From: Candidatus Poseidoniales archaeon
GTDB taxonomy: Archaea > Thermoplasmatota > Poseidoniia > Poseidoniales > Thalassarchaeaceae
Length of the DNA stretch: 64,000 bases
Assembly (NCBI GenBank): GCA_012960975.1
Contig: DUAE01000030.1
Location: forward strand, 50,360 to 114,359
Direction: 5' to 3'
The position numbers were made by a program, and so were the translations under genes. The notes beneath the pieces were generated by a model, which made no database searches, had not been told where the DNA came from, and saw only the letters and a list, made by a program, of their open reading frames with translations. Below are positions 1 to 64,000 of the stretch, piece by piece; the first letter of the stretch is position 1; the number at the start of each line of letters is the position of its first letter.

Positions 1-1117
<1,117 letters not shown>

Positions 1118-1190
1118 TTAAGTGCCTAAAACCCTCTCTTTACTCTACTTTCTTAATGAGCGAATGATTGTTATCACTAGTCTTCATTAT

Positions 1191-1268
1191 TGGTGGGCCA
1201 GCCAGGATTTGAACCTGGGTCTCGCGACCCCCAGCCGCGAAGTATAGGCCAAGCTAACCTACAGGCCC
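1191..1268 (-). tRNA. tRNA-Pro (GGG), 3' CCA encoded
   Basis: Reverse complement GGGCCTGTAGGTTAGCTTGGCCTATACTTCGCGGCTGGGGGTCGCGAGACCCAGGTTCAAATCCTGGCTGGCCCA+CCA. Anticodon stem CGCGG/TCGCG with loop CTGGGGG, T-arm CCAGG-TTCAAAT-CCTGG. One U6:U67 acceptor mismatch. Confidence 0.88.
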
Positions 1269-1318
1269 TTTGGGCAATCCTAACGAATTAGGATTAGGTC
1301 AAAGCACTAACTGACGAT

Positions 1319-1525
1319 TTATGTCTCGCGAGAGATACTGAACGGGGCAACCTCGTCCATTAGATCGACGTGGCCAACGAACATTCTTCGGCAGCAGTAT
1401 CGCTCGATTTCGAGTTTGTCCAAAACGATTTGAGCATCCTCTCCAAGAGCGATAGATTCTTTGTATTCACTATACTTGTGAGCAATGACTTTGCCACAGC
1501 TCCAACATCTAACTGGAATCAACAT
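1319..1525 (-). CDS. rpoN: DNA-directed RNA polymerase subunit N (RpoN/Rpb10)
   Basis: MLIPVRCWSCGKVI...YCCRRMFVGHVDLMDEVAPF; canonical IPVRCxxCGK and YCCRRM zinc motifs. Confidence 0.96.
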   Translation of the reverse strand: MLIPVRCWSCGKVIAHKYSEYKESIALGEDAQIVLDKLEIERYCCRRMFVGHVDLMDEVAPFSISRET

Positions 1526-1536
1526 TTCTCTTCACC

Positions 1537-1992
1537 TCATCTGTACGACTTCTGCCACTTCTTCCGAGCGCCGCGACCCATTTGGTGCTTCGCTTCCTTT
1601 CGGCGTGGATCGTTAACTAGTAAACTACGGTCGAACCGTAGATATTCATCTCGAAGTTCTTCATCAATACCCTCAGCACCGCCGTTATAATGGACTAATC
1701 CGCGGGCGATTGCTGTACGAATCGCATCGACTTGTCCCATCTGGCCACCGCCTTCTACATTGACTATAATGTCAACATCAGCTAAACGATTCATACCTTC
1801 AGCAATTTGAACCGGCTCAAGCGCCTTACGACGAGCGAGGCTTGGCTCCATGATGTAAATTGGTTGGCTATTTACACGGACACGGCCTTGTCCTTTTCGG
1901 ACGGTTGCTCGAGCGATTGCAGTCTTCCTCTTTCCACTGGTATTTACAGCGGTTTTCCTCTGCTTCTTTGCCATATTCATTGACCTCCCCAA
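1537..1992 (-). CDS. rps9: 30S ribosomal protein S9 (uS9); internal start MAKKQRKT possible
   Basis: [27 protein letters not shown]... and C-terminal [24 protein letters not shown]. Confidence 0.96.
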
Positions 1993-2462
1993 CGTGTTGC
2001 ATCCACACCGAGTGAGGATGAAATTTCACCCAACCGGACGAACTTCAATGGTAGTGGGCGATTTAGATGAGTTGTGTCCCCCCATGCGTGGCCGTCAGGC
2101 AATTCCTCTCCAGAGAGGTTTGCTGGCTGACCGATAAGTACACGAAGGTCCCTTACTGCATTTCGACCACTGCTATTCTTCTGATATGGCAGCATTCCAC
2201 GAACGGTGCGCTTCATGATTTGGTCAGGCATTCTTGGGAAGAACGGCCCCTTACGAGGATGGTTCAACTTGTACTTGAAATCGTAATCTGCAAAAACCGT
2301 CGATTTGGGTCCCGAGACGATCGCATGTTCTGCGTTCACAACAATAACTCGTAGTGGACTTCCAGCCTTTCGCGCGGAAAGTAATTCCTTTGCAACATGG
2401 CTAGCCAATCTACCGAGAACCTTGTCGGTTGCATCGTAAACAAGTGTTCCTGCTTCAGCCAA
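1977..2462 (-). CDS. rpl13: 50S ribosomal protein L13 (uL13)
   Basis: [20 protein letters not shown]...[13 protein letters not shown]...[26 protein letters not shown]; overlaps S9 and L18e genes as in the archaeal cluster. Confidence 0.96.
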
Positions 2463-2820
2463 GGATTCTCACCCCCGAGCCTTCTGGGTTTTCGTTCATC
2501 AATTCACGGATAGTGATTACACGTCCGCCTGCTTCTTCAATTTTAGAGCGGGCTCCAGAACTGACACTGTAGGCGGCGACGTTAGGCTTTCCAATCACAT
2601 CACCGCTACCGAGCAACTTGCCTGGCACGAGGACAATGTCCTCTTGCGCAGCATAGCGCGATAGACGGCTGAGGTTTGGTTCAGCCCAGTTGCTGCGACT
2701 GGTTTCCAATCGCAGAGCAACGTCTCGCCATAGTGCAGAACCGGTAGACCTGCTCTGTGCCCTCAAATCACCGATTAAGGCGATAAGGGCAGCATTGGTC
2801 TTTTTCGGTTTCTTCATCAT
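2455..2820 (-). CDS. rpl18e: 50S ribosomal protein L18e
   Basis: KTNAALIALIGDLRAQSRSTGSALWRDVALRLE...ILVPGKLLGSGDV-like (VLVPGKLLGSGDVIGKPNVAAYSVSSGARSKIEEAGG). Confidence 0.95.
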   Translation of the reverse strand: MMKKPKKTNAALIALIGDLRAQSRSTGSALWRDVALRLETSRSNWAEPNLSRLSRYAAQEDIVLVPGKLLGSGDVIGKPNVAAYSVSSGARSKIEEAGGRVITIRELMNENPEGSGVRILG

Positions 2821-2884
2821 AATGACTCCCTCGACGTTTCTTGGGTATCGCGGCCACCTGCCTACCTGTTATGAATGCTACTAC

Positions 2885-2899
2885 CACCCCTAAGGGGTG
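2885..2899. other. 15-bp perfect inverted repeat (CACCCCT-A-AGGGGTG) between the giant surface-protein gene and the ribosomal operon
   Basis: Read directly in cCACCCCTAAGGGGTGt; followed at about 2905-2921 by a second small inverted repeat ACATG-CTGCGGA-CATGT. Confidence 0.6.
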
Positions 2900-2968
2900 T
2901 TTCGACATGCTGCGGACATGTGAGGGTTGCAGCCCAAATAATTGAGCGTGCAATTCCTCCGTCTGGCC

Positions 2969-5900
2969 TCATAAACTGAAGCCGTCGTTCTCATTTTCTT
3001 CATCAATTCCAGCAATTCTTGTATTACCTTCAGAATCGATGAACTCACCGGCTTTCACACGCGAGCCATAAAGGGTCGATTCATTAGACGATGTTCGGTT
3101 CAACATACTCTCGCCGAGAGCATTGCTTAGATGATTGATAAGCGCCTGTAGAGCAGCGATAGCTCGGTCCCTCTGATCCGCACCGATTTCATGGTCTGAA
3201 TATCGCGCTTCTTCAAAGATTGAAAACAATGTGTCCAAATCTTCAGGTGGCATTATTCCTCCAAGCATAGCATTTATTGCATCCTCAAATTCACGAGTTG
3301 TTTCATAGACTTTCTTCATAGCACCACGGCTGCGGAAGAAACGAACTAAATCCTTGTAACAATTGAAAATCGTCTGAATATAATCATTCGATGCTTTCAA
3401 TGACATCAATGAATCTGTGAGGATACCGCGAATTATTTCGATTCGGCGGCGTTCATTGTAATTTCGATACATTATCGCACCGATTAGAACAGCGAATGCT
3501 AGAGCAATTCCAATAACTGTCAAGACCTTGAACGTGAAGAAATTCGCGTTTTGTTCAACAAGCGGCTCTCCGAGATAAATCACCGGTGTGCTGTTAAGGA
3601 ATTCTTCTTGGAAAAACGATGATTCTTGGAAATGAATCAGAACTCGCCATTTGCCATTCACAGCATTAATATCGAGCTCGCCAGGAACTTCTTCTCCGGT
3701 GTAAATAAAGCTAAAATTCGCCTCACCGTGCTCATTTGTCACAGCGTATTCAACATTATTTGTTTCCCATCCTGTGCCATTCCAATACTGGAAGGTGAAG
3801 ATGACTGTTTCGCCTTCAACTGAAACATCCAAACGGTCTCGCAAAATTGCCACAGCCCCAGCGACTTCATCACCGACCTGGTAACCCAATGGATTTGACC
3901 AATGGTTCTTCAGCAAAATATCAACCTTGCTTCTGACCAATACTTCGATATCTTGGAATGAGCCGTTGACGAGAGGGGTCGTCTCAGCTCGACAACCTCC
4001 AGGTAATTCCTTAGTCGGCTCATATGCAACTCTAATCGTTCTGAAGCCCTCTAACTGATTTCCATTTGGTTCAACACCACGGCGGCTTGGATTATCATCC
4101 GGATCGCCGGAGTACCATTCGATTTCACCGGTTCCATCACGGGTGATGGCGGTTGCAATCGGACGAGTATTCGTTTCAGGATCGAGGTAGATGTTGAGAC
4201 ACTTTCCACCGACTGGGTTTCCATTGACTTGAGTCAACATTGCATCGATATGGAACGATTCCTTTAGGTAAAGAACAGGGAAAACAGTTCCGTTTTGGAA
4301 TTGATATGTGTCGACATCAGTACGGAATGGCCCTACTTCTTGGAAGGTCATTGTAGAGTTAGAAAAGACAGGGAAGAACTTCGTTATACTCGCATTTTTA
4401 TATCGATATTGATCTCCGGTTTCGTATGAAAGGAAATTCACAGTTACCTTCGCTTGACCTGCTTGAACATCATTTAGTGGGCAAATTACATCGAACATCC
4501 CATTGATGTCAGTTACATCACCTTGGCAAGATTTTACGCCTAAATCAGAGCCAACCATTTCGTATTGAACCTGGATTGCTCGGTTCGATAGATTCGAGCC
4601 AAGCTCATCGATTAACTGACCGGTAACAACCATCGGTTTATCGATAGCTTGGCCAGTAAGTGGGTCGATTTCAGAGGTGTAAACAATCTGATCATCAACA
4701 GAAAGCGTGGTGCGGCCAATCAGGCTGAATCCACGCTCATCATGACGGAAAATCTTTCGATAATGATCGCTGTTGAGAATTTGGTCGCAAGGATCCCAAG
4801 CACCTGAAATTCTCAACATTTCCTCATCGAGAGGTTCACAACCTTCATGGGGAAGGTTTTCTGCGAAACGAAGGATGACATTGACTGGCCCGAATCCATC
4901 AGGAAGGAAGGAATAAGGGTCATCTCTGAGCAATTGTGGATCTAACAACATTCTGTAATTGATTGTACCCGCATTAGGGCAAAGCGTCTCAACGATTTGC
5001 CTATGAATACGTTGTTCGAAATCTACGCCTTCAAGAATCACTAAAATTTCGCCGCCGTTTTCATCACATCCATCGAGGAATTCGCCTTTATCCTTGATAG
5101 CAGCAGTTCGATTATCGTCTGTTACCTGAGCACTGAATTCCCAATAATCTCCACTCGAAAGACGATTTTCTGTCGTACTTTGGAGAGACACAAATGTTCG
5201 AGAAACAACCCAGAGGTTGATTTCGTGGGCACTGCCTTGGCGATATGTGTCGCCTGGAAATGTATAACTTAGAGTGAAATTGCCGAGTTGATGCATTTCA
5301 TCAATCGTCAAATTGACTTGAAGAACACCGTTGTGATCGGTTATCGCTATATCGCTAGTTCCGTCTGCAGACCAAGTGAAATTCACTGGAGCATCGCGAA
5401 CAGGCTGATACGCATTGTCGATAAGCCGTGCCTCAATTGTTGTATTTTGTCCTCGATAAAGACGTGGTATCATATTCATTTGGAAATCGGTAGTACCGAT
5501 GACAGAGATGTTCACATATGCACCTGTCGGCGCGAGAACATTCGATTGATTTCCAGTAAAGTAGAAATTCGAATTTGTAAAATCTGCACGGATTCCAAAT
5601 ACGCCTGCTGCATATTGAGAATACCAGGTCCAGTTGTAATCGAATACTGCTTGGCCGTTCACCATATCTGGAGCACGCGCGAATCCAGTCTCTTGGGACC
5701 CTGCGAAAACACCGTTGTGATCTACATCAACCTGTAGAGCCATAGGGTCGTGAGGCCATGCGGTCATAGTTCGGTTCCAAACCGTTCCAATAATTCTGAA
5801 TGCTTCTCCTGTGAACATTTCTGGTACAATTTCACATCTCGCATCGCTTTCCGGATCTCTTGGGTCAATCGGTCCACATGGTGGAACGTTGAAATCCCCC

Positions 5901-8900
5901 CCATTTTGCATTGCGATGAACCAATGGGTGCCATTCGAAGAGAGGAATGGGCGTAATCTGCCAGACTCGCCAGTCAATCCTTCAGGAGTACCATCCCATA
6001 GCATAGCAAATGGTTTTCCAAGACTTTCTGTACCGAAATCAAGGCCGGCATTAGCCAAGGACGGGGCGTGGAATAATGCTCGCCATGCTCCGAAAGATGA
6101 GCCGGTAAATTGAGTTGAATCCCAAAAGTAAACTGGCCGGACGGATGGGGTTATCACATCTGCTTCGATATACATTCTATGCATAGATCGGATTGCGAAT
6201 GAATCTGTTTCATCGCCCTCTAGATATGGCCAAGGCCATTCTGCACCTAAATCGGGTCGAGACATACCAATGAAAAGATAGTCACCAATCGGTAAACTGG
6301 TGTTTGTATATTCATATATTCCAATCACGCTGTGTGATTTTGAAGTGTTATCCCAAACAATTTCCTCATAAGCACCAGGAACTTTCCCTACTCCATTATC
6401 AATTGTTGAATTCCATTGGACCTGTTTCCAAATACCCTGGCTTCCGCTCGATTGAACAAAGGAAAGTGAAATCCATCCTCCTGAATCAGATCGATAACCG
6501 TAGCCATAACCATCGAACACAGTAGGATGAGTGGCATTACCAAATGGACCACCGTGAACGGTGAACGAAATTGGTGCATGTGAGAGTCTATTGTCAAATT
6601 TACCTCTCTCCCAATCTGCAGTATAGTGTACCTTGTAATCGATGAAGAGTGGCTGTTCATCACTGCGGAAATATGTCCATGCAACATAATCAATTGTCGT
6701 GTTCGCTCGGACTTCGGTTGGAACCGGTTCGGTCGCAGCACCATCGTGAATGAACATTTCAGTTACTTCTGCATATACATTGTAAGTCAGATTAGATCCG
6801 ACTGACAAATCCTCTGGGAAAAGGAATTGACCAACCACATAATTACCATTCTCGTCGGTAAGAACATCGATAGTCTCGAGAGCGGTTGTACCATTACGGG
6901 CCCAATCAATATGGATTTGAACGGGTAGATTTGGGGCTGGCATGAAGACTCCCTGCTCAGGATCTAGCCAATTTACAGTACCATTAAACTTGACTGCATA
7001 ACGATAATCAAGCCACATTACATCTGGGACTGTTAGTGTAATTCTAGTAGGTATTTTATCATCTTCATCTAAGATGCCATCATTGTCAGAATCCCAGTCA
7101 GAAGTATTTCCATCCTCTTCCTCAAACTGATCCCAATCCGCATCTGTACGATTATCGCTATCATCATCTTCATCGATTGCATCTGGGCCGGTTTTAGGAT
7201 CAGTTGGATTAGCAATGCCTTCGCCGCCTCCGAAATCATCATGATCCCATGGATTAGTTGATTGATTATTGAATCGAGATGGCCAAAGCATAACTTCGTC
7301 AGCATCTTCCATTCCATCTGAATCATCATCCAAGTCAATATCATCTCGCAATCCATCATTGTCGTGATCCCAGGGTGAAATTAGAGGAGTCGCTGTAGCC
7401 AATTCGAGAGTGTTGACTCGCCCATCTCCGTCCCAATCATCATCAGCCCAGTTCAATATTCCATCATTATCGTGATCCCAAACCAATTGTTCTTCTCCGA
7501 CGAAACAAAGTAGTTCTTGGTCTACATCGAGAATTCCATTGTTATCATCATCTGGATCCTCGCCATCCGGAACACCATCGTTGTCATTGTCGACATCGTA
7601 ATACTTCGGATGTAGTAATCCTTGTCCCAGTATTCCAACATCCCAAACAGCTTGGAACCATCCGTCACCATCCGGGTCGGTATCTGTCCCATCATCATCA
7701 TTGTCCTCACAATTTGAACCGATGAAGAAATTGCCATCTGGCTCGGTATTTGCATCGTCATCATGGTCATCATTTGTGTCGACTTCGAAATAATCCCAAA
7801 TACCATCGTTGTCATCGTCGACATCCCAATGATCGTAAACATTGTCGAAATCATCGTCCAAGTCTGCAGTATCATTGAACATACATTGTGGATTCATATT
7901 TCCTAAAACGGGTGCTCCACAATCGTCATCTGGATCGATGTCATTATTGAGCAAATCTGCCTTTTCATCAGGGAACCAATTTGCATTTGAATCAGCATTC
8001 CACTGGAAAAAGCCGTAGTTTAAGCCAACATAAGCAATCCACAAATCTCTGTTATTTGCTATTTGATTGTATGTTACGGCAGAGCTTGGGCTAGGATTAC
8101 TCCCTGGGTCGAAAGTAAACCAAAAGCAATTCTTGTTACATGTCCATTGACCTTGAGAATTACTGCCATTATATGCACCATCATCATGTTCTGAATCTGG
8201 GCGAGAACTGTATGGATATGTGTATATCAATTGACCTTGGTTTGTTGAAGTTGGCCGAATAATCGGTGCTCCGTAGAGCCATGCATAGAACAAACCGCAA
8301 ACGTATTCCTCAGCTAATCCTGCCATAAATGCGAGGAAAAGAGAAGAGCCACATTCATTATCATCAAAAGTACCACCAAATTTGATGTCATTAACGTCGA
8401 GTTTGCCATCATTACCTTCATCCTGATCCCACCAATCAGGCAGCCCATCACCATCTTGGTCGATATCGATTCCGTTGATTAGGGAATCTCCATCAGTATC
8501 TATATCAAAGAAATTGCCGCCATTGAAAGAACTCCAACGTTGAATAACATGCCAATAAAGTTCTGGGATCTTTCCGCTATCATCAGGTGAGATTGCCGAA
8601 TCATATCCATTGTAATTCAAAATAAATCCATCTTCAGAAGTGAATGGATTAAACATCCATGATTGATTCCAATAGAAGTTATGGGCGATATCGTGTGCAT
8701 ATATCTGACCATCGTTCGAACCGTCGAGCAAATCACCATCGTCAGTTGGATAAGTATAATCAAAAATATCAGTAGTGTCGAAGTCTTGAATTCCACAATT
8801 TCCATCATCTGGGTCGTAATAATCAGAAATTCCGTCGTTATCATCATCCCAATCCTCATCATTTTGTAATCCATCGCCATCGATGTCTGTATCGAGATTG

Positions 8901-10921
8901 TTGGGTCCGTCGTCTCGATAGCGCGAACCATTCAACATATGCATGTCATTGTCATCATCGAAATCACAATTATCATCTATATCGAGCCAATCTAGAATCC
9001 CATCGTTATCATCATCGACATCATCCCAATTATTGATTCCGTCACCATCCCAGTCATTATAACCAGTATACGACTTTCTCAATAAGTAACAATTGTCATG
9101 AGGGTTCTGTGGATTTGGATTAGTAAGACTCGGGCAATCCCAGCCATCTACTGTGTCCTGGTGAACATTTGGGAAGATATCAAGTTCGTTGATTATCCCA
9201 TCATTATCCAAATCCCAAGGTTCGTCGGTTGGATCAAGGGCAGGTGCACCGACTGGATTGTCAGGGAAGGGGGTTCCTCCCATATCTGGGTCAAGCCAAT
9301 CCCATACCAAATCGTAATCTTGGTCGATAACTCGATAGCGGTCATCATCTAAATCACGGTCGTAATCGAGTTCACAATCGATTCCCGGGATCTCGATTGG
9401 GCCGGACACAGGTAAATCACCAACACCATCTCCATTGGTATCGACTTGATGGCAACGATCAGGAATTCCATCATTATCATCATCGACATCATACATATCG
9501 GCCAAACCGTCGTTATCATCATCGGTATCCGAAGAATCTGGTGAGCCGTCATTATCATCGTCTGGATCGATGAAATTTGGAATTCCATCACCGTCTAAAT
9601 CACCGTCGACAATATAGCTAAATGATTGCTCGCGGGGATGCCAAGCCATTTCTCTCTCAACGAAATCAACGCCTCCGACATATTGAGAGTAAGTATTCAA
9701 ATTAGCTGTTGAATTTACATTAATTGTCCCAGTCATTGTTGGATGAATTGTACAATCATAAGCGAAAGATCCTGCCGTGGCAAAGGTCATTGAAAATGTC
9801 CCACTAGGTGCAATATTACCACTGTCGAATAATCCTCCAATGCTTTCAGTAACTGTATGATCAGTGGTATCAGCATTCGTCCAGACGATTGTGTCACCTA
9901 CATTGATATTGATATTTCTTGGAGAAAAACCAGCACTAGTTATCGAAACTTGATGCACTTGAGCAGAATGCCAATCTACTGCTGCTGACCAATTTGCTGC
10001 GGTTTCTGTGATATTTCCAGAACGAGTCGAATCCCAAGGGTGTTCATCCCATAGATCTACTACTCCGTCACCATCATCATCCAAATCAAAGTAATCAGCA
10101 TCCCCATCACCATCGAAATCACATGGCCAAGTGAATTGATCGATTCGACCATCGTTATCATCATCTTCATCATAAGAACCTCGACCTGAACCATCAATAT
10201 CTTCATCCGGGATTCCATCATTGTCGTGATCGTAGGGATTCTGGTCAATTCTGTAACCATTTCCAATTACTAAACCAGTCCAAGGGTGAACGGTATTCGA
10301 TTGAACATAACGATCGGAACTGACATTTTGAGGATCCGCGCCTTGTGAATAATCGATTGGCCCTTCTAGAATTCCATCGTTATCATCATCCCAATCGAAT
10401 TCATCTTGAATTCCATCATTATCGTGATCGTAAGGATCTGTCCCATAACAGCCATCGAAACGCTCGATTAAATCAGCGATACCATCGTTATCATCATCTA
10501 AATCATACAAATCTGAGATGCCATCGTTATCGTGATCTTTGGTATCCGTCTCTTCAAGGAAAAATCCATAACTCGGATCCAACGCAAGGGCGGCACGGTC
10601 ACTTATCTTCCCATAAACTGCCATCGGATCATTATAAAATGGATCGGTAAAGGTTGGATTAGTAAAGCTATTTTGAGCAGCAGGCTGACTTACTCCATCT
10701 CCAGCAACGGGACCAGATGCTGTGTTAATTTGTTGATATGATGTACGCTTTTCGGCAGGTTCCCACTCAACACCATTTACCTCTTCATATGAATCAAAAT
10801 CTTGGAATGAATACATTTGTGTGCTAAACAACATCAAAAATACCATCAAGACTGCTGTAATTCCTTTTTTGGTATTTGCAATACCGAATCCATTACTCAT
10901 TTTACCTAACATCGTGACCAC
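2969..10921 (-). CDS. Giant secreted/membrane-anchored protein: signal peptide, TSP3/EF-hand-like Asp-rich repeats, embedded cupredoxin domain, Ig-like region, C-terminal TM helix and DUF4129-like cytosolic tail
   Basis: N-terminal ITAVLMVFLMLFSTQMYS signal; many DHDNDG/DDDNDG repeats; C-terminal VLTVIGIALAFAVLIGAIMYRNYNERRR TM; tail NCYKDLVRFFRSRGAMKKVYETTREFEDAINAMLG...LDTLFSIFEEARYSDHEIGADQRDRAIAAL resembling DUF4129. Confidence 0.85.
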   Translation of the reverse strand: MVTMLGKMSNGFGIANTKKGITAVLMVFLMLFSTQMYSFQDFDSYEEVNGVEWEPAEKRTSYQQINTASGPVAGDGVSQPAAQNSFTNPTFTDPFYNDPMAVYGKISDRAALALDPSYGFFLEETDTKDHDNDGISDLYDLDDDNDGIADLIERFDGCYGTDPYDHDNDGIQDEFDWDDDNDGILEGPIDYSQGADPQNVSSDRYVQSNTVHPWTGLVIGNGYRIDQNPYDHDNDGIPDEDIDGSGRGSYDEDDDNDGRIDQFTWPCDFDGDGDADYFDLDDDGDGVVDLWDEHPWDSTRSGNITETAANWSAAVDWHSAQVHQVSITSAGFSPRNININVGDTIVWTNADTTDHTVTESIGGLFDSGNIAPSGTFSMTFATAGSFAYDCTIHPTMTGTINVNSTANLNTYSQYVGGVDFVEREMAWHPREQSFSYIVDGDLDGDGIPNFIDPDDDNDGSPDSSDTDDDNDGLADMYDVDDDNDGIPDRCHQVDTNGDGVGDLPVSGPIEIPGIDCELDYDRDLDDDRYRVIDQDYDLVWDWLDPDMGGTPFPDNPVGAPALDPTDEPWDLDNDGIINELDIFPNVHQDTVDGWDCPSLTNPNPQNPHDNCYLLRKSYTGYNDWDGDGINNWDDVDDDNDGILDWLDIDDNCDFDDDNDMHMLNGSRYRDDGPNNLDTDIDGDGLQNDEDWDDDNDGISDYYDPDDGNCGIQDFDTTDIFDYTYPTDDGDLLDGSNDGQIYAHDIAHNFYWNQSWMFNPFTSEDGFILNYNGYDSAISPDDSGKIPELYWHVIQRWSSFNGGNFFDIDTDGDSLINGIDIDQDGDGLPDWWDQDEGNDGKLDVNDIKFGGTFDDNECGSSLFLAFMAGLAEEYVCGLFYAWLYGAPIIRPTSTNQGQLIYTYPYSSRPDSEHDDGAYNGSNSQGQWTCNKNCFWFTFDPGSNPSPSSAVTYNQIANNRDLWIAYVGLNYGFFQWNADSNANWFPDEKADLLNNDIDPDDDCGAPVLGNMNPQCMFNDTADLDDDFDNVYDHWDVDDDNDGIWDYFEVDTNDDHDDDANTEPDGNFFIGSNCEDNDDDGTDTDPDGDGWFQAVWDVGILGQGLLHPKYYDVDNDNDGVPDGEDPDDDNNGILDVDQELLCFVGEEQLVWDHDNDGILNWADDDWDGDGRVNTLELATATPLISPWDHDNDGLRDDIDLDDDSDGMEDADEVMLWPSRFNNQSTNPWDHDDFGGGEGIANPTDPKTGPDAIDEDDDSDNRTDADWDQFEEEDGNTSDWDSDNDGILDEDDKIPTRITLTVPDVMWLDYRYAVKFNGTVNWLDPEQGVFMPAPNLPVQIHIDWARNGTTALETIDVLTDENGNYVVGQFLFPEDLSVGSNLTYNVYAEVTEMFIHDGAATEPVPTEVRANTTIDYVAWTYFRSDEQPLFIDYKVHYTADWERGKFDNRLSHAPISFTVHGGPFGNATHPTVFDGYGYGYRSDSGGWISLSFVQSSGSQGIWKQVQWNSTIDNGVGKVPGAYEEIVWDNTSKSHSVIGIYEYTNTSLPIGDYLFIGMSRPDLGAEWPWPYLEGDETDSFAIRSMHRMYIEADVITPSVRPVYFWDSTQFTGSSFGAWRALFHAPSLANAGLDFGTESLGKPFAMLWDGTPEGLTGESGRLRPFLSSNGTHWFIAMQNGGDFNVPPCGPIDPRDPESDARCEIVPEMFTGEAFRIIGTVWNRTMTAWPHDPMALQVDVDHNGVFAGSQETGFARAPDMVNGQAVFDYNWTWYSQYAAGVFGIRADFTNSNFYFTGNQSNVLAPTGAYVNISVIGTTDFQMNMIPRLYRGQNTTIEARLIDNAYQPVRDAPVNFTWSADGTSDIAITDHNGVLQVNLTIDEMHQLGNFTLSYTFPGDTYRQGSAHEINLWVVSRTFVSLQSTTENRLSSGDYWEFSAQVTDDNRTAAIKDKGEFLDGCDENGGEILVILEGVDFEQRIHRQIVETLCPNAGTINYRMLLDPQLLRDDPYSFLPDGFGPVNVILRFAENLPHEGCEPLDEEMLRISGAWDPCDQILNSDHYRKIFRHDERGFSLIGRTTLSVDDQIVYTSEIDPLTGQAIDKPMVVTGQLIDELGSNLSNRAIQVQYEMVGSDLGVKSCQGDVTDINGMFDVICPLNDVQAGQAKVTVNFLSYETGDQYRYKNASITKFFPVFSNSTMTFQEVGPFRTDVDTYQFQNGTVFPVLYLKESFHIDAMLTQVNGNPVGGKCLNIYLDPETNTRPIATAITRDGTGEIEWYSGDPDDNPSRRGVEPNGNQLEGFRTIRVAYEPTKELPGGCRAETTPLVNGSFQDIEVLVRSKVDILLKNHWSNPLGYQVGDEVAGAVAILRDRLDVSVEGETVIFTFQYWNGTGWETNNVEYAVTNEHGEANFSFIYTGEEVPGELDINAVNGKWRVLIHFQESSFFQEEFLNSTPVIYLGEPLVEQNANFFTFKVLTVIGIALAFAVLIGAIMYRNYNERRRIEIIRGILTDSLMSLKASNDYIQTIFNCYKDLVRFFRSRGAMKKVYETTREFEDAINAMLGGIMPPEDLDTLFSIFEEARYSDHEIGADQRDRAIAALQALINHLSNALGESMLNRTSSNESTLYGSRVKAGEFIDSEGNTRIAGIDEENENDGFSL
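7050..10545 (-). repeat. Degenerate tandem coding repeat (calcium-binding TSP3/EF-hand-like DxDxDG units)
   Basis: Repeated WD/YDHDNDGIxD and D.DDDNDGIxD; I count at least five exact DHDNDG and nine exact DDDNDG. The DNA appears as recurrent atcatcattgtc / ccatcgttatcatcatc on the plus strand. Confidence 0.85.
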
Positions 10922-11019
10922 CGAAGTACTTTCGCTGACTCTGCACTACTTATCAACGACTACCCTCGTGTGCACGTAAACGTATCAGAGACAGGTTTGG
11001 GTATCATTATTCATCCACC

Positions 11020-11054
11020 CCCCATATTCTTAAAAGAATTTTTTTCCGCAGGAT
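11020..11054 (+). promoter_or_regulatory. Putative TATA-like/palindromic promoter element upstream of panD
   Basis: ATTCTT-AA-AAGAAT palindrome at 11026..11039 followed by a T-run, about 16-29 bp before ATG 11055; spacing compatible with a leaderless archaeal transcript. Confidence 0.35.
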
Positions 11055-11438
11055 TTGATGACAGCTTACCGAACCGTCCTCAACTCGAAAATTCACCGAG
11101 TTTCTGTTACCCTGGCTGATCTCGATTGTGTCGGCTCAATTTCAATCGATGAGGGTCTTTGGGACGCTGCTGGAATTGCTGAATGGGAACAGGTCAGCGT
11201 CCTAGATATTACGAATGGTTCAAGGATAGAAACATACGCAATTCTAGCGCCTCGCGGCTCTGGTGAAATCTGTATTAACGGAGCTGCGGCACACCATATA
11301 AATCTAGGTGATTTAGTCATTATTTGCACATACAAATCAATCAAAGAAACTACGATTTCTTCACATTCACCAACGATTATTCATGTCGATAAATCAAATG
11401 AAATTATTGAAATTTCGGATGCCGAATCAATATACTGA
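11055..11438 (+). CDS. panD: Aspartate 1-decarboxylase, pyruvoyl-dependent (bacterial-type PanD)
   Basis: SKIHRVSVTLADLDCVGSISID (Gly-Ser self-processing site), NGSRIETYAI, APRGSGEICINGAAAHHINLGDLVII; close to the bacterial PanD pattern. Confidence 0.92.
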   Translation: MMTAYRTVLNSKIHRVSVTLADLDCVGSISIDEGLWDAAGIAEWEQVSVLDITNGSRIETYAILAPRGSGEICINGAAAHHINLGDLVIICTYKSIKETTISSHSPTIIHVDKSNEIIEISDAESIY

Positions 11439-11912
11439 TTAGACTCGATGGTAAGGCAAACCTTTGATGATTGTAACGGCTCGATAAAGTTGCTCTAAAA
11501 GCACGACTGCTGCCAATTCATGAGGGAGAGTAATCGGTCCTAATGAAAGTGATTTAGCTCCAGTTTGCTGCTCACCAAACCCACCAGGGGGCCCGATTAC
11601 GAGGTGTACATCTTGGCTTGCTAATCGCCACTTTTTCATCTCTTCAGCATAACCCATGCTATCAATAATTTCTCCATCTTCATCGAGCAGGATTACCGTT
11701 GAATCACCAGCTCGCTTTATCACGGTTTTCAAATATTCATTAGGGTCGGTTTGATTTCGGTGTTCGACCAATGAAACACCATCCGAAGAAAGGCGATTTG
11801 CATACTCATTTATTGCGATGCGAAATGCAGCATCTTTTGGCCTTCCATGAAGATGAACTACAATGCGAGCCATATGCGTGGCAGAACCCGCTAGTCTTTG
11901 ATGAATTCGCAA
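11439..11912 (-). CDS. rlmH: RlmH-like SPOUT methyltransferase (23S rRNA pseudouridine-N3-methyltransferase family); likely start MARIVVHLHGRPK
   Basis: STVILLDEDGEIIDSMGYAEEMKKW...DVHLVIGPPGGFGEQ...LSLGPITLPHELAAVVLLEQLYRAVTIIKGLPYHRV; GGxxG SAM knot and terminal YHR. Confidence 0.85.
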   Translation of the reverse strand: MRIHQRLAGSATHMARIVVHLHGRPKDAAFRIAINEYANRLSSDGVSLVEHRNQTDPNEYLKTVIKRAGDSTVILLDEDGEIIDSMGYAEEMKKWRLASQDVHLVIGPPGGFGEQQTGAKSLSLGPITLPHELAAVVLLEQLYRAVTIIKGLPYHRV

Positions 11913-11950
11913 GCATCAAAACTGTGAACACGCTGGCTAAACTGAGTAAG

Positions 11951-12268
11951 ATGGGTTGGTGGCCGTTCAAAAAAAAATCTAAACCAATTCATGATGATCC
12001 TCATGTCAAAGGTACTAGGCTTTGGATTCAAGAATTGCGAGATGTTTGCGAACGAAATTATGACAATTTTACAGAGGGGCAGCGAGTAGTTCGACAGATG
12101 CAAATAGAATGGATTGACGCGAATCGAGAAGGGGTTGTAGACAATTTGTTGCTAGAAGGGCTAGATCGACGTGCATTTCGGCTACTAAGAGCCGATAGCA
12201 AAGAATGGTTGGTATGGCTCGACAACGAAGATTTTTGGAAGCCCGGCTGGCGCGGTGACATCGAATAA
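11951..12268 (+). CDS. Small uncharacterised protein (ORF-track ORF 11771..12268; downstream ATG preferred to avoid antisense overlap with rlmH)
   Basis: Open frame MGWWPFKKKSKPIHDDPHVKGTRLWIQELRDVCERNYDNF...; ends 8 bp before the next plus-strand gene. Confidence 0.55.
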   Translation: MGWWPFKKKSKPIHDDPHVKGTRLWIQELRDVCERNYDNFTEGQRVVRQMQIEWIDANREGVVDNLLLEGLDRRAFRLLRADSKEWLVWLDNEDFWKPGWRGDIE

Positions 12269-12276
12269 GAGGTGTT

Positions 12277-12972
12277 TTGATGATTTTTTGGATTTCTTTA
12301 TTTCTCATTTTGGGTGCCACTGTGTTCCATTATTCTCGCGCCCAACCTTTTCCAGAAAAAAGTGGAAAATTTGCCTTTTTATTAATTACTACTGGATTAA
12401 TAATGATTATTTCCATTAGTGCCCCTCGACCTACTGAAGATTTGGTTGCTCCGGTGGTTGCCACAATTATCGGTGGGCTCGCCGTCATCATAGGTACAAT
12501 CCATATGTCGATTCTACGAGATGACGTGATTATCGCACCATTTGGAGGATTTCTTCTTTGTATTGGTGCAATCGATTTGCTCTCATCTCAATGGGTTGGA
12601 GCCGGACAAATCGAACAAATCGGCTCATTCGCTTTCGCCTCAATTCTAGTATTATTAGAGATTTACTTAGCATTCAAAGGATTGGTTGTCGGAATTCAGG
12701 GCATCTCTTGGTCAAAATCTGGGTTGAGGCAAATCCACAGGGGAATTTTGTTAGGAGATTCAGGTGCCATCACTCATTTTGAAAAATCATGGGATATGGA
12801 AAATCAATGGATAAACGCGATGAGTCATTCCGCATTATCGTTAATTTATCGTCATCTAAATGATGAAAATATGGAGAAAAAACACACCATTGAGTTAGAA
12901 CAATTGGGTGGTTGGCAAAGTGTTGATGAATCTTGGATAATTACTATCGAAAATGCATTAGAACTTCTTTGA
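12277..12972 (+). CDS. Uncharacterised multi-pass membrane protein with C-terminal soluble region
   Basis: Several hydrophobic segments (FWISLFLILGATVF, FAFLLITTGLIMIISIS, VVATIIGGLAVIIGTI, SFAFASILVLLEIYLAF). Confidence 0.6.
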   Translation: MMIFWISLFLILGATVFHYSRAQPFPEKSGKFAFLLITTGLIMIISISAPRPTEDLVAPVVATIIGGLAVIIGTIHMSILRDDVIIAPFGGFLLCIGAIDLLSSQWVGAGQIEQIGSFAFASILVLLEIYLAFKGLVVGIQGISWSKSGLRQIHRGILLGDSGAITHFEKSWDMENQWINAMSHSALSLIYRHLNDENMEKKHTIELEQLGGWQSVDESWIITIENALELL

Positions 12973-13036
12973 GTGTAGGTCTCGAACATTTTTTTGTAGT
13001 CGAGACGATTTCATAGAGTGCAACCCAATCCGACAA

Positions 13037-13678
13037 GTGGATATGGTTCGCATCACAAGGATTCACACCGGTGGCGGAGATGGAGGTGAAACTTCTCTCC
13101 TCGATGGAGAAAGGGTTGGAAAGAATCATCCCCGTGTTGCATTTTATGGCACAATCGATGAAGTAAATTCACAGATTGGAGCCGTCAGAATGGAACTAAA
13201 TCGAATCGAAAAAATAGTACCAGATGGTGGTCAAAAAACAAATCTAATTCGTGCAGCAGAATTGGCAGACAAACGCTTAGGTATTATTCAACAAGAATTA
13301 TTTGACATTGGGGGGGAATGTTCTTGCACACCTGGAAAATTACCGAAAATGATGGAAGTAATATCTGAGCAGCAATGCGAAAGATTAGTCGAGGAGATGA
13401 ACGAATGGATCGAAGATCTCGAGCCACTCGAATCTTTCATAATTCCCACAGGATCTCCTCCCGTCGCTACCCTGCACGTAGCTCGGTGTGTCACGCGTCG
13501 AGCAGAAAGGGACGCTTGTGGACTTCGCTCAATTGAAGGTGAAGATGCCATTAGAGCAGAAGTAATATCATACTTGAATAGGTTATCTGATTGGCTCTTC
13601 GTTCTCGGAAGATGGATTACATTAAAAACCGGTGAACAAGAAGTTTTGTGGATGCCTCTCGGTAAAAGAAATGCTTAG
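13037..13678 (+). CDS. ATP:cob(I)alamin adenosyltransferase, PduO type
   Basis: RIHTGGGDGGETSLLDGERVGKNHPRVAFYGTIDEVNSQIGAVR...FIIPTGSPPVATLHVARCVTRRAERDACGL...YLNRLSDWLFVLGRW; strong PduO/MMAB signature. Confidence 0.93.
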   Translation: MDMVRITRIHTGGGDGGETSLLDGERVGKNHPRVAFYGTIDEVNSQIGAVRMELNRIEKIVPDGGQKTNLIRAAELADKRLGIIQQELFDIGGECSCTPGKLPKMMEVISEQQCERLVEEMNEWIEDLEPLESFIIPTGSPPVATLHVARCVTRRAERDACGLRSIEGEDAIRAEVISYLNRLSDWLFVLGRWITLKTGEQEVLWMPLGKRNA

Positions 13679-14097
13679 ACGGGGCGACCAACAGAAAGAA
13701 GATGGGTGTGTGCTGAATTTATCATCTCTTTTTCTTGTTCAAAAGTCAATTGAGAGTGAGCAGATTCGAAGTCAAGCCACAGATAATTTCGATGTTCATG
13801 CGATAGTTTAACAGTCAATTCATCAGTTTCAGCAAGGTACCAATATACTTGTTTTGGAGTTTTTACACCCTTTCTGAAAAATGTATATTCTGTCCTCATC
13901 TCCCAGCCATCTAATATTTTGACCGATTTGATTCCCGTTTCTTCAGAAAGTTCCCTCACCGCGGTTGAATGATAGTCTGAATCAGTGTCCTCGATGTGAC
14001 CTTTTGGAAAGCTCCAATGGCCTTGGGGATATTGCAATAATAGGACACTATCATAATTGATTAGAATGAAACCACATGATGTCTCCATGCAACACAC
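13675..14097 (-). CDS. NUDIX hydrolase (Ap4A-hydrolase-like)
   Basis: WSFPKGHIEDTDSDYHSTAVRELSEETGIKS contains the Nudix helix REXXEETG; one residue longer than the canonical Gx5Ex7REUXEEXGU box. Confidence 0.88.
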   Translation of the reverse strand: MCCMETSCGFILINYDSVLLLQYPQGHWSFPKGHIEDTDSDYHSTAVRELSEETGIKSVKILDGWEMRTEYTFFRKGVKTPKQVYWYLAETDELTVKLSHEHRNYLWLDFESAHSQLTFEQEKEMINSAHTHLLSVGRPV

Positions 14098-14173
14098 GGT
14101 GAGGACTTTGCCTATTCAATTGTTGCAACCGAGTGGCAAATACAATTGAGTAGAGTCCGCCTGTCAAGAAAAG

Positions 14174-15154
14174 ATGGAAGAGGCCGCACTCGCTCTAAAT
14201 ATCAGAAGAATCGTTACCGATAGTGATCTCGACGGAGTTGTCACAGGCGCAATTCTGCGTCGTTGGTGGCCAGAAGCCGAGGTAGTATTTGGCCACCCTG
14301 GAAACCTTCGGGCAGGCATGATGGATCATTTAATCGACCGACATACGGCGATTTGCGATTTACCTAGACACGAAGACTGTGGACTCAGTATCGATCATCA
14401 TCAATCCAACGAGCCGAATGCATCAGAGGATAGCGAAACAGTAATTCTCTGGAGGTCAACACCATCAGCAGCAAGAATTGCCTATGATTTACTATCTGAA
14501 AAAATCGATTTATCCGATTTGACTCAGATGATGATATGGGTCGATAAATTGGATGGTGGGGGTGTGACAAAAGAAGAATTCATGGGCAATCACCCCGTAG
14601 TTTGGCTCGGGAGAATTATCGGTTCTGATGCTGGAATAGCACTCCATATTCTTGAATCACTTCAAGCGGGCTCTTCTGTTGTTTCGATATTAAACGACCC
14701 AATTATCGAGAATATAGTGAAAGAAAGAAAAGCGCGTCAAAGTATTCTCGGCGAGTCAATTATTTCGAATATGAAAATTGTAGATCGCCTTGCAATAGTA
14801 CGATTTGAAGATAGCGGATTTCGATCGAATGGCTATCACATCACAGCCCTTGCTGGTGAAAATTGCGATGCTTGTCTGGTAATACACGGGGATGTTGGGG
14901 TGGGATTTGATGAAGAAGACAAGTATCCTGTCTCTGCTTCATTCTACACAAATTCATTCCTACACAAAAACGGCGGAATTTTTGATTTGACAAAACTTGC
15001 CACACGTTTTGACTCTGATGGGGGTGGTCACGCAAATGCATGTGGTTGTAGAATAAAACCATTAGAAAATGGTGTGGTCGTAGAGAGGATGGTTAACTCA
15101 AAAGATATTGAGAAAAACCTCGAAACATGGCTATCATTGTGGTCAAATCGTTAA
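14174..15154 (+). CDS. DHH/DHHA1-family phosphoesterase
   Basis: TDSDLDGVVTGAIL, CDLPRHEDCGLSIDHHQSNEP (DHH), C-terminal GGGHANACGCRI (DHHA1). Confidence 0.88.
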   Translation: MEEAALALNIRRIVTDSDLDGVVTGAILRRWWPEAEVVFGHPGNLRAGMMDHLIDRHTAICDLPRHEDCGLSIDHHQSNEPNASEDSETVILWRSTPSAARIAYDLLSEKIDLSDLTQMMIWVDKLDGGGVTKEEFMGNHPVVWLGRIIGSDAGIALHILESLQAGSSVVSILNDPIIENIVKERKARQSILGESIISNMKIVDRLAIVRFEDSGFRSNGYHITALAGENCDACLVIHGDVGVGFDEEDKYPVSASFYTNSFLHKNGGIFDLTKLATRFDSDGGGHANACGCRIKPLENGVVVERMVNSKDIEKNLETWLSLWSNR

Positions 15155-15621
15155 AGATATTTGAAAAGATAAAGGAAACCAAGAAAGGCATGAATCAATA
15201 TCAATAACGCCATTATATCGCTAATCCTTCCGTGCAAATCTTTGATCTGAGAAAACGATTGGCCACTATCTCTTTTCGATTTTACTGACCTACCTAATTT
15301 TCTGAGGTAGAGAATCATTGCCAAACCGAGTAAACCAACCCACCCATGGAAATGGCCAGGGAGTATATTGGTTGACGAAAATGAGCCATTAATAATCGTA
15401 AAATAAATCGCTTTCGAAACAAAGGCAAGAAGGATTACTCCCATTACACCGTAGGTTAATTTTTCTCCAACTTCTTCGTGGTTTTTCAAGGCGATTTTTC
15501 TGTTATCTGATTTTAGGAGCGATCCTTTTTGCCTCCATTTCCTCTGATTGAAGAAAACCCAAATCAATCCAAGTGCTGAAATTGGATGGAGGAGAATGAT
15601 GATTGTAGCTAGCGCTTCCAT
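15151..15621 (-). CDS. Multi-pass membrane protein, possibly DUF4079-like
   Basis: Hydrophobic segments with LHPISALGLIWVFF, HFHGWVGLLGLAMILYLRK, LHGRISDIMALLILIHAFLGFLYLF; family name is from memory. Confidence 0.55.
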   Translation of the reverse strand: MEALATIIILLHPISALGLIWVFFNQRKWRQKGSLLKSDNRKIALKNHEEVGEKLTYGVMGVILLAFVSKAIYFTIINGSFSSTNILPGHFHGWVGLLGLAMILYLRKLGRSVKSKRDSGQSFSQIKDLHGRISDIMALLILIHAFLGFLYLFKYL

Positions 15622-15733
15622 GATTTTTGCTACATGATAGTCAAACTTGAGGTCTTGCTTTCACCTCCTTGCTTAGCAAAGCGGATAATTCATAACAAAA
15701 TTAACGGGCGAAGAGTCGTCGGAGTGGCTTAAT

Positions 15734-18700
15734 TTGGAGCAGTATCTACTCGATTGTCTCGAAGACCTGCATAAAGCAGGTGATGATGAAGTACGTCGAA
15801 AGAATGCAATTCAGAGATCGGCAACATGGGATTTACTCGATAAGAGTTGGAAACCTTTGGCAATTATGGCGGCCTCAAAAGAAGCTCCAATCGTGAAAAA
15901 AGATTCGCAAGATCAATCTGGTCGACCGAGGGGTGCAAACCGAAGCCACCGGAGTCGAGGGGGACGCCGTGGGGGGCGAAATTCAAGACGGGGGTTCGAG
16001 GATAATCTTCCCTCACCTGATAGAATTTTAGGGGATGATCATTCAGCAGGATTCAAACTTGCAGTTTTAATTGCCCAGAAGCATAAAATGACTACAAATT
16101 GGGATGATTCTTGGGATGGGAATTTAGATTTGGTAAGAATTGAATGCGCTCAAGGGTTACATCCAGTCTGGAGTCGATTGGCACGTGAGGCCCCTCTCTT
16201 TGCTGAGATGGAGAGGTTTCCCGTAAATGAAATTGAAGCTGAAATCTATGATTCGAGTGAATGGATTGCCGCTGCTCATATTGACCCCGAAGACTCTATA
16301 CAATTGAGAGAATGGCTTTCTCTCCCCCCCCCATTCAGATTGAATTCCGGCCAGGCGCTTGCACTGGATAAAATAAAGAAGGATCTTGCTGGAAAACCAC
16401 GGCCACAATCTTGGCCTAAAACAATGAAAGAATATTTGCGTGGACTTGAGGGAATTTCTGCAATCTTGGAAAGTTTAATTCTATTGGGTTCAAAACATCT
16501 CGATGCAATCGATTCATTAGGCCGGGTTGGTAATAATGATTCATTACAATCATTAGCTGAAAAACATGCGAGACTTTCGTCTCATCGAAATGGAAATTTC
16601 GATGAATGGTCGACATCAATCCAACAAACTGGTGATGATAATCTATCAAAGGCAATTAGGGTTGAAGTCTGGAAGAATTACAATTCTTCCTATTCAAATT
16701 TAACAAAAGAAGAGCTGCTCACGGGGATAAAAATCTTGTCTGAAGAATCAATTCCCCACGCACTCAACTGGCGTATCGCGGAACTTTCGTCAGAATCTGG
16801 GGGGATGAAAGAGGCACTTGCCATTATCCAAAAATTGTCTATCGAGAATGATTCGCACCTAAGTATTGCTCTCAAAATTTCTACCGCCACCAAATCTCCG
16901 ATTTTAGAAGAAAAAATTCTTTCAGCAATTTCAAACATCTCTGAAAAAAGAGTTGCTGAAATAATGCAAACTGATAATTTGCCAATTTCAATTCAATTGG
17001 CAGCAGCAGCGGTCCTAACAAATATCAATGATGTAAGGTATACTAATGAAATTCTTTCAGTATTTACTAGAGCCGCTGACGTAACTTCTCTAGCAGAAAA
17101 AATGATTGCAGATGATTCACTAGCACTCGCCTATCCATTCAGAGCATTGATGGTATGTCAGCTGATATCTGCTGTAGATGCATTGAATATATCTTCGAAT
17201 CTGAAAAATCTCAAATCTCGCGCATTATTAGCTTTGGAAGAATCAACAGAAGATGATACTCTCTCTGAAGTATCACTTTCTCTAATCTCTCTTCTCGCCG
17301 GAGTACCATCAAACATGGATTCAATTCACCAAAAACTCGATATTGATGGAGTTGTAATCCTAAATCAAGTACGAAGGGCCCTCTCTTCAGATGGAGATGG
17401 ATTCGTTAAAGAATCTCTAATTGAATCATTAGAAACATCGATTCGAGCAGCAGATGTTTCCCATCTTGAGGCGAGATTGTTTTCTGCTTTGATTGATGCT
17501 TTATATCTCAATTTAGCAACCTTAGGATTACAAATGGGTGAAGTTGACAAGAAAGAAAGTTCAATAGAAATATTTGAAAAATTATCGAATAGTAATGAAT
17601 TGACTAATAGAACGATTCGTTCACTCGATGACCTCGTTGTCGAGCACAGCATAGGAATTGTGTCTCTAGAAAAGTGGTACAGAATCAACGACAAAGATTC
17701 TGCCGAATATCATGTTGTAAGGGCTGCGGTTGAAAGGGAAAGGGGGAATCGTGCAAACGCCGCTCGTTCTTACAAAGAAGCTTCAATAAAAATTGTAGAA
17801 GATTATGAAAACTCATCAATTTTATTGAGAAAATCCTTGATTGAATTCGCCCACGCTGGAGTATGGGATGAAGCCGTTGAAATGATTGAAGATAACCCCC
17901 AATTAATGGCTGCAGTTACACAAAAATTCCAGCTTTACCTGCATACCTGTGCAGATGTTTCAGCAGGATATACAGACAAAGCAACTCGCCGCTTAATCGA
18001 GTTTGTATCAAAAGAAGAATGGGCGGATCCTGAATTTGAAGGAGTCGACGCAGAATTCAATAAACGGCGAAAAGAATCGTTAGAATTACTTCAACGATAC
18101 CCTGATGAACATAATTTACCAAAGGAAATGTTCAATGGAAGAATTCGTGCAGCTTTCAAGACCTTAGAAAAAAGTGGCGCTTCTCGTCAATCTGATTTAG
18201 AGCGAAGATTCCATTTCGAATTGCATGATAAAAAAGATATCTTCGAACTGACTTTGCTCGGTGGGCAAATCGCTGAGAAAAAACCACTAAGAGGAATTCG
18301 AAGATTCGAAGAAGCGATTGAAACTGGATTTTTTGATGATTTAGGTGTTCGACGTTTAAGAGATACACAGCGTGCTGTTTTCGTAAGTCACAGCAATAGT
18401 ATTCCAGTAAAAGATCGCAGGACTTTACACCATTTAGGCCTCAAACCACTCATTTTAATCGATACGAATGTGTTAATTGATGCTTTGAAAGATGATTTGC
18501 TTAGAGAAATTTCAAGTGACCAATACGGATCTCTAGATTGGACTATCGAAAGGTCGTTTCATATGATGTTAATTCGAAGAAGTAAGGGTGATGTTTTTGT
18601 TACCATTCCTCCATCGGCAAGAGGAGAATTCAAACATCGAACGAAAAGTCCGGACTCAGTTCTAGATTTATTTGAAGGAGTTTACATCAACCACCAAGAA

Positions 18701-19111
18701 TGGAAAAAAATCATTACTCCAGCATTCTTGAAAGAGAGGGTGGAAATTATCTTAAATTCATTCAACACATGGAACCAATTGATCGAAATAGCTAATCGAG
18801 ATGATGTGGAATTAGAAGAATTCTTGTTAAAGCATGAGCAGATTTTTGAAATGGTTGATCAATATAAAAGGGCGCGTTCTAATTCAGTACCAATCCGAAC
18901 AGAATTGAAAGGCAAGGAAATTTATCCAGAAAATGGTGATATCGAAATTATGCAAGACGCCGCAGGATTGGCAAAATTGCCCCTTCAAGAAATTGGTTGC
19001 GTCTTAGTCGCGACAAGAGATTCTGATTTTAGATTGATTTCACGTGCTCTAGAAGAGCGATATGGTTTCGGCGTTATCTCTGATGCTCAGCAATTAAACA
19101 GTCGAATCTAA
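15734..19111 (+). CDS. Large protein: RGG/RG-rich N-terminal segment, long helical-repeat region, C-terminal PIN-like nuclease domain
   Basis: SGRPRGANRSHRSRGGRRGGRNSRRGFEDN; C-terminus LILIDTNVLIDALKDDL...PPSARGEFKHR...DIEIMQDAAGLAKL...CVLVATRDSDFRLISRAL gives a PIN-type acidic array. TTG start. Confidence 0.75.
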   Translation: MEQYLLDCLEDLHKAGDDEVRRKNAIQRSATWDLLDKSWKPLAIMAASKEAPIVKKDSQDQSGRPRGANRSHRSRGGRRGGRNSRRGFEDNLPSPDRILGDDHSAGFKLAVLIAQKHKMTTNWDDSWDGNLDLVRIECAQGLHPVWSRLAREAPLFAEMERFPVNEIEAEIYDSSEWIAAAHIDPEDSIQLREWLSLPPPFRLNSGQALALDKIKKDLAGKPRPQSWPKTMKEYLRGLEGISAILESLILLGSKHLDAIDSLGRVGNNDSLQSLAEKHARLSSHRNGNFDEWSTSIQQTGDDNLSKAIRVEVWKNYNSSYSNLTKEELLTGIKILSEESIPHALNWRIAELSSESGGMKEALAIIQKLSIENDSHLSIALKISTATKSPILEEKILSAISNISEKRVAEIMQTDNLPISIQLAAAAVLTNINDVRYTNEILSVFTRAADVTSLAEKMIADDSLALAYPFRALMVCQLISAVDALNISSNLKNLKSRALLALEESTEDDTLSEVSLSLISLLAGVPSNMDSIHQKLDIDGVVILNQVRRALSSDGDGFVKESLIESLETSIRAADVSHLEARLFSALIDALYLNLATLGLQMGEVDKKESSIEIFEKLSNSNELTNRTIRSLDDLVVEHSIGIVSLEKWYRINDKDSAEYHVVRAAVERERGNRANAARSYKEASIKIVEDYENSSILLRKSLIEFAHAGVWDEAVEMIEDNPQLMAAVTQKFQLYLHTCADVSAGYTDKATRRLIEFVSKEEWADPEFEGVDAEFNKRRKESLELLQRYPDEHNLPKEMFNGRIRAAFKTLEKSGASRQSDLERRFHFELHDKKDIFELTLLGGQIAEKKPLRGIRRFEEAIETGFFDDLGVRRLRDTQRAVFVSHSNSIPVKDRRTLHHLGLKPLILIDTNVLIDALKDDLLREISSDQYGSLDWTIERSFHMMLIRRSKGDVFVTIPPSARGEFKHRTKSPDSVLDLFEGVYINHQEWKKIITPAFLKERVEIILNSFNTWNQLIEIANRDDVELEEFLLKHEQIFEMVDQYKRARSNSVPIRTELKGKEIYPENGDIEIMQDAAGLAKLPLQEIGCVLVATRDSDFRLISRALEERYGFGVISDAQQLNSRI

Positions 19112-20077
19112 TGATTCACCCAGACGACGCATTATAACTGTCGCAGATTCAATATTATCGATCGTCTCGACGCTCTTACCGGCAGAGAAGTATTGTTTCT
19201 TCTTGGCAGCAGAACCACCTTTTTTCCTAGACAAGGCCCGAAGTTTAGAAAAAGATAAAATGTTCAAGAAAAGCCTAGCAGTGTGTCGAAAACGGCCAGT
19301 TAGTAAACGCCTCATTAACCAAGAATTGTTCTGTTTGAAATGTTTTGAGCGAATAACAGATATCGGGACACCTGTCAAACGGTTGGTCCAAACAATATCA
19401 TTCTCTTTTGCTTCAACTATCGCATCTTTATAGTCTTGAGGAGATGTGCATTCTGTAGTTGCAATAAATCGTGTACCCATTTGAACACCATCATAGCCAA
19501 TGGCTAATACTTCTGCTAACTCCTTCTCACTACCAACTCCACCTGCACAAATTAGTGGCATTCCAAGATCGGATAATTCTTCATAGAGTTCAGCTGCTGA
19601 TTTCTCACCGAGATGTCCTCCTGCTCTGTCGTTAACACAAATCAAACCATCGATACCACACTCAATACCTTTCAATGCATGTTTTCTAGTCGTAACATCA
19701 TGATAGACGACCCCCCCTTTAGCGTGAACTCGTTTACATACCCAATCGGGTTTTCCAAGAGATGTTACAAAAAATCGGATACCTTCTTCCAAGGCGATGT
19801 CTATCCATTGAGACATTCGATCAATATATTTCTTTGAACCCTTTTCTATTAGAGCATTGAACCCAATCGGCTTATCAGTTAGGCTTCGGATATGCCGAAC
19901 ACCCTCGCGAAAATCCCAATCATGCACATAGGTAAGTGAAGCAGGTTGGATAATTGCGATGCCCCCCCCTTCGGAGGCAGCAGCGACTAACTCGGGGTTC
20001 GAACATGGAAACATCGCACCACAAATAATTGGATATTCGATGCCCGCATCTTCTGTAAATTTATTTTGATAACTCAT
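19094..20077 (-). CDS. Nitronate monooxygenase / FabK-like FMN enzyme (2-nitropropane dioxygenase family)
   Basis: YPIICGAMFPCSNPELVAAASEGGGIAIIQPASL...DRAGGHLGEKSAAELYEELSDLGMPLICAGGVGSEKELAEVLAIGYDGVQMGTRFIATTEC. Confidence 0.88.
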   Translation of the reverse strand: MSYQNKFTEDAGIEYPIICGAMFPCSNPELVAAASEGGGIAIIQPASLTYVHDWDFREGVRHIRSLTDKPIGFNALIEKGSKKYIDRMSQWIDIALEEGIRFFVTSLGKPDWVCKRVHAKGGVVYHDVTTRKHALKGIECGIDGLICVNDRAGGHLGEKSAAELYEELSDLGMPLICAGGVGSEKELAEVLAIGYDGVQMGTRFIATTECTSPQDYKDAIVEAKENDIVWTNRLTGVPISVIRSKHFKQNNSWLMRRLLTGRFRHTARLFLNILSFSKLRALSRKKGGSAAKKKQYFSAGKSVETIDNIESATVIMRRLGESLDSTV

Positions 20078-20578
20078 TCAATCATCTCTCATTGAAAGGA
20101 TGTTCCATTCAAATTTCCAATCCGAAACAACATCGCCATCTGAATCGATTCCTTTTGCGTGCATCACACAATTTACCGATTTACCACTAATTTCAGATTC
20201 TTCAATCGCTGCTCTGGCTTTTCCGGCATCCTCACAAATAAATTTGATGCGCCCTTTAGCTTGTTTGACGAATTTGACATCAGTGCCAATAACGAACATA
20301 CGTATTTTTCCAGAATAGGCTCTAGAGAGTGCAAAAGGTGTGGCACCGGTTGCAAATTCGGCTGCCATACCTTGTGCAGCCCAGTACATCGTTTTGAACG
20401 GGTTTTGAGAACGCCATCCGCCCTTGACTGAAATTTGGCAATAATCTTCGCTTACCTCATCAATTTTGAGACCTACGAAAGCAGCTGAAGGCATCGAAAT
20501 CATAGTGAAAAACCTGAACCGAAGGGGTTTCAACAAACCTCGATACTCTTGTTCCAACTTACTCTGATCAATCATCAA
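20078..20578 (-). CDS. DUF4442-like hotdog-fold (thioesterase-like) protein
   Basis: FVGLKIDEVSEDYCQISVKGGWRSQNPFKTMYWAAQGMAAEFATG...VKFVKQAKGRIKFICEDAGK; matches the DUF4442 pattern as I recall it. Confidence 0.7.
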   Translation of the reverse strand: MMIDQSKLEQEYRGLLKPLRFRFFTMISMPSAAFVGLKIDEVSEDYCQISVKGGWRSQNPFKTMYWAAQGMAAEFATGATPFALSRAYSGKIRMFVIGTDVKFVKQAKGRIKFICEDAGKARAAIEESEISGKSVNCVMHAKGIDSDGDVVSDWKFEWNILSMRDD

Positions 20579-20581
20579 CGG

Positions 20582-20878
20582 CTAATCCCCCCTCGACGAA
20601 GGTAACTCGGGGTTCATCAATGAATCCACAAGGTCACAATATCGCTCCATCGCTTCATCGGCAGAAACTCCTCGTAATTTTCTCCAAGCACGAAATTTGG
20701 CCATGGCAACAAGTCCCGATATACCACTGATGCATCTGGCATCGCCATCTGTCGCCTGTTTGTATAATGCATAAAGTTCCAAGAGTTGTTCATCACTTGG
20801 CTTTGCGTTCAATTTCCAAACCCTCTTGCTCGATTTTTTGAAGCGCCTCAATAGGTTCATCGCATCGCCTCCAACCAA
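20582..20878 (-). CDS. Acyl-CoA-binding protein (ACBP)
   Basis: LNAKPSDEQLLELYALYKQATDGDARCISGISGLVAMAKFRAWRKLRGVSADEAMERYCDLVDSL; aligns with bovine ACBP [21 protein letters not shown]...[26 protein letters not shown]. Confidence 0.9.
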   Translation of the reverse strand: MVGGDAMNLLRRFKKSSKRVWKLNAKPSDEQLLELYALYKQATDGDARCISGISGLVAMAKFRAWRKLRGVSADEAMERYCDLVDSLMNPELPSSRGD

Positions 20879-21966
20879 TATTCAACTCTCTTGGCTCTCT
20901 CTGGCCTATCAACCCGCGATGTGTGAGGCATATTCTCAATGGTGTGGATTTCACAATCAACTTCATCATTGTCAAAATGCTTGAGTAATAATTCGAAGTG
21001 GGCCGAGCCGAGCATTTCGTCATCTTCTGCTTGAACAACTAGAATTGGAACCTTGGGTATTCCCCAATAAGGCAGTTCGGATGTTGCATAACGAACCGGG
21101 AGGTCGGGATGAATTCGTTCATATTCTCGACGAAGAACATGTCGAACCCAAGGTCGTGCCATAACCATTTTTCCTGGTAATTTTTCATCAATGATTTTTG
21201 GAAATGATGAAACTGGAGATTCAAGAATGATTCCATTGAGAGCGTGTTCCCACCATCCAGATTGATGGCTAGCAAGCCGGATGGTGATGAAACCCCCCAT
21301 TGAATGGCCATATATCCACAACTTTTCAGGCGTAAAACCAAGTTGCTGCGGGGCGGCTTCGAGAATGGCTTCGGCATCAGCAATTACTTTCAGCAATGTC
21401 CAATCCATTCGCCCTTGTTGAGTTCCAAATCCCCTTTGATCCATCCCAATGATATTAATTCCAAAGGATTGAATGTGTTGGCAACGTGATTCTCCATGCC
21501 CAAGTGACGAATCATATCCATGTAAATAAAGCAGTAAATCTGTACTTGATTGATCAGATTTTAGTATATGCCCAACCATTTTTTCTTCCCCCCAACCAAG
21601 GAAATCAAATTTTTCCCAACGACTATCTGTAATAGGTGTTGAATCTTTATTGGACGTTGTAAAAACAGAAAGGTAAATCTTCCAATAAACGAAGAGCCAG
21701 AGGCCGATTGGGATAGATGAGCCAACCAAAACGAAAGCCAAACGGCTAGCCCTAAGATGAGGAAATGCAATTATGGCTACTGCCTCAAGCAAAAATACGA
21801 TTGTCAAGACGGTTGGGACATCTGGGGTCCAAGTCGTTGGCGTCTTCGCATAGGCAGCTGCGCGACGAGCTCTCAAGAAGATTTTGTCGCGCCGACGAGG
21901 GCCTTCTGAAGGCTGCTTTCTTCGACCTCTCAACTTAAGCCTACCAGATTGAGGAATAGCCATCAC
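20857..21966 (-). CDS. Alpha/beta hydrolase (lipase/esterase-like) with N-terminal membrane segments
   Basis: LLLYLHGYDSSLGHGESRCQHIQSFGINIIGMDQRGFGTQQG...IYGHSMGGFITI (GxSxG)...VPILVVQAEDDEMLG...NMPHTSRVDRPERA. Confidence 0.85.
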   Translation of the reverse strand: MMAIPQSGRLKLRGRRKQPSEGPRRRDKIFLRARRAAAYAKTPTTWTPDVPTVLTIVFLLEAVAIIAFPHLRASRLAFVLVGSSIPIGLWLFVYWKIYLSVFTTSNKDSTPITDSRWEKFDFLGWGEEKMVGHILKSDQSSTDLLLYLHGYDSSLGHGESRCQHIQSFGINIIGMDQRGFGTQQGRMDWTLLKVIADAEAILEAAPQQLGFTPEKLWIYGHSMGGFITIRLASHQSGWWEHALNGIILESPVSSFPKIIDEKLPGKMVMARPWVRHVLRREYERIHPDLPVRYATSELPYWGIPKVPILVVQAEDDEMLGSAHFELLLKHFDNDEVDCEIHTIENMPHTSRVDRPERAKRVEYWLEAMR

Positions 21967-23765
21967 ATCATCTCCAAAGGATACTCCATTAGATGTTTAT
22001 GACCGGATTGTATGGATGCTGCCAAAGAAATAGTCTCAGGGAATATTCGCTTGAAAAATACTCGCGCACTGGCTAACTTTGCTTGATGGAATTTTGAATC
22101 GGGATTATCTAGGCAAACTCTCGCCATCTTTGCCCACATATAAGCAAGTACAACATTTGCGAAATAACGCAGATAATCGCTTGCACCTGCTGCGAGGAAA
22201 TGCGGATTACTCATACCTTCTGTAACCATCAGCAAAGTTAATTGTTGCAGGCCTTTCACCCCTTGATGTAATGGTTTATTGAATTCCTCCATGCCTTTAA
22301 CACCCCTATTTTCCTCGATAAAATCCACTAGTGGCCACATCAAATAGCGTAAATTTCTGCCGAGATTTTGTGTGATCTTTCGTCCGGCGAGGTCGAGCGC
22401 TTGAATTCCGTTGGTGCCCTCCCAAATCTTTGATATTCGGACATCACGGTAGAATTGCTCAACGCCGTATTCCGAACAATATCCAGCCCCTCCCATAACT
22501 TGCATACATGTATCAATCGTTTCACAACCTAAATCTGTGAAGTGGGCTTTGACAATTGGAGTCAGCAAAGCAACGAGGGCTTCGACTCTTTCCCTTTCCT
22601 TCTCGTCTTTGCTATGCATCTGATCAAGAAGAATTCCTACCCAAACTGCGAGGGCTCTGCAACCTTCATTGTTAACTTTTGAAATTAATAACATTCGACG
22701 TACGTCAGGGTGCACGAGGATATTGTCCGCGGACTCTTGAGGGTCTTGAACACCTCTTAAATCACGGCCTTGGCGACGTTCTCTAACCCACTCGAGTGAA
22801 TTCTGATAAGCAACTTCACCGAGAGCGAAACCCATTATTCCAGTATCGAGGCGTGCGCCGTTCATCATCTCGAACATCAATGCCATTCCATTATGTAAAT
22901 CACCGACCAGCCAACCGACTGAATCATCGAAATTCAACACACAGGTCGGCGATGCATGGATCCCCATCTTCTCTTCGACACCTGAGCAAGTAACACCATT
23001 TCGAGCACTACTCAATTCCTGAGATAGTCCATCAACTCCTCCTGATTGCCATCCTTTAGGTAGGTATTTAGGAACTAAAAACAAAGAGATTCCTTTCGTG
23101 CCTTTAGGAGAATTAGGAGCCTTTGCGATAACCATGTGAACGATATTTTCAGTTAAATCGTGCTCTCCAAAACTAATGAAAATCTTAGTGCCAGAAACAA
23201 GGTATGAACCATCATCTTGAGGCAATGCTTTCGAGCGAATAATGCCGAGGTCTGTACCTGCATGAGGTTCGGTAAGACACATCGTTCCAGCCCATTCTTT
23301 AGTACCAACATTTGTCGCATAATGGTCAACTAGACTCTCTTCTGCATGTGTAGAAATCAGATGATATACACCTGTAGCAAGCCCGGAGGCGACCGATAAG
23401 GACATATTGGAAGCAATAGTGAATTCATTCATCATCGCCTCCATGTAATTCGGTAATCCCATACCTCCATGCTCTGGTTTTGTTCCTATCCCATACCAAC
23501 CAGTATCGATGCCTTCTCTGTAAGCTTCTTTGAATCCAGAAGGCATGATTACCTCTCCATTCTCGAAGTGAATACCTTCTTCATCACCAATTTGATTGAG
23601 AGGAAGAAGGACTTCTTGGCAGTGCTCACCATAGCCTTCCATCATCATTTGAATAAATTCACTATCAATTTCTTCCATTCCGAGTGATCGGGCAACTTCG
23701 ACTACATCGAAAACTTCGTGAAACAAAAATTCATAATCTTTGTAAGGGGGATTGTAAATTACCAT
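21963..23765 (-). CDS. fadE: Acyl-CoA dehydrogenase (FadE-like, with C-terminal extension)
   Basis: GTMCLTEPHAGTDLGIIRSKA...GTKIFISFGEHDLTENIVHMVIAKA...QVMGGAGYCSEYGVEQFYRDVRISKIWEGTNGIQALDLAGRKI. Confidence 0.95.
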   Translation of the reverse strand: MVIYNPPYKDYEFLFHEVFDVVEVARSLGMEEIDSEFIQMMMEGYGEHCQEVLLPLNQIGDEEGIHFENGEVIMPSGFKEAYREGIDTGWYGIGTKPEHGGMGLPNYMEAMMNEFTIASNMSLSVASGLATGVYHLISTHAEESLVDHYATNVGTKEWAGTMCLTEPHAGTDLGIIRSKALPQDDGSYLVSGTKIFISFGEHDLTENIVHMVIAKAPNSPKGTKGISLFLVPKYLPKGWQSGGVDGLSQELSSARNGVTCSGVEEKMGIHASPTCVLNFDDSVGWLVGDLHNGMALMFEMMNGARLDTGIMGFALGEVAYQNSLEWVRERRQGRDLRGVQDPQESADNILVHPDVRRMLLISKVNNEGCRALAVWVGILLDQMHSKDEKERERVEALVALLTPIVKAHFTDLGCETIDTCMQVMGGAGYCSEYGVEQFYRDVRISKIWEGTNGIQALDLAGRKITQNLGRNLRYLMWPLVDFIEENRGVKGMEEFNKPLHQGVKGLQQLTLLMVTEGMSNPHFLAAGASDYLRYFANVVLAYMWAKMARVCLDNPDSKFHQAKLASARVFFKRIFPETISLAASIQSGHKHLMEYPLEMM

Positions 23766-23774
23766 TTTCTCACC

Positions 23775-26159
23775 TCAATTCCTCAACGGCTTACCCGTTT
23801 GCACCATATGCTCCATCCTCGCAAGCGTACCTGTTGTCCTAGATAACTTGCTGATTGCTTCACGCTCCATCCGCAAAATATCTTCTTCTGAAAGTTCATC
23901 GAGAGTATCGGTGTCGCCACCAGAAAGTATCGATGCTAATTCAGATGTTACCACGACATCATGAGGTGTTGCTTGACCAGATCGTGCTAAGTCTGCCACA
24001 GCCATATCAAGAGCATACTTCGCCGTTGCTCCAGGAAGGTTGTATGTGTATGGTTCGGGGGGCAAATAGCCGTCTACTAATTCGAGGGCGCGCGCTTTTG
24101 CATCTGCAATCAAGCGGTCTCGATTCATGGTTATTCGATCTTCGGGACGGAGGTACCCCATACGCCTTGCTTGTTCAGCAGATTTGGCAACTTGAGCGGT
24201 TCCAATCTGCTCGAAGGCTTTGAGAATTGGGCCCATTGGCCCAGCAGAAACGAGATTGAATGGACCGAGTCGGCCCAACAATTCCTTGCACCCGCCCCAC
24301 CCCGGAACAATTCCTACTCCAACTTCGACAAGCCCGATATAAGATTCTGAATGGGCTTGAACAGCATCACAATGCATCAGAACTTCGCACCCGCCGCCAA
24401 CACAGACCCCGGTTGACGCTGCAACGACTGGAACCGGAGCATACTTCAATTCTTGATAGGTTTCTTGTCCAAGCACGATGAAATTTTCAACATCCTTCCA
24501 AGCACCTAAATTCGCTGCAAACAATGCCAATCCTAGATTTGCTCCAGCACTGAAATTCTTACCATCATTTGCGATTACGATGGCTTTCCATTCATCTTCT
24601 TCAGACAAGTAAACCGCATTTTGCAATATCTCCATACTGAATGGATCCATCGCATTCATTTTCGAATGATATTCAACGAGTAATACTCCATCTCCTGCAT
24701 CCCAAAGGCTCGCTGAGCCGTTTCTTCTGATCGGTTTACCTCTGCGCTTTAGATCTGTCACCGTAAGGGTATCTGTTAGTCGATTGATTACGACATATTC
24801 GCCGTCAGTATTGAGGCGGTGGATGTTGCCATCTTCTATCTTGTAAAACGAACCAGCATGGGCTGCTTTTTGGAGTAGAGGTGGAATGGGTTTTCCTGCT
24901 GCTTCAAGACGCTTAACAAGTTCTGATGCCCCGATTTCATCAATTATTTCAAAAGGTCCACGCTTCCAATTAAAACCAACTTTCATCGCTCCGTCAATTG
25001 CACTGATATCATCTGTCACTTCGGGGACAAGATAAGCAGCATAAGAGAGTGTGTCGAGTAAGATTTCAGTAACGAAAGCTGCGCCTTGGTCGTGGTGATC
25101 AAGCATTCTCAGAATTCCTTGTTTAGCCATCTTTGCAGATGCGAAACCTGCTCGTCGATTTGCAGGGGCATATTCTCCAGTCAAGAGATTTCTAGCTTCT
25201 TTGGCTTTTCCGCCACCTTCGCGATTGAGGCGATAGAAGCCACCCTTGCCTTTTCGGCCAATATATCCTTCTTTGATCATCGATTCAATGATTTCATTTC
25301 CCGCACCAGCAATTTGGTGGAATGGGTCATCTGGTTGAAGGTGTTCGATTAGGCTTGCCATGATATACGGAGTTAGGTCGATTCCGACTAAATCCATCAG
25401 GCCAAAAATAGCAGTTTTAGGAATGCCGAGGGGGCGGCCGAGCATGGCATCTGCTTGTTCTACTGTGAAGCCATGCTCTAAGGTCGCATGAATCGCGCGT
25501 TGAATGAAAAACACACCAAGCCGATTGCCGATGAATCCGGGCTTGTCGTTACAATGGATTACTCGCTTGCCAAGGCGAATATCGGCAAATTCGACCATTC
25601 GAGACACAACCGATTGGTCGACTTCAGGTCCCGACACTAACTCAAGCAATGGCAAATATCGGGGCGGGTTGAAGAAATGAGTTATGAGAAATCGACTTGA
25701 TAACTCATCCGACATCTGTTCTGTCAGGGACGAACGAGGAAGAGTAGATGTATTTGAGGAAACGATAGTTTCAGGGCCGACATATTTGTCGAGTTTTTCG
25801 TAGAGGGAACGCTTTATCCCTAGATTTTCGATAATTACTTCAACTACCCAATCATAGTCTTTCAGCAATGAAAGATGGTCTTCAATATTACCCGCAGTAA
25901 TACGTTTTGCGTAGGATTTATGCATTAGCATTTCGGGGTTAGATTTTGCCATTTTTGCAATTGCTTCAGCTGCAATGGAATCTCTAGCCGACTGATCTTT
26001 CGAATCCGCTTCGGCTTTTGGAAGAATGTCGAGGAGAAGCACTTCACAGCCAGCATTAGCACAATGAGCTGCAATTCCTGCGCCCATAACCCCACTACCA
26101 ATTACGGCTACCCGTTCAATACTCGGGATTGCCGAGTTCGATGATTGGCTTTTTGACAA
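23775..26159 (-). CDS. fadN: 3-hydroxyacyl-CoA dehydrogenase / enoyl-CoA hydratase fusion (HAD first, ECH C-terminal; FadN-like order)
   Basis: N-terminal VAVIGSGVMGAGIAAHCANAGCEVLLLD (Rossmann), SSNTSTLPRSSL, HFFNPPRYLPLLELV; C-terminal DGKNFSAGANLGLALFAANLG...ASTGVCVGGGCEVLMHCDAVQAHSESYIGLVEVGVGIVPGWGG. Confidence 0.95.
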   Translation of the reverse strand: MSKSQSSNSAIPSIERVAVIGSGVMGAGIAAHCANAGCEVLLLDILPKAEADSKDQSARDSIAAEAIAKMAKSNPEMLMHKSYAKRITAGNIEDHLSLLKDYDWVVEVIIENLGIKRSLYEKLDKYVGPETIVSSNTSTLPRSSLTEQMSDELSSRFLITHFFNPPRYLPLLELVSGPEVDQSVVSRMVEFADIRLGKRVIHCNDKPGFIGNRLGVFFIQRAIHATLEHGFTVEQADAMLGRPLGIPKTAIFGLMDLVGIDLTPYIMASLIEHLQPDDPFHQIAGAGNEIIESMIKEGYIGRKGKGGFYRLNREGGGKAKEARNLLTGEYAPANRRAGFASAKMAKQGILRMLDHHDQGAAFVTEILLDTLSYAAYLVPEVTDDISAIDGAMKVGFNWKRGPFEIIDEIGASELVKRLEAAGKPIPPLLQKAAHAGSFYKIEDGNIHRLNTDGEYVVINRLTDTLTVTDLKRRGKPIRRNGSASLWDAGDGVLLVEYHSKMNAMDPFSMEILQNAVYLSEEDEWKAIVIANDGKNFSAGANLGLALFAANLGAWKDVENFIVLGQETYQELKYAPVPVVAASTGVCVGGGCEVLMHCDAVQAHSESYIGLVEVGVGIVPGWGGCKELLGRLGPFNLVSAGPMGPILKAFEQIGTAQVAKSAEQARRMGYLRPEDRITMNRDRLIADAKARALELVDGYLPPEPYTYNLPGATAKYALDMAVADLARSGQATPHDVVVTSELASILSGGDTDTLDELSEEDILRMEREAISKLSRTTGTLARMEHMVQTGKPLRN

Positions 26160-26168
26160 ATGATCACC

Positions 26169-27320
26169 TCACTCTATTTTTGAAAGAATTGTAGCGATTC
26201 CTTGGCCGCCACCAATACACATAGTTGCGAGTGCATGGTTAGCGCCCTCGCGGACGAGTAAACTTGCTACCTTTCCTGTGATTCGGGCACCACTCGCACC
26301 TAATGGATGGCCAAGGGCGATTGCCCCCCCATCTACATTGACTTTTGATTGATCCAATCCCAACTCCTCAATCACTGCTAGTGATTGGGCAGCGAATGCC
26401 TCATTGAGTTCAATAATATCAATGTCACCGAGTGTAAGTCCAGCACGATCTAGCGCCTTTCGAGTTGCTTCTACAGGACCAATTCCCATAATTTCTGGTG
26501 AGCACCCAGAGACCGCGATTGAAGCGATTTTTGCGAGGGGAGTCAAGCCATTTGCTAGGGCGAATTCTCCTGTGCAGACTACAACAAAAGCAGCCCCGTC
26601 TGTCAAGGGAGATGCGGTTCCAGCAGTAACAGTCCCGTCTGCATCGAAAACTGGGCGTAATTTTCCAAGTGTTGTGGCATCCGTTCCTGGACGTATACAT
26701 CCATCCGAATCTATGACCTTTGATTTAGTAGAAATCTCAATAATTTCATCTGAAAATTTACCCGTCTCGCGCGCAGCGCTTGCTCTCGCATGGCTTTCAA
26801 TCGCAAATGCTTCCTGAGTAGTACGGTCGATCCCATATTTAACTGCAAGATTCTCAGCAGTTATTCCCATCGAGGTGAAGGCTCCGGGAGCTTCCTCCAG
26901 AAGACGTGGGTTAGGCATTGGATTGAATCCAGTCATCGGAATTCGAGTCATTGATTCGATGCCACCTGCGATGAAACACTCGCCAGCGCCCATGGCAATT
27001 CGCCCGGCTGCATCATGAATCGCTTGCATGCTTGAGCCACAGAAACGATTGATTGTAACTCCGGGAACTGTCTCAGGAAGATCGGTTAGGAACGTTATCA
27101 TTCTAGCCACATTGAAGCCTTGCTCACCTTCTGGAAAGGCGGTTCCAACAATCAAATCTTCAACTAAAGAAGGATTGAGATTCAACTTCTTGAGGAGCCC
27201 ATCGATAACCGCAGCAGCGATATCATCAGGGCGTGTTCGAGCGAGTTCTCCTCGGCGGGCGGGAGTAAATGGTGAGCGGGCGTATCCAGCGATTACCGTG
27301 TTCATACAGGTGTTCAACAC
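26169..27320 (-). CDS. fadA: Acetyl-CoA acyltransferase (thiolase); likely start ATG at 27305 (MNTVIAGYARSPF)
   Basis: TINRFCGSSMQAIHDAAGRI (nucleophilic Cys), ESMTRIPM, NEAFAAQSLAVIEELGL, VNVDGGAIALGHPLGASGARI, ATMCIGGGQGIATI. Confidence 0.96.
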   Translation of the reverse strand: MLNTCMNTVIAGYARSPFTPARRGELARTRPDDIAAAVIDGLLKKLNLNPSLVEDLIVGTAFPEGEQGFNVARMITFLTDLPETVPGVTINRFCGSSMQAIHDAAGRIAMGAGECFIAGGIESMTRIPMTGFNPMPNPRLLEEAPGAFTSMGITAENLAVKYGIDRTTQEAFAIESHARASAARETGKFSDEIIEISTKSKVIDSDGCIRPGTDATTLGKLRPVFDADGTVTAGTASPLTDGAAFVVVCTGEFALANGLTPLAKIASIAVSGCSPEIMGIGPVEATRKALDRAGLTLGDIDIIELNEAFAAQSLAVIEELGLDQSKVNVDGGAIALGHPLGASGARITGKVASLLVREGANHALATMCIGGGQGIATILSKIE

Positions 27321-27323
27321 TCA

Positions 27324-27398
27324 GTGTAATAATTAAACCGTCAAGTTTCTAAAATCACAATAACTACAATTTGCTACATTCGATGTATTTTATTACAC
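27324..27398. promoter_or_regulatory. Candidate operator region upstream of the beta-oxidation operon
   Basis: Exact 9-bp inverted repeats GTGTAATAA (27324..27332) and TTATTACAC (27390..27398), plus internal palindrome TACAT-TCG-ATGTA (27375..27387), in an AT-rich intergenic region directly upstream of fadA. Confidence 0.4.
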
Positions 27399-27554
27399 CT
27401 ACCCAGTGCAACGATTTCTCTAATTATTTTTAAGAATTTGTAATTTCAAATAAATTTCACAATTATACGAAAAAATATTACAATTCGTTAGGGAACTCCT
27501 TATTGTACCTTGGAGACCACATTACCGAACTCAATAACGGACCTAGTTCTTGTG

Positions 27555-28868
27555 TTATTTACGGCTTCGGCCGCGGCCTGAACGCCGACTATTGCGTCCA
27601 CCTTTGGATTGATGATTTGATTTCTCATTCGAGCGATTGCCGTTGGATTTGTTATTGCGCGGCTGGTGCCGACCACGCCCGCGGCCCCGATTCTGCTGCT
27701 TCTTAGGTGCCTTGTTACCCTTACACGACCGTGCCTTCTCTGAATGGAAAGGGTGTTCCTCATCTACTGGGATGGCTTGACGGATTGTCTTCTCAATATC
27801 GCGCAGATATTCACCTTCGTTTTCATCACAAAAAGCAATGGCGATACCACCTTGGCCAGCACGTCCTGTACGGCCAATTCGGTGTACATAGACTTCGGGC
27901 TCGTTAGGCAGATCCAGATTGATGACGTGGCTGATATCAGAGACATCGATGCCACGGCTCGCCACATCGGTGGCGACTAGTACCTGAAGGCTACCATTAC
28001 GGAATCGGCGGAGGGATTTCTCACGCGCACCTTGGCTCTTGTTGCCGTGGATTGCGAGGGCTTCGATACCGTCTTGTCCAAGTTGTCGGACAATACGATT
28101 GCAACCGTGCTTGGTTCGACCGAACACAAGCACCTTTTCGGGTCGCCCCTCCTTGATAATGTGAGTCAAGAGACCACGCTTGTCGCTTCTCATGACAAAC
28201 ATAAGAGATTGTTCGATGGCCTCTACGGTGGCCGATTCAGGTGTGATTGAGACACTTACCGGGTTGTAGAGCATATCACGGGACAATTCGGCGATCGAGC
28301 TTGGTATGGTGGCACTGAATAGCAGACTCTGGCGCTTCTTTGGAATATGTGCTAAAATTTTACGGATATCTCGGATGAAACCCATGTCGAGCATTCGATC
28401 CGCCTCATCGAGAACGAGGAATTGGACTGATGAAAGGTTAACGTGTCTCTGAGAGATGAGGTCAAGCAAGCGGCCGGGAGTGGCAACTAAGATGTCAACG
28501 CCACGACGTAGAATCTTCACCTGAGGGCGTTGTGATACTCCGCCAAACATAGCCATCGAACGGATGTCTAGGTATCGGGCATATTGCTCGATATTGTCGT
28601 GAATTTGGGCTGCAAGCTCGCGTGTTGGGCACAGCATCAAAGCGCGGATACGGCGTGAGCCCTTCCAAGGATTTTGGGATATTGCATCAAGAATTGGCAG
28701 AGCGAATGCTGCGGTTTTTCCTGTGCCCGTTTGGGCGCAACCGAGCATATCTCGGCCTTTAATGAGATCTGGGATGGCCTGGGATTGAATTGGCGTCGGA
28801 GTGACATAACCAATCTCGTCGAGAGCATCCAACAAAGGCTGACTGAGGTTGAGGGAAGTGAAATCCAT
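27555..28868 (-). CDS. DEAD-box RNA helicase with basic RG-rich C-terminal tail (ORF track begins at 28937; MDFTSLNLSQPLLDALDEIG start at 28868 preferred)
   Basis: CAQTGTGKTAAFALP, PTRELAAQI, TPGRLLDL, LDEADRML, LLFSATIP, HRIGRTGRAGQGG; tail RGRGRGRHQPRNNKSNGNRSN. Confidence 0.96.
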   Translation of the reverse strand: MDFTSLNLSQPLLDALDEIGYVTPTPIQSQAIPDLIKGRDMLGCAQTGTGKTAAFALPILDAISQNPWKGSRRIRALMLCPTRELAAQIHDNIEQYARYLDIRSMAMFGGVSQRPQVKILRRGVDILVATPGRLLDLISQRHVNLSSVQFLVLDEADRMLDMGFIRDIRKILAHIPKKRQSLLFSATIPSSIAELSRDMLYNPVSVSITPESATVEAIEQSLMFVMRSDKRGLLTHIIKEGRPEKVLVFGRTKHGCNRIVRQLGQDGIEALAIHGNKSQGAREKSLRRFRNGSLQVLVATDVASRGIDVSDISHVINLDLPNEPEVYVHRIGRTGRAGQGGIAIAFCDENEGEYLRDIEKTIRQAIPVDEEHPFHSEKARSCKGNKAPKKQQNRGRGRGRHQPRNNKSNGNRSNEKSNHQSKGGRNSRRSGRGRSRK

Positions 28869-28878
28869 AGGGGTCAAC

Positions 28879-30108
28879 TCACATGTGTGTGATAATTGCG
28901 GCACCAAACTCACTGCACGTGAGCAGTTTTGCATCATTCATCTGGCGCTCGAAATCGTAGGTAACTGTCTTGGCAGAAATTGCACCTTCCACCCCTCTTA
29001 CAATAAGGTCAGCGGCTTCATTCCAACCCATATGTCGAAGCATCATCTCTGCAGAGAGGATTAGGCTTCCTGGATTGACCTTGTTTTGACCTGCGTACTT
29101 TGGCGCCGTACCATGGGTCGCCTCAAAAATTGAAATTCCAGTATCGTAATTGATGTTCGCGCCCGGTGCGATTCCTATGCCCCCTACCTGAGCGGCGAGT
29201 GCGTCTGATATGTAGTCACCATTGAGATTCATCGTTGTCAAAACACCATACTCACGCGGGCGTGTGAGGACTTGTTGTAACATCGCATCTGCGATAACAT
29301 CTTTCACAGTAATCGTGTTGTTAGTTTTTGGATTTTCAAAAGTGCACCATGGGCCACCGTCGAGTTCGGTAGCACCAAACTCTTCTTTTGCAAGTTCATA
29401 TCCCCAATCACGGAACCCGCCTTCAGTAAATTTCATGATGTTGCCTTTATGGACAAGAGTTACCGAATCTTTGTCATTATCTATGGCATATTGGAAAGCT
29501 GCTCGAACGATCCGGGCAGTTCCTTCCTGACTAATTGGCTTGATTCCAATTCCACTAGTGTTAGGAAATCGAATTTTATCAACGCCCATTTCATTCTGTA
29601 AAAAATCGATAACTTTTTGGACTTCTGGACTTCCAGCTTCCCACTCAATTCCTGCATAAACATCTTCGCTATTCTCTCGGAAAATAATCATATCAACTGC
29701 TCCAGGGTCACGCACGGGGCTTGGTGTTCCTGCATACCAACGGACTGGACGGACACATGCAAAAAGGTCGAGTTGTTGGCGTAGTGCAACGTTTAGGCTG
29801 CGAATACCACCTCCGACTGGTGTTGTTAAAGGACCTTTTATGGAAACTAATCCCGTTCTCATCGCTTCCAGAGTAGATTCTGGCATCCACTCGCCGGTTG
29901 CATCGAATGCCTTCTGTCCTGCAAGGACTTCATTCCAGTGAATTTTGCGAGTGCCACCATAGGCGCGCTCGACTGAAGTGTCAACTACATCGATCATAAC
30001 AGGAGTGATATCGACGCCAATTCCGTCGCCTTCAATATAATGAATTACAGGCTCATTTGGCACGTTTAATTTGCCATCGAGCATTGTAATTGGGGCGCCC
30101 GATGACAT
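28879..30108 (-). CDS. icd: Isocitrate dehydrogenase, NADP-type (ORF track begins at 30345; [13 protein letters not shown] start at 30108 preferred)
   Basis: [122 protein letters not shown]. Confidence 0.97.
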
Positions 30109-30180
30109 ATCTCTCAGAGCGGCGACCTGCCATTCATTGATGAAGCCGACCCCCGTGGAACAAAACGAAGGTGAGACGAG

Positions 30181-30573
30181 ATGAAGGGGTCTGTTGAATG
30201 GGTTGAAGGGAAAGTAATGAGGGGGATTACTGAATCGGGAAAGGTAACAGAATTTTACAGTGATACGGCTGCGAATCCGATGGAAATTGTACAACAAGCT
30301 CACGCGGCATGTTCGATGATTGACCTTTTTAACGGCTTGAAACATAGAATGGACGATGTAAAGTCGATGAGAATTGACATCAATACAGATAGAAAACCCA
30401 AGTCCCCTCGGGTTTTCACTGATATCAATATGAAATATATAATCGAAGGAGATATTCCTGAAAAATTAGTTCGACGAATTATCCAAGCCAGCCACGACAA
30501 GTATTGCTCGGTTGGTAAAATGCTAACCAAATCTGGTGCAGTACTGACTTGGTCACTAGAAATTCAGCCATGA
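30181..30573 (+). CDS. OsmC-family protein
   Basis: [24 protein letters not shown] and [20 protein letters not shown] with the two family Cys residues. Confidence 0.85.
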
Positions 30574-30750
30574 AATTTGTCTCAATTTATAACAAAAAAA
30601 TTGTTTGTTGTAATCTAAGATTAAATGCCTAATTGCACTTTCTCAAAGGCTCTCTTTACTCAATCATTAAAGTCCCTCGGTGTTCAAGGGAAAATCCCTT
30701 GCGAGAGAGAGTGACTCAACCCACTCACATGATAACCGGAAAATGATACA

Positions 30751-33700
30751 ATGCAGAGCCGAAACAAAGAATCCATTTCCAACGACGCTGACGATATTGC
30801 ATCCGAAGATGGATTAATTATCGAGCGCCGATTTACATCTGCTGGAGACGACCCGTTCGATGGATTCGATTGGATTACAATGGATGTTGAAATCCGTAAC
30901 CCCGATGGCACTATGGCAGATGCTATCGAAGGTGTTCAGCTTCCTTCAGGATTTTCTGGAGTGCCGGGGAAAGTATGCGCTCAAAAATATTTGAGAAAGG
31001 CTGGAGTCCCAATTCATCTGCGAAAAGTTACGGAAGATGGTATTCCTATTTGGTTACAACGAAGTGAGCCCGATCATGAAAAACTGCAAACTTTACCAGC
31101 CGATGAACGATTCACTGGCGAACTCGATGGACGACAATTATTCCGTCGTCTCGCTGGCACATGGACCTATTGGGGCTACAAACACGGCTATTTTGCCAGT
31201 GAAGTTGATGCTCGGGCATATTACGATGAAATGTGTTATCTGATTGCAAGCCAACGCTCTGCTCCAAACAGCCCACAATGGTTCAACACCGGCCTTCATT
31301 GGGCATATGGAATCGAAGGGCCTGCACAAGGCCATCATTATGTCAATCCAACAACTGGTGAACTCGAGTTATCGGCTAATGCATATGAACATCCTCAACC
31401 CCACGCTTGTTTCATTCAGTCCGTTAGTGATTCACTAGTAGGAGGGACAGGATCAATTATGGGATTATGGAATAGAGAAGCCTTATTGTTCAAATTCGGT
31501 TCAGGAACCGGTTCAAATTTTTCAAACATCCGCGGAGCTGGTGAACCTCTTTCAGGTGGAGGAACCTCTTCCGGATTGTTGTCGTTCCTCAAAATAGGCG
31601 ACCGTGCAGCGGGCGCTATCAAATCGGGTGGAACTACCCGTCGTGCTGCCAAGATGGTTACACTCGATTTAGATCATCCAGATATCGAAGAATACATCGA
31701 TTGGAAATCAAGTGAAGAAGAAAAAGTATCAGCACTAGTAATCGGCTCAAATATATTACAACAACATGCAAACGCATTGATGGATTCTATCTGGGCTCAC
31801 GAAGACGATGATTCTAGGTTCGATCAGTCTAAAAATTCGAGTTTACACAAGACGATGGTTCAGGCCATTCGTGACAATGTTCCTCAACCACACATCCAAA
31901 GAATTGTCGACCTAGCTAAACAAGGATGGAAAGGAGTTGATTTCGAATGTTTCGATACCGATTGGCAAGGTGAAGCATACCTCTCCGTTTCGGGCCAAAA
32001 TAGCAACAATTCCGTTCGTGTACCTAACTCATTCATGGAGGCCGTAAAAGCTGGCGATGATTGGGATCTCGTGTGGAGAACCGAGAAAGATAAGGCTGCA
32101 AAAGAAGATCGTGAACCGAGTGCATGCAAAATCCTAGATGCTGGTGAACTTTGGGATAAAATTGCATACACTGCTTGGGCTTGTGCAGATCCAGGGGTAC
32201 AATTTGATACTACAATCAACGAATGGCATACCTGCCCAGAAGGTGGAAGAATCAACGGTTCAAATCCTTGCTCAGAATATATGTTCCTAGATGATACCGC
32301 ATGTAATCTTTCAAGCATTAATCTGCTACACTTTTACGACCTCGACAATCAGACATTCCAGATTGATGATTTCAAACACAGTGTACGATTGTGGACTGCC
32401 ACTCTTGAAATAAGTGTACTTATGGCTCAATTTCCATCGGCTGAAATCGCCCAGAAATCATACGAATACAGAACTCTCGGCCTTGGCTATTGTAATATTG
32501 GCTCCGTACTAATGCACATGGGAATTCCATATGATGATGAAAGAGCCTACGCGATTTGCGGGGCACTAACCGCAATTATGTGCGGTGAGTCTTATGCCAC
32601 TAGTGCAGAAATGGCGGCAATTCTCGGGCCTTATCCTGATTATGAAAGGAATGCGGAGCACATGCTCAGAGTCATGAGAAATCATAGAAGAGCAGCATAC
32701 GATGCTCCAGCAGAGGAATATGAAGGATTGTCAATCGCCCCTCAGGGAATCAATGCAAAGAAATGCCCACAAGACCTTCTCACAGCAGCAAGAGACGTCT
32801 GGGATAAGGTAATTCGAGAAGGAGAGGAACATGGATTCCGTAATGCGCAAACAACTGTTATTGCTCCGACCGGAACTATTGGGTTGGTAATGGGTGCAGA
32901 TACGACTGGTGTCGAACCGCAATTCTCTCTAGTCCAATTCAAAACTCTCGCTGGCGGCGGCTCGTTGAGAATTATCAATCGCGGCGTACCAAACGCATTG
33001 CACCGCCTCGGTTATTCAGATAGTGTTTCAAAATCGATTGAAGAATATGTTACGGGTACAAAAAACCTCATTAATTGTCCACATCTTTCTGCAGAAAAAC
33101 TACAATCAGAAGGATTTACATCTGATATTCTTACGAAAATTGAAAATTCATTCAGCGATGTTTTCGACCTTCGATCCGGGTTCTCTCCTTCCATCCTCGG
33201 AGAATCTTTCTGCTTAAACGCCCTTGGTATGACTGAAGAACAATTCAATGATGGTTTCTTTGATATTCTATCCCATATCGGCTTAACCTCAGCCCAAATC
33301 AATGAGGCTAATGATGTGGTCTTTGGAAAAGCTACTCTTGAAGGTGCTCCAGGATTAAAGGATGAACATCTCGCTGTCTTCGATTGTGCTACACCCTGTG
33401 GCAAATATGGTACACGGTCGATTGATTGGCGCGCTCACGTTTTGATGATGGCTTCGGCTCAATCGTTCATTTCCGGAGCAATTTCGAAGACCATTAATAT
33501 GCCATCTAATTCAACTGTTTCTGAAATTCGTGATGCATACGACCTATCACACTCAACGATGAATAAAGCGTGCGCAGTCTACCGAGATGGCTCAAAACTT
33601 TCCCAACCATTGATGAATCAATTAGTCGATTCAACTGCTTTGGCAGAGGATGAACACGAAGAAGAAATCGTAGCTCAACAAATGGTTCAGCAAGTCATTG

Positions 33701-34404
33701 AGCAATTGCCAATCCCTCAAGAAATTTCTCAACCAGTAGCAACAAACTTCGTCCACGAATACATTGCATCAAGAAAGCCACTACCTGATGTTCGAAGTTC
33801 GAGTACGATGAAAGCGAGAGTTGGGGGGCATACCGTCTATCTCTCATCGAGCACCTATGACGATGGCAGACTTGGTGAAATCATGATTACAACTTCGAAG
33901 GAAGGCGCGGCATGGCGCTCAATGCTAAACCAATTCGCGATAGCAGTGTCCATCGGATTGCAATATGGAGTCCCATTGGATGCTTTCGTGAAATCGTTCA
34001 CCTTCCAAAAGTTCGAACCGAGCGGAATGGTTACTGGTGGTAGTGGTAGAGTAAAAATGTCGACAAGTATCGTCGACTATATCTTCCGAGAACTTGCCAT
34101 CCATTACATTGGTCGCAACGACCTTGCTCATGTTACTCCAGAAGATCTGGATAAAACCTCGATTAGTCGCCCAGAAATTACCGATGAAGGCATAGCTCGA
34201 AATCAAGGTCAACGTAGAGAAGTTCAACTCACTCTCGATGCTATTCCTTCAAACATTGAAGATTCCGAAGCGAAGACAAGAAGAATTGCCAGAGAACGAG
34301 GATTCACAGGCGATATATGCAATGATTGTGGTAGCAGTCAAATGGTTCGGAATGGAACTTGTTTGAAATGCAATGCCTGCGGAGCAACCACTGGTTGTTC
34401 TTAA
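30751..34404 (+). CDS. nrdJ: Adenosylcobalamin-dependent (class II) ribonucleoside-diphosphate reductase
   Basis: NSPQWFNTGLHWAYG, FKFGSGTGSNFSNIRG, GGTTRRAAKMVTLDLDHPDI, NGSNPCSEYMFLDDTACNLSSINL, APTGTIGLVMGADTTGVEPQFSLV, C-terminal CNDCGSSQMVRNGTCLKCNACGATTGCS. Confidence 0.96.
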   Translation: MQSRNKESISNDADDIASEDGLIIERRFTSAGDDPFDGFDWITMDVEIRNPDGTMADAIEGVQLPSGFSGVPGKVCAQKYLRKAGVPIHLRKVTEDGIPIWLQRSEPDHEKLQTLPADERFTGELDGRQLFRRLAGTWTYWGYKHGYFASEVDARAYYDEMCYLIASQRSAPNSPQWFNTGLHWAYGIEGPAQGHHYVNPTTGELELSANAYEHPQPHACFIQSVSDSLVGGTGSIMGLWNREALLFKFGSGTGSNFSNIRGAGEPLSGGGTSSGLLSFLKIGDRAAGAIKSGGTTRRAAKMVTLDLDHPDIEEYIDWKSSEEEKVSALVIGSNILQQHANALMDSIWAHEDDDSRFDQSKNSSLHKTMVQAIRDNVPQPHIQRIVDLAKQGWKGVDFECFDTDWQGEAYLSVSGQNSNNSVRVPNSFMEAVKAGDDWDLVWRTEKDKAAKEDREPSACKILDAGELWDKIAYTAWACADPGVQFDTTINEWHTCPEGGRINGSNPCSEYMFLDDTACNLSSINLLHFYDLDNQTFQIDDFKHSVRLWTATLEISVLMAQFPSAEIAQKSYEYRTLGLGYCNIGSVLMHMGIPYDDERAYAICGALTAIMCGESYATSAEMAAILGPYPDYERNAEHMLRVMRNHRRAAYDAPAEEYEGLSIAPQGINAKKCPQDLLTAARDVWDKVIREGEEHGFRNAQTTVIAPTGTIGLVMGADTTGVEPQFSLVQFKTLAGGGSLRIINRGVPNALHRLGYSDSVSKSIEEYVTGTKNLINCPHLSAEKLQSEGFTSDILTKIENSFSDVFDLRSGFSPSILGESFCLNALGMTEEQFNDGFFDILSHIGLTSAQINEANDVVFGKATLEGAPGLKDEHLAVFDCATPCGKYGTRSIDWRAHVLMMASAQSFISGAISKTINMPSNSTVSEIRDAYDLSHSTMNKACAVYRDGSKLSQPLMNQLVDSTALAEDEHEEEIVAQQMVQQVIEQLPIPQEISQPVATNFVHEYIASRKPLPDVRSSSTMKARVGGHTVYLSSSTYDDGRLGEIMITTSKEGAAWRSMLNQFAIAVSIGLQYGVPLDAFVKSFTFQKFEPSGMVTGGSGRVKMSTSIVDYIFRELAIHYIGRNDLAHVTPEDLDKTSISRPEITDEGIARNQGQRREVQLTLDAIPSNIEDSEAKTRRIARERGFTGDICNDCGSSQMVRNGTCLKCNACGATTGCS

Positions 34405-35739
34405 TCAAATAATCTTTCCAATCGATTGACTGCGCATAGATATTCTCTTGAAAAGTTCATTGTGTGCTTCTGAGTCTATCTCCAGAATTGATTTCGATAT
34501 TGCTGTTAATGAGTCAGGGTTTATTCTGCCTAATTCTAGTAATAATCCAGATAATTGAGAACGTGCGGAAAGGTTAGAACTTACCCATAATGCCGGGATT
34601 AAATTACCTGAATCTTTAGAATCAACTGACAAATAATACCTAATCCCTGATTCAACCAACCGTTGAACCATTCGTTCATCTCCACTTTCAATAACCAATT
34701 TCGCAAATTCAGTAAAAGAAATTATATCGGATCTTGAAAGACCTCCGAGATATGTAGTTGCCAAAATGCGCGTATCTGAATCGAGATTTACTAGCAATTT
34801 TTTCATCAATTCCAATGCAAATTTAGGGTCATCACTTTCAATCCTAGACAAATTCGATGCAACAGTTCTGCGGCCAAATATATCTTCGTGAAGAACAGCC
34901 GCAGAAAGAATTTCACGCGACCGCTCTGAATCGTTGGAAAAAGATTGAATTCCGGCCCTTATAAGAACTGCAAGACCATCACCTCGTGCATGACTTATGG
35001 CAGATTCTATACGATTTGGAACGGATAATACAGAAGAGACGTGGGGTCCAAGTGCTAAGTTTTCAAGCCAATAAGGCAAAATAGAATTCGCTGAATTCTC
35101 ATTCATTGAAAGGATGTCGAGTATTGCATTAGCAGCTAGCGTTCCGGTAGGATGAGCGATTTCTTCGATGAAATCTGTCGTTTGGTTATCATTCCATTCC
35201 ATGTGAAATGGCCCAGTCACTTTATTGATTGGCCAATTACCAGGGGGACGTGCGACAACAATCGATGAAAATAAATGAAAACATCCATCCCTAGCGATTT
35301 TCGAACTATTTAATGCCAATCCTATCAAAACACTCGATGCCAAATACCACCTATCCGCATTTGGAACTGATTCATCTAACGCCAAAATTAACCAGTCTTT
35401 TATTGTTAGAATTAGTATCTTTTCACCGATTAATTCTGCATTTTTTGAAATCCATTTTTCCCGACTAGCCTCTGGATCAATGTCTCTCTTGACATAATCT
35501 GGCTCAATTGATTCGATTACCATTTCGAGCCGGTATCTGAAGCCTGCTCGATCACTAGATGTAATCCCAAGGGCTTGCTGCGCTAAATCGGTTGAATCGG
35601 CCGGAGGTAGAGCAGGAAAATCGGGTAATTCAAGTGGAGGGTGAGGCAGAGGTTCATATTGAAAAGCAAGAGAAATTGAGTCTTTCATCAATTTGGTGTG
35701 TGCATCCCAAACGAGGGCGCTAGCCTCTCGTCGAACCAT
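34405..35739 (-). CDS. Uncharacterised helical-repeat (HEAT-like) protein
   Basis: 444-aa open frame with repeated amphipathic helices; no diagnostic motif. Confidence 0.5.
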   Translation of the reverse strand: MVRREASALVWDAHTKLMKDSISLAFQYEPLPHPPLELPDFPALPPADSTDLAQQALGITSSDRAGFRYRLEMVIESIEPDYVKRDIDPEASREKWISKNAELIGEKILILTIKDWLILALDESVPNADRWYLASSVLIGLALNSSKIARDGCFHLFSSIVVARPPGNWPINKVTGPFHMEWNDNQTTDFIEEIAHPTGTLAANAILDILSMNENSANSILPYWLENLALGPHVSSVLSVPNRIESAISHARGDGLAVLIRAGIQSFSNDSERSREILSAAVLHEDIFGRRTVASNLSRIESDDPKFALELMKKLLVNLDSDTRILATTYLGGLSRSDIISFTEFAKLVIESGDERMVQRLVESGIRYYLSVDSKDSGNLIPALWVSSNLSARSQLSGLLLELGRINPDSLTAISKSILEIDSEAHNELFKRISMRSQSIGKII

Positions 35740-35753
35740 ATATGTGTCACGAC

Positions 35754-36680
35754 TTAAATCTCAAGTTCAATGTTCAAATTTTGGATTAATTCCTTGTATC
35801 GATTACGGATTGTGACTTCGGTCACTCCAGCAACTTCTGCTACTTCCCTCTGAGTGCGGCGCTTACCACACAACACACTTGCGATGTAAATAATCGAGGC
35901 TGCAATCCCAGTTGGGCCACGGCCACTGGTCAATTCCTTTTCTTGTGCCGCTGCGATTAATTCGTATGCCTTAGCCTGAACTTCAGCATCAAGATCGAGG
36001 CCAGAACAAAACCGAGGAATATAATCTTCGGGCTTGGTCGGAGGAATTTTCATTTTCAATTCTCTAACCATGAAACGATAGGTTCGTCCGATTTCTTTTC
36101 GGCCGGTTCTGCTAGCTTCACCAATCTCATCAAGAGTTCTTGGATTCTGACATTGTCTGCATGCAGCGTAAAGAGATGCAGCTGCAACTCCTTCGATAGA
36201 ACGGCCACGAATTAAGCGGGCTTCGACTGCTTTCTTGTAATTCACAGCAGCAGCTTCACGAATTGATTTAGGCAAATCAAGGCGGCTTGCCATACGATCC
36301 AATTCTGCAAGAGCCATTGCGAGGTTACGCTCGGTTGCATTACTCACACGCGAGCGCTTCTGCCACTTTCTCATTCGGTAAAACTGTGAACGATATCTTG
36401 AAGAAATTGCTTTGCCTGAATAATCTTTGTTTTGCCAATCAATATCCGTCGATAACCCCTTGTCGTGCAACATCACGGTCATCGGTGCACCGGTACGGGC
36501 TCGTTGGTCGCCTTGTTCTGGGCTGAATACACGCCATTCGGCGCCTTGGTCAATTACCTTGTCCTCAAGCACCAACCCACAGTCATCACAAACGACCTCA
36601 CCACGAGTTTCGTCTCGGTTTAAATTACGGCTTCCACATTCATCACATTTTACTGTGTCTTCTACAAGATAATCTGCCAT
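35754..36680 (-). CDS. tfb: Transcription initiation factor B (TFB/TFIIB); likely start [16 protein letters not shown] at 36680
   Basis: Zn ribbon [29 protein letters not shown]; cyclin repeats with [28 protein letters not shown] and [46 protein letters not shown]. Confidence 0.97.
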
Positions 36681-36801
36681 TCCATCGCCTCCTTTCTGAG
36701 AGAAAGGTAAAATACTCCGCCAAACCATCATATATAAAACTAACAAAATAATAATTAGGATAAAAGTCTACAAAATCACTAACTTACGATGAAGAAATAT
36801 A

Positions 36802-38856
36802 TTGAAAATGGTGATATATCAGGCAGCCTTGGCAATATATGTAATAGGTGCTCTGATGACCGTCCAATGGCCTCCACCAGAAATTTCTCTCACCCCTGGT
36901 AAGCGTGTATTATTTCTTACAAAAAACCTTGAATTGATTCGGAAACAACTCTATGAAGGATTAAATCTCAAAATGAAGAACCTTTCCGTTGAAGATCTTC
37001 TCGATGACATCAATACTGACATAATGACTCCTGCCTGGGTTTGTTTTGACTATGATCCTGCAATAATCGCAGAAAATGCCTACGCTGGATTATTGCATAA
37101 TGGAAGACGAGTTTTCGAACCCCAAGCATTGATTGATGGTGGGTTCGAAGTTATCGTATCTGGTCACCGAAAAGGTACCGGATCTAGTAGAGAGACTGCC
37201 CCGCAGTGTGAACGATGGTCTGGAATTCGAATTGTAATCGCTGCTTCATTCGCCCCAATTCATGAGCGAAATAACATAAATCTTGGTCAATTGATGGGCG
37301 ACCACACCATGCTTGAAAGATTGCAAGATGGTGAGCAAATTTCATTGAATGAATTTACTGAAAAATACGACCCTGTAACTCGTTTAATTCTCGAGAATGG
37401 AGGTCTTTTTCCATTCGCAAAGAATCTGGAATCTGGTAATTTTCGACTGCCGGAAGTTAGCCTTGAGGAACGGCCGATGACGATGGCTGAAAAAATAATT
37501 TCAAACAAATTAATCGGGATGAAAGATGCTCGTGGTTATGTCAAACCAAATGATGCCGTTCTGGCTTCTGTCGATGGGGGATATTCACACGAGTTTACTA
37601 CGGCACAGGTTCATGAATTTTTGAAATTAGAATATGGTGGCGATTATTCTGTGCCGAATCCAAGCAAATTTGCTGTTTTCGAAGATCATTTATTGTACGC
37701 GACTGGAGTTCCAAGATTCAGCAAATTTGCTAACAAAATTCAACTTCTACGCGATTTACAAAATACATTTCAGGTTCACACTGGTGTTCGAGATTATTCC
37801 GCAAAAGATGGTATTTCACCAGGAATTTGTCATCAAGTCGCACGGGAAGAATTCATCGATGTTGGAGATTTCATCCAAGCCACAGATAGCCATACCTGCA
37901 TGGGTGGGGCAAGTAACTCTCTTGCCTATGGTGTTGGTTCAACAGAATATGCAAATCTAATTCATAATCAATTTGCTTTCGTTAAAGTTCCAGAAAGCAT
38001 CCGATTTAATCTAGTAGGAACTTTGGATGATGGTTGCACGGCTAAAGATATAATATTACACATCCTATGGAAGTACGCTACAAACTCAGATACTCTCGAT
38101 CGTAGCATGGAATTCGGCGGATCCGGGCTCACCAGTTTATCAATGGATGAACGAGCAACTTTGTGCAATATGGCGACTGAATGCAGCGCAAAAACTGGAA
38201 TTTGTGATGCTGATGATTTAACTATCGAATGGCTATTAGATAGACGGCCTCATCTAACTGCAGAAGCCATTCGAGACTCTTTTGTTACCGCCGATCAGGA
38301 TGCTGTCTACGATGGTGGCGTACACACTATCAATCTCGACAAAATACGCCCAATGGTCGCTCATCCAGGAAACCCAGATGAGGGCGTGCCATCCGATCCA
38401 ACAAATGGTGCCTATGTTTCTGACATTGGGAAAATCAAAATCCACATTGCTTACGCTGGCTCATGCACAGCTGGAAAAGAGGATGATTTTGCTTACTATG
38501 CAGAAATTACCGAAGCTGCATTAGCAGCAGGAATGACAATTCATGAAGATGTTGAATGTTACATCCAGTTTGGTTCAAAGGCGGTTAAAGATTTGTCCGT
38601 GCGCAACGGTTGGACAGAAATGTTTGAGCGTGCTGGAATCAAGCTAATCGATCCAGGTTGTGGCGCTTGCATAGGCGCTGGTCCTGGAGTAAGCAATACG
38701 AAAGAACAGGTCAGCGTGTCAGCAATAAATCGAAATTTTCAAGGGCGATCCGGACCAGGTAAACTCTATCTCGCTAGTCCATTGACCGTAATGGCAAGTG
38801 CATTTACCGGCCATATTACGGCCTGGAATGTGAACCTTTTTTCGGAGTCAATTTGA
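36802..38856 (+). CDS. Aconitase/isopropylmalate dehydratase-superfamily protein with N-terminal swivel domain (LeuD-LeuC order fusion)
   Basis: N-terminal GHRKGTGSSRETAPQCERWSGIRIVIAASFAPIHERN (swivel), then DSHTCMGGASNSLAYGVGSTEYAN and GCGACIGAGPGVSNTKE (4Fe-4S Cys ligands). Confidence 0.85.
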   Translation: MKMVIYQAALAIYVIGALMTVQWPPPEISLTPGKRVLFLTKNLELIRKQLYEGLNLKMKNLSVEDLLDDINTDIMTPAWVCFDYDPAIIAENAYAGLLHNGRRVFEPQALIDGGFEVIVSGHRKGTGSSRETAPQCERWSGIRIVIAASFAPIHERNNINLGQLMGDHTMLERLQDGEQISLNEFTEKYDPVTRLILENGGLFPFAKNLESGNFRLPEVSLEERPMTMAEKIISNKLIGMKDARGYVKPNDAVLASVDGGYSHEFTTAQVHEFLKLEYGGDYSVPNPSKFAVFEDHLLYATGVPRFSKFANKIQLLRDLQNTFQVHTGVRDYSAKDGISPGICHQVAREEFIDVGDFIQATDSHTCMGGASNSLAYGVGSTEYANLIHNQFAFVKVPESIRFNLVGTLDDGCTAKDIILHILWKYATNSDTLDRSMEFGGSGLTSLSMDERATLCNMATECSAKTGICDADDLTIEWLLDRRPHLTAEAIRDSFVTADQDAVYDGGVHTINLDKIRPMVAHPGNPDEGVPSDPTNGAYVSDIGKIKIHIAYAGSCTAGKEDDFAYYAEITEAALAAGMTIHEDVECYIQFGSKAVKDLSVRNGWTEMFERAGIKLIDPGCGACIGAGPGVSNTKEQVSVSAINRNFQGRSGPGKLYLASPLTVMASAFTGHITAWNVNLFSESI

Positions 38857-38880
38857 ACTACTTGGATTTGTTCGCAAATA

Positions 38881-39543
38881 ATGATGGCTGATTATGAAAT
38901 TAAAAAGCACACAAAAATAAATCGGATTCCGAGCCGTGGACATTATGATGAAGAAACGGTTAATTCCATTATTGATTCTTCACTAATTTGCCATCTGGGA
39001 TTTGTACAAAACGACCGGCCATTCGTCATTCCCTGTATTCATGGAAGAGATGGAAGAACTCTATATCTCCATGGCGCAAAGGCTAGTCGATTAATGGATG
39101 AAAGTGGCTCTGGCAAAGAATTATGCATTACATTCACTCATGTCGATGGCATAGTTCTTGCTCGTTCACTCTTTCATTCATCGATGAATTATCGCTCTGT
39201 TGTCGCCTTTGGAAAAGGTAGGGCACTCAACACTGATGAAGAGAAAATGCATGCGCTCGATATTGTCAGCGAGCAACTCTGTAGAGGTCGATGGGAAGGG
39301 GCTCGTACCCCTACAGAAAAAGAATTACGGGCAACTTCTGTCGTAGCTGTTGATATTGATCATGCTAGTGCAAAAATTCGTACTGGTGACCCTAACGATG
39401 ACGAAGAGGACCTAGCGGGACCTTGGTGGGCAGGCGTTCTTCCAGTAGAAACACAAATACTTGCACCTATTCCTTCAGAGAATTTGAAAAACAATCCAAA
39501 AACACCACAACATGTACAAGATCGGGTCAGTGACATTCTCTAA
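38881..39543 (+). CDS. Pyridoxamine 5'-phosphate oxidase-related (NimA-like) flavin-binding protein
   Basis: PSRGHYDEETVNSIIDSSLICHLGFVQNDRPFVIPCIHGRDGRTLYLHGAKASRLM...HSSMNYRSVVAFGKGRAL. Confidence 0.85.
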   Translation: MMADYEIKKHTKINRIPSRGHYDEETVNSIIDSSLICHLGFVQNDRPFVIPCIHGRDGRTLYLHGAKASRLMDESGSGKELCITFTHVDGIVLARSLFHSSMNYRSVVAFGKGRALNTDEEKMHALDIVSEQLCRGRWEGARTPTEKELRATSVVAVDIDHASAKIRTGDPNDDEEDLAGPWWAGVLPVETQILAPIPSENLKNNPKTPQHVQDRVSDIL

Positions 39544-39659
39544 ATCAATAATAAAATTGCTATGTTTTACTGAAAGATAGCGTAGCCTTCAATAGGCGTC
39601 AGAGTCCGGGAGAGTATACCACAAGTTGGCCCCATGTCATCAGGACTTGGGAGGACCAA

Positions 39660-41795
39660 GTGGAGGGATTGCCCATGGTAGATGCTAAAGAAATCTCAAG
39701 TAAGCAAAAACAAATCGCTGTCAGTGAATTTTTTGAAAAGAACAAACATTTTCTTGGATTTGATTCCCTACAAAGATCTTTAATTACCGCTGTCAAAGAA
39801 GCAGTGGATAATTCTCTTGATGCATGTGAAGAGGCTCGTATCCTTCCAAACATTCGTATTCATATCGACCGATTAAAGGGAGGTGAAATTCGACTTATCG
39901 CTCAAGACAATGGCCCTGGCATTCCTCGTGATGCTGTCGAGCATGTATTCGGAAAGTTCCTGCTCGGTTCTCGGTTTCATGCCATTCGTCAAACTAGAGG
40001 TCAGCAAGGAATTGGCATTACTGGGGTGGTAATGTATAGCCAACTAACCACTGGAGAAAAGACCAAGGTAACCTCAAAAATTGCTTCGGACTCGTCGGCA
40101 GTTTTTGTTGATATCGGATTAAATACTCGAAAAAATCGTGCAATAAAATCTCGTGAAAAAAGAGATGTGTGGTTTGATGAAATTACAGGCGAAGTAGTTG
40201 AACATGGCCTTAGAATCGAAGCGAGAATGAAGGGGAAATATCAACGTGGAAAACAATCGGTTTTTCAATATCTCAGAATGACTTCAATCGTCAATCCTCA
40301 CGCCACAATAAACCTAATCGTCCGAGATAGCGATGGGGATGTCTATGAGCAGGGGTCGTGGAACCGTACGACCAATAGATTGCCCCGGGTTGTAGAAGAA
40401 ATCAAGCCTCACCCCCATGGAATTCAACTTGGAACTCTACAAAGAATGTTAAGGGAATCTGAAGAGCGAAAAATGACCTCTTTCCTCCGCCATAATTTCT
40501 CAGGAGTGAGTATGAGGGCTGCTAAGGAGATTTTATCTCGAGCGGAAATCAATGAGAATAGGTCGCCAAAAAGAATTAGCACAAATGATGCCCATGGAAT
40601 GTTAGATGGATTTCAAAATGTGAAGCTACTGCCTCCCCCAACTGATTGTCTTTCGCCTATTGATGATCTATTAATCAAGAAAGGGCTTTCTAAAGCAATT
40701 GATTCACGATTTGCAGCAACTGTAACCCGGATTCCAACTGTCAGCCAAGGAAACCCGTTTCAGATTGAAGTTGGGTTGGTATTCGGTGGCGATCTTACCG
40801 CAGATGGGCCGATTGAAGTTTTGAGATTTGCAAATCGTGTTCCATTGATGTATCAGCAAGGCGGATGCGCATTAACGAAAGCTATCGAATCAATCGATTG
40901 GAAACGATATGGGCTCGACCACCCTGGCGCCAAAGGGCTACCGAAGGGTGCCGCCGCCGTATTGATACATCTCGCTTCTACAAATGTTCAATTTACAAGC
41001 GAAGCAAAGGAAGCGGTCGCAGAAAATGATGAGGTATTCGAAGAAATTCGTAGAGCATTATTGGAGGTTGGTCGAGGTCTGAAAAATCATTTAAAGAAAA
41101 AGGCTCAGCGAAAGAAAGCAAAGGAAAAGTTTGAATTAATCAATGTAATTTTACCTGAAATATCAAAAAAAACCTCTAAACTTCTAGGAAAACCAGAACC
41201 AAACCTATCTCCTGTGATTACTCAAATAATGAATGCCGTTTTCTGTGAAGAAACATTAGGTTGGGATTCTCAACAAAAATTAGCGACTTGCTTAATCGAA
41301 GTTTTCAATTACACGGCGAGAGCGAGAGCTTACACTATTCTAGTCAAATGGCCTGAGAGCGACACTGTGAAAATGGCAGTGAACCCACTCGGGGGAAGAA
41401 AGGAAGCGAGGGGGATTTGGGCTTGGCGAATCGAAACTATCAATCCAGGATGTTCAACCACAATAAACATCGGCCTTTCCGGATTGACAAAAGGAGATTG
41501 GGCAGATACTGATATTTTCTTCCGAGGAAATGGCGATATTATTGGTGCGACAAAAATCGATGAAAAATTACTCGAGGAAATGCGCACTACGGAGTCTTTG
41601 AATGCTGCTCAAAACGAGATAAATGAACAATATTCAGAAAAAGAGGTTGACCATTTAATCCAACGTGCAGATTCTGCAGCAAAATCCGAATTAGATAGCC
41701 AACTCATTGATGCTCCTCCACCCGAATCTCATAGTTCATCAATCCAAAATGGCGAACCAAAAATATCCGATTATCTTACGGAGGAATTAGAATGA
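39660..41795 (+). CDS. top6B: DNA topoisomerase VI subunit B (likely start MVDAKEISSKQKQ at 39675)
   Basis: QIAVSEFFEKNKHFLGFDSLQRSLITAVKEAVDNSLDACEEA; GHKL ATPase motifs DNGPGIP and GQQGIGITGVVMYSQLTTG. Confidence 0.96.
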   Translation: MEGLPMVDAKEISSKQKQIAVSEFFEKNKHFLGFDSLQRSLITAVKEAVDNSLDACEEARILPNIRIHIDRLKGGEIRLIAQDNGPGIPRDAVEHVFGKFLLGSRFHAIRQTRGQQGIGITGVVMYSQLTTGEKTKVTSKIASDSSAVFVDIGLNTRKNRAIKSREKRDVWFDEITGEVVEHGLRIEARMKGKYQRGKQSVFQYLRMTSIVNPHATINLIVRDSDGDVYEQGSWNRTTNRLPRVVEEIKPHPHGIQLGTLQRMLRESEERKMTSFLRHNFSGVSMRAAKEILSRAEINENRSPKRISTNDAHGMLDGFQNVKLLPPPTDCLSPIDDLLIKKGLSKAIDSRFAATVTRIPTVSQGNPFQIEVGLVFGGDLTADGPIEVLRFANRVPLMYQQGGCALTKAIESIDWKRYGLDHPGAKGLPKGAAAVLIHLASTNVQFTSEAKEAVAENDEVFEEIRRALLEVGRGLKNHLKKKAQRKKAKEKFELINVILPEISKKTSKLLGKPEPNLSPVITQIMNAVFCEETLGWDSQQKLATCLIEVFNYTARARAYTILVKWPESDTVKMAVNPLGGRKEARGIWAWRIETINPGCSTTINIGLSGLTKGDWADTDIFFRGNGDIIGATKIDEKLLEEMRTTESLNAAQNEINEQYSEKEVDHLIQRADSAAKSELDSQLIDAPPPESHSSSIQNGEPKISDYLTEELE

Positions 41796-42901
41796 GTGAT
41801 TATACTAAAAGAAAGTCAAAGGAAGAAGTGATACTATCTCTGAAAGGTATTGCACTCGAAATGCATAATAAAATGGAACGGGGAAATCCCCCTACAATGA
41901 CTTTACCAGTTCGTTCTAAGACAAATATTGCTTTTGATAAAAAATTAGAAGTTTACAAATATGGCAAAAAGAAAACTGTGCGAGATGCGACGAGTCTCGG
42001 CTCGGCGCGACAATTGCTCCGATCGTTATATGTGACTGAATTTATTGAACAAATGATTGAAGCAGGAAAATCTTCAACATTAAGAGAAATGTATTACATC
42101 AGTGAAAGTTGGGGGCATGGTAAATTTGGAACCCAAAATGATAGTAATAATCTCGCTGAAGATCTAGAAATCGTTACGAAATGCTTACGGGAAGATTTCA
42201 AACTCCGTCCTGAAGAAGATGGGGCGAGAATAATTGGAAATGTTACATTTGAGGAAAGAAATCGGAAAGGAAATTGGATGCGAATCAATTGCCGTGACGA
42301 TGTTGGAGATTCAGGCTATGGCGTACCATATAATGTTGAATCAGAGAAATTAAAATTAATTACAGAAGACGTTGATTTCATTATGGCTATCGAAACCGGT
42401 GGAATGTTCGATCGATTGGTGGAAAACGGTTTCGATGAAGATGCAAGATGCGCATTGATTCACCTAAAGGGCCAACCGGCTCGTTCTACACGAAGAATCA
42501 TGAGAAGAATGAGTGATGAATGGAAAAAACCCATAATCGTCTTCAGCGACTGCGACCCTTGGTCTTTCAGAATTTTTGCAAGTATTGCCTATGGTGCAAT
42601 AAAAACAGCCCATATTTCTGAATATCTAGCTACAAAAGGTGCACATTATCTCGGCATCACAGCAGACGATATCCTCGCATATGATTTGCCTAGTGATGAT
42701 TTGACCAAGCAGGATTTGAATGCACTTGATGCCGAATTAACCGATCCTCGCTTCAATTCTGGTTGGTGGAAAGAACAGATTAATCTCATGAAGGAAATGG
42801 GCAAAAAGGCCGAACAGCAATCCTTAGCAAAATATGGTTTGGATTTCGTCACCGACACATATCTTCCTGAAAAATTATCTGCTATTGGTTTAGATTATTG
42901 A
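41792..42901 (+). CDS. top6A: DNA topoisomerase VI subunit A (Spo11-like)
   Basis: REMYYISESWG (catalytic Tyr), AIETGGMFDRL, IIVFSDCDPWSFRIFASIAYGAIKTAH (Toprim DxD), GITADDILAYDLPSDDLT; 4-bp overlap with top6B. Confidence 0.96.
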   Translation: MSDYTKRKSKEEVILSLKGIALEMHNKMERGNPPTMTLPVRSKTNIAFDKKLEVYKYGKKKTVRDATSLGSARQLLRSLYVTEFIEQMIEAGKSSTLREMYYISESWGHGKFGTQNDSNNLAEDLEIVTKCLREDFKLRPEEDGARIIGNVTFEERNRKGNWMRINCRDDVGDSGYGVPYNVESEKLKLITEDVDFIMAIETGGMFDRLVENGFDEDARCALIHLKGQPARSTRRIMRRMSDEWKKPIIVFSDCDPWSFRIFASIAYGAIKTAHISEYLATKGAHYLGITADDILAYDLPSDDLTKQDLNALDAELTDPRFNSGWWKEQINLMKEMGKKAEQQSLAKYGLDFVTDTYLPEKLSAIGLDY

Positions 42902-43710
42902 ATGCTAAATCTGAAAGCCATCAGCCATCAGCCTCGGCTATGGCGAATAAGACCCGGGCATGGGCAAAATGGCTTTCAGGCATTTCATTAGCCCTTTTGG
43001 TTCTTGGATTAATCTCTTATTCGAATGCTTCCGACGTGATGCTTGGCGAAATGGATCCATCCATCAATCATTTGTTGGAATTAAAACCAGGCGAAAATGC
43101 CATCGTCAATTTCGAAGGGGGTGGCCTCTATACCGCCCTTCGAATAAGTGAAAATGGGATCACCGTGGATGCTGATTTACGGCTTGTGTTTTCAGATGGT
43201 GAATTAGTTGATGGGCGCGCTTCAAAGGCAATTGAGTTCGCAAGACCTGGGGGGGATGGAGAAACCACATATGTTCCGGTCCGACTTTTCGAAAAAGAAA
43301 AAGGCGGTGAATATCGTCTTTACAATGATGGAAATGATACTCTTTGGCTCGTCGATGATTTACAATCTCAATTGAACATGATGTCTTCTCCCTGGGTATT
43401 ACTATTCATGACTGGGTGTTGTTTTGGTCTACCGATTGGACTAGTGGCGGTGATTCTTCTTGGAATTAATTTTCGAAAGAAAAAAAATGACCAACAAGTG
43501 TCTGGTATCAAAATAGAAAATAAAGTATTGAGCACCGACGAAATTTATCGACAATACCATTCAAATCGCAATGAAAAAGAAAACGAGGTCAGCCAAACGG
43601 TCCCAAGTCCGTTCCTTACTTCCTCAGAAAACATTGTCAATACAAACAAAGTTGAATCCTCAAACATCGAAAAAGAAACTAAAGATTGGCACGATTGGGA
43701 TGAAGGTTGA
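42898..43710 (+). CDS. Uncharacterised membrane protein with two TM helices
   Basis: AKWLSGISLALLVLGLISYSNAS and SSPWVLLFMTGCCFGLPIGLVAVILLGINF; TTG start overlapping the top6A stop. Confidence 0.6.
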   Translation: MNAKSESHQPSASAMANKTRAWAKWLSGISLALLVLGLISYSNASDVMLGEMDPSINHLLELKPGENAIVNFEGGGLYTALRISENGITVDADLRLVFSDGELVDGRASKAIEFARPGGDGETTYVPVRLFEKEKGGEYRLYNDGNDTLWLVDDLQSQLNMMSSPWVLLFMTGCCFGLPIGLVAVILLGINFRKKKNDQQVSGIKIENKVLSTDEIYRQYHSNRNEKENEVSQTVPSPFLTSSENIVNTNKVESSNIEKETKDWHDWDEG

Positions 43711-43794
43711 GTGCTAAATTACTATGATTCCCTCTTTGGAGCAAAAAGTTGGGTTTTTTAACCACCCTCATACTACCTAACCTTGAGTTGAGAA

Positions 43795-44535
43795 GTGATG
43801 GTCGAGTTTGATGAGGCGATGAACATTCTCGAAAATAAGGCACGACGACAAATTTTACGTCATTTGGTTAAGGAACCTCACTATCCTTTACAACTTTCAG
43901 AATTGCTAGAAATAAGTCAGCAAGCCGTAATGAAACATCTGAAAGTTCTCGAAAATGCAGAATTTGTCGAATCGGAACGAGTGCCTTCGGAAAGAGGTGG
44001 GCCTCCAAAGAAAATGTATCGAGTTAATCAATCGTTTTCGGTCCGGCTCGATCTTGGGCCAAATCTATTCCGTGCCGAACATCGAACGATGCCCGGTGGG
44101 GGCCCGATGAAATTGTCAAATAAATTACCCAGCGAACTTGACGAGGTAATTAATCGGCTTGGAACTCGCAGAAAGTTGCCGATGGCTGAAGCCATAGATA
44201 TTCTTGCTGAGTTAGATCGAGCGCTTGAAAAAATCGATGAAAGCAGAGATGCGGTGATTGCTTTACACCAACAAATTATGCATAAGGTCACTCCGAGTGT
44301 TAGTGAGCATTCAGAATCTTATGAAGAGAGAATTATGGCCCGAGAAATCATGAATCAACCAAGGCGGCCACTCGATTTGGATTTGTTTTCACATAGTTTA
44401 CGCATTCAATCAACTGATGCCGAATCGATGATGGAGAGCTTACGCGACCAATTGATGCGAGATTTTGCAGCAAATAGTGGCAACTTTGTTGCTGCTCGCG
44501 ATGGCACCCCTCTACCATGGTGGCTAATACGCTAA
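43795..44535 (+). CDS. ArsR-like winged-helix transcriptional regulator
   Basis: EAMNILENKARRQILRHLVKEPHYPLQLSELLEISQQAVMKHLKVLENAEFVESERVPSERGGPPKKMYRVN. Confidence 0.85.
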   Translation: MMVEFDEAMNILENKARRQILRHLVKEPHYPLQLSELLEISQQAVMKHLKVLENAEFVESERVPSERGGPPKKMYRVNQSFSVRLDLGPNLFRAEHRTMPGGGPMKLSNKLPSELDEVINRLGTRRKLPMAEAIDILAELDRALEKIDESRDAVIALHQQIMHKVTPSVSEHSESYEERIMAREIMNQPRRPLDLDLFSHSLRIQSTDAESMMESLRDQLMRDFAANSGNFVAARDGTPLPWWLIR

Positions 44536-44536
44536 A

Positions 44537-47500
44537 TCAGAAGACTATGTCGTCATCATCTTGGAGATTTGCGAGCATACTACTCTTCTCTGCAAATTGG
44601 GTCAAAGCATCCATTCTCCGCCCATACATTACAACACCCGCTACTCCAATCAGTGCAAATGTCGCTCCGAGAATAATTACTGGAACCGAATATCTTGCAA
44701 TGATTTCTACACCGACATCGAGAAGTCCCCAACTCGAACCCATCTTTTGATCGACTTTTACAAAATTGTTACTCTCATCGGTCTCGACGATTACGTTATC
44801 CGGATCGACAACGACAACGATGTCGTGACTTCCAGCTTCTACCATATACAGCAGTGTAATTTGTGGCGGTTCCTCATTAGGATCGGACGGCATTATCGCT
44901 TGGATTAACTGACGGTAGGCGATATTGTCTTCGTCGCATCCTCGTTTCTTGATTTCCTTTATCGTCTGATCAACACACAAAACGATATTTACAGAAGTTG
45001 CATGTGCATTTCCTAAATTCTGAATTTGAACATTCACAGACAGCATGTCACCAATTGAGCCGGTGTATATGCGGACATCCACATCCACAATCGTCAAATC
45101 TGGCGCTCGTAATCGTAATTCAATGACCTGTTCATTTGTATCACAATTAGGAGCGAAATTATCCGGCCGACCATCATGATTCATATCGATAGTACATGAG
45201 TCGTCCCAAACTGGCGTTTCATCGAAGTCACCTCCTACTACAGAAGAACCAAAACTGGATAGAACCTTGATTCCTACCTCTCGATTAGCTAATGCTGCGA
45301 GAGGATCGATGGACACAATTGCGACTACCTGCAACGTAGTATATGCGGGCATTGTGGGCATAGTTACCGCCCCGGTTCGTGCATCAACATAACACGTGCC
45401 GTCCGCCGGTGTGTCGCTAATTGTTAGCATAGCACACTTCTTCTCAGAAGGATACTCAGTGTCAAATCCTTCTATCAAAGCGTATTCAATCACCCAACTG
45501 GAAAGTGTGTTCATACCCGGAACTATGTCCCATCCTGCACCATCCATCGTGTGGTTGTGGAGGGTTGGTTGATCGGGCACATTTCCGAAGTTTGTCACAT
45601 TCATCGTGAACCGAACGACACGCCCGGGAGCAGTTGTTTTGATTCTGCTCTCAACAGTTGGATCGATGGTGATTCGCATATCATGGAATTCGATAATTTC
45701 AATTTGTAAAGTGATGACATCTCGCACTTTTGTCCCTTCAAATGACTCTTCACTAAACACTTGCAAAGTAACTGTGTACATGCCTGCCAAAGTTTCCTCT
45801 GGTATGTTAATTATGAGTGAAATCATTTGAGATTCATCGCGCTCGAGTTCCTCGAATAAAATTCGTGGTATTTCAATGTCCCAAACATCTGAATTACCGT
45901 CTTGGTCAACGATTGATCCGATGGCCATCTCATATCTATCAGCGCCATTTCCAGTATTTTCAATTGTTATCTCCAATGGATATGATTCTCCAGGATGCAG
46001 AGATAATATCGTCTCTGAGGTTGCTTCTAATTCATATCGTTGAATTATATTAGTGACTAAAACCACTGAGTCTCTAACCTTATGGGCACCCTCTAAGTGT
46101 GCCTTAATAGTTACAGAATCTCCTAAACCGGCACTTGCATTATACGGCGCACACATTATCGCAGTTACTGTGTAAGGAGCATCGATAATCGACCAATATC
46201 TTGGACTGTCATCAGGAATGCTATTCCCGCCAGGAGCATTTGCAAAGTCTATATCGACTGTCCAGTGATTAAATCTCCAAGTCTGTTCACTTATCTCTGA
46301 AGGGCGTTCATCCGGACCCCCAGGAGTTGTGAATACAAGGTGACCGGGGGTGAAATGTTTAGTCACCTCAATATCGAATTCAGCACAATCTCCAGGGAGA
46401 ACGTGCTGAGTCGTATCGCCAAGATTGAAGACGATATTGCCGGAACTCTTTATCGAAACATTGACCCATAATTCTAGCACATCAAATGTGCCTCTATCAA
46501 TTGAGAGAACTGGCTCACCCGTTGACCATCCCTTGAGGTAAATTACGAAAGTACCTGGCTCTTGAGAGGTGGGTACGCTAACCTGTAAATTACGAGTAAC
46601 GGATTGCCCCGGATCTAAAGAGAGGGAAATCGGAAAATTAATGCCCCAACCAAATGGCAATGCCCACTCTGTTTGACCTTCGAGCGTTGCAGGATTATAG
46701 AATGCGAACGTATCGTATACATTTCCAGTATTAGTAACCGTGATTGAGAATATTGCCGATTGGCCTTGTTCAACATCAGCTTGGAAGTGGGAGGTGTCTA
46801 ACTCAATTCCGTGAACCACGTCCATCAATGTTAGAGTTAATCGCTCGTCACGAATTGCAGGATCTTTGTGAGACAAAGCAGAAACTGTAATTGTCGCAAG
46901 TTCATCTTCATGTGATTGGTAAATTGTTGGAGCACGAATTTGTAAATACATTGGGACTACATCGCCACCGCGAAGGAACACTGGTGTAGAATCAAATATT
47001 GGAGTATTGTTCGAAGAAAAGAACAATGTCGCACTCCAATTCATCGGTACACCATCCATCGTTACGGTGAAAGTATCCGACACAAGTTCGGCTGGGCCGG
47101 GAGTGGGGTTTGAAATTGTCATATTGTAGGTTGTTTGCTCCCCTGGTTCAATGGTGTGATAATAAGTTTCATCCCCAGCCAATGATACCTCGACTAAACC
47201 CGTCAACACATGAACGTAACAAAGGGTGTAAGATCCTCCGTTGTGTTGATCGTTACACTTGTTTGTATCCGACCAAGCGATATGAGCTCCGCTACCAAGA
47301 TCATTTGCGAAACCAGGGGCTTGACCGAGTTCTGGCACCGCGCCCGAATTTGGGCCTAACTTATCTGATTGCCATTCGGTAATTGGTAAAAGTTCCCACG
47401 TATCAAAAACAGAAGATGCAATCGAATTAAGAGGGAACCCATTTGGATAATCATCATTTGTATGATTCAAACGAGTGTACATAATTGTCTCACCCTGTGA

Positions 47501-49645
47501 ACCATTGTAATTATCCAACCAAGTTAAGTGAACATTATCAAATGAATCAGTAAGTATTGCGGGCATATGTGAATTAGCACCAAATGGTCGATCGGTTGGA
47601 ATTCCATCATATCCTTCTACTTGGGAAATAGCTCCATCTGCAATTTGCTTGATGCCGTATGCTGGTAATCCGCCGGGTGCTCCGTCCCAGGCGCCCGCAC
47701 CCCTCATTCGAAGTCTGGTGTAATAAATTTCGTAGTTAACATCAATGTCAAATCCATATGCACGTCCATCCATCCAAGTGAGGTGAGTATTGCCTGAAGT
47801 ATCGAGTGCGATAGCTGGATGAAGGCTATATGCATCATTCAATGTGATTCTGGTATCATTCACTACAACTAAATGTCCATAGCCAAGACCGTCCATAGAT
47901 GGACCTAAATCTTGAATATATTTATCAGCGGTGGTGTCAACAAAAGTTCCAGAATCTCCTTTTGACCAACCAGGCCATGGAGCTTCGAGTAAAGAAAGTG
48001 GGTCGAGAATTGTCATGAAGATTTCACGAGAATTATTTGTCGATAAATAGACGAGAGCTTCGACCATCAACTGCATCTCTGCAGAATTGGAAGCAGAAGT
48101 TGGGAATGTGTACATCATGCCTTCAGCATTCGTCAATCTAAGGGTTGTACCAGGACAAGTTCGAGTTGATAAACTGTTGAAACCGTTCGGGCACTGAGCC
48201 AAGTCCATCATGTGTGAACCAACATCGGTTGAGCCCGAACCAAATCCTGCTGCGTGAAGAGGGATTGGGATAATTCCGGCATCTACACAGGCGTCATGTG
48301 CTTCATTAATCGATTGAATATCATCAGATTGTTGTGCTGGGCTTCCACCATATGGCCCTTCGTCGGAGATTGGAATTACTATTTTCGTAGCGTTTGGGTT
48401 CCAATGGTGATCTAATTGTGTTGGAGGATTACCGGGGACATTTCCGTTGATATCTTCCCAAGATAAACAAGCCCAAGTCGACGCCGGACCCCAGAATTCA
48501 CTGTAATATCCGCCATCTGTCGGCAAATTGATTGCTCCGTTATTGTAAACAACGTCATTCAACTCTCTGATTCCGCCAGAGTCATCATTGGGTGCTAATC
48601 CTAGTGCCGTTGTGCGAGGGCCTTGGTTTCCACTTCCACCTGTTGCATACGCTGTTGCACAATTTCCACTCGTTGCTGCTGAAGGCCAATTCCCACTAAG
48701 GGCGTATAGTGTTTCGTAAACGGTCATATTCGCCCGCTCCAATAGAGGTTTTAATCCCTGGAAAGTGCCGCCACTCGCAAAGTTTCCACCATAGAATACC
48801 ACACACATGTCAGCCCATTCTGCATTCATAGAACCAGAAGTGTCGATTGGTACGACCATCTCGACTTTTCCTCCACGTGTATCGTCCCAAACGATTTGAA
48901 CAAAGTCATCAGCATCAATAGCGAGATCGGGATGGCCTTTGTGACCAATGATTGGAGTCAATAGGGTTTCATCGACTGCAATAATTGCTTCACGTGCTGA
49001 AATATCGGCTTCCAACATTGCGTAGTAAATTTGTGGTTGTTGGTAATACTTATCCAGAGGTTCAAAAGAGTCTTCCCAAACGATGTGTGCGTTATTATTC
49101 GAATCGACATCGACGGCTGGCCAATCTCGATTTTGAGAATGTCGTGAAACTATTGTGTCGTCGATGACTGAAATTACAGCATCTAATGCGACACTGCCAT
49201 CACGATCATCTTGGAATGGATCTATGACTGTATATTTGATTGCCCACTGGCCGGCCTTGTCGGTCCAGACTATATGGGCGCGGCCATTATCGTCGACCCG
49301 AATATCCGGGTGCCAAGCCCGATGAGAACCGGCATTCGAAATCTGCGTTGCTTCGATTAGAGTGTCACCACGAGCATTGGTTAATTTGTAGAAAAGATGC
49401 TGGGTATTACGGCTCCAAACGAAGTGAGTATTGCCTTGTTCGTCGGCATCTACTGCAATCATACGATCATTTGCAGAACCACCATTGACGATTTGTACCG
49501 CGTCGGTAAGAACTATTTCGCTCGCATTTACAATAGGTACTCCCATCGCAGCAAATGTGCTCAATACCATTAACAAAACCATCAGCACGCTCTTCCTAGT
49601 TTTTCCAGTTTCCATAATACAACCTCCAGCACAATGCTGTAACAT
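44537..49645 (-). CDS. Large secreted/membrane-anchored protein: signal peptide, beta-propeller-like repeats interrupted by a vWA domain, NEW3-like Ig domains, CARDB domain, C-terminal TM
   Basis: RKSVLMVLLMVLSTFAAMGVPIVNAS signal; PIDTSGSM MIDAS; repeated D..GN.H..W.D units; CARDB-like APDLTIVDVDVRIYTGSIGDMLSVNVQIQNLGNAHATSVNIVLCVD...VDPDNVIVETDESNN; C-terminal YSVPVIILGATFALIGVAGVVMYGRR. Confidence 0.88.
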   Translation of the reverse strand: MLQHCAGGCIMETGKTRKSVLMVLLMVLSTFAAMGVPIVNASEIVLTDAVQIVNGGSANDRMIAVDADEQGNTHFVWSRNTQHLFYKLTNARGDTLIEATQISNAGSHRAWHPDIRVDDNGRAHIVWTDKAGQWAIKYTVIDPFQDDRDGSVALDAVISVIDDTIVSRHSQNRDWPAVDVDSNNNAHIVWEDSFEPLDKYYQQPQIYYAMLEADISAREAIIAVDETLLTPIIGHKGHPDLAIDADDFVQIVWDDTRGGKVEMVVPIDTSGSMNAEWADMCVVFYGGNFASGGTFQGLKPLLERANMTVYETLYALSGNWPSAATSGNCATAYATGGSGNQGPRTTALGLAPNDDSGGIRELNDVVYNNGAINLPTDGGYYSEFWGPASTWACLSWEDINGNVPGNPPTQLDHHWNPNATKIVIPISDEGPYGGSPAQQSDDIQSINEAHDACVDAGIIPIPLHAAGFGSGSTDVGSHMMDLAQCPNGFNSLSTRTCPGTTLRLTNAEGMMYTFPTSASNSAEMQLMVEALVYLSTNNSREIFMTILDPLSLLEAPWPGWSKGDSGTFVDTTADKYIQDLGPSMDGLGYGHLVVVNDTRITLNDAYSLHPAIALDTSGNTHLTWMDGRAYGFDIDVNYEIYYTRLRMRGAGAWDGAPGGLPAYGIKQIADGAISQVEGYDGIPTDRPFGANSHMPAILTDSFDNVHLTWLDNYNGSQGETIMYTRLNHTNDDYPNGFPLNSIASSVFDTWELLPITEWQSDKLGPNSGAVPELGQAPGFANDLGSGAHIAWSDTNKCNDQHNGGSYTLCYVHVLTGLVEVSLAGDETYYHTIEPGEQTTYNMTISNPTPGPAELVSDTFTVTMDGVPMNWSATLFFSSNNTPIFDSTPVFLRGGDVVPMYLQIRAPTIYQSHEDELATITVSALSHKDPAIRDERLTLTLMDVVHGIELDTSHFQADVEQGQSAIFSITVTNTGNVYDTFAFYNPATLEGQTEWALPFGWGINFPISLSLDPGQSVTRNLQVSVPTSQEPGTFVIYLKGWSTGEPVLSIDRGTFDVLELWVNVSIKSSGNIVFNLGDTTQHVLPGDCAEFDIEVTKHFTPGHLVFTTPGGPDERPSEISEQTWRFNHWTVDIDFANAPGGNSIPDDSPRYWSIIDAPYTVTAIMCAPYNASAGLGDSVTIKAHLEGAHKVRDSVVLVTNIIQRYELEATSETILSLHPGESYPLEITIENTGNGADRYEMAIGSIVDQDGNSDVWDIEIPRILFEELERDESQMISLIINIPEETLAGMYTVTLQVFSEESFEGTKVRDVITLQIEIIEFHDMRITIDPTVESRIKTTAPGRVVRFTMNVTNFGNVPDQPTLHNHTMDGAGWDIVPGMNTLSSWVIEYALIEGFDTEYPSEKKCAMLTISDTPADGTCYVDARTGAVTMPTMPAYTTLQVVAIVSIDPLAALANREVGIKVLSSFGSSVVGGDFDETPVWDDSCTIDMNHDGRPDNFAPNCDTNEQVIELRLRAPDLTIVDVDVRIYTGSIGDMLSVNVQIQNLGNAHATSVNIVLCVDQTIKEIKKRGCDEDNIAYRQLIQAIMPSDPNEEPPQITLLYMVEAGSHDIVVVVDPDNVIVETDESNNFVKVDQKMGSSWGLLDVGVEIIARYSVPVIILGATFALIGVAGVVMYGRRMDALTQFAEKSSMLANLQDDDDIVF

Positions 49646-49729
49646 TATATTTCGGATTTTTTCTATACTTAACTGCTACCCTTTCGGGTCACAAAAGGCA
49701 CTAAAAAAAATGGAGGTTTTTCTAATTGA

Positions 49730-50365
49730 TTATGCCCATTCATCAGGGTCAAAATCACGACCAAAACCACCGGTCTCATCCATATCCACTGAAGATTTGG
49801 GGTTGCCACTTACGCCAACTTTTGATGAAGATTTACGGGCTTTTTTTGCAATCCAATCATCGACAGGTCCTGGTTTTCCAGTTCCTGGCCCATAGCCGAA
49901 TTTTATTTTATGTATTAAAGCTAATTTGGATAACCAAACATGGCGCATCGTATGCATAAATTCGTTTTGAGTGAGTCCATCGAACCAAATCGGCCTAGAG
50001 AGGTTGAAGGCTTGAAGTGGGCCGAGAAGTTCTTCTTGTTTTTTCCCAACATGTAAGACCCAATCTAAATTGGCTTGAGTCAAGTGCAATCTCATCTCAT
50101 GAAGCCAAGTTTCCCAACCACCTGAATCCTCTTCATTATGAGATATCATTTCAGATTGTTGGCCTTCATCAACCCTAGTTATAGAATATACCAAAACCAA
50201 GTTTCGGTTCTTTGGAATAACGACATTGAAAACATGTCCTTGTTTTGTCGGAGGGTATCTAACATGTAAATGCATGATGTTTTGATGATCTTTAACCTCG
50301 CGTATTTCGAGGCGTTCACTTTGCAGCCAGTCTTTGACTGCATCAACTGCCTCACGGGCGTCCAT
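49730..50365 (-). CDS. Uncharacterised archaeal protein (possibly DUF2299-like)
   Basis: AVKDWLQSERLEIREVKDHQNIMHLHVRYPPTKQGHVFNVVIPKNRNLVLVYSI; family assignment from memory only. Confidence 0.5.
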   Translation of the reverse strand: MDAREAVDAVKDWLQSERLEIREVKDHQNIMHLHVRYPPTKQGHVFNVVIPKNRNLVLVYSITRVDEGQQSEMISHNEEDSGGWETWLHEMRLHLTQANLDWVLHVGKKQEELLGPLQAFNLSRPIWFDGLTQNEFMHTMRHVWLSKLALIHKIKFGYGPGTGKPGPVDDWIAKKARKSSSKVGVSGNPKSSVDMDETGGFGRDFDPDEWA

Positions 50366-50387
50366 GAATTACTTTCCAAAGCCCGAC

Positions 50388-51917
50388 CTATTTGAGTGAT
50401 GCTAATCCTTTCTTCAAATCTAATAGTAAAGAAGTAAACATTTCACCTTCTGATGATTTTCGTAATTTCGTTCTTCGCATATCCTCAAGACAATCTGTAA
50501 TCCAATCATATGAAACAAGACTAATACTAGCTGTCAAATAATAAAATATAAGCAAACAAATGAATGTTATCGGCATATAAACAAGAGATGTTTTCCAAAT
50601 AATCATCGAAATTATAGCAACTATTGGCCAAATTATCGTTAATGAAAACATTGATGCGAGTAAGAAATAGGATGTTCTGGCATCTAATCCTTCATCTGTA
50701 TTATTAGCTAAAAAATAGGCTAAGCACGTTTGTATTCCGCTAGATGGCAGTGTAATTGGGAGTAATAGGATGATACTTGTAAAACCGAATATGGCCTTGA
50801 AAATTCTTAATGGTTTACGGCGATGAATTGTCAAATCAGGAGATACAGAGAATCCGTCTAGATCTTTTTGCTCAAGAATTTCTGCTGCCTCTTTCGCACA
50901 ATCGACTAATTTTTGTTGGTTATTTTCAGAACGAATACTTTCTCGAATCTTTCGCGTCGCAATAACTTCATCCTTTAATGAATAGAGTGGTTTTCCTTCG
51001 TTAAATGATTCGATGTGTGCCATTAATTTCCAAGCCCGGAATGTGGCCCAATCTGGCGCATCTGGTCCTAATTGCGCGAGTTTGCTATAGAGATTGTCCC
51101 GCAATTCAATTACATCTTTGAAGGGGGGTTCAACCCATTCTCCATCGAGTAATTTCACCTTGTCTTCCTCGGACATAACATCTGGAATTTTTATTGGTTC
51201 TCCATACTCAACGTAGTGGTCAGTTCGGAACCAATAATGCTTCCTCCAGTGTAGACCTGTAGGTTGAATCATAGGAAGTGAATTACCTCGTGCATTAGCT
51301 AAAGCTGCGGATACGAACGCGGAACGTATCGATCCAGTTCGAAGATTATGTAATCTTGTATCTTGGTGCGATTTACCCTCAGGCATTATTATCGCGGAAT
51401 ATCCTGATCCAATACAGTTTGCAACAGTCATCATACTACGGTCATTGATTTGCCTCGCTTGATTCGCGTCGGTCACACCGGCTTCAATTTCAGCCCTCCG
51501 TAAAACTGGTTGAATTCCAAAACGACGTGCCCACCAGCCCAATATTGGTCTTGTAGTTAGGTCATGACGGGATAGGGCTATCACCCTTTTTTTCTGCGTG
51601 CATAATATTACTGCTGGGTCTACCAATCCATTGATATGTGTTGAAACGGAAATTCTTCCGCCAGTTGTTGGTAGCACATTATCCGATTCACGACGCCGAA
51701 AAATAAACTGATTTGCCATAAAGAACATTACCCGTATTACAAACCAGAAACCATAGGAACCTGGGTGCTTACCAGTCAAGTCATAAGGGACTTTTAGGAG
51801 CTTTTTCACATTAATCCGCTTTGCGCTAGCCGATAGTTCGGGGAGAATCTCCGGGGCGCTCCCTTGGACTGCCACAGCGTCGCGAGTAGGGAGGGGGTTG
51901 AGAACACACCGGGTCAT
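50388..51917 (-). CDS. PlsC/GPAT-family acyltransferase with C-terminal TM segments (ORF track begins at 51992; MTRCVLNP start at 51917 gives a 4-bp overlap with the HIT gene)
   Basis: STHINGLVDPAVIL (HX5D variant of the acyltransferase motif) and IIMPEGKSHQDTRLHNLRTGSIRSAF (PEGxS); C-terminal IFGFTSIILLLPITLPS, FLLASMFSLTIIWPIVAIISMIIW. Confidence 0.82.
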   Translation of the reverse strand: MTRCVLNPLPTRDAVAVQGSAPEILPELSASAKRINVKKLLKVPYDLTGKHPGSYGFWFVIRVMFFMANQFIFRRRESDNVLPTTGGRISVSTHINGLVDPAVILCTQKKRVIALSRHDLTTRPILGWWARRFGIQPVLRRAEIEAGVTDANQARQINDRSMMTVANCIGSGYSAIIMPEGKSHQDTRLHNLRTGSIRSAFVSAALANARGNSLPMIQPTGLHWRKHYWFRTDHYVEYGEPIKIPDVMSEEDKVKLLDGEWVEPPFKDVIELRDNLYSKLAQLGPDAPDWATFRAWKLMAHIESFNEGKPLYSLKDEVIATRKIRESIRSENNQQKLVDCAKEAAEILEQKDLDGFSVSPDLTIHRRKPLRIFKAIFGFTSIILLLPITLPSSGIQTCLAYFLANNTDEGLDARTSYFLLASMFSLTIIWPIVAIISMIIWKTSLVYMPITFICLLIFYYLTASISLVSYDWITDCLEDMRRTKLRKSSEGEMFTSLLLDLKKGLASLK

Positions 51918-52339
51918 TGCAGATGGGTGCGAATGCGCTCGGCGAGTTGCGCACCCTCCTCGGAATCGAGTTGTGTAGTGGTGAATGGCCAAGCGAGGCC
52001 GCTGCCGTCCTCGAGTTTTGGTATGATATGGAAGTGGACGTGGAACACTGACTGGAAGGCGGCCTCGCCATTATTTTGCAGGACGTTGAAGTCCACTGCG
52101 CCGGTGACTGTGAGGATGGCGCGAGATATGCGCGGCAGAACCCTCCCGATAGCCGCAGAGGACTCCTCAGAAAGAGTATCTAGGGTGGCAGCCTGCTCTT
52201 TGGGAACCACAAGGGTATGCCCGGGGCTGAACGGATTGATGTCGAGGAAGGCAAATACATATTCGTCCTCATACAGTTTATGACATGGGATTTCACCATT
52301 GATTATTCGAGTAAATATGCTTGGTTCTGCATCACTCAT
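51914..52339 (-). CDS. HIT-family (histidine triad) hydrolase
   Basis: FLDINPFSPGHTLVVPKEQAATL...QNNGEAAFQSVFHVHFHIIPK (HxHxH triad). Confidence 0.95.
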   Translation of the reverse strand: MSDAEPSIFTRIINGEIPCHKLYEDEYVFAFLDINPFSPGHTLVVPKEQAATLDTLSEESSAAIGRVLPRISRAILTVTGAVDFNVLQNNGEAAFQSVFHVHFHIIPKLEDGSGLAWPFTTTQLDSEEGAQLAERIRTHLQ

Positions 52340-52348
52340 GCCATCATC

Positions 52349-53773
52349 TCATTTTGAATCTACGATCGATTCTGCTAAAGAAATCAACCCTTCAAGTTTG
52401 AGTGCTGCGACTAATTCGGTATTCATGATTCTGGAGGTATCAGTTAATTGAACATCCACCGCTTTCAGATCAGATAGTTCAGAAAGCGTTTTTTGTGCAT
52501 TTCCATTCATGTTCGTAACAATCCTAGAAAGCTTTGATGAAAATTCGGAAACTGAGATACCTGAATTTACGAAGAGGTTCGAAATTTTTTCTTCAACTGC
52601 TGATAATTCAGTAGTCAGAGGATCAAATCCACCAAATTGTGCAGTAGAAGCCCAAGCGCCAGCGTGCGTTCCAGCAGCAGACCCAGAAATTATATCTTCA
52701 AGTAATATATTTCCTGGTAAAATAGATTCGCCATGTAATCCAGTATTTGCTGAACGGCCTGCTGCATAAAGTCCGGTATACCACATAGAGCCCTCTTCGA
52801 ATGTTACCCTGCCATTTTCATCGACGGGGCTGCCCCCAGTTGTTGCGGAAATTCCAGCAGAAATCGGAATGACATCTGTTTCAACATTTAACCCCGTCCT
52901 ACTCTCAAGACGACGAATGGTTTGGCTAAACCAAATTTTCGCATTCGAGTTGAGGTTTCGCATATCCAAAATACATGGTTCGCCTGAAATGACGGTCGTG
53001 ATATCTGCTTCCTCTCCAGTTACCTTGCAGATTGTTCCGCCGGAGCTGATGAGTTCGATTGGAATGTGTAAATCGGTTCCTGTGACAGTCATCGAATGGT
53101 TTGCAAAATGTTCCATTCCTCGAAGAGATATTCCTGCACCTATTGCGAGACAGTTACCCAATCCTGAACCGTTTGCAATATTAGACCATAGCCCTTGGTG
53201 ACCTTCAGTTGCTAAAATAACTGACTTGGTCTGAATTCCAAATACTTCGCCATCGCCGATTCGAAGTATTGTTACTCCACGTATTTGTTGATTATCCAAA
53301 ACCAAAGAAAGAGGCAAGATATCGCTTCTTCGAGTGATTTTCCTCTTAATCACCTGCTCCTCAAGGATTTTTGTTACTGAGGAATTGGTGGAATCGCCAC
53401 ATCCAGTTAGGCGTGGTTGGCTGTGACCTGGAGCCGAAGTGGTTTGTGGGAGCCCGTCTGAAGAACGGCGGAGAACCAATCCCCATCGCTCCAATTCAGC
53501 CAATGCGCCTACGGCCTCGCCACATATTCGGGACGCGACCGTTTTGTCGACCGCGTCGCCGCCTGCAGAAATTGTATCGTCTCGGTGAGCGGTCGAATCT
53601 ACTTCTGTAATCGATGCTGCAAATCCAGCGCTCGGTGCAGAGCCTTGCCCTGCCCCTACGCCTAAAGAATCGAGAATCAATGGATTAGCACCTGCTTCAG
53701 ATGAAGCAATAGCGGCCCGGAGCGCGGCCGGTCCACTGCCTACAATTACTACATCCCAAGATTCCATACTCAC
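52349..53773 (-). CDS. FAD-dependent oxidoreductase, SdhA/FrdA/NadB-like but divergent
   Basis: VVIVGSGPAALRAAIASSEAGANPLILD (FAD Rossmann); ISATTGGSPVDENGRV...GLYAAGRSANTGLHGESILPGNILLEDIISGSAAGTHAG resembles SdhA C-terminal FAD motif. Confidence 0.82.
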   Translation of the reverse strand: MSMESWDVVIVGSGPAALRAAIASSEAGANPLILDSLGVGAGQGSAPSAGFAASITEVDSTAHRDDTISAGGDAVDKTVASRICGEAVGALAELERWGLVLRRSSDGLPQTTSAPGHSQPRLTGCGDSTNSSVTKILEEQVIKRKITRRSDILPLSLVLDNQQIRGVTILRIGDGEVFGIQTKSVILATEGHQGLWSNIANGSGLGNCLAIGAGISLRGMEHFANHSMTVTGTDLHIPIELISSGGTICKVTGEEADITTVISGEPCILDMRNLNSNAKIWFSQTIRRLESRTGLNVETDVIPISAGISATTGGSPVDENGRVTFEEGSMWYTGLYAAGRSANTGLHGESILPGNILLEDIISGSAAGTHAGAWASTAQFGGFDPLTTELSAVEEKISNLFVNSGISVSEFSSKLSRIVTNMNGNAQKTLSELSDLKAVDVQLTDTSRIMNTELVAALKLEGLISLAESIVDSK

Positions 53774-53836
53774 TCAACCACGGCCACATGCCACCCTATC
53801 ATGAAGATGACGCTGCTGGACTATGTCCCGGAAAAT

Positions 53837-55267
53837 TCATTCTCGGACTGAAAGAGCTAATTTTCTAACTTCTTCTGCTGCATCTGTCATCTTCATTCCA
53901 ACACTTTCCGGATGCAGTCGAGAGGTCAGTGTTGTGTAAACAACCATCGAGGTTAGAGCGACCCCGTCTTCGCCCTTCAGCATTACTTGAACCGGGTGGG
54001 ATCCGGATTCGGAATCCGGCCATGCAAGACCTATCCATAAGACCAAAGATGTGTTTAGTAGTTTTGCTAAAGTTTGCTTTTCACCTCCTTGTAATCGTGG
54101 AACAGGGAGACGGAAATTTTGGAATTCGGGTTCTCCTTCTGCGGTTACTATCTCCACCTCTACCGTCTCTTCTGCTTCACCACTATTATGTAGCATAACG
54201 AATAATGCACCCTGGCCGTCAGAACATCGAGGTTGGAGGTCGACATCCATCCTCCACGATATATCATTAAAATTTATTTTGCCATTTTCCATTGAATCTT
54301 GGAGGCGATCTGTGAGTCGAAATAATCCTGGTTGCCATGCCCGTGTATGGGCAAGAAGTCTTTGTATCGAATCAATATTAAATTTAGAATCAGTATCGAC
54401 CAATCTATCTATCGTAGAGACTTTGAACACTCGCTTAATTTGGCTCATCATCTCCTCATCATCGATCCTGCCTCGATAATTCAAATGTAACGAAACTAAC
54501 ATTTCTTCAACAGCAGATTTAGAGGTCATACCCTCCCTAACGCCCAATGAAAGTGAATGGACCCATTCATCCCAATCACTGGCTGTTTCAGGATCTAGAT
54601 GGACGAGTAAAACTTCAGAGAGAACATTCGATAAAATACTGTCATGAAGTGTTGGTGCGTGTAATGAAAGAAGAGGAAAAGAATTCGAACGCATTGGAAT
54701 TGAGCCTTCTAATTGGAAAGTATTCATCCAGCTAATTGCTCCAAAGAGGATTGCCAAACTTACAAGGATTGTTTTCACTATATGTCCGGTCTCAATATTG
54801 AGAATTGCCAACAAAGATAATGTCGCCATTAGCGAAGTCAATATCCTAACTCGTTCACGAAGAATTCGTTCATCGAGAGTATTGATTATACGCTCCACAC
54901 CAGGGTAAGATGCTTTCGATTTAAGTCCCTGAGCCCTAAGTTGTAAACGATCTTTTGCTGACATTCTAGCGAATGCTGCAGCGAAATTAGTTGGAATCAA
55001 TAATACCGTTAAAATCGAAAAGAGCCCGATTGCTACCTCGACTGAAGAATATTCCCAATCTGTTAGGATTACTCCGGCAGAAGAGGGGGCAGCGACAGAA
55101 AACCAGAATCGAATAGATTGACTGGGTTTTATTGTCACAAAACGTGTCCAAAATTTTCGGCCAGCATCGCGAGCAGCAATTCTTCTAGCGAGAGCGAGGC
55201 TGACTCCCGTCTCTTCTTCGATGCCATGGGCATAGGGTGTTGGAAGGTTCTCACCCTGACTATTCAT
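53837..55267 (-). CDS. Uncharacterised membrane-associated protein with C-terminal beta-rich domain
   Basis: Open 476-aa frame with hydrophobic stretches (LTSLMATLSLLAILNI, ILVSLAILFGAISWM). Confidence 0.55.
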   Translation of the reverse strand: MNSQGENLPTPYAHGIEEETGVSLALARRIAARDAGRKFWTRFVTIKPSQSIRFWFSVAAPSSAGVILTDWEYSSVEVAIGLFSILTVLLIPTNFAAAFARMSAKDRLQLRAQGLKSKASYPGVERIINTLDERILRERVRILTSLMATLSLLAILNIETGHIVKTILVSLAILFGAISWMNTFQLEGSIPMRSNSFPLLSLHAPTLHDSILSNVLSEVLLVHLDPETASDWDEWVHSLSLGVREGMTSKSAVEEMLVSLHLNYRGRIDDEEMMSQIKRVFKVSTIDRLVDTDSKFNIDSIQRLLAHTRAWQPGLFRLTDRLQDSMENGKINFNDISWRMDVDLQPRCSDGQGALFVMLHNSGEAEETVEVEIVTAEGEPEFQNFRLPVPRLQGGEKQTLAKLLNTSLVLWIGLAWPDSESGSHPVQVMLKGEDGVALTSMVVYTTLTSRLHPESVGMKMTDAAEEVRKLALSVRE

Positions 55268-55372
55268 GCCTTAACGGACATCGAAGTATTCTTCATGACA
55301 TCGGAAGTTTCTATCGGTTCAAACAAAGTTTTGCAACCCTACCTTTCTTGTGCGAGGTGTTCTCCCAGAATC

Positions 55373-55450
55373 GGGCGTGTAGCATAGTCTGGATAATGCA
55401 CCGGCCTCCTAAGCCGGGGACCGTGGGTTCGAATCCTGCTGCGCCCGCCA
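55373..55450 (+). tRNA. tRNA-Arg (CCT), 3' CCA encoded
   Basis: GGGCGTGTAGCATAGTCTGGATAATGCACCGGCCTCCTAAGCCGGGGACCGTGGGTTCGAATCCTGCTGCGCCCG+CCA; anticodon stem CCGGC/GCCGG with loop CTCCTAA. Confidence 0.95.
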
Positions 55451-55509
55451 CTAACTAATTGGAATTATTGACACTGTAGAATTGAAATGCTAAGATTAAA
55501 TGAAAGCAC

Positions 55510-56649
55510 TCAACCAAAAGCCAAGCCATGATTTTGCCCAGATTTTGCGACTCTATGAAGAAATCTTTCGAAAGGAATTCTGGCCTGAACTGATCGTTGT
55601 AAATCAATGTCACAATCTGCAAGGGCATCCAGTAATTCCTCTCGGAGATCATCTGGAATTGATAATCTTCGACCAATAATAACTTCATGAATTTGAGAAA
55701 GAATATCGTCAGAATCAAGACCATGCTCATTCATTAACCGGTCTATTTCGGCCATTGCACCTGCCAATACCTTCTGTTTCCTACCTCGATTGTTAATCCA
55801 TCTCCATTCTACCACACGGCCACGTAATGCCAACTCTAGGAGGTGCCGGCCGGCTTGAAGGGTTGTTGCTTGGACTAATTTGTGAACCGCAGAACGGTCG
55901 GAAAGAAGATTACGCGCGTCGAGCATTTCTAGTGTGAAAAGAGCTTTTCTAAGATTCCCTTCAGCAATGTAAACAATATCTTCTATGACTCCAGTATCAA
56001 CCTCGGACCCTTCTATTTTCGCTACCGAAGACAGCACCGATTGAATCGTTTCATCATCGGTTGATGGAATTCGAATCATTTGAGATCGGGAACGAAGGGC
56101 ATCAATAATTCGGCTGGGGGCTCGTGCAACGAGAATGAATCGGGAAGCGGGGCCGACTGTTTCCATCATTCTGCGTAAATATGCTTGACGGATGTGCCCA
56201 AGGTAGTCGGCATCTTCTAAGACAATCAATCTACTAACCGGTAAGACACCTAGGGTAATTTCCAACTCATGTCCGATTGGTGCTACATCAGAAGTGTTTG
56301 AAGAAGAAATTCCTCTATCGAAAGCATCCAAACTCAAGCGACCGGCTAAAGTATCTGATGAGTTAGAACCACCTGGTCGAAGAAAATCTTCGAATTTTCC
56401 CATGGCGCCACTAGACTTAGCCAAATCTCTCGCTTGAAGAATATGAGTTGTAGAACGCCATCCAGGCCCTAACATCTGTCTTGCTACTAATTTCCAAGCT
56501 GCTGATTTACCAACTCCTGCCGGACCAGAGATTAGCAAATGTGGCGGATTTGGTGAAAGGCATGCTGAAACTAATGCTTTTCGTTGCAATTCTGGAATCG
56601 CTAAATCGTCAAACGTCCGCGGCGAATGAGTATTGAGCCAACTCGCCAT
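55510..56649 (-). CDS. Replication factor C small-subunit-like clamp loader AAA+ ATPase
   Basis: LISGPAGVGKSAAWKLVARQML (Walker A), LIVLEDADYLGHIRQAYLRRMMETVGPASRFILVARAPSRIIDALRSRSQMIRI (Walker B, arginine-finger region). Confidence 0.85.
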   Translation of the reverse strand: MASWLNTHSPRTFDDLAIPELQRKALVSACLSPNPPHLLISGPAGVGKSAAWKLVARQMLGPGWRSTTHILQARDLAKSSGAMGKFEDFLRPGGSNSSDTLAGRLSLDAFDRGISSSNTSDVAPIGHELEITLGVLPVSRLIVLEDADYLGHIRQAYLRRMMETVGPASRFILVARAPSRIIDALRSRSQMIRIPSTDDETIQSVLSSVAKIEGSEVDTGVIEDIVYIAEGNLRKALFTLEMLDARNLLSDRSAVHKLVQATTLQAGRHLLELALRGRVVEWRWINNRGRKQKVLAGAMAEIDRLMNEHGLDSDDILSQIHEVIIGRRLSIPDDLREELLDALADCDIDLQRSVQARIPFERFLHRVAKSGQNHGLAFG

Positions 56650-56689
56650 AGGCAGTCGGGAAAGTGACGGGACTTGAACTGAGCGATTC

Positions 56690-56959
56690 TCATTCCGCTC
56701 TCAAAATTTTGTGTTGGCCGCCCTTCCGAGGCTTGACAAAGATTCGATATCCACACTTGTGACAAGACCGCCCAGATGAGTTAACTTCAGTCCATGTAAG
56801 GTGGCCACAGCGTAGACACTTGTAGCGGATTTCGAGTGGATCCATGGTGGATTCACAATGGTTACACTTTGGCAGGTCAGTTTCACTCCAAACCTTACGA
56901 TCTGTGCGATTGCACTGTCGGCACTTGTGGAGGACTAGTCGCTCAGCGTTCTTTGCCAT
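56690..56959 (-). CDS. rpoP: RNA polymerase subunit P (Rpb12)-like protein with extra N-terminal zinc-ribbon half
   Basis: IRYKCLRCGHLTWTEVNSSGRSCHKCGYRIFVKPRKGGQHKILRAE matches RpoP; preceded by HKCRQCNRTDRKVWSETDLPKCNHC. Confidence 0.75.
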   Translation of the reverse strand: MAKNAERLVLHKCRQCNRTDRKVWSETDLPKCNHCESTMDPLEIRYKCLRCGHLTWTEVNSSGRSCHKCGYRIFVKPRKGGQHKILRAE

Positions 56960-57003
56960 TGAAGCCGGCGACCGAAGCCCCCTTCTTCAATCTGTAGGTC
57001 GAT

Positions 57004-57645
57004 TCACCGAGCCCTACGGGCTCTCTCACAGATGCTGACAAAGTTCTCAAAAATCTTTGCTCCATACTCGGAGTCATTCACTTCAGGATGAAATTGAAGG
57101 CCGAATCTATCGCCTAAATCGTTCTCCATTGCCTGCACATGACAAGAATTGCTGCTCGCGGTTATTTTGAAGCCAGCAGGTACGTCTTTCACCTCATCAT
57201 TATGACTTTCCCATACAATTTGAACATCAGGAGTACCGGCAAATAACTGCCCGCCCCCATTATGTAATTCGATCGATGCTGCACCAAATTCAGGGGCTGG
57301 TGCTTCCACTGATTTACCACCATAAAATCCTGCCATAAATTGGTGGCCCGCGCATATGCCAAGTATTGGGATTTTCAACCCGAGAAAATCTGCACAATTT
57401 CCTAACTCACCGGTTAGGCCAACTCGGGCTGCACCCCCTGAAAGAATCAATCCATCTAATTCTCGAAGGTCTTCAAGAGCTGATTTATTAGAGAAAATTT
57501 TGGTATCGACGCCGAGATAACGGAGCATTCTCCATTCACGATGAGTCCATTGGCCACCATTATCAATGACATCGATAACCAGTCTCTCCTCTGACATTAG
57601 GGTAAGGGCGTTATCGGCGGGTGATGAATGATACCCTTGATTCAT
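57004..57645 (-). CDS. guaAA: GMP synthase glutamine amidotransferase subunit
   Basis: VIDNGGQWTHREWRMLRYLGVDTKIF, LILSGGAARVG, PILGICAGHQFMAGFYGG (Cys nucleophile), FGLQFHPEVNDSEYG. Confidence 0.92.
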   Translation of the reverse strand: MNQGYHSSPADNALTLMSEERLVIDVIDNGGQWTHREWRMLRYLGVDTKIFSNKSALEDLRELDGLILSGGAARVGLTGELGNCADFLGLKIPILGICAGHQFMAGFYGGKSVEAPAPEFGAASIELHNGGGQLFAGTPDVQIVWESHNDEVKDVPAGFKITASSNSCHVQAMENDLGDRFGLQFHPEVNDSEYGAKIFENFVSICERARRAR

Positions 57646-57708
57646 TTCAAAATAGAAAGTAGGTAGTGGGTGCGATTGAAATACAGAACGGTTGTCGTCG
57701 GCATCCCT

Positions 57709-57784
<76 letters not shown>

Positions 57785-57878
57785 CTCATATCTCATCCCA
57801 ATCGGGTGAGTAAGTTAAGCAGTAGTAGCATCGGCCTGACACGTCAAACAAGCAAAATCTCAATGGAATCTGAATTTT

Positions 57879-58766
57879 CTAGAATCCGAGGTCGCCGAGA
57901 TCGACGTCGCTGTTCATGTTGATTCTGACTGGGAAAGCCAACGACACCCCGCTCTCATCGAAGCGTCGAAGAATTTCGCCGACGAAGAAGGACTTCGATG
58001 GGCGCATTTTTCGAGCATTATTGACATAATATCGGATTTCCATGATAACTTCTTGATCCCCGAAATCACGCAAGACAACCTCTGGTGGTTTCGGCGTCTT
58101 GCTGATATCAGGATGGTTTTTCGCAATATCTATGATGATTTCTTCAGCTTTTGATACATTAATCCATGTAGGAATTAATCCCAGTCTAATTCGGACGCGT
58201 AATTCCATATCGGCACTATGACTGAAATTTGCTACCGTATCATTTGTCAGCAATTTGTTGGGAATGGTTAGCATCACCCCATCCGTAGAACGCACGACCG
58301 TGGTACGCAGGCCAATTTCAGAGACGTCGCCCCAACTGCTGTAGATACCACCGAGCTTCTTTGGCAAAAGTATGCGTTCGCCTTCTCGGAATGGCCTATC
58401 AACAATGATGAATATCCCCGCAATGACATTCTCCATGGTATCCTGAGCGGCAAAGGCGACAGCCAGTCCGAGAATTCCCAATGCAGCGACGAGGCCGGTC
58501 ACATTGATGCCCAATTCATTTGCTGCGGTGAGTATTACTAGGGCCCACATCAGCAGAACAGCGATTCTAAAAATGAAATTTTCAAGGGCTTCGTCGAATT
58601 CGGTTTTGTCAAATATACGGCGCAGATAGCGCTTGACGATACCGATAAGCGGAATGCCGATTATGAATATTATCAATGCAGAAACCGGAGCGGTTGCAAG
58701 TATCTCGATTGCACAAGTATATGTTGGTTCAAAGCTATTTGGAAGGTTATCAAGGCAACCAGGCAT
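57879..58766 (-). CDS. MscS-family mechanosensitive ion channel
   Basis: LVAALGILGLAVAFAAQDTMENVIAGIFIIVDRPFREGERILL...GDVSEIGLRTTVVRSTDGVMLTIPNKLLTNDTVANFS. Confidence 0.93.
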   Translation of the reverse strand: MPGCLDNLPNSFEPTYTCAIEILATAPVSALIIFIIGIPLIGIVKRYLRRIFDKTEFDEALENFIFRIAVLLMWALVILTAANELGINVTGLVAALGILGLAVAFAAQDTMENVIAGIFIIVDRPFREGERILLPKKLGGIYSSWGDVSEIGLRTTVVRSTDGVMLTIPNKLLTNDTVANFSHSADMELRVRIRLGLIPTWINVSKAEEIIIDIAKNHPDISKTPKPPEVVLRDFGDQEVIMEIRYYVNNARKMRPSKSFFVGEILRRFDESGVSLAFPVRINMNSDVDLGDLGF

Positions 58767-58848
58767 AGTGTGTCCCTATGCTGGCGGCTCAATAGCCTAC
58801 CGCCTGAGATGCTAGATTGCTAGACCGGTTCAATAATTGGGTGGCGAA

Positions 58849-60030
58849 TCAATCCATTGGAGCTATCCACGCCTCAAACGAGCAAAGTCTCAATGAAGCG
58901 CTATAATCACGTTTTATTCTAAGTTCAGGTAATGGTTTATCTTCAAGGAGATGGGGTAATGCAGCAACTATTGAAGCATTCGCTTCGGCGATTTCTGATT
59001 CTTTCACCACAACACGCCCACGTATCATCGAGATTTTCGAACGGTCGAGTAAAGGCACGATATTTGGTAAAAAATCAATGGTTCGATGAGGTAGGTTCAT
59101 TAAAATTAAATTCCAATTACCAATTAAATTTACATTTTCAGATAATCTCGTGGCATCTCCAACACCTAGAAGGCGTGTTTCTGAATAGCGTTTTAATTCG
59201 CCTGTAAATTCATATTCAGTTCTATCCCATTTTGAAAAATTTTCAATCATAATTTCGGCTGCATTAGGATTGAGATCTGCTGCTAAAATATCGCCGATTA
59301 AACCATCTTCACCGATTAGGCAAGCTAGAGCCGGTCCGACTCCACAAAATGGGTCACATACCCTCAATGGTTCACCTATTTCTTCTCGTAATTCCTTTGC
59401 GTATGCTAAAGTTTCTAGACGTTCTGTCTGTAATTTTGTTGAATAATATGCACGAGTTGGGTCACAAATAATGTGCCTGCCAGATTCTTTAACCACAACT
59501 CGAGTATGAGATAATTCGACAGGAATATTCGATGTCAAAATCTTATCATTGGCCCTCGCACCAAGCGGTGTTAATTTCCTAATACGAAATTCACCAAAAA
59601 CGCCCTCGTCTTCCAATACTAATCGAATATGGGGATGGGCGGTAAGTTTTGCTAATGCTATTTGTTCTTTGTAATCTTTAATCGCGTCTTCGATTCTAAG
59701 AATCATCATATCGCCAATAAATTCGTGAGCATTTGGCCACGCATCACCAAATTCATCAATTGTTTCTTGATCTATCAAGTCTGCTAAGTGACTCCACCAA
59801 TCTGAATCGATTCGATTATCTGATTCGCCTTCACGTTCGACTAATTCATAGTCGTTGAAGATTGGTGAAAAATTTTCTTTTTTTGAAAATGAAACGGGGA
59901 TTAGCCTTGCAGTGCCATTATTTGATTGTGTGATACGATACCCTTCAACCAGCAGATTCCTTTCACGAAGAAGGCTAATCACTGATTCAACTTGCTGATT
60001 AGGGACCATTAGATGTCGCATCACGTTCAT
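58849..60030 (-). CDS. Trm5/Met-10-like class I SAM methyltransferase (ORF track begins at 60162; start in 60009..60030 more likely)
   Basis: SHTRVVVKESGRHIICDPTRAYYSTKLQTERLE...VCDPFCGVGPALACLIGEDGLIGDILAADLNPNAAEIM...ILMNLPHRTIDFL. Confidence 0.8.
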   Translation of the reverse strand: MNVMRHLMVPNQQVESVISLLRERNLLVEGYRITQSNNGTARLIPVSFSKKENFSPIFNDYELVEREGESDNRIDSDWWSHLADLIDQETIDEFGDAWPNAHEFIGDMMILRIEDAIKDYKEQIALAKLTAHPHIRLVLEDEGVFGEFRIRKLTPLGARANDKILTSNIPVELSHTRVVVKESGRHIICDPTRAYYSTKLQTERLETLAYAKELREEIGEPLRVCDPFCGVGPALACLIGEDGLIGDILAADLNPNAAEIMIENFSKWDRTEYEFTGELKRYSETRLLGVGDATRLSENVNLIGNWNLILMNLPHRTIDFLPNIVPLLDRSKISMIRGRVVVKESEIAEANASIVAALPHLLEDKPLPELRIKRDYSASLRLCSFEAWIAPMD

Positions 60031-60058
60031 GACGGGCACGCGTGCCCCTCGCTTCACC

Positions 60059-60883
60059 ATGACGGAGGAGGACTTGGGGGCTGGCCTCTGGCTAATTGGC
60101 CTTGGACCAGGAGATCTCGGACAGATGACCCGTGGGGCCTTAGTCCTCTCACAAGCATGCAATTATCGATTTTTAGAGGGTTATACTGCCGTGTTACCAA
60201 TCGAAGAAGAGAATGCCTTGGAAGGTCTTGTCGGACCTTGGGGGCGATTGATGAGAGATGAAGTGGAGAAACCTGAAAAAATTCTAGATTTGGCTCAACA
60301 TTCATCAGTAGCACTCTTGGTTGTTGGCGATCCAATGCAGGCTACAACCCACATAGATTTAGAAGAACGATGTGCTGAACTTAACATTCCGTTCAAGGTA
60401 ATTCCCGGCTTGTCTGCAACTTCGCTTGCAATTTCACTTTCTGGTTTACAATCATACAGATTTGGGCGCCAAGTAACCCTTACTTATTCATATGGTGATT
60501 ATTTACCAACCTCGCCATTAGAATTAATCGATAAAAACTACAATAATAATCTTCACACCTTAATGCTGCTCGACCTTGATCCTACTGGCATGGGTATTGA
60601 AAAACCAAAACCAATGGCTCCGAAGGTTGCTGTAGAGCTACTTCAGAGAATGATTGAAAAAATTAGCGAAAGAGATGGGGGTCTCAAGCCAAGTTTGCAA
60701 ATCCCAATCGTCGATTGGGACGGAATATTACTCAGTGATATTAGCACAAATCAACAACGAATAGAAGCGGGAAATCTAGGAAAATTATCCAATTATCAAG
60801 GAGGAAATATCCATTCATTTATCCTTCCTGCAAAGATGACTGATGAAGAAAAAAAGGCATTTACAAGGAGAATGCGGAAGTAA
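60059..60883 (+). CDS. dph5: Diphthine synthase (ORF track begins at 60029; MTEEDLGAGLWLIGLGPGD start at 60059 preferred)
   Basis: LWLIGLGPGDLGQMTRGALVLSQACNYRFLEGYTA...VVGDPMQATTHIDLEERCAELNIPFKVIPGLSATSLAISLSGLQSYRFGRQVTLTY. Confidence 0.94.
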   Translation: MTEEDLGAGLWLIGLGPGDLGQMTRGALVLSQACNYRFLEGYTAVLPIEEENALEGLVGPWGRLMRDEVEKPEKILDLAQHSSVALLVVGDPMQATTHIDLEERCAELNIPFKVIPGLSATSLAISLSGLQSYRFGRQVTLTYSYGDYLPTSPLELIDKNYNNNLHTLMLLDLDPTGMGIEKPKPMAPKVAVELLQRMIEKISERDGGLKPSLQIPIVDWDGILLSDISTNQQRIEAGNLGKLSNYQGGNIHSFILPAKMTDEEKKAFTRRMRK

Positions 60884-60935
60884 ACAATGTGGCGAGAGGC
60901 TCAAGACAAACGATAGTATGGGAATGTTGTAAATT

Positions 60936-62633
60936 ATGGCCGGACCAGCAGAAGTAAGTTTCCCGGGCGATAAAAACCGCCGGAAAAAGATCCGTGTGCG
61001 TGGCATCAAACAGGCTTCAAAGCAAATTCAACAACGGCTAGAAAGAAATCTAGAAGCATTGCTTGAGGACCCGAGTGTTTTCATCCCAACAATAAATACA
61101 GAATTAGGAAAACCTCGCCGGGATCCGATGGCAGCCACTATCAAAGAAATAAGTCAATTATCAGCGAAGCGCTATGACCGACGATGGCTCTCAAAGAGGA
61201 TGGTTAAGCGTCGTGGCGATATAGTCTGTCGGGCTCTTGCAGGATGTTTGCTGGCAGCATTAGAAGATAATCATACAACGGTTTCGGTTTTCAAAAATCC
61301 AATTTATGGTTCTTCGAGTTTTATTCGGAGAGGAAATGGAAAGCAGTCCCACATGGTTGGTATTCAGAATTACAAAAATCCTAAATTGCGATTATTAGTT
61401 TTTGATGAACATGCTAAGCACGGTCTTTGGTTTTTCTCTTGGAATGGTGGATTTGTCTATACAGGAAATGTGCCGAAAGTTCCTGATGAATGGGTTCACT
61501 CAACTCTGGATTCTGCCAGTATCCAATTGAATGGCACCGAGACCCGATGGACGAGGGGCTTGGATGAAAAAACGGTTGAAAACGATGAACAGACCGATGC
61601 TGGATGGTTGAAATTAAACTTTCAAAATGGCACTACGATCGGTCTTTCTCAATCTTCTTTGGCCAAATCAAGCGAAGCTTTCGTACCATCTATTGCTCTG
61701 AATATGATACCTCCTAAACTTTCTGAGATTGCTGAAGCAGAGTGGATGTGGCGACCTGATGGTTGGCCGAAGGATCGTGAACTCCCTCCAGATGGCCGAG
61801 AACAATTGGATGGGATTCTGCTAGCTTGGATGTCTATGGCCTTAGAGGATACGGCACTCGCACGTGCATGCAGAGCGAGCATCTTGAATTCGATAGATGA
61901 TGGATTTGTTGCGGGCACTAGTTGGTACGCTCAAGATTGCAGGGGAGATTTTCTTGAGCATTTGAGTGGAACTGCGAATGAGAAGCAGGCCATTGAAGTG
62001 ATTTTAGATTCGCTAGACCGCGGCATTCATGTCCGAGCCGACGGACAAACTTTCAATTTAGAAAGTGATGTGGTCAGATTCGAAGATTTCGCATGCCATC
62101 CAATTTTAACTTCACTTTGGCCTGAACACGGAGAGTTAGTTCTTGAAGAAATATTCAAATTAACAGGTGATGAGGCTGAAGTTATTCATCAAAAACAAAT
62201 GAAGAGAAAACAAGGTTTTGGTGCGTTTTTCAAAGAATTAGGGGCTACACTTTCCATCAATCAAAAACTAGACCGGTTGCCTTGGAAGAATAATGTGTTG
62301 CCTTCGCCGCTTATTATCGCAGATAAATTAGTGAGAAAGGCAGCAGATGATGGAATAGCTGCAACAGTCGCAATCGCTCGGAAAGGAAAGGGATTAGATT
62401 CAGCGATGGGATGGGCTTGGTTAGTAGTGCAGGACCGAACAGAATCCGATTCTTGGAGATTCGACTCCTCAAGTCGAGATAAGGGGAGTGATTGGGTTCC
62501 TGCCTTACAAGCATTGTGGGATGCCGGAGAAGATCTGTTGCTCAAAGACAACTTAGATGCCGTTGAAGATTACAAGGTTGCAATGAGAAGGTTGGCGGAA
62601 GTGACTGGAAGTAATCAATTAACAGACGAATAG
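60936..62633 (+). CDS. Uncharacterised 565-aa protein
   Basis: Long open frame with basic N-terminus (GDKNRRKKIRVRGIKQASKQIQQRLERN); no recognised motif. Confidence 0.65.
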   Translation: MAGPAEVSFPGDKNRRKKIRVRGIKQASKQIQQRLERNLEALLEDPSVFIPTINTELGKPRRDPMAATIKEISQLSAKRYDRRWLSKRMVKRRGDIVCRALAGCLLAALEDNHTTVSVFKNPIYGSSSFIRRGNGKQSHMVGIQNYKNPKLRLLVFDEHAKHGLWFFSWNGGFVYTGNVPKVPDEWVHSTLDSASIQLNGTETRWTRGLDEKTVENDEQTDAGWLKLNFQNGTTIGLSQSSLAKSSEAFVPSIALNMIPPKLSEIAEAEWMWRPDGWPKDRELPPDGREQLDGILLAWMSMALEDTALARACRASILNSIDDGFVAGTSWYAQDCRGDFLEHLSGTANEKQAIEVILDSLDRGIHVRADGQTFNLESDVVRFEDFACHPILTSLWPEHGELVLEEIFKLTGDEAEVIHQKQMKRKQGFGAFFKELGATLSINQKLDRLPWKNNVLPSPLIIADKLVRKAADDGIAATVAIARKGKGLDSAMGWAWLVVQDRTESDSWRFDSSSRDKGSDWVPALQALWDAGEDLLLKDNLDAVEDYKVAMRRLAEVTGSNQLTDE

Positions 62634-62653
62634 CAAGCAACCTACTCATCATA

Positions 62654-64000
62654 ATGTTTCAAGTTCCGTATCATCCCCGCTATGCGGGGATGTCCTTGAC
62701 CGAACAACAGAAATCCCCGATGGGAATATTGTTCCTCGTTGTTCTGGTCGACATGATTGGCTTCACAATAGTAATCCCATTCTTGACCTACTTCGTTCAG
62801 GATCTTGCTGCCGCGGAAGGCATCATGGATGTTGGTAAACGCGATCTTTGGGTGGGCATTGTCATCGCCACCTACTCTCTAGCCCAGTTCATTTTCACCC
62901 CTGTACTTGGCTCTCTCAGTGACAGAATAGGGCGCAGACCTATCCTGATGTTTGGGCTTTTCTCAAACACAGTCTTCTTCACTGTTTTCGGGCTTTCTCG
63001 AAGTTTGTCCATGGCGCTCATAGCACGCTTTCTAGCCGGCGCCGGTAACGGAAACATCGCCGTAGCTCGAGCCTACATCGGCGATATCAGCGAACCCGAG
63101 ATGATTGCACGCAGGATGGGTATGATTGGGGCCGCCTTCGGACTCGGATTCATGATTGGTCCGTTCATCGGAGGGCTCCTTTCCGACCCGGCCAACAGCA
63201 TCGGCGCGCCGTTTGATGGACAACTCTGGATAGACAACCCATATCTACTCCCGTGCTTGTTTTCCAGCACTCTTTCACTGGTTTCACTAACTCTCGCTAT
63301 TACCCGACTCCCTGAAACTCTGCCGCCCGATTCTCGAAGTTCCTCAGATGGCTCTTTGTTCAGCGGAATGGGGGGGATGATGACTAACCTCGTCAAGGTC
63401 ATGAAGTTCCCAACAGTATCTACATTAATTTCGATAAATTTTCTATTCATGGTGGGATTCAGCATGATGCACGGGACGTTTATCCTGTTTACATCGATGG
63501 CCCCCGCTGACGGTGGGCTTGGCTGGAGCGAGCTTGACAACGGCTGGATATTCGCCTTCATTGGACTCCTGGGTGTAATAATCCAAGGAGGGCTCATCGG
63601 TCCACTGTCTGACAAGTTCTCCATGACCCATCTGATGATTGTAGGAACGCTCCTATGCGGCGTTGGGATAGCCAGCATTCCGTATGTTCAGCATGATATA
63701 AGTTGGCTAATTTTCGCATCATCCGCAGGTCTAGCGATAGGTAACGGGCTATTCTCGCCGACCCAGTCCTCGGTGCTAACTTTTGAGGCAAAGTCACTGG
63801 GTTACGAACTCGGGATGGTCATGGGGGCGCAGGAAGGATTTGGTGCTCTAGCGCGTATCATCGGCCCGCTGTTTGCCGCCTACTTGTGGTCTCGTACCGT
63901 CCAAGGAACTGGCCTATGGACCTATCACACTAGCTTCAGAGTAGCAGGGATCATATTTGTCCTAGCCATACTGCTCCAACTCCGATTGAGATTGAATGAC
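62654..64000 (+). CDS. Major facilitator superfamily transporter (TetA-like), runs off window end; start at 62654 or 62690
   Basis: Own translation: MGILFLVVLVDMIGFTIVIPFLTYFVQDL...YSLAQFIFTPVLGSLSDRIGRRPILMFGLFSNTVFFTVFGLSRSLSMALIARFLAGAGNGNIAVARAYIGDISEPEMIARRMGMIGAAFGLGFMIGPFIGGLL; MFS motif A GxLSDRxGRRP. Confidence 0.92.
   Translation, partial: MFQVPYHPRYAGMSLTEQQKSPMGILFLVVLVDMIGFTIVIPFLTYFVQDLAAAEGIMDVGKRDLWVGIVIATYSLAQFIFTPVLGSLSDRIGRRPILMFGLFSNTVFFTVFGLSRSLSMALIARFLAGAGNGNIAVARAYIGDISEPEMIARRMGMIGAAFGLGFMIGPFIGGLLSDPANSIGAPFDGQLWIDNPYLLPCLFSSTLSLVSLTLAITRLPETLPPDSRSSSDGSLFSGMGGMMTNLVKVMKFPTVSTLISINFLFMVGFSMMHGTFILFTSMAPADGGLGWSELDNGWIFAFIGLLGVIIQGGLIGPLSDKFSMTHLMIVGTLLCGVGIASIPYVQHDISWLIFASSAGLAIGNGLFSPTQSSVLTFEAKSLGYELGMVMGAQEGFGALARIIGPLFAAYLWSRTVQGTGLWTYHTSFRVAGIIFVLAILLQLRLRLND
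62673..62691. promoter_or_regulatory. Perfect 8-bp stem / 3-nt loop hairpin overlapping the candidate MFS start codon
   Basis: ATCCCCGC-TAT-GCGGGGAT read directly; the last two bases are the A and T of ATG 62690..62692. Confidence 0.6.

Follow-up and report, generated by a model that had tools for sequence, protein, structure and literature searches.

The window, a stretch of 64,000 nucleotides from a Poseidoniales archaeon (Marine Group II, MGII; family Thalassarchaeaceae, MGIIb), encodes on its minus strand a 1,702–amino acid (aa) surface protein (44537–49645) whose head is predicted to be a seven-bladed β-propeller interrupted by a vWA domain with MIDAS residues, the insertion point lying in the B-C loop of blade 4. 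The protein is probably exported and anchored by a single membrane pass, with the vWA-in-propeller head carried on an Ig-like stalk and working as an adhesin or receptor. This would be an integrin-like design, separately evolved, present in nearly every sampled Poseidoniales genome, where standard databases miss both the vWA and the propeller.

Poseidoniales are reported by Rinke et al. to be the most abundant archaea of ocean surface waters and to have no cultured representatives (PMC6461757). Their adhesion has been inferred mainly from flagellar, thrombospondin, and flotillin genes, and the vWA-propeller protein does not figure in the passages of that study on adhesion (PMC6461757). The locus described here is a conserved, specific candidate binding head for Poseidoniales that is invisible to Pfam.

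Stalk, anchor, and propeller

The boundaries and strand of the open reading frame, 44537–49645 (−), were verified exactly; all features of the protein given below lie on this strand. Since ortholog matches start near residue 10, M11 (position 49615) is the likely real start. It opens a putative signal peptide region, residues 11 to 42 (49520–49615), with a hydrophobic segment near residues 18 to 40. Behind the head, Pfam and NCBIfam place a stalk of Ig-like domains of the NEW3/NPCBM_assoc and CARDB types at residues 826 to 1650 (44696–47170), with a NEW3-type match and a CARDB domain at residues 1514 to 1628 (44762–45106; Pfam E value of 5.9e-15). A C-terminal transmembrane (TM) helix was assigned to the hydropathy maximum at about residues 1653 to 1674 (44624–44689) and is followed by a short cytoplasmic tail (44540–44623) with an AE[KQ]SSL motif common to orthologs of both Poseidoniales families. 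This layout bears out an earlier reading made from sequence alone (the sequence-only reading), in which Ig-like/NEW3 and CARDB domains form a stalk leading to a C-terminal TM helix; CARDB is one part of the stalk, and the anchor is the TM helix. The idea of an unusually conserved cytoplasmic tail was dropped, as conservation between the families is 36% for the TM helix and tail versus 53 to 61% for the head.

When the protein was searched against Pfam and NCBIfam, the stalk families alone were over or near threshold; vWA and propeller families were below the cut-off or absent. The protein sequence, used alone as a query against the PDB, gave no match, and no relatives were found in the viral contigs searched.

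The propeller spans residues 44 to 825 (47171–49516), interrupted by the vWA, as delimited by a hidden Markov model (HMM), AlphaFold2 strands, and Foldseek. The blade HMM was trained solely on vWA-less propellers of other Thermoplasmatota (L167 and L168). It gave exactly seven matches in the window protein, with starts at residues 68, 113, 176, 239, 610, 695, and 782 (total E value of 3.4e-15). These matches fall where the sequence-only reading had put its seven repeats, all of which are present letter for letter, as are both vWA motifs that it quoted. Chance cannot account for the sevenfold repeat, which is also independent of the motifs picked in that reading. Start-to-start spacing is about 370 residues for blades 4 and 5 versus about 50 to 85 for other adjacent pairs.

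An AlphaFold2 model of the head (residues 36 to 852, 31 sequences; mean pLDDT of 67.7 and pTM of 0.74) was combined with the HMM and Foldseek results, and together they predict a closed ring of seven blades. Loci found by the genome search did not enter the structure predictions. Whole ~400-aa propellers aligned in Foldseek to the head model over about 800 columns, spanning the insert, among them 4irt (TMt of 0.63), 5mvh (0.62), and 5mum (0.61). An uninterrupted related propeller is found in L164; with the insert excised, its alignment to the window protein scores about 35 SD above shuffles.

The propeller is of the “PDIAV/HIVW” type and not of the FG-GAP/Cage type: FG-GAP gave no match at E ≤ 1 in the window protein, and a Cage-like motif is absent from the propeller. 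The PDIAV motif-containing lipoproteins (NCBIfam NF053835) have the same kind of repeat, P-D-I-A-V-D...G-N-x-H-x-V-W; the match of this family to the window protein is partial (E value of 1.9e-11, residues 21 to 138 only, score of 44 against a cut-off of 90 bits), and the window protein, unlike these lipoproteins, has no visible lipobox cysteine. Going by the repeat name, the repeat may also resemble the “RIVW” repeats. “RIVW” repeat surface proteins have been described in archaea (PMC2447325). Other large proteins of Poseidoniaceae, separate from the vWA-propeller family, do have FG-GAP repeats of the integrin type (G060:C1:559822-560841 and further loci in family f2).

Identity and position of the inserted vWA

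Judged by its sequence, the inserted domain is a vWA with the MIDAS residues DxSxS, S/T, and D in order. Motif 1 is D268-x-S270-x-S272 (48830–48844), a candidate motif 2 is S389/T390 in WGPxSTW (48476–48481), and motif 3 is D428 in IPISDEG (48362–48364). Among 131 distinct homologs, D268 is conserved in 128, S270 in 129, S272 in 126, and D428 in 129, and position 389 is S or T in 115, which agrees with the MIDAS proposed earlier for this protein. When aligned to the integrin αM I domain, D428 falls on the ITDG region. Profile-profile comparison (hhalign) with ten canonical vWAs gave a probability of 92%. A search of the PDB with the vWA profile touched only four chains, three of them integrin αM/αX I domains, at nonsignificant E values of 0.07 to 1.1.

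The nearest relatives found, at 29 to 30% identity, are the compact vWAs (174 to 213 aa) of L161 to L163. These loci encode very long Ig-like surface proteins in another Thermoplasmatota family and, unlike the window protein, lack the PDIAV/HIVW propeller. Their vWAs have a plain vWA element order and the ExWGP...SDE signature in common with the domain studied here, and L162 matches Pfam VWA with an E value of 1.6e-4, just below the cut-off. Pfam VWA was detected neither in the window protein nor in any of 21 Poseidoniales genomes, probably because the Poseidoniales vWA has long inserts specific to its lineage as well as six cysteines (281, 329, 393, 453, 485, and 497), most of them nearly invariant.

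In the head model, the order of vWA elements fits a Rossmann-like α/β fold. The vWA modeled alone (59 sequences) reached a pLDDT of 53.7, and Foldseek returned several Rossmann folds, none significant, so this model was not used as proof. A Rossmann-like domain other than a vWA would be in line with that outcome and with the missing Pfam call, yet the MIDAS order of DxSxS, S/T, and D, the profile-profile match, and the plain vWA relatives make it highly improbable.

Strands A and B of blade 4 were assigned to residues 237 to 255, ending in DLAIDADDFVQIVWDD (48881–48937; blade HMM and AlphaFold2). The nested vWA covers residues 257 to 539 (48029–48877; AlphaFold2, MIDAS conservation, and profile comparisons). 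The propeller restarts with strand C at residues 540 to 547 (REIFMTIL, 48005–48028; strand-C profile and AlphaFold2 strand), and strand D follows at residues 593 to 601 (VVVNDTRIT, 47843–47869; AlphaFold2 and L164 alignment). The order within blade 4 in the AlphaFold2 model is A (236 to 243), B (249 to 255), α/β vWA (260 to 535), C (540 to 547), and D (593 to 599). Local pLDDT is about 88 to 90 over strands A and B, 75 to 93 over strand C, and 27 to 47 across much of residues 465 to 515, a part of the vWA.

Since the model is of only moderate quality, a strand-C profile was run without it. The profile was trained on blades 1, 2, 3, 5, 6, and 7 across orthologs and slid along the head. Residue 541 (EIFMTILDPL) came seventh of 800 positions, directly behind the six training strands, with 13.2 bits versus 4.8 for the next-best site and −7.0 for the vWA start. 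In leave-one-out runs, true strands ranked sixth or seventh, except in blade 7, where strand C has diverged too far. The AlphaFold2 model and the profile agree, and the vWA therefore separates strand B of blade 4 from strand C, with linkers of about four residues on each side; the insertion point can be read from the sequence, and the folded nesting is predicted. The earlier claim of an insertion within a blade is thereby refined to the B-C loop of blade 4, and an integrin-like placement between blades was rejected on the same two results.

Alignment with L164 combined with a scan of excision points supported homology but could not select the strand-C candidate, because an additional ~45 residues separate strand C from strand D; the choice was settled by the strand-C profile. 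The latitude that the direct alignment leaves in the excision point would suit a vWA placed between two blades or next to a repeat domain that is not a propeller, but such an arrangement is most improbable, since the profile and the model concur and Foldseek matches complete propellers across the insert.

Distribution, gene neighborhood, and paralogs

A relative of the window protein was found in 96 of the 98 relatives sampled. The vWA type is present in 82 of 84 sampled Poseidoniales and absent from all six sampled genomes of family f3 of the same class. Elsewhere in the phylum, it occurs in four genomes of one family (f5), outside a PDIAV/HIVW propeller; in the sampled Thermoplasmatota other than Poseidoniales, the vWA and propeller modules were found only apart. 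The survey of relatives for the nested topology, suggested by the sequence-only reading, found it in Poseidoniales. Sampling in depth covered Thermoplasmatota, and the wider search was a pattern scan listing the best 80 of 349 relatives. The closest named record among the matches listed is L051, with 96% over the head.

The gene is flanked by an ArsR-type winged-helix gene (43795–44535, +) and a DUF2299 gene (49730–50365, −). Both Poseidoniales families have the neighborhood TopoVIB-TopoVIA, winged-helix, target gene, DUF2299, acyltransferase, HIT, and FAD, and in both the gene is core and syntenic. The distribution of the vWA and the synteny in both families indicate that the joined head predates the family split and that the gene stayed in place; the vWA and the propeller were probably joined once, before this split.

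Paralogs carry the head on other stalks and with other tails. Conservation in divergent paralogs is highest in the vWA, at 47 to 58% identity versus 28 to 32% for the propeller. A two-genome paralog clade (L171 and L172 in G056 and G029) has D268, S270, S272, and D428 replaced by P, N, Y, and V all together, with the rest of the vWA region kept.

Other paralogs differ in further ways. In L031 (G000:C33, about 11179–16366, −, in the window’s own genome), L042, and L050, the same head sits on an Asp-rich thrombospondin-3–like stalk; a ~250-residue extra stretch inside the vWA region, after the MIDAS part, adds a further nesting level, and the C terminus is UBA-like (LTDIGYSPEVARAILENE). Paralogs L037, L041, L046, L173, and L175 have in common a C-terminal cytoplasmic motif, IGDL(I/L)xxL, behind an acidic region.

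Proposed function and comparison with known heads

A MIDAS-dependent adhesion or receptor head is the most likely function of the protein. Export and membrane anchoring would be provided by the putative signal and the TM helix, both assigned by hydropathy. The vWA would bind its ligand via a divalent metal in sea water, and the propeller would serve as a rigid base for it and possibly as a second binding surface; particles, cells, or polymers may be the partners. The vWA is favored as the business end because the MIDAS residues were lost jointly in the L171/L172 clade and because the vWA outlasts the propeller in divergent paralogs. MIDAS conservation by itself is no proof of adhesion; the “MIDAS adhesion domain” of the sequence-only reading stands as the best account of function, the binding itself being what we infer. 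Microscopy of a coastal MGII population showed mostly free-living cells (PMC6864105), and so adhesion to particles may not be the role of the head.

The head could instead be part of the cell envelope, the vWA joining neighboring envelope proteins via its MIDAS; the protein would then serve structure or assembly and would not be a receptor for ligands from outside. A near-universal core locus with conserved neighbors is what would be expected of an envelope structure, and an Ig stalk with a TM anchor would fit as well. We consider this rather unlikely, since the occurrence of the same head on other stalks and tails in paralogs is more like a recognition module and the vWA stays conserved as the remainder diverges. 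It is less likely still that the propeller is the working part, as a glycan-binding lectin or a polysaccharide lyase or hydrolase acting on algal polymers, with the vWA as a regulatory or docking accessory. The Foldseek neighbors of the head model, which include BT3686-kind glycoside hydrolases, PL25 ulvan lyase, rhamnose-glucuronate lyases, and PLL/PHL lectins, point in this direction, but β-propeller matches are promiscuous (5 to 12% identity here), and among paralogs the vWA diverges more slowly than the propeller.

The adhesin or receptor reading invites comparison with the integrin α-I proteins (αM, αX, and αL), single-pass surface proteins whose stalk likewise ends in a seven-bladed propeller with a MIDAS vWA. 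In propellers, the B-C and D-A loops by convention share a face, and the vWA should therefore exit on the face that corresponds to that of the integrin I domain. In integrins, blades 2 and 3 flank the I domain (PMC3192720, PMC12422189), whereas the vWA of the window protein lies inside blade 4 (B-C); the window protein also differs in having no FG-GAP/Cage repeats, in its short tight linkers at both ends, and in a propeller and a vWA from different families. A search of 21 genomes for Integrin_beta gave no match, but neither did the control. As an independent arrangement, the head does not belong to the integrins. The integrin parallel drawn in the sequence-only reading thus holds for a MIDAS vWA emerging from a seven-bladed propeller as an independent archaeal arrangement, and fails for the site (blade 4, not blades 2/3) and the repeat type (not FG-GAP). 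For a MIDAS domain built into a seven-bladed propeller, the window protein would represent a second origin, separate from that in integrins, with two different insertion sites leading to the same kind of head.

Integrin I domains pass on their signal through the C-terminal vWA helix. Because the linkers measure just about four residues, motion of the corresponding helix might be passed straight to strand C of blade 4 as a pull. An archaeal counterpart of the integrin α-I head, evolved independently as a core adhesion receptor in which the tight double tether in blade 4 mechanically couples metal-dependent ligand binding by the vWA to the propeller, the stalk, and the AE[KQ]SSL tail, is a speculative and doubtful extension.

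Another prokaryotic surface protein, PilY1, combines a vWA with a seven-bladed propeller; to our knowledge, it has no Ig stalk or C-terminal TM helix. PilY1 is a type IV pilus protein involved in adhesion and mechanosensing (PMC11891296). Its N-terminal vWA is separate from and in tandem with the propeller, and the protein is pilus associated, whereas the vWA of the window protein is nested. In the open-access literature, to which the search was confined, we found no paper on the nesting of a vWA within a propeller blade of a prokaryotic protein.

Two further genes of the window encode proteins with hydrophobic or TM segments. A 2,650-aa protein (2969–10921, −) has an N-terminal hydrophobic segment and matches to Big_1 Ig-like, cupredoxin/plastocyanin-like, and DUF4129 families. 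Just after TopoVIA, a TM protein (42898–43710, +) is fast evolving, with a median identity of 34% versus 85% for TopoVIA.
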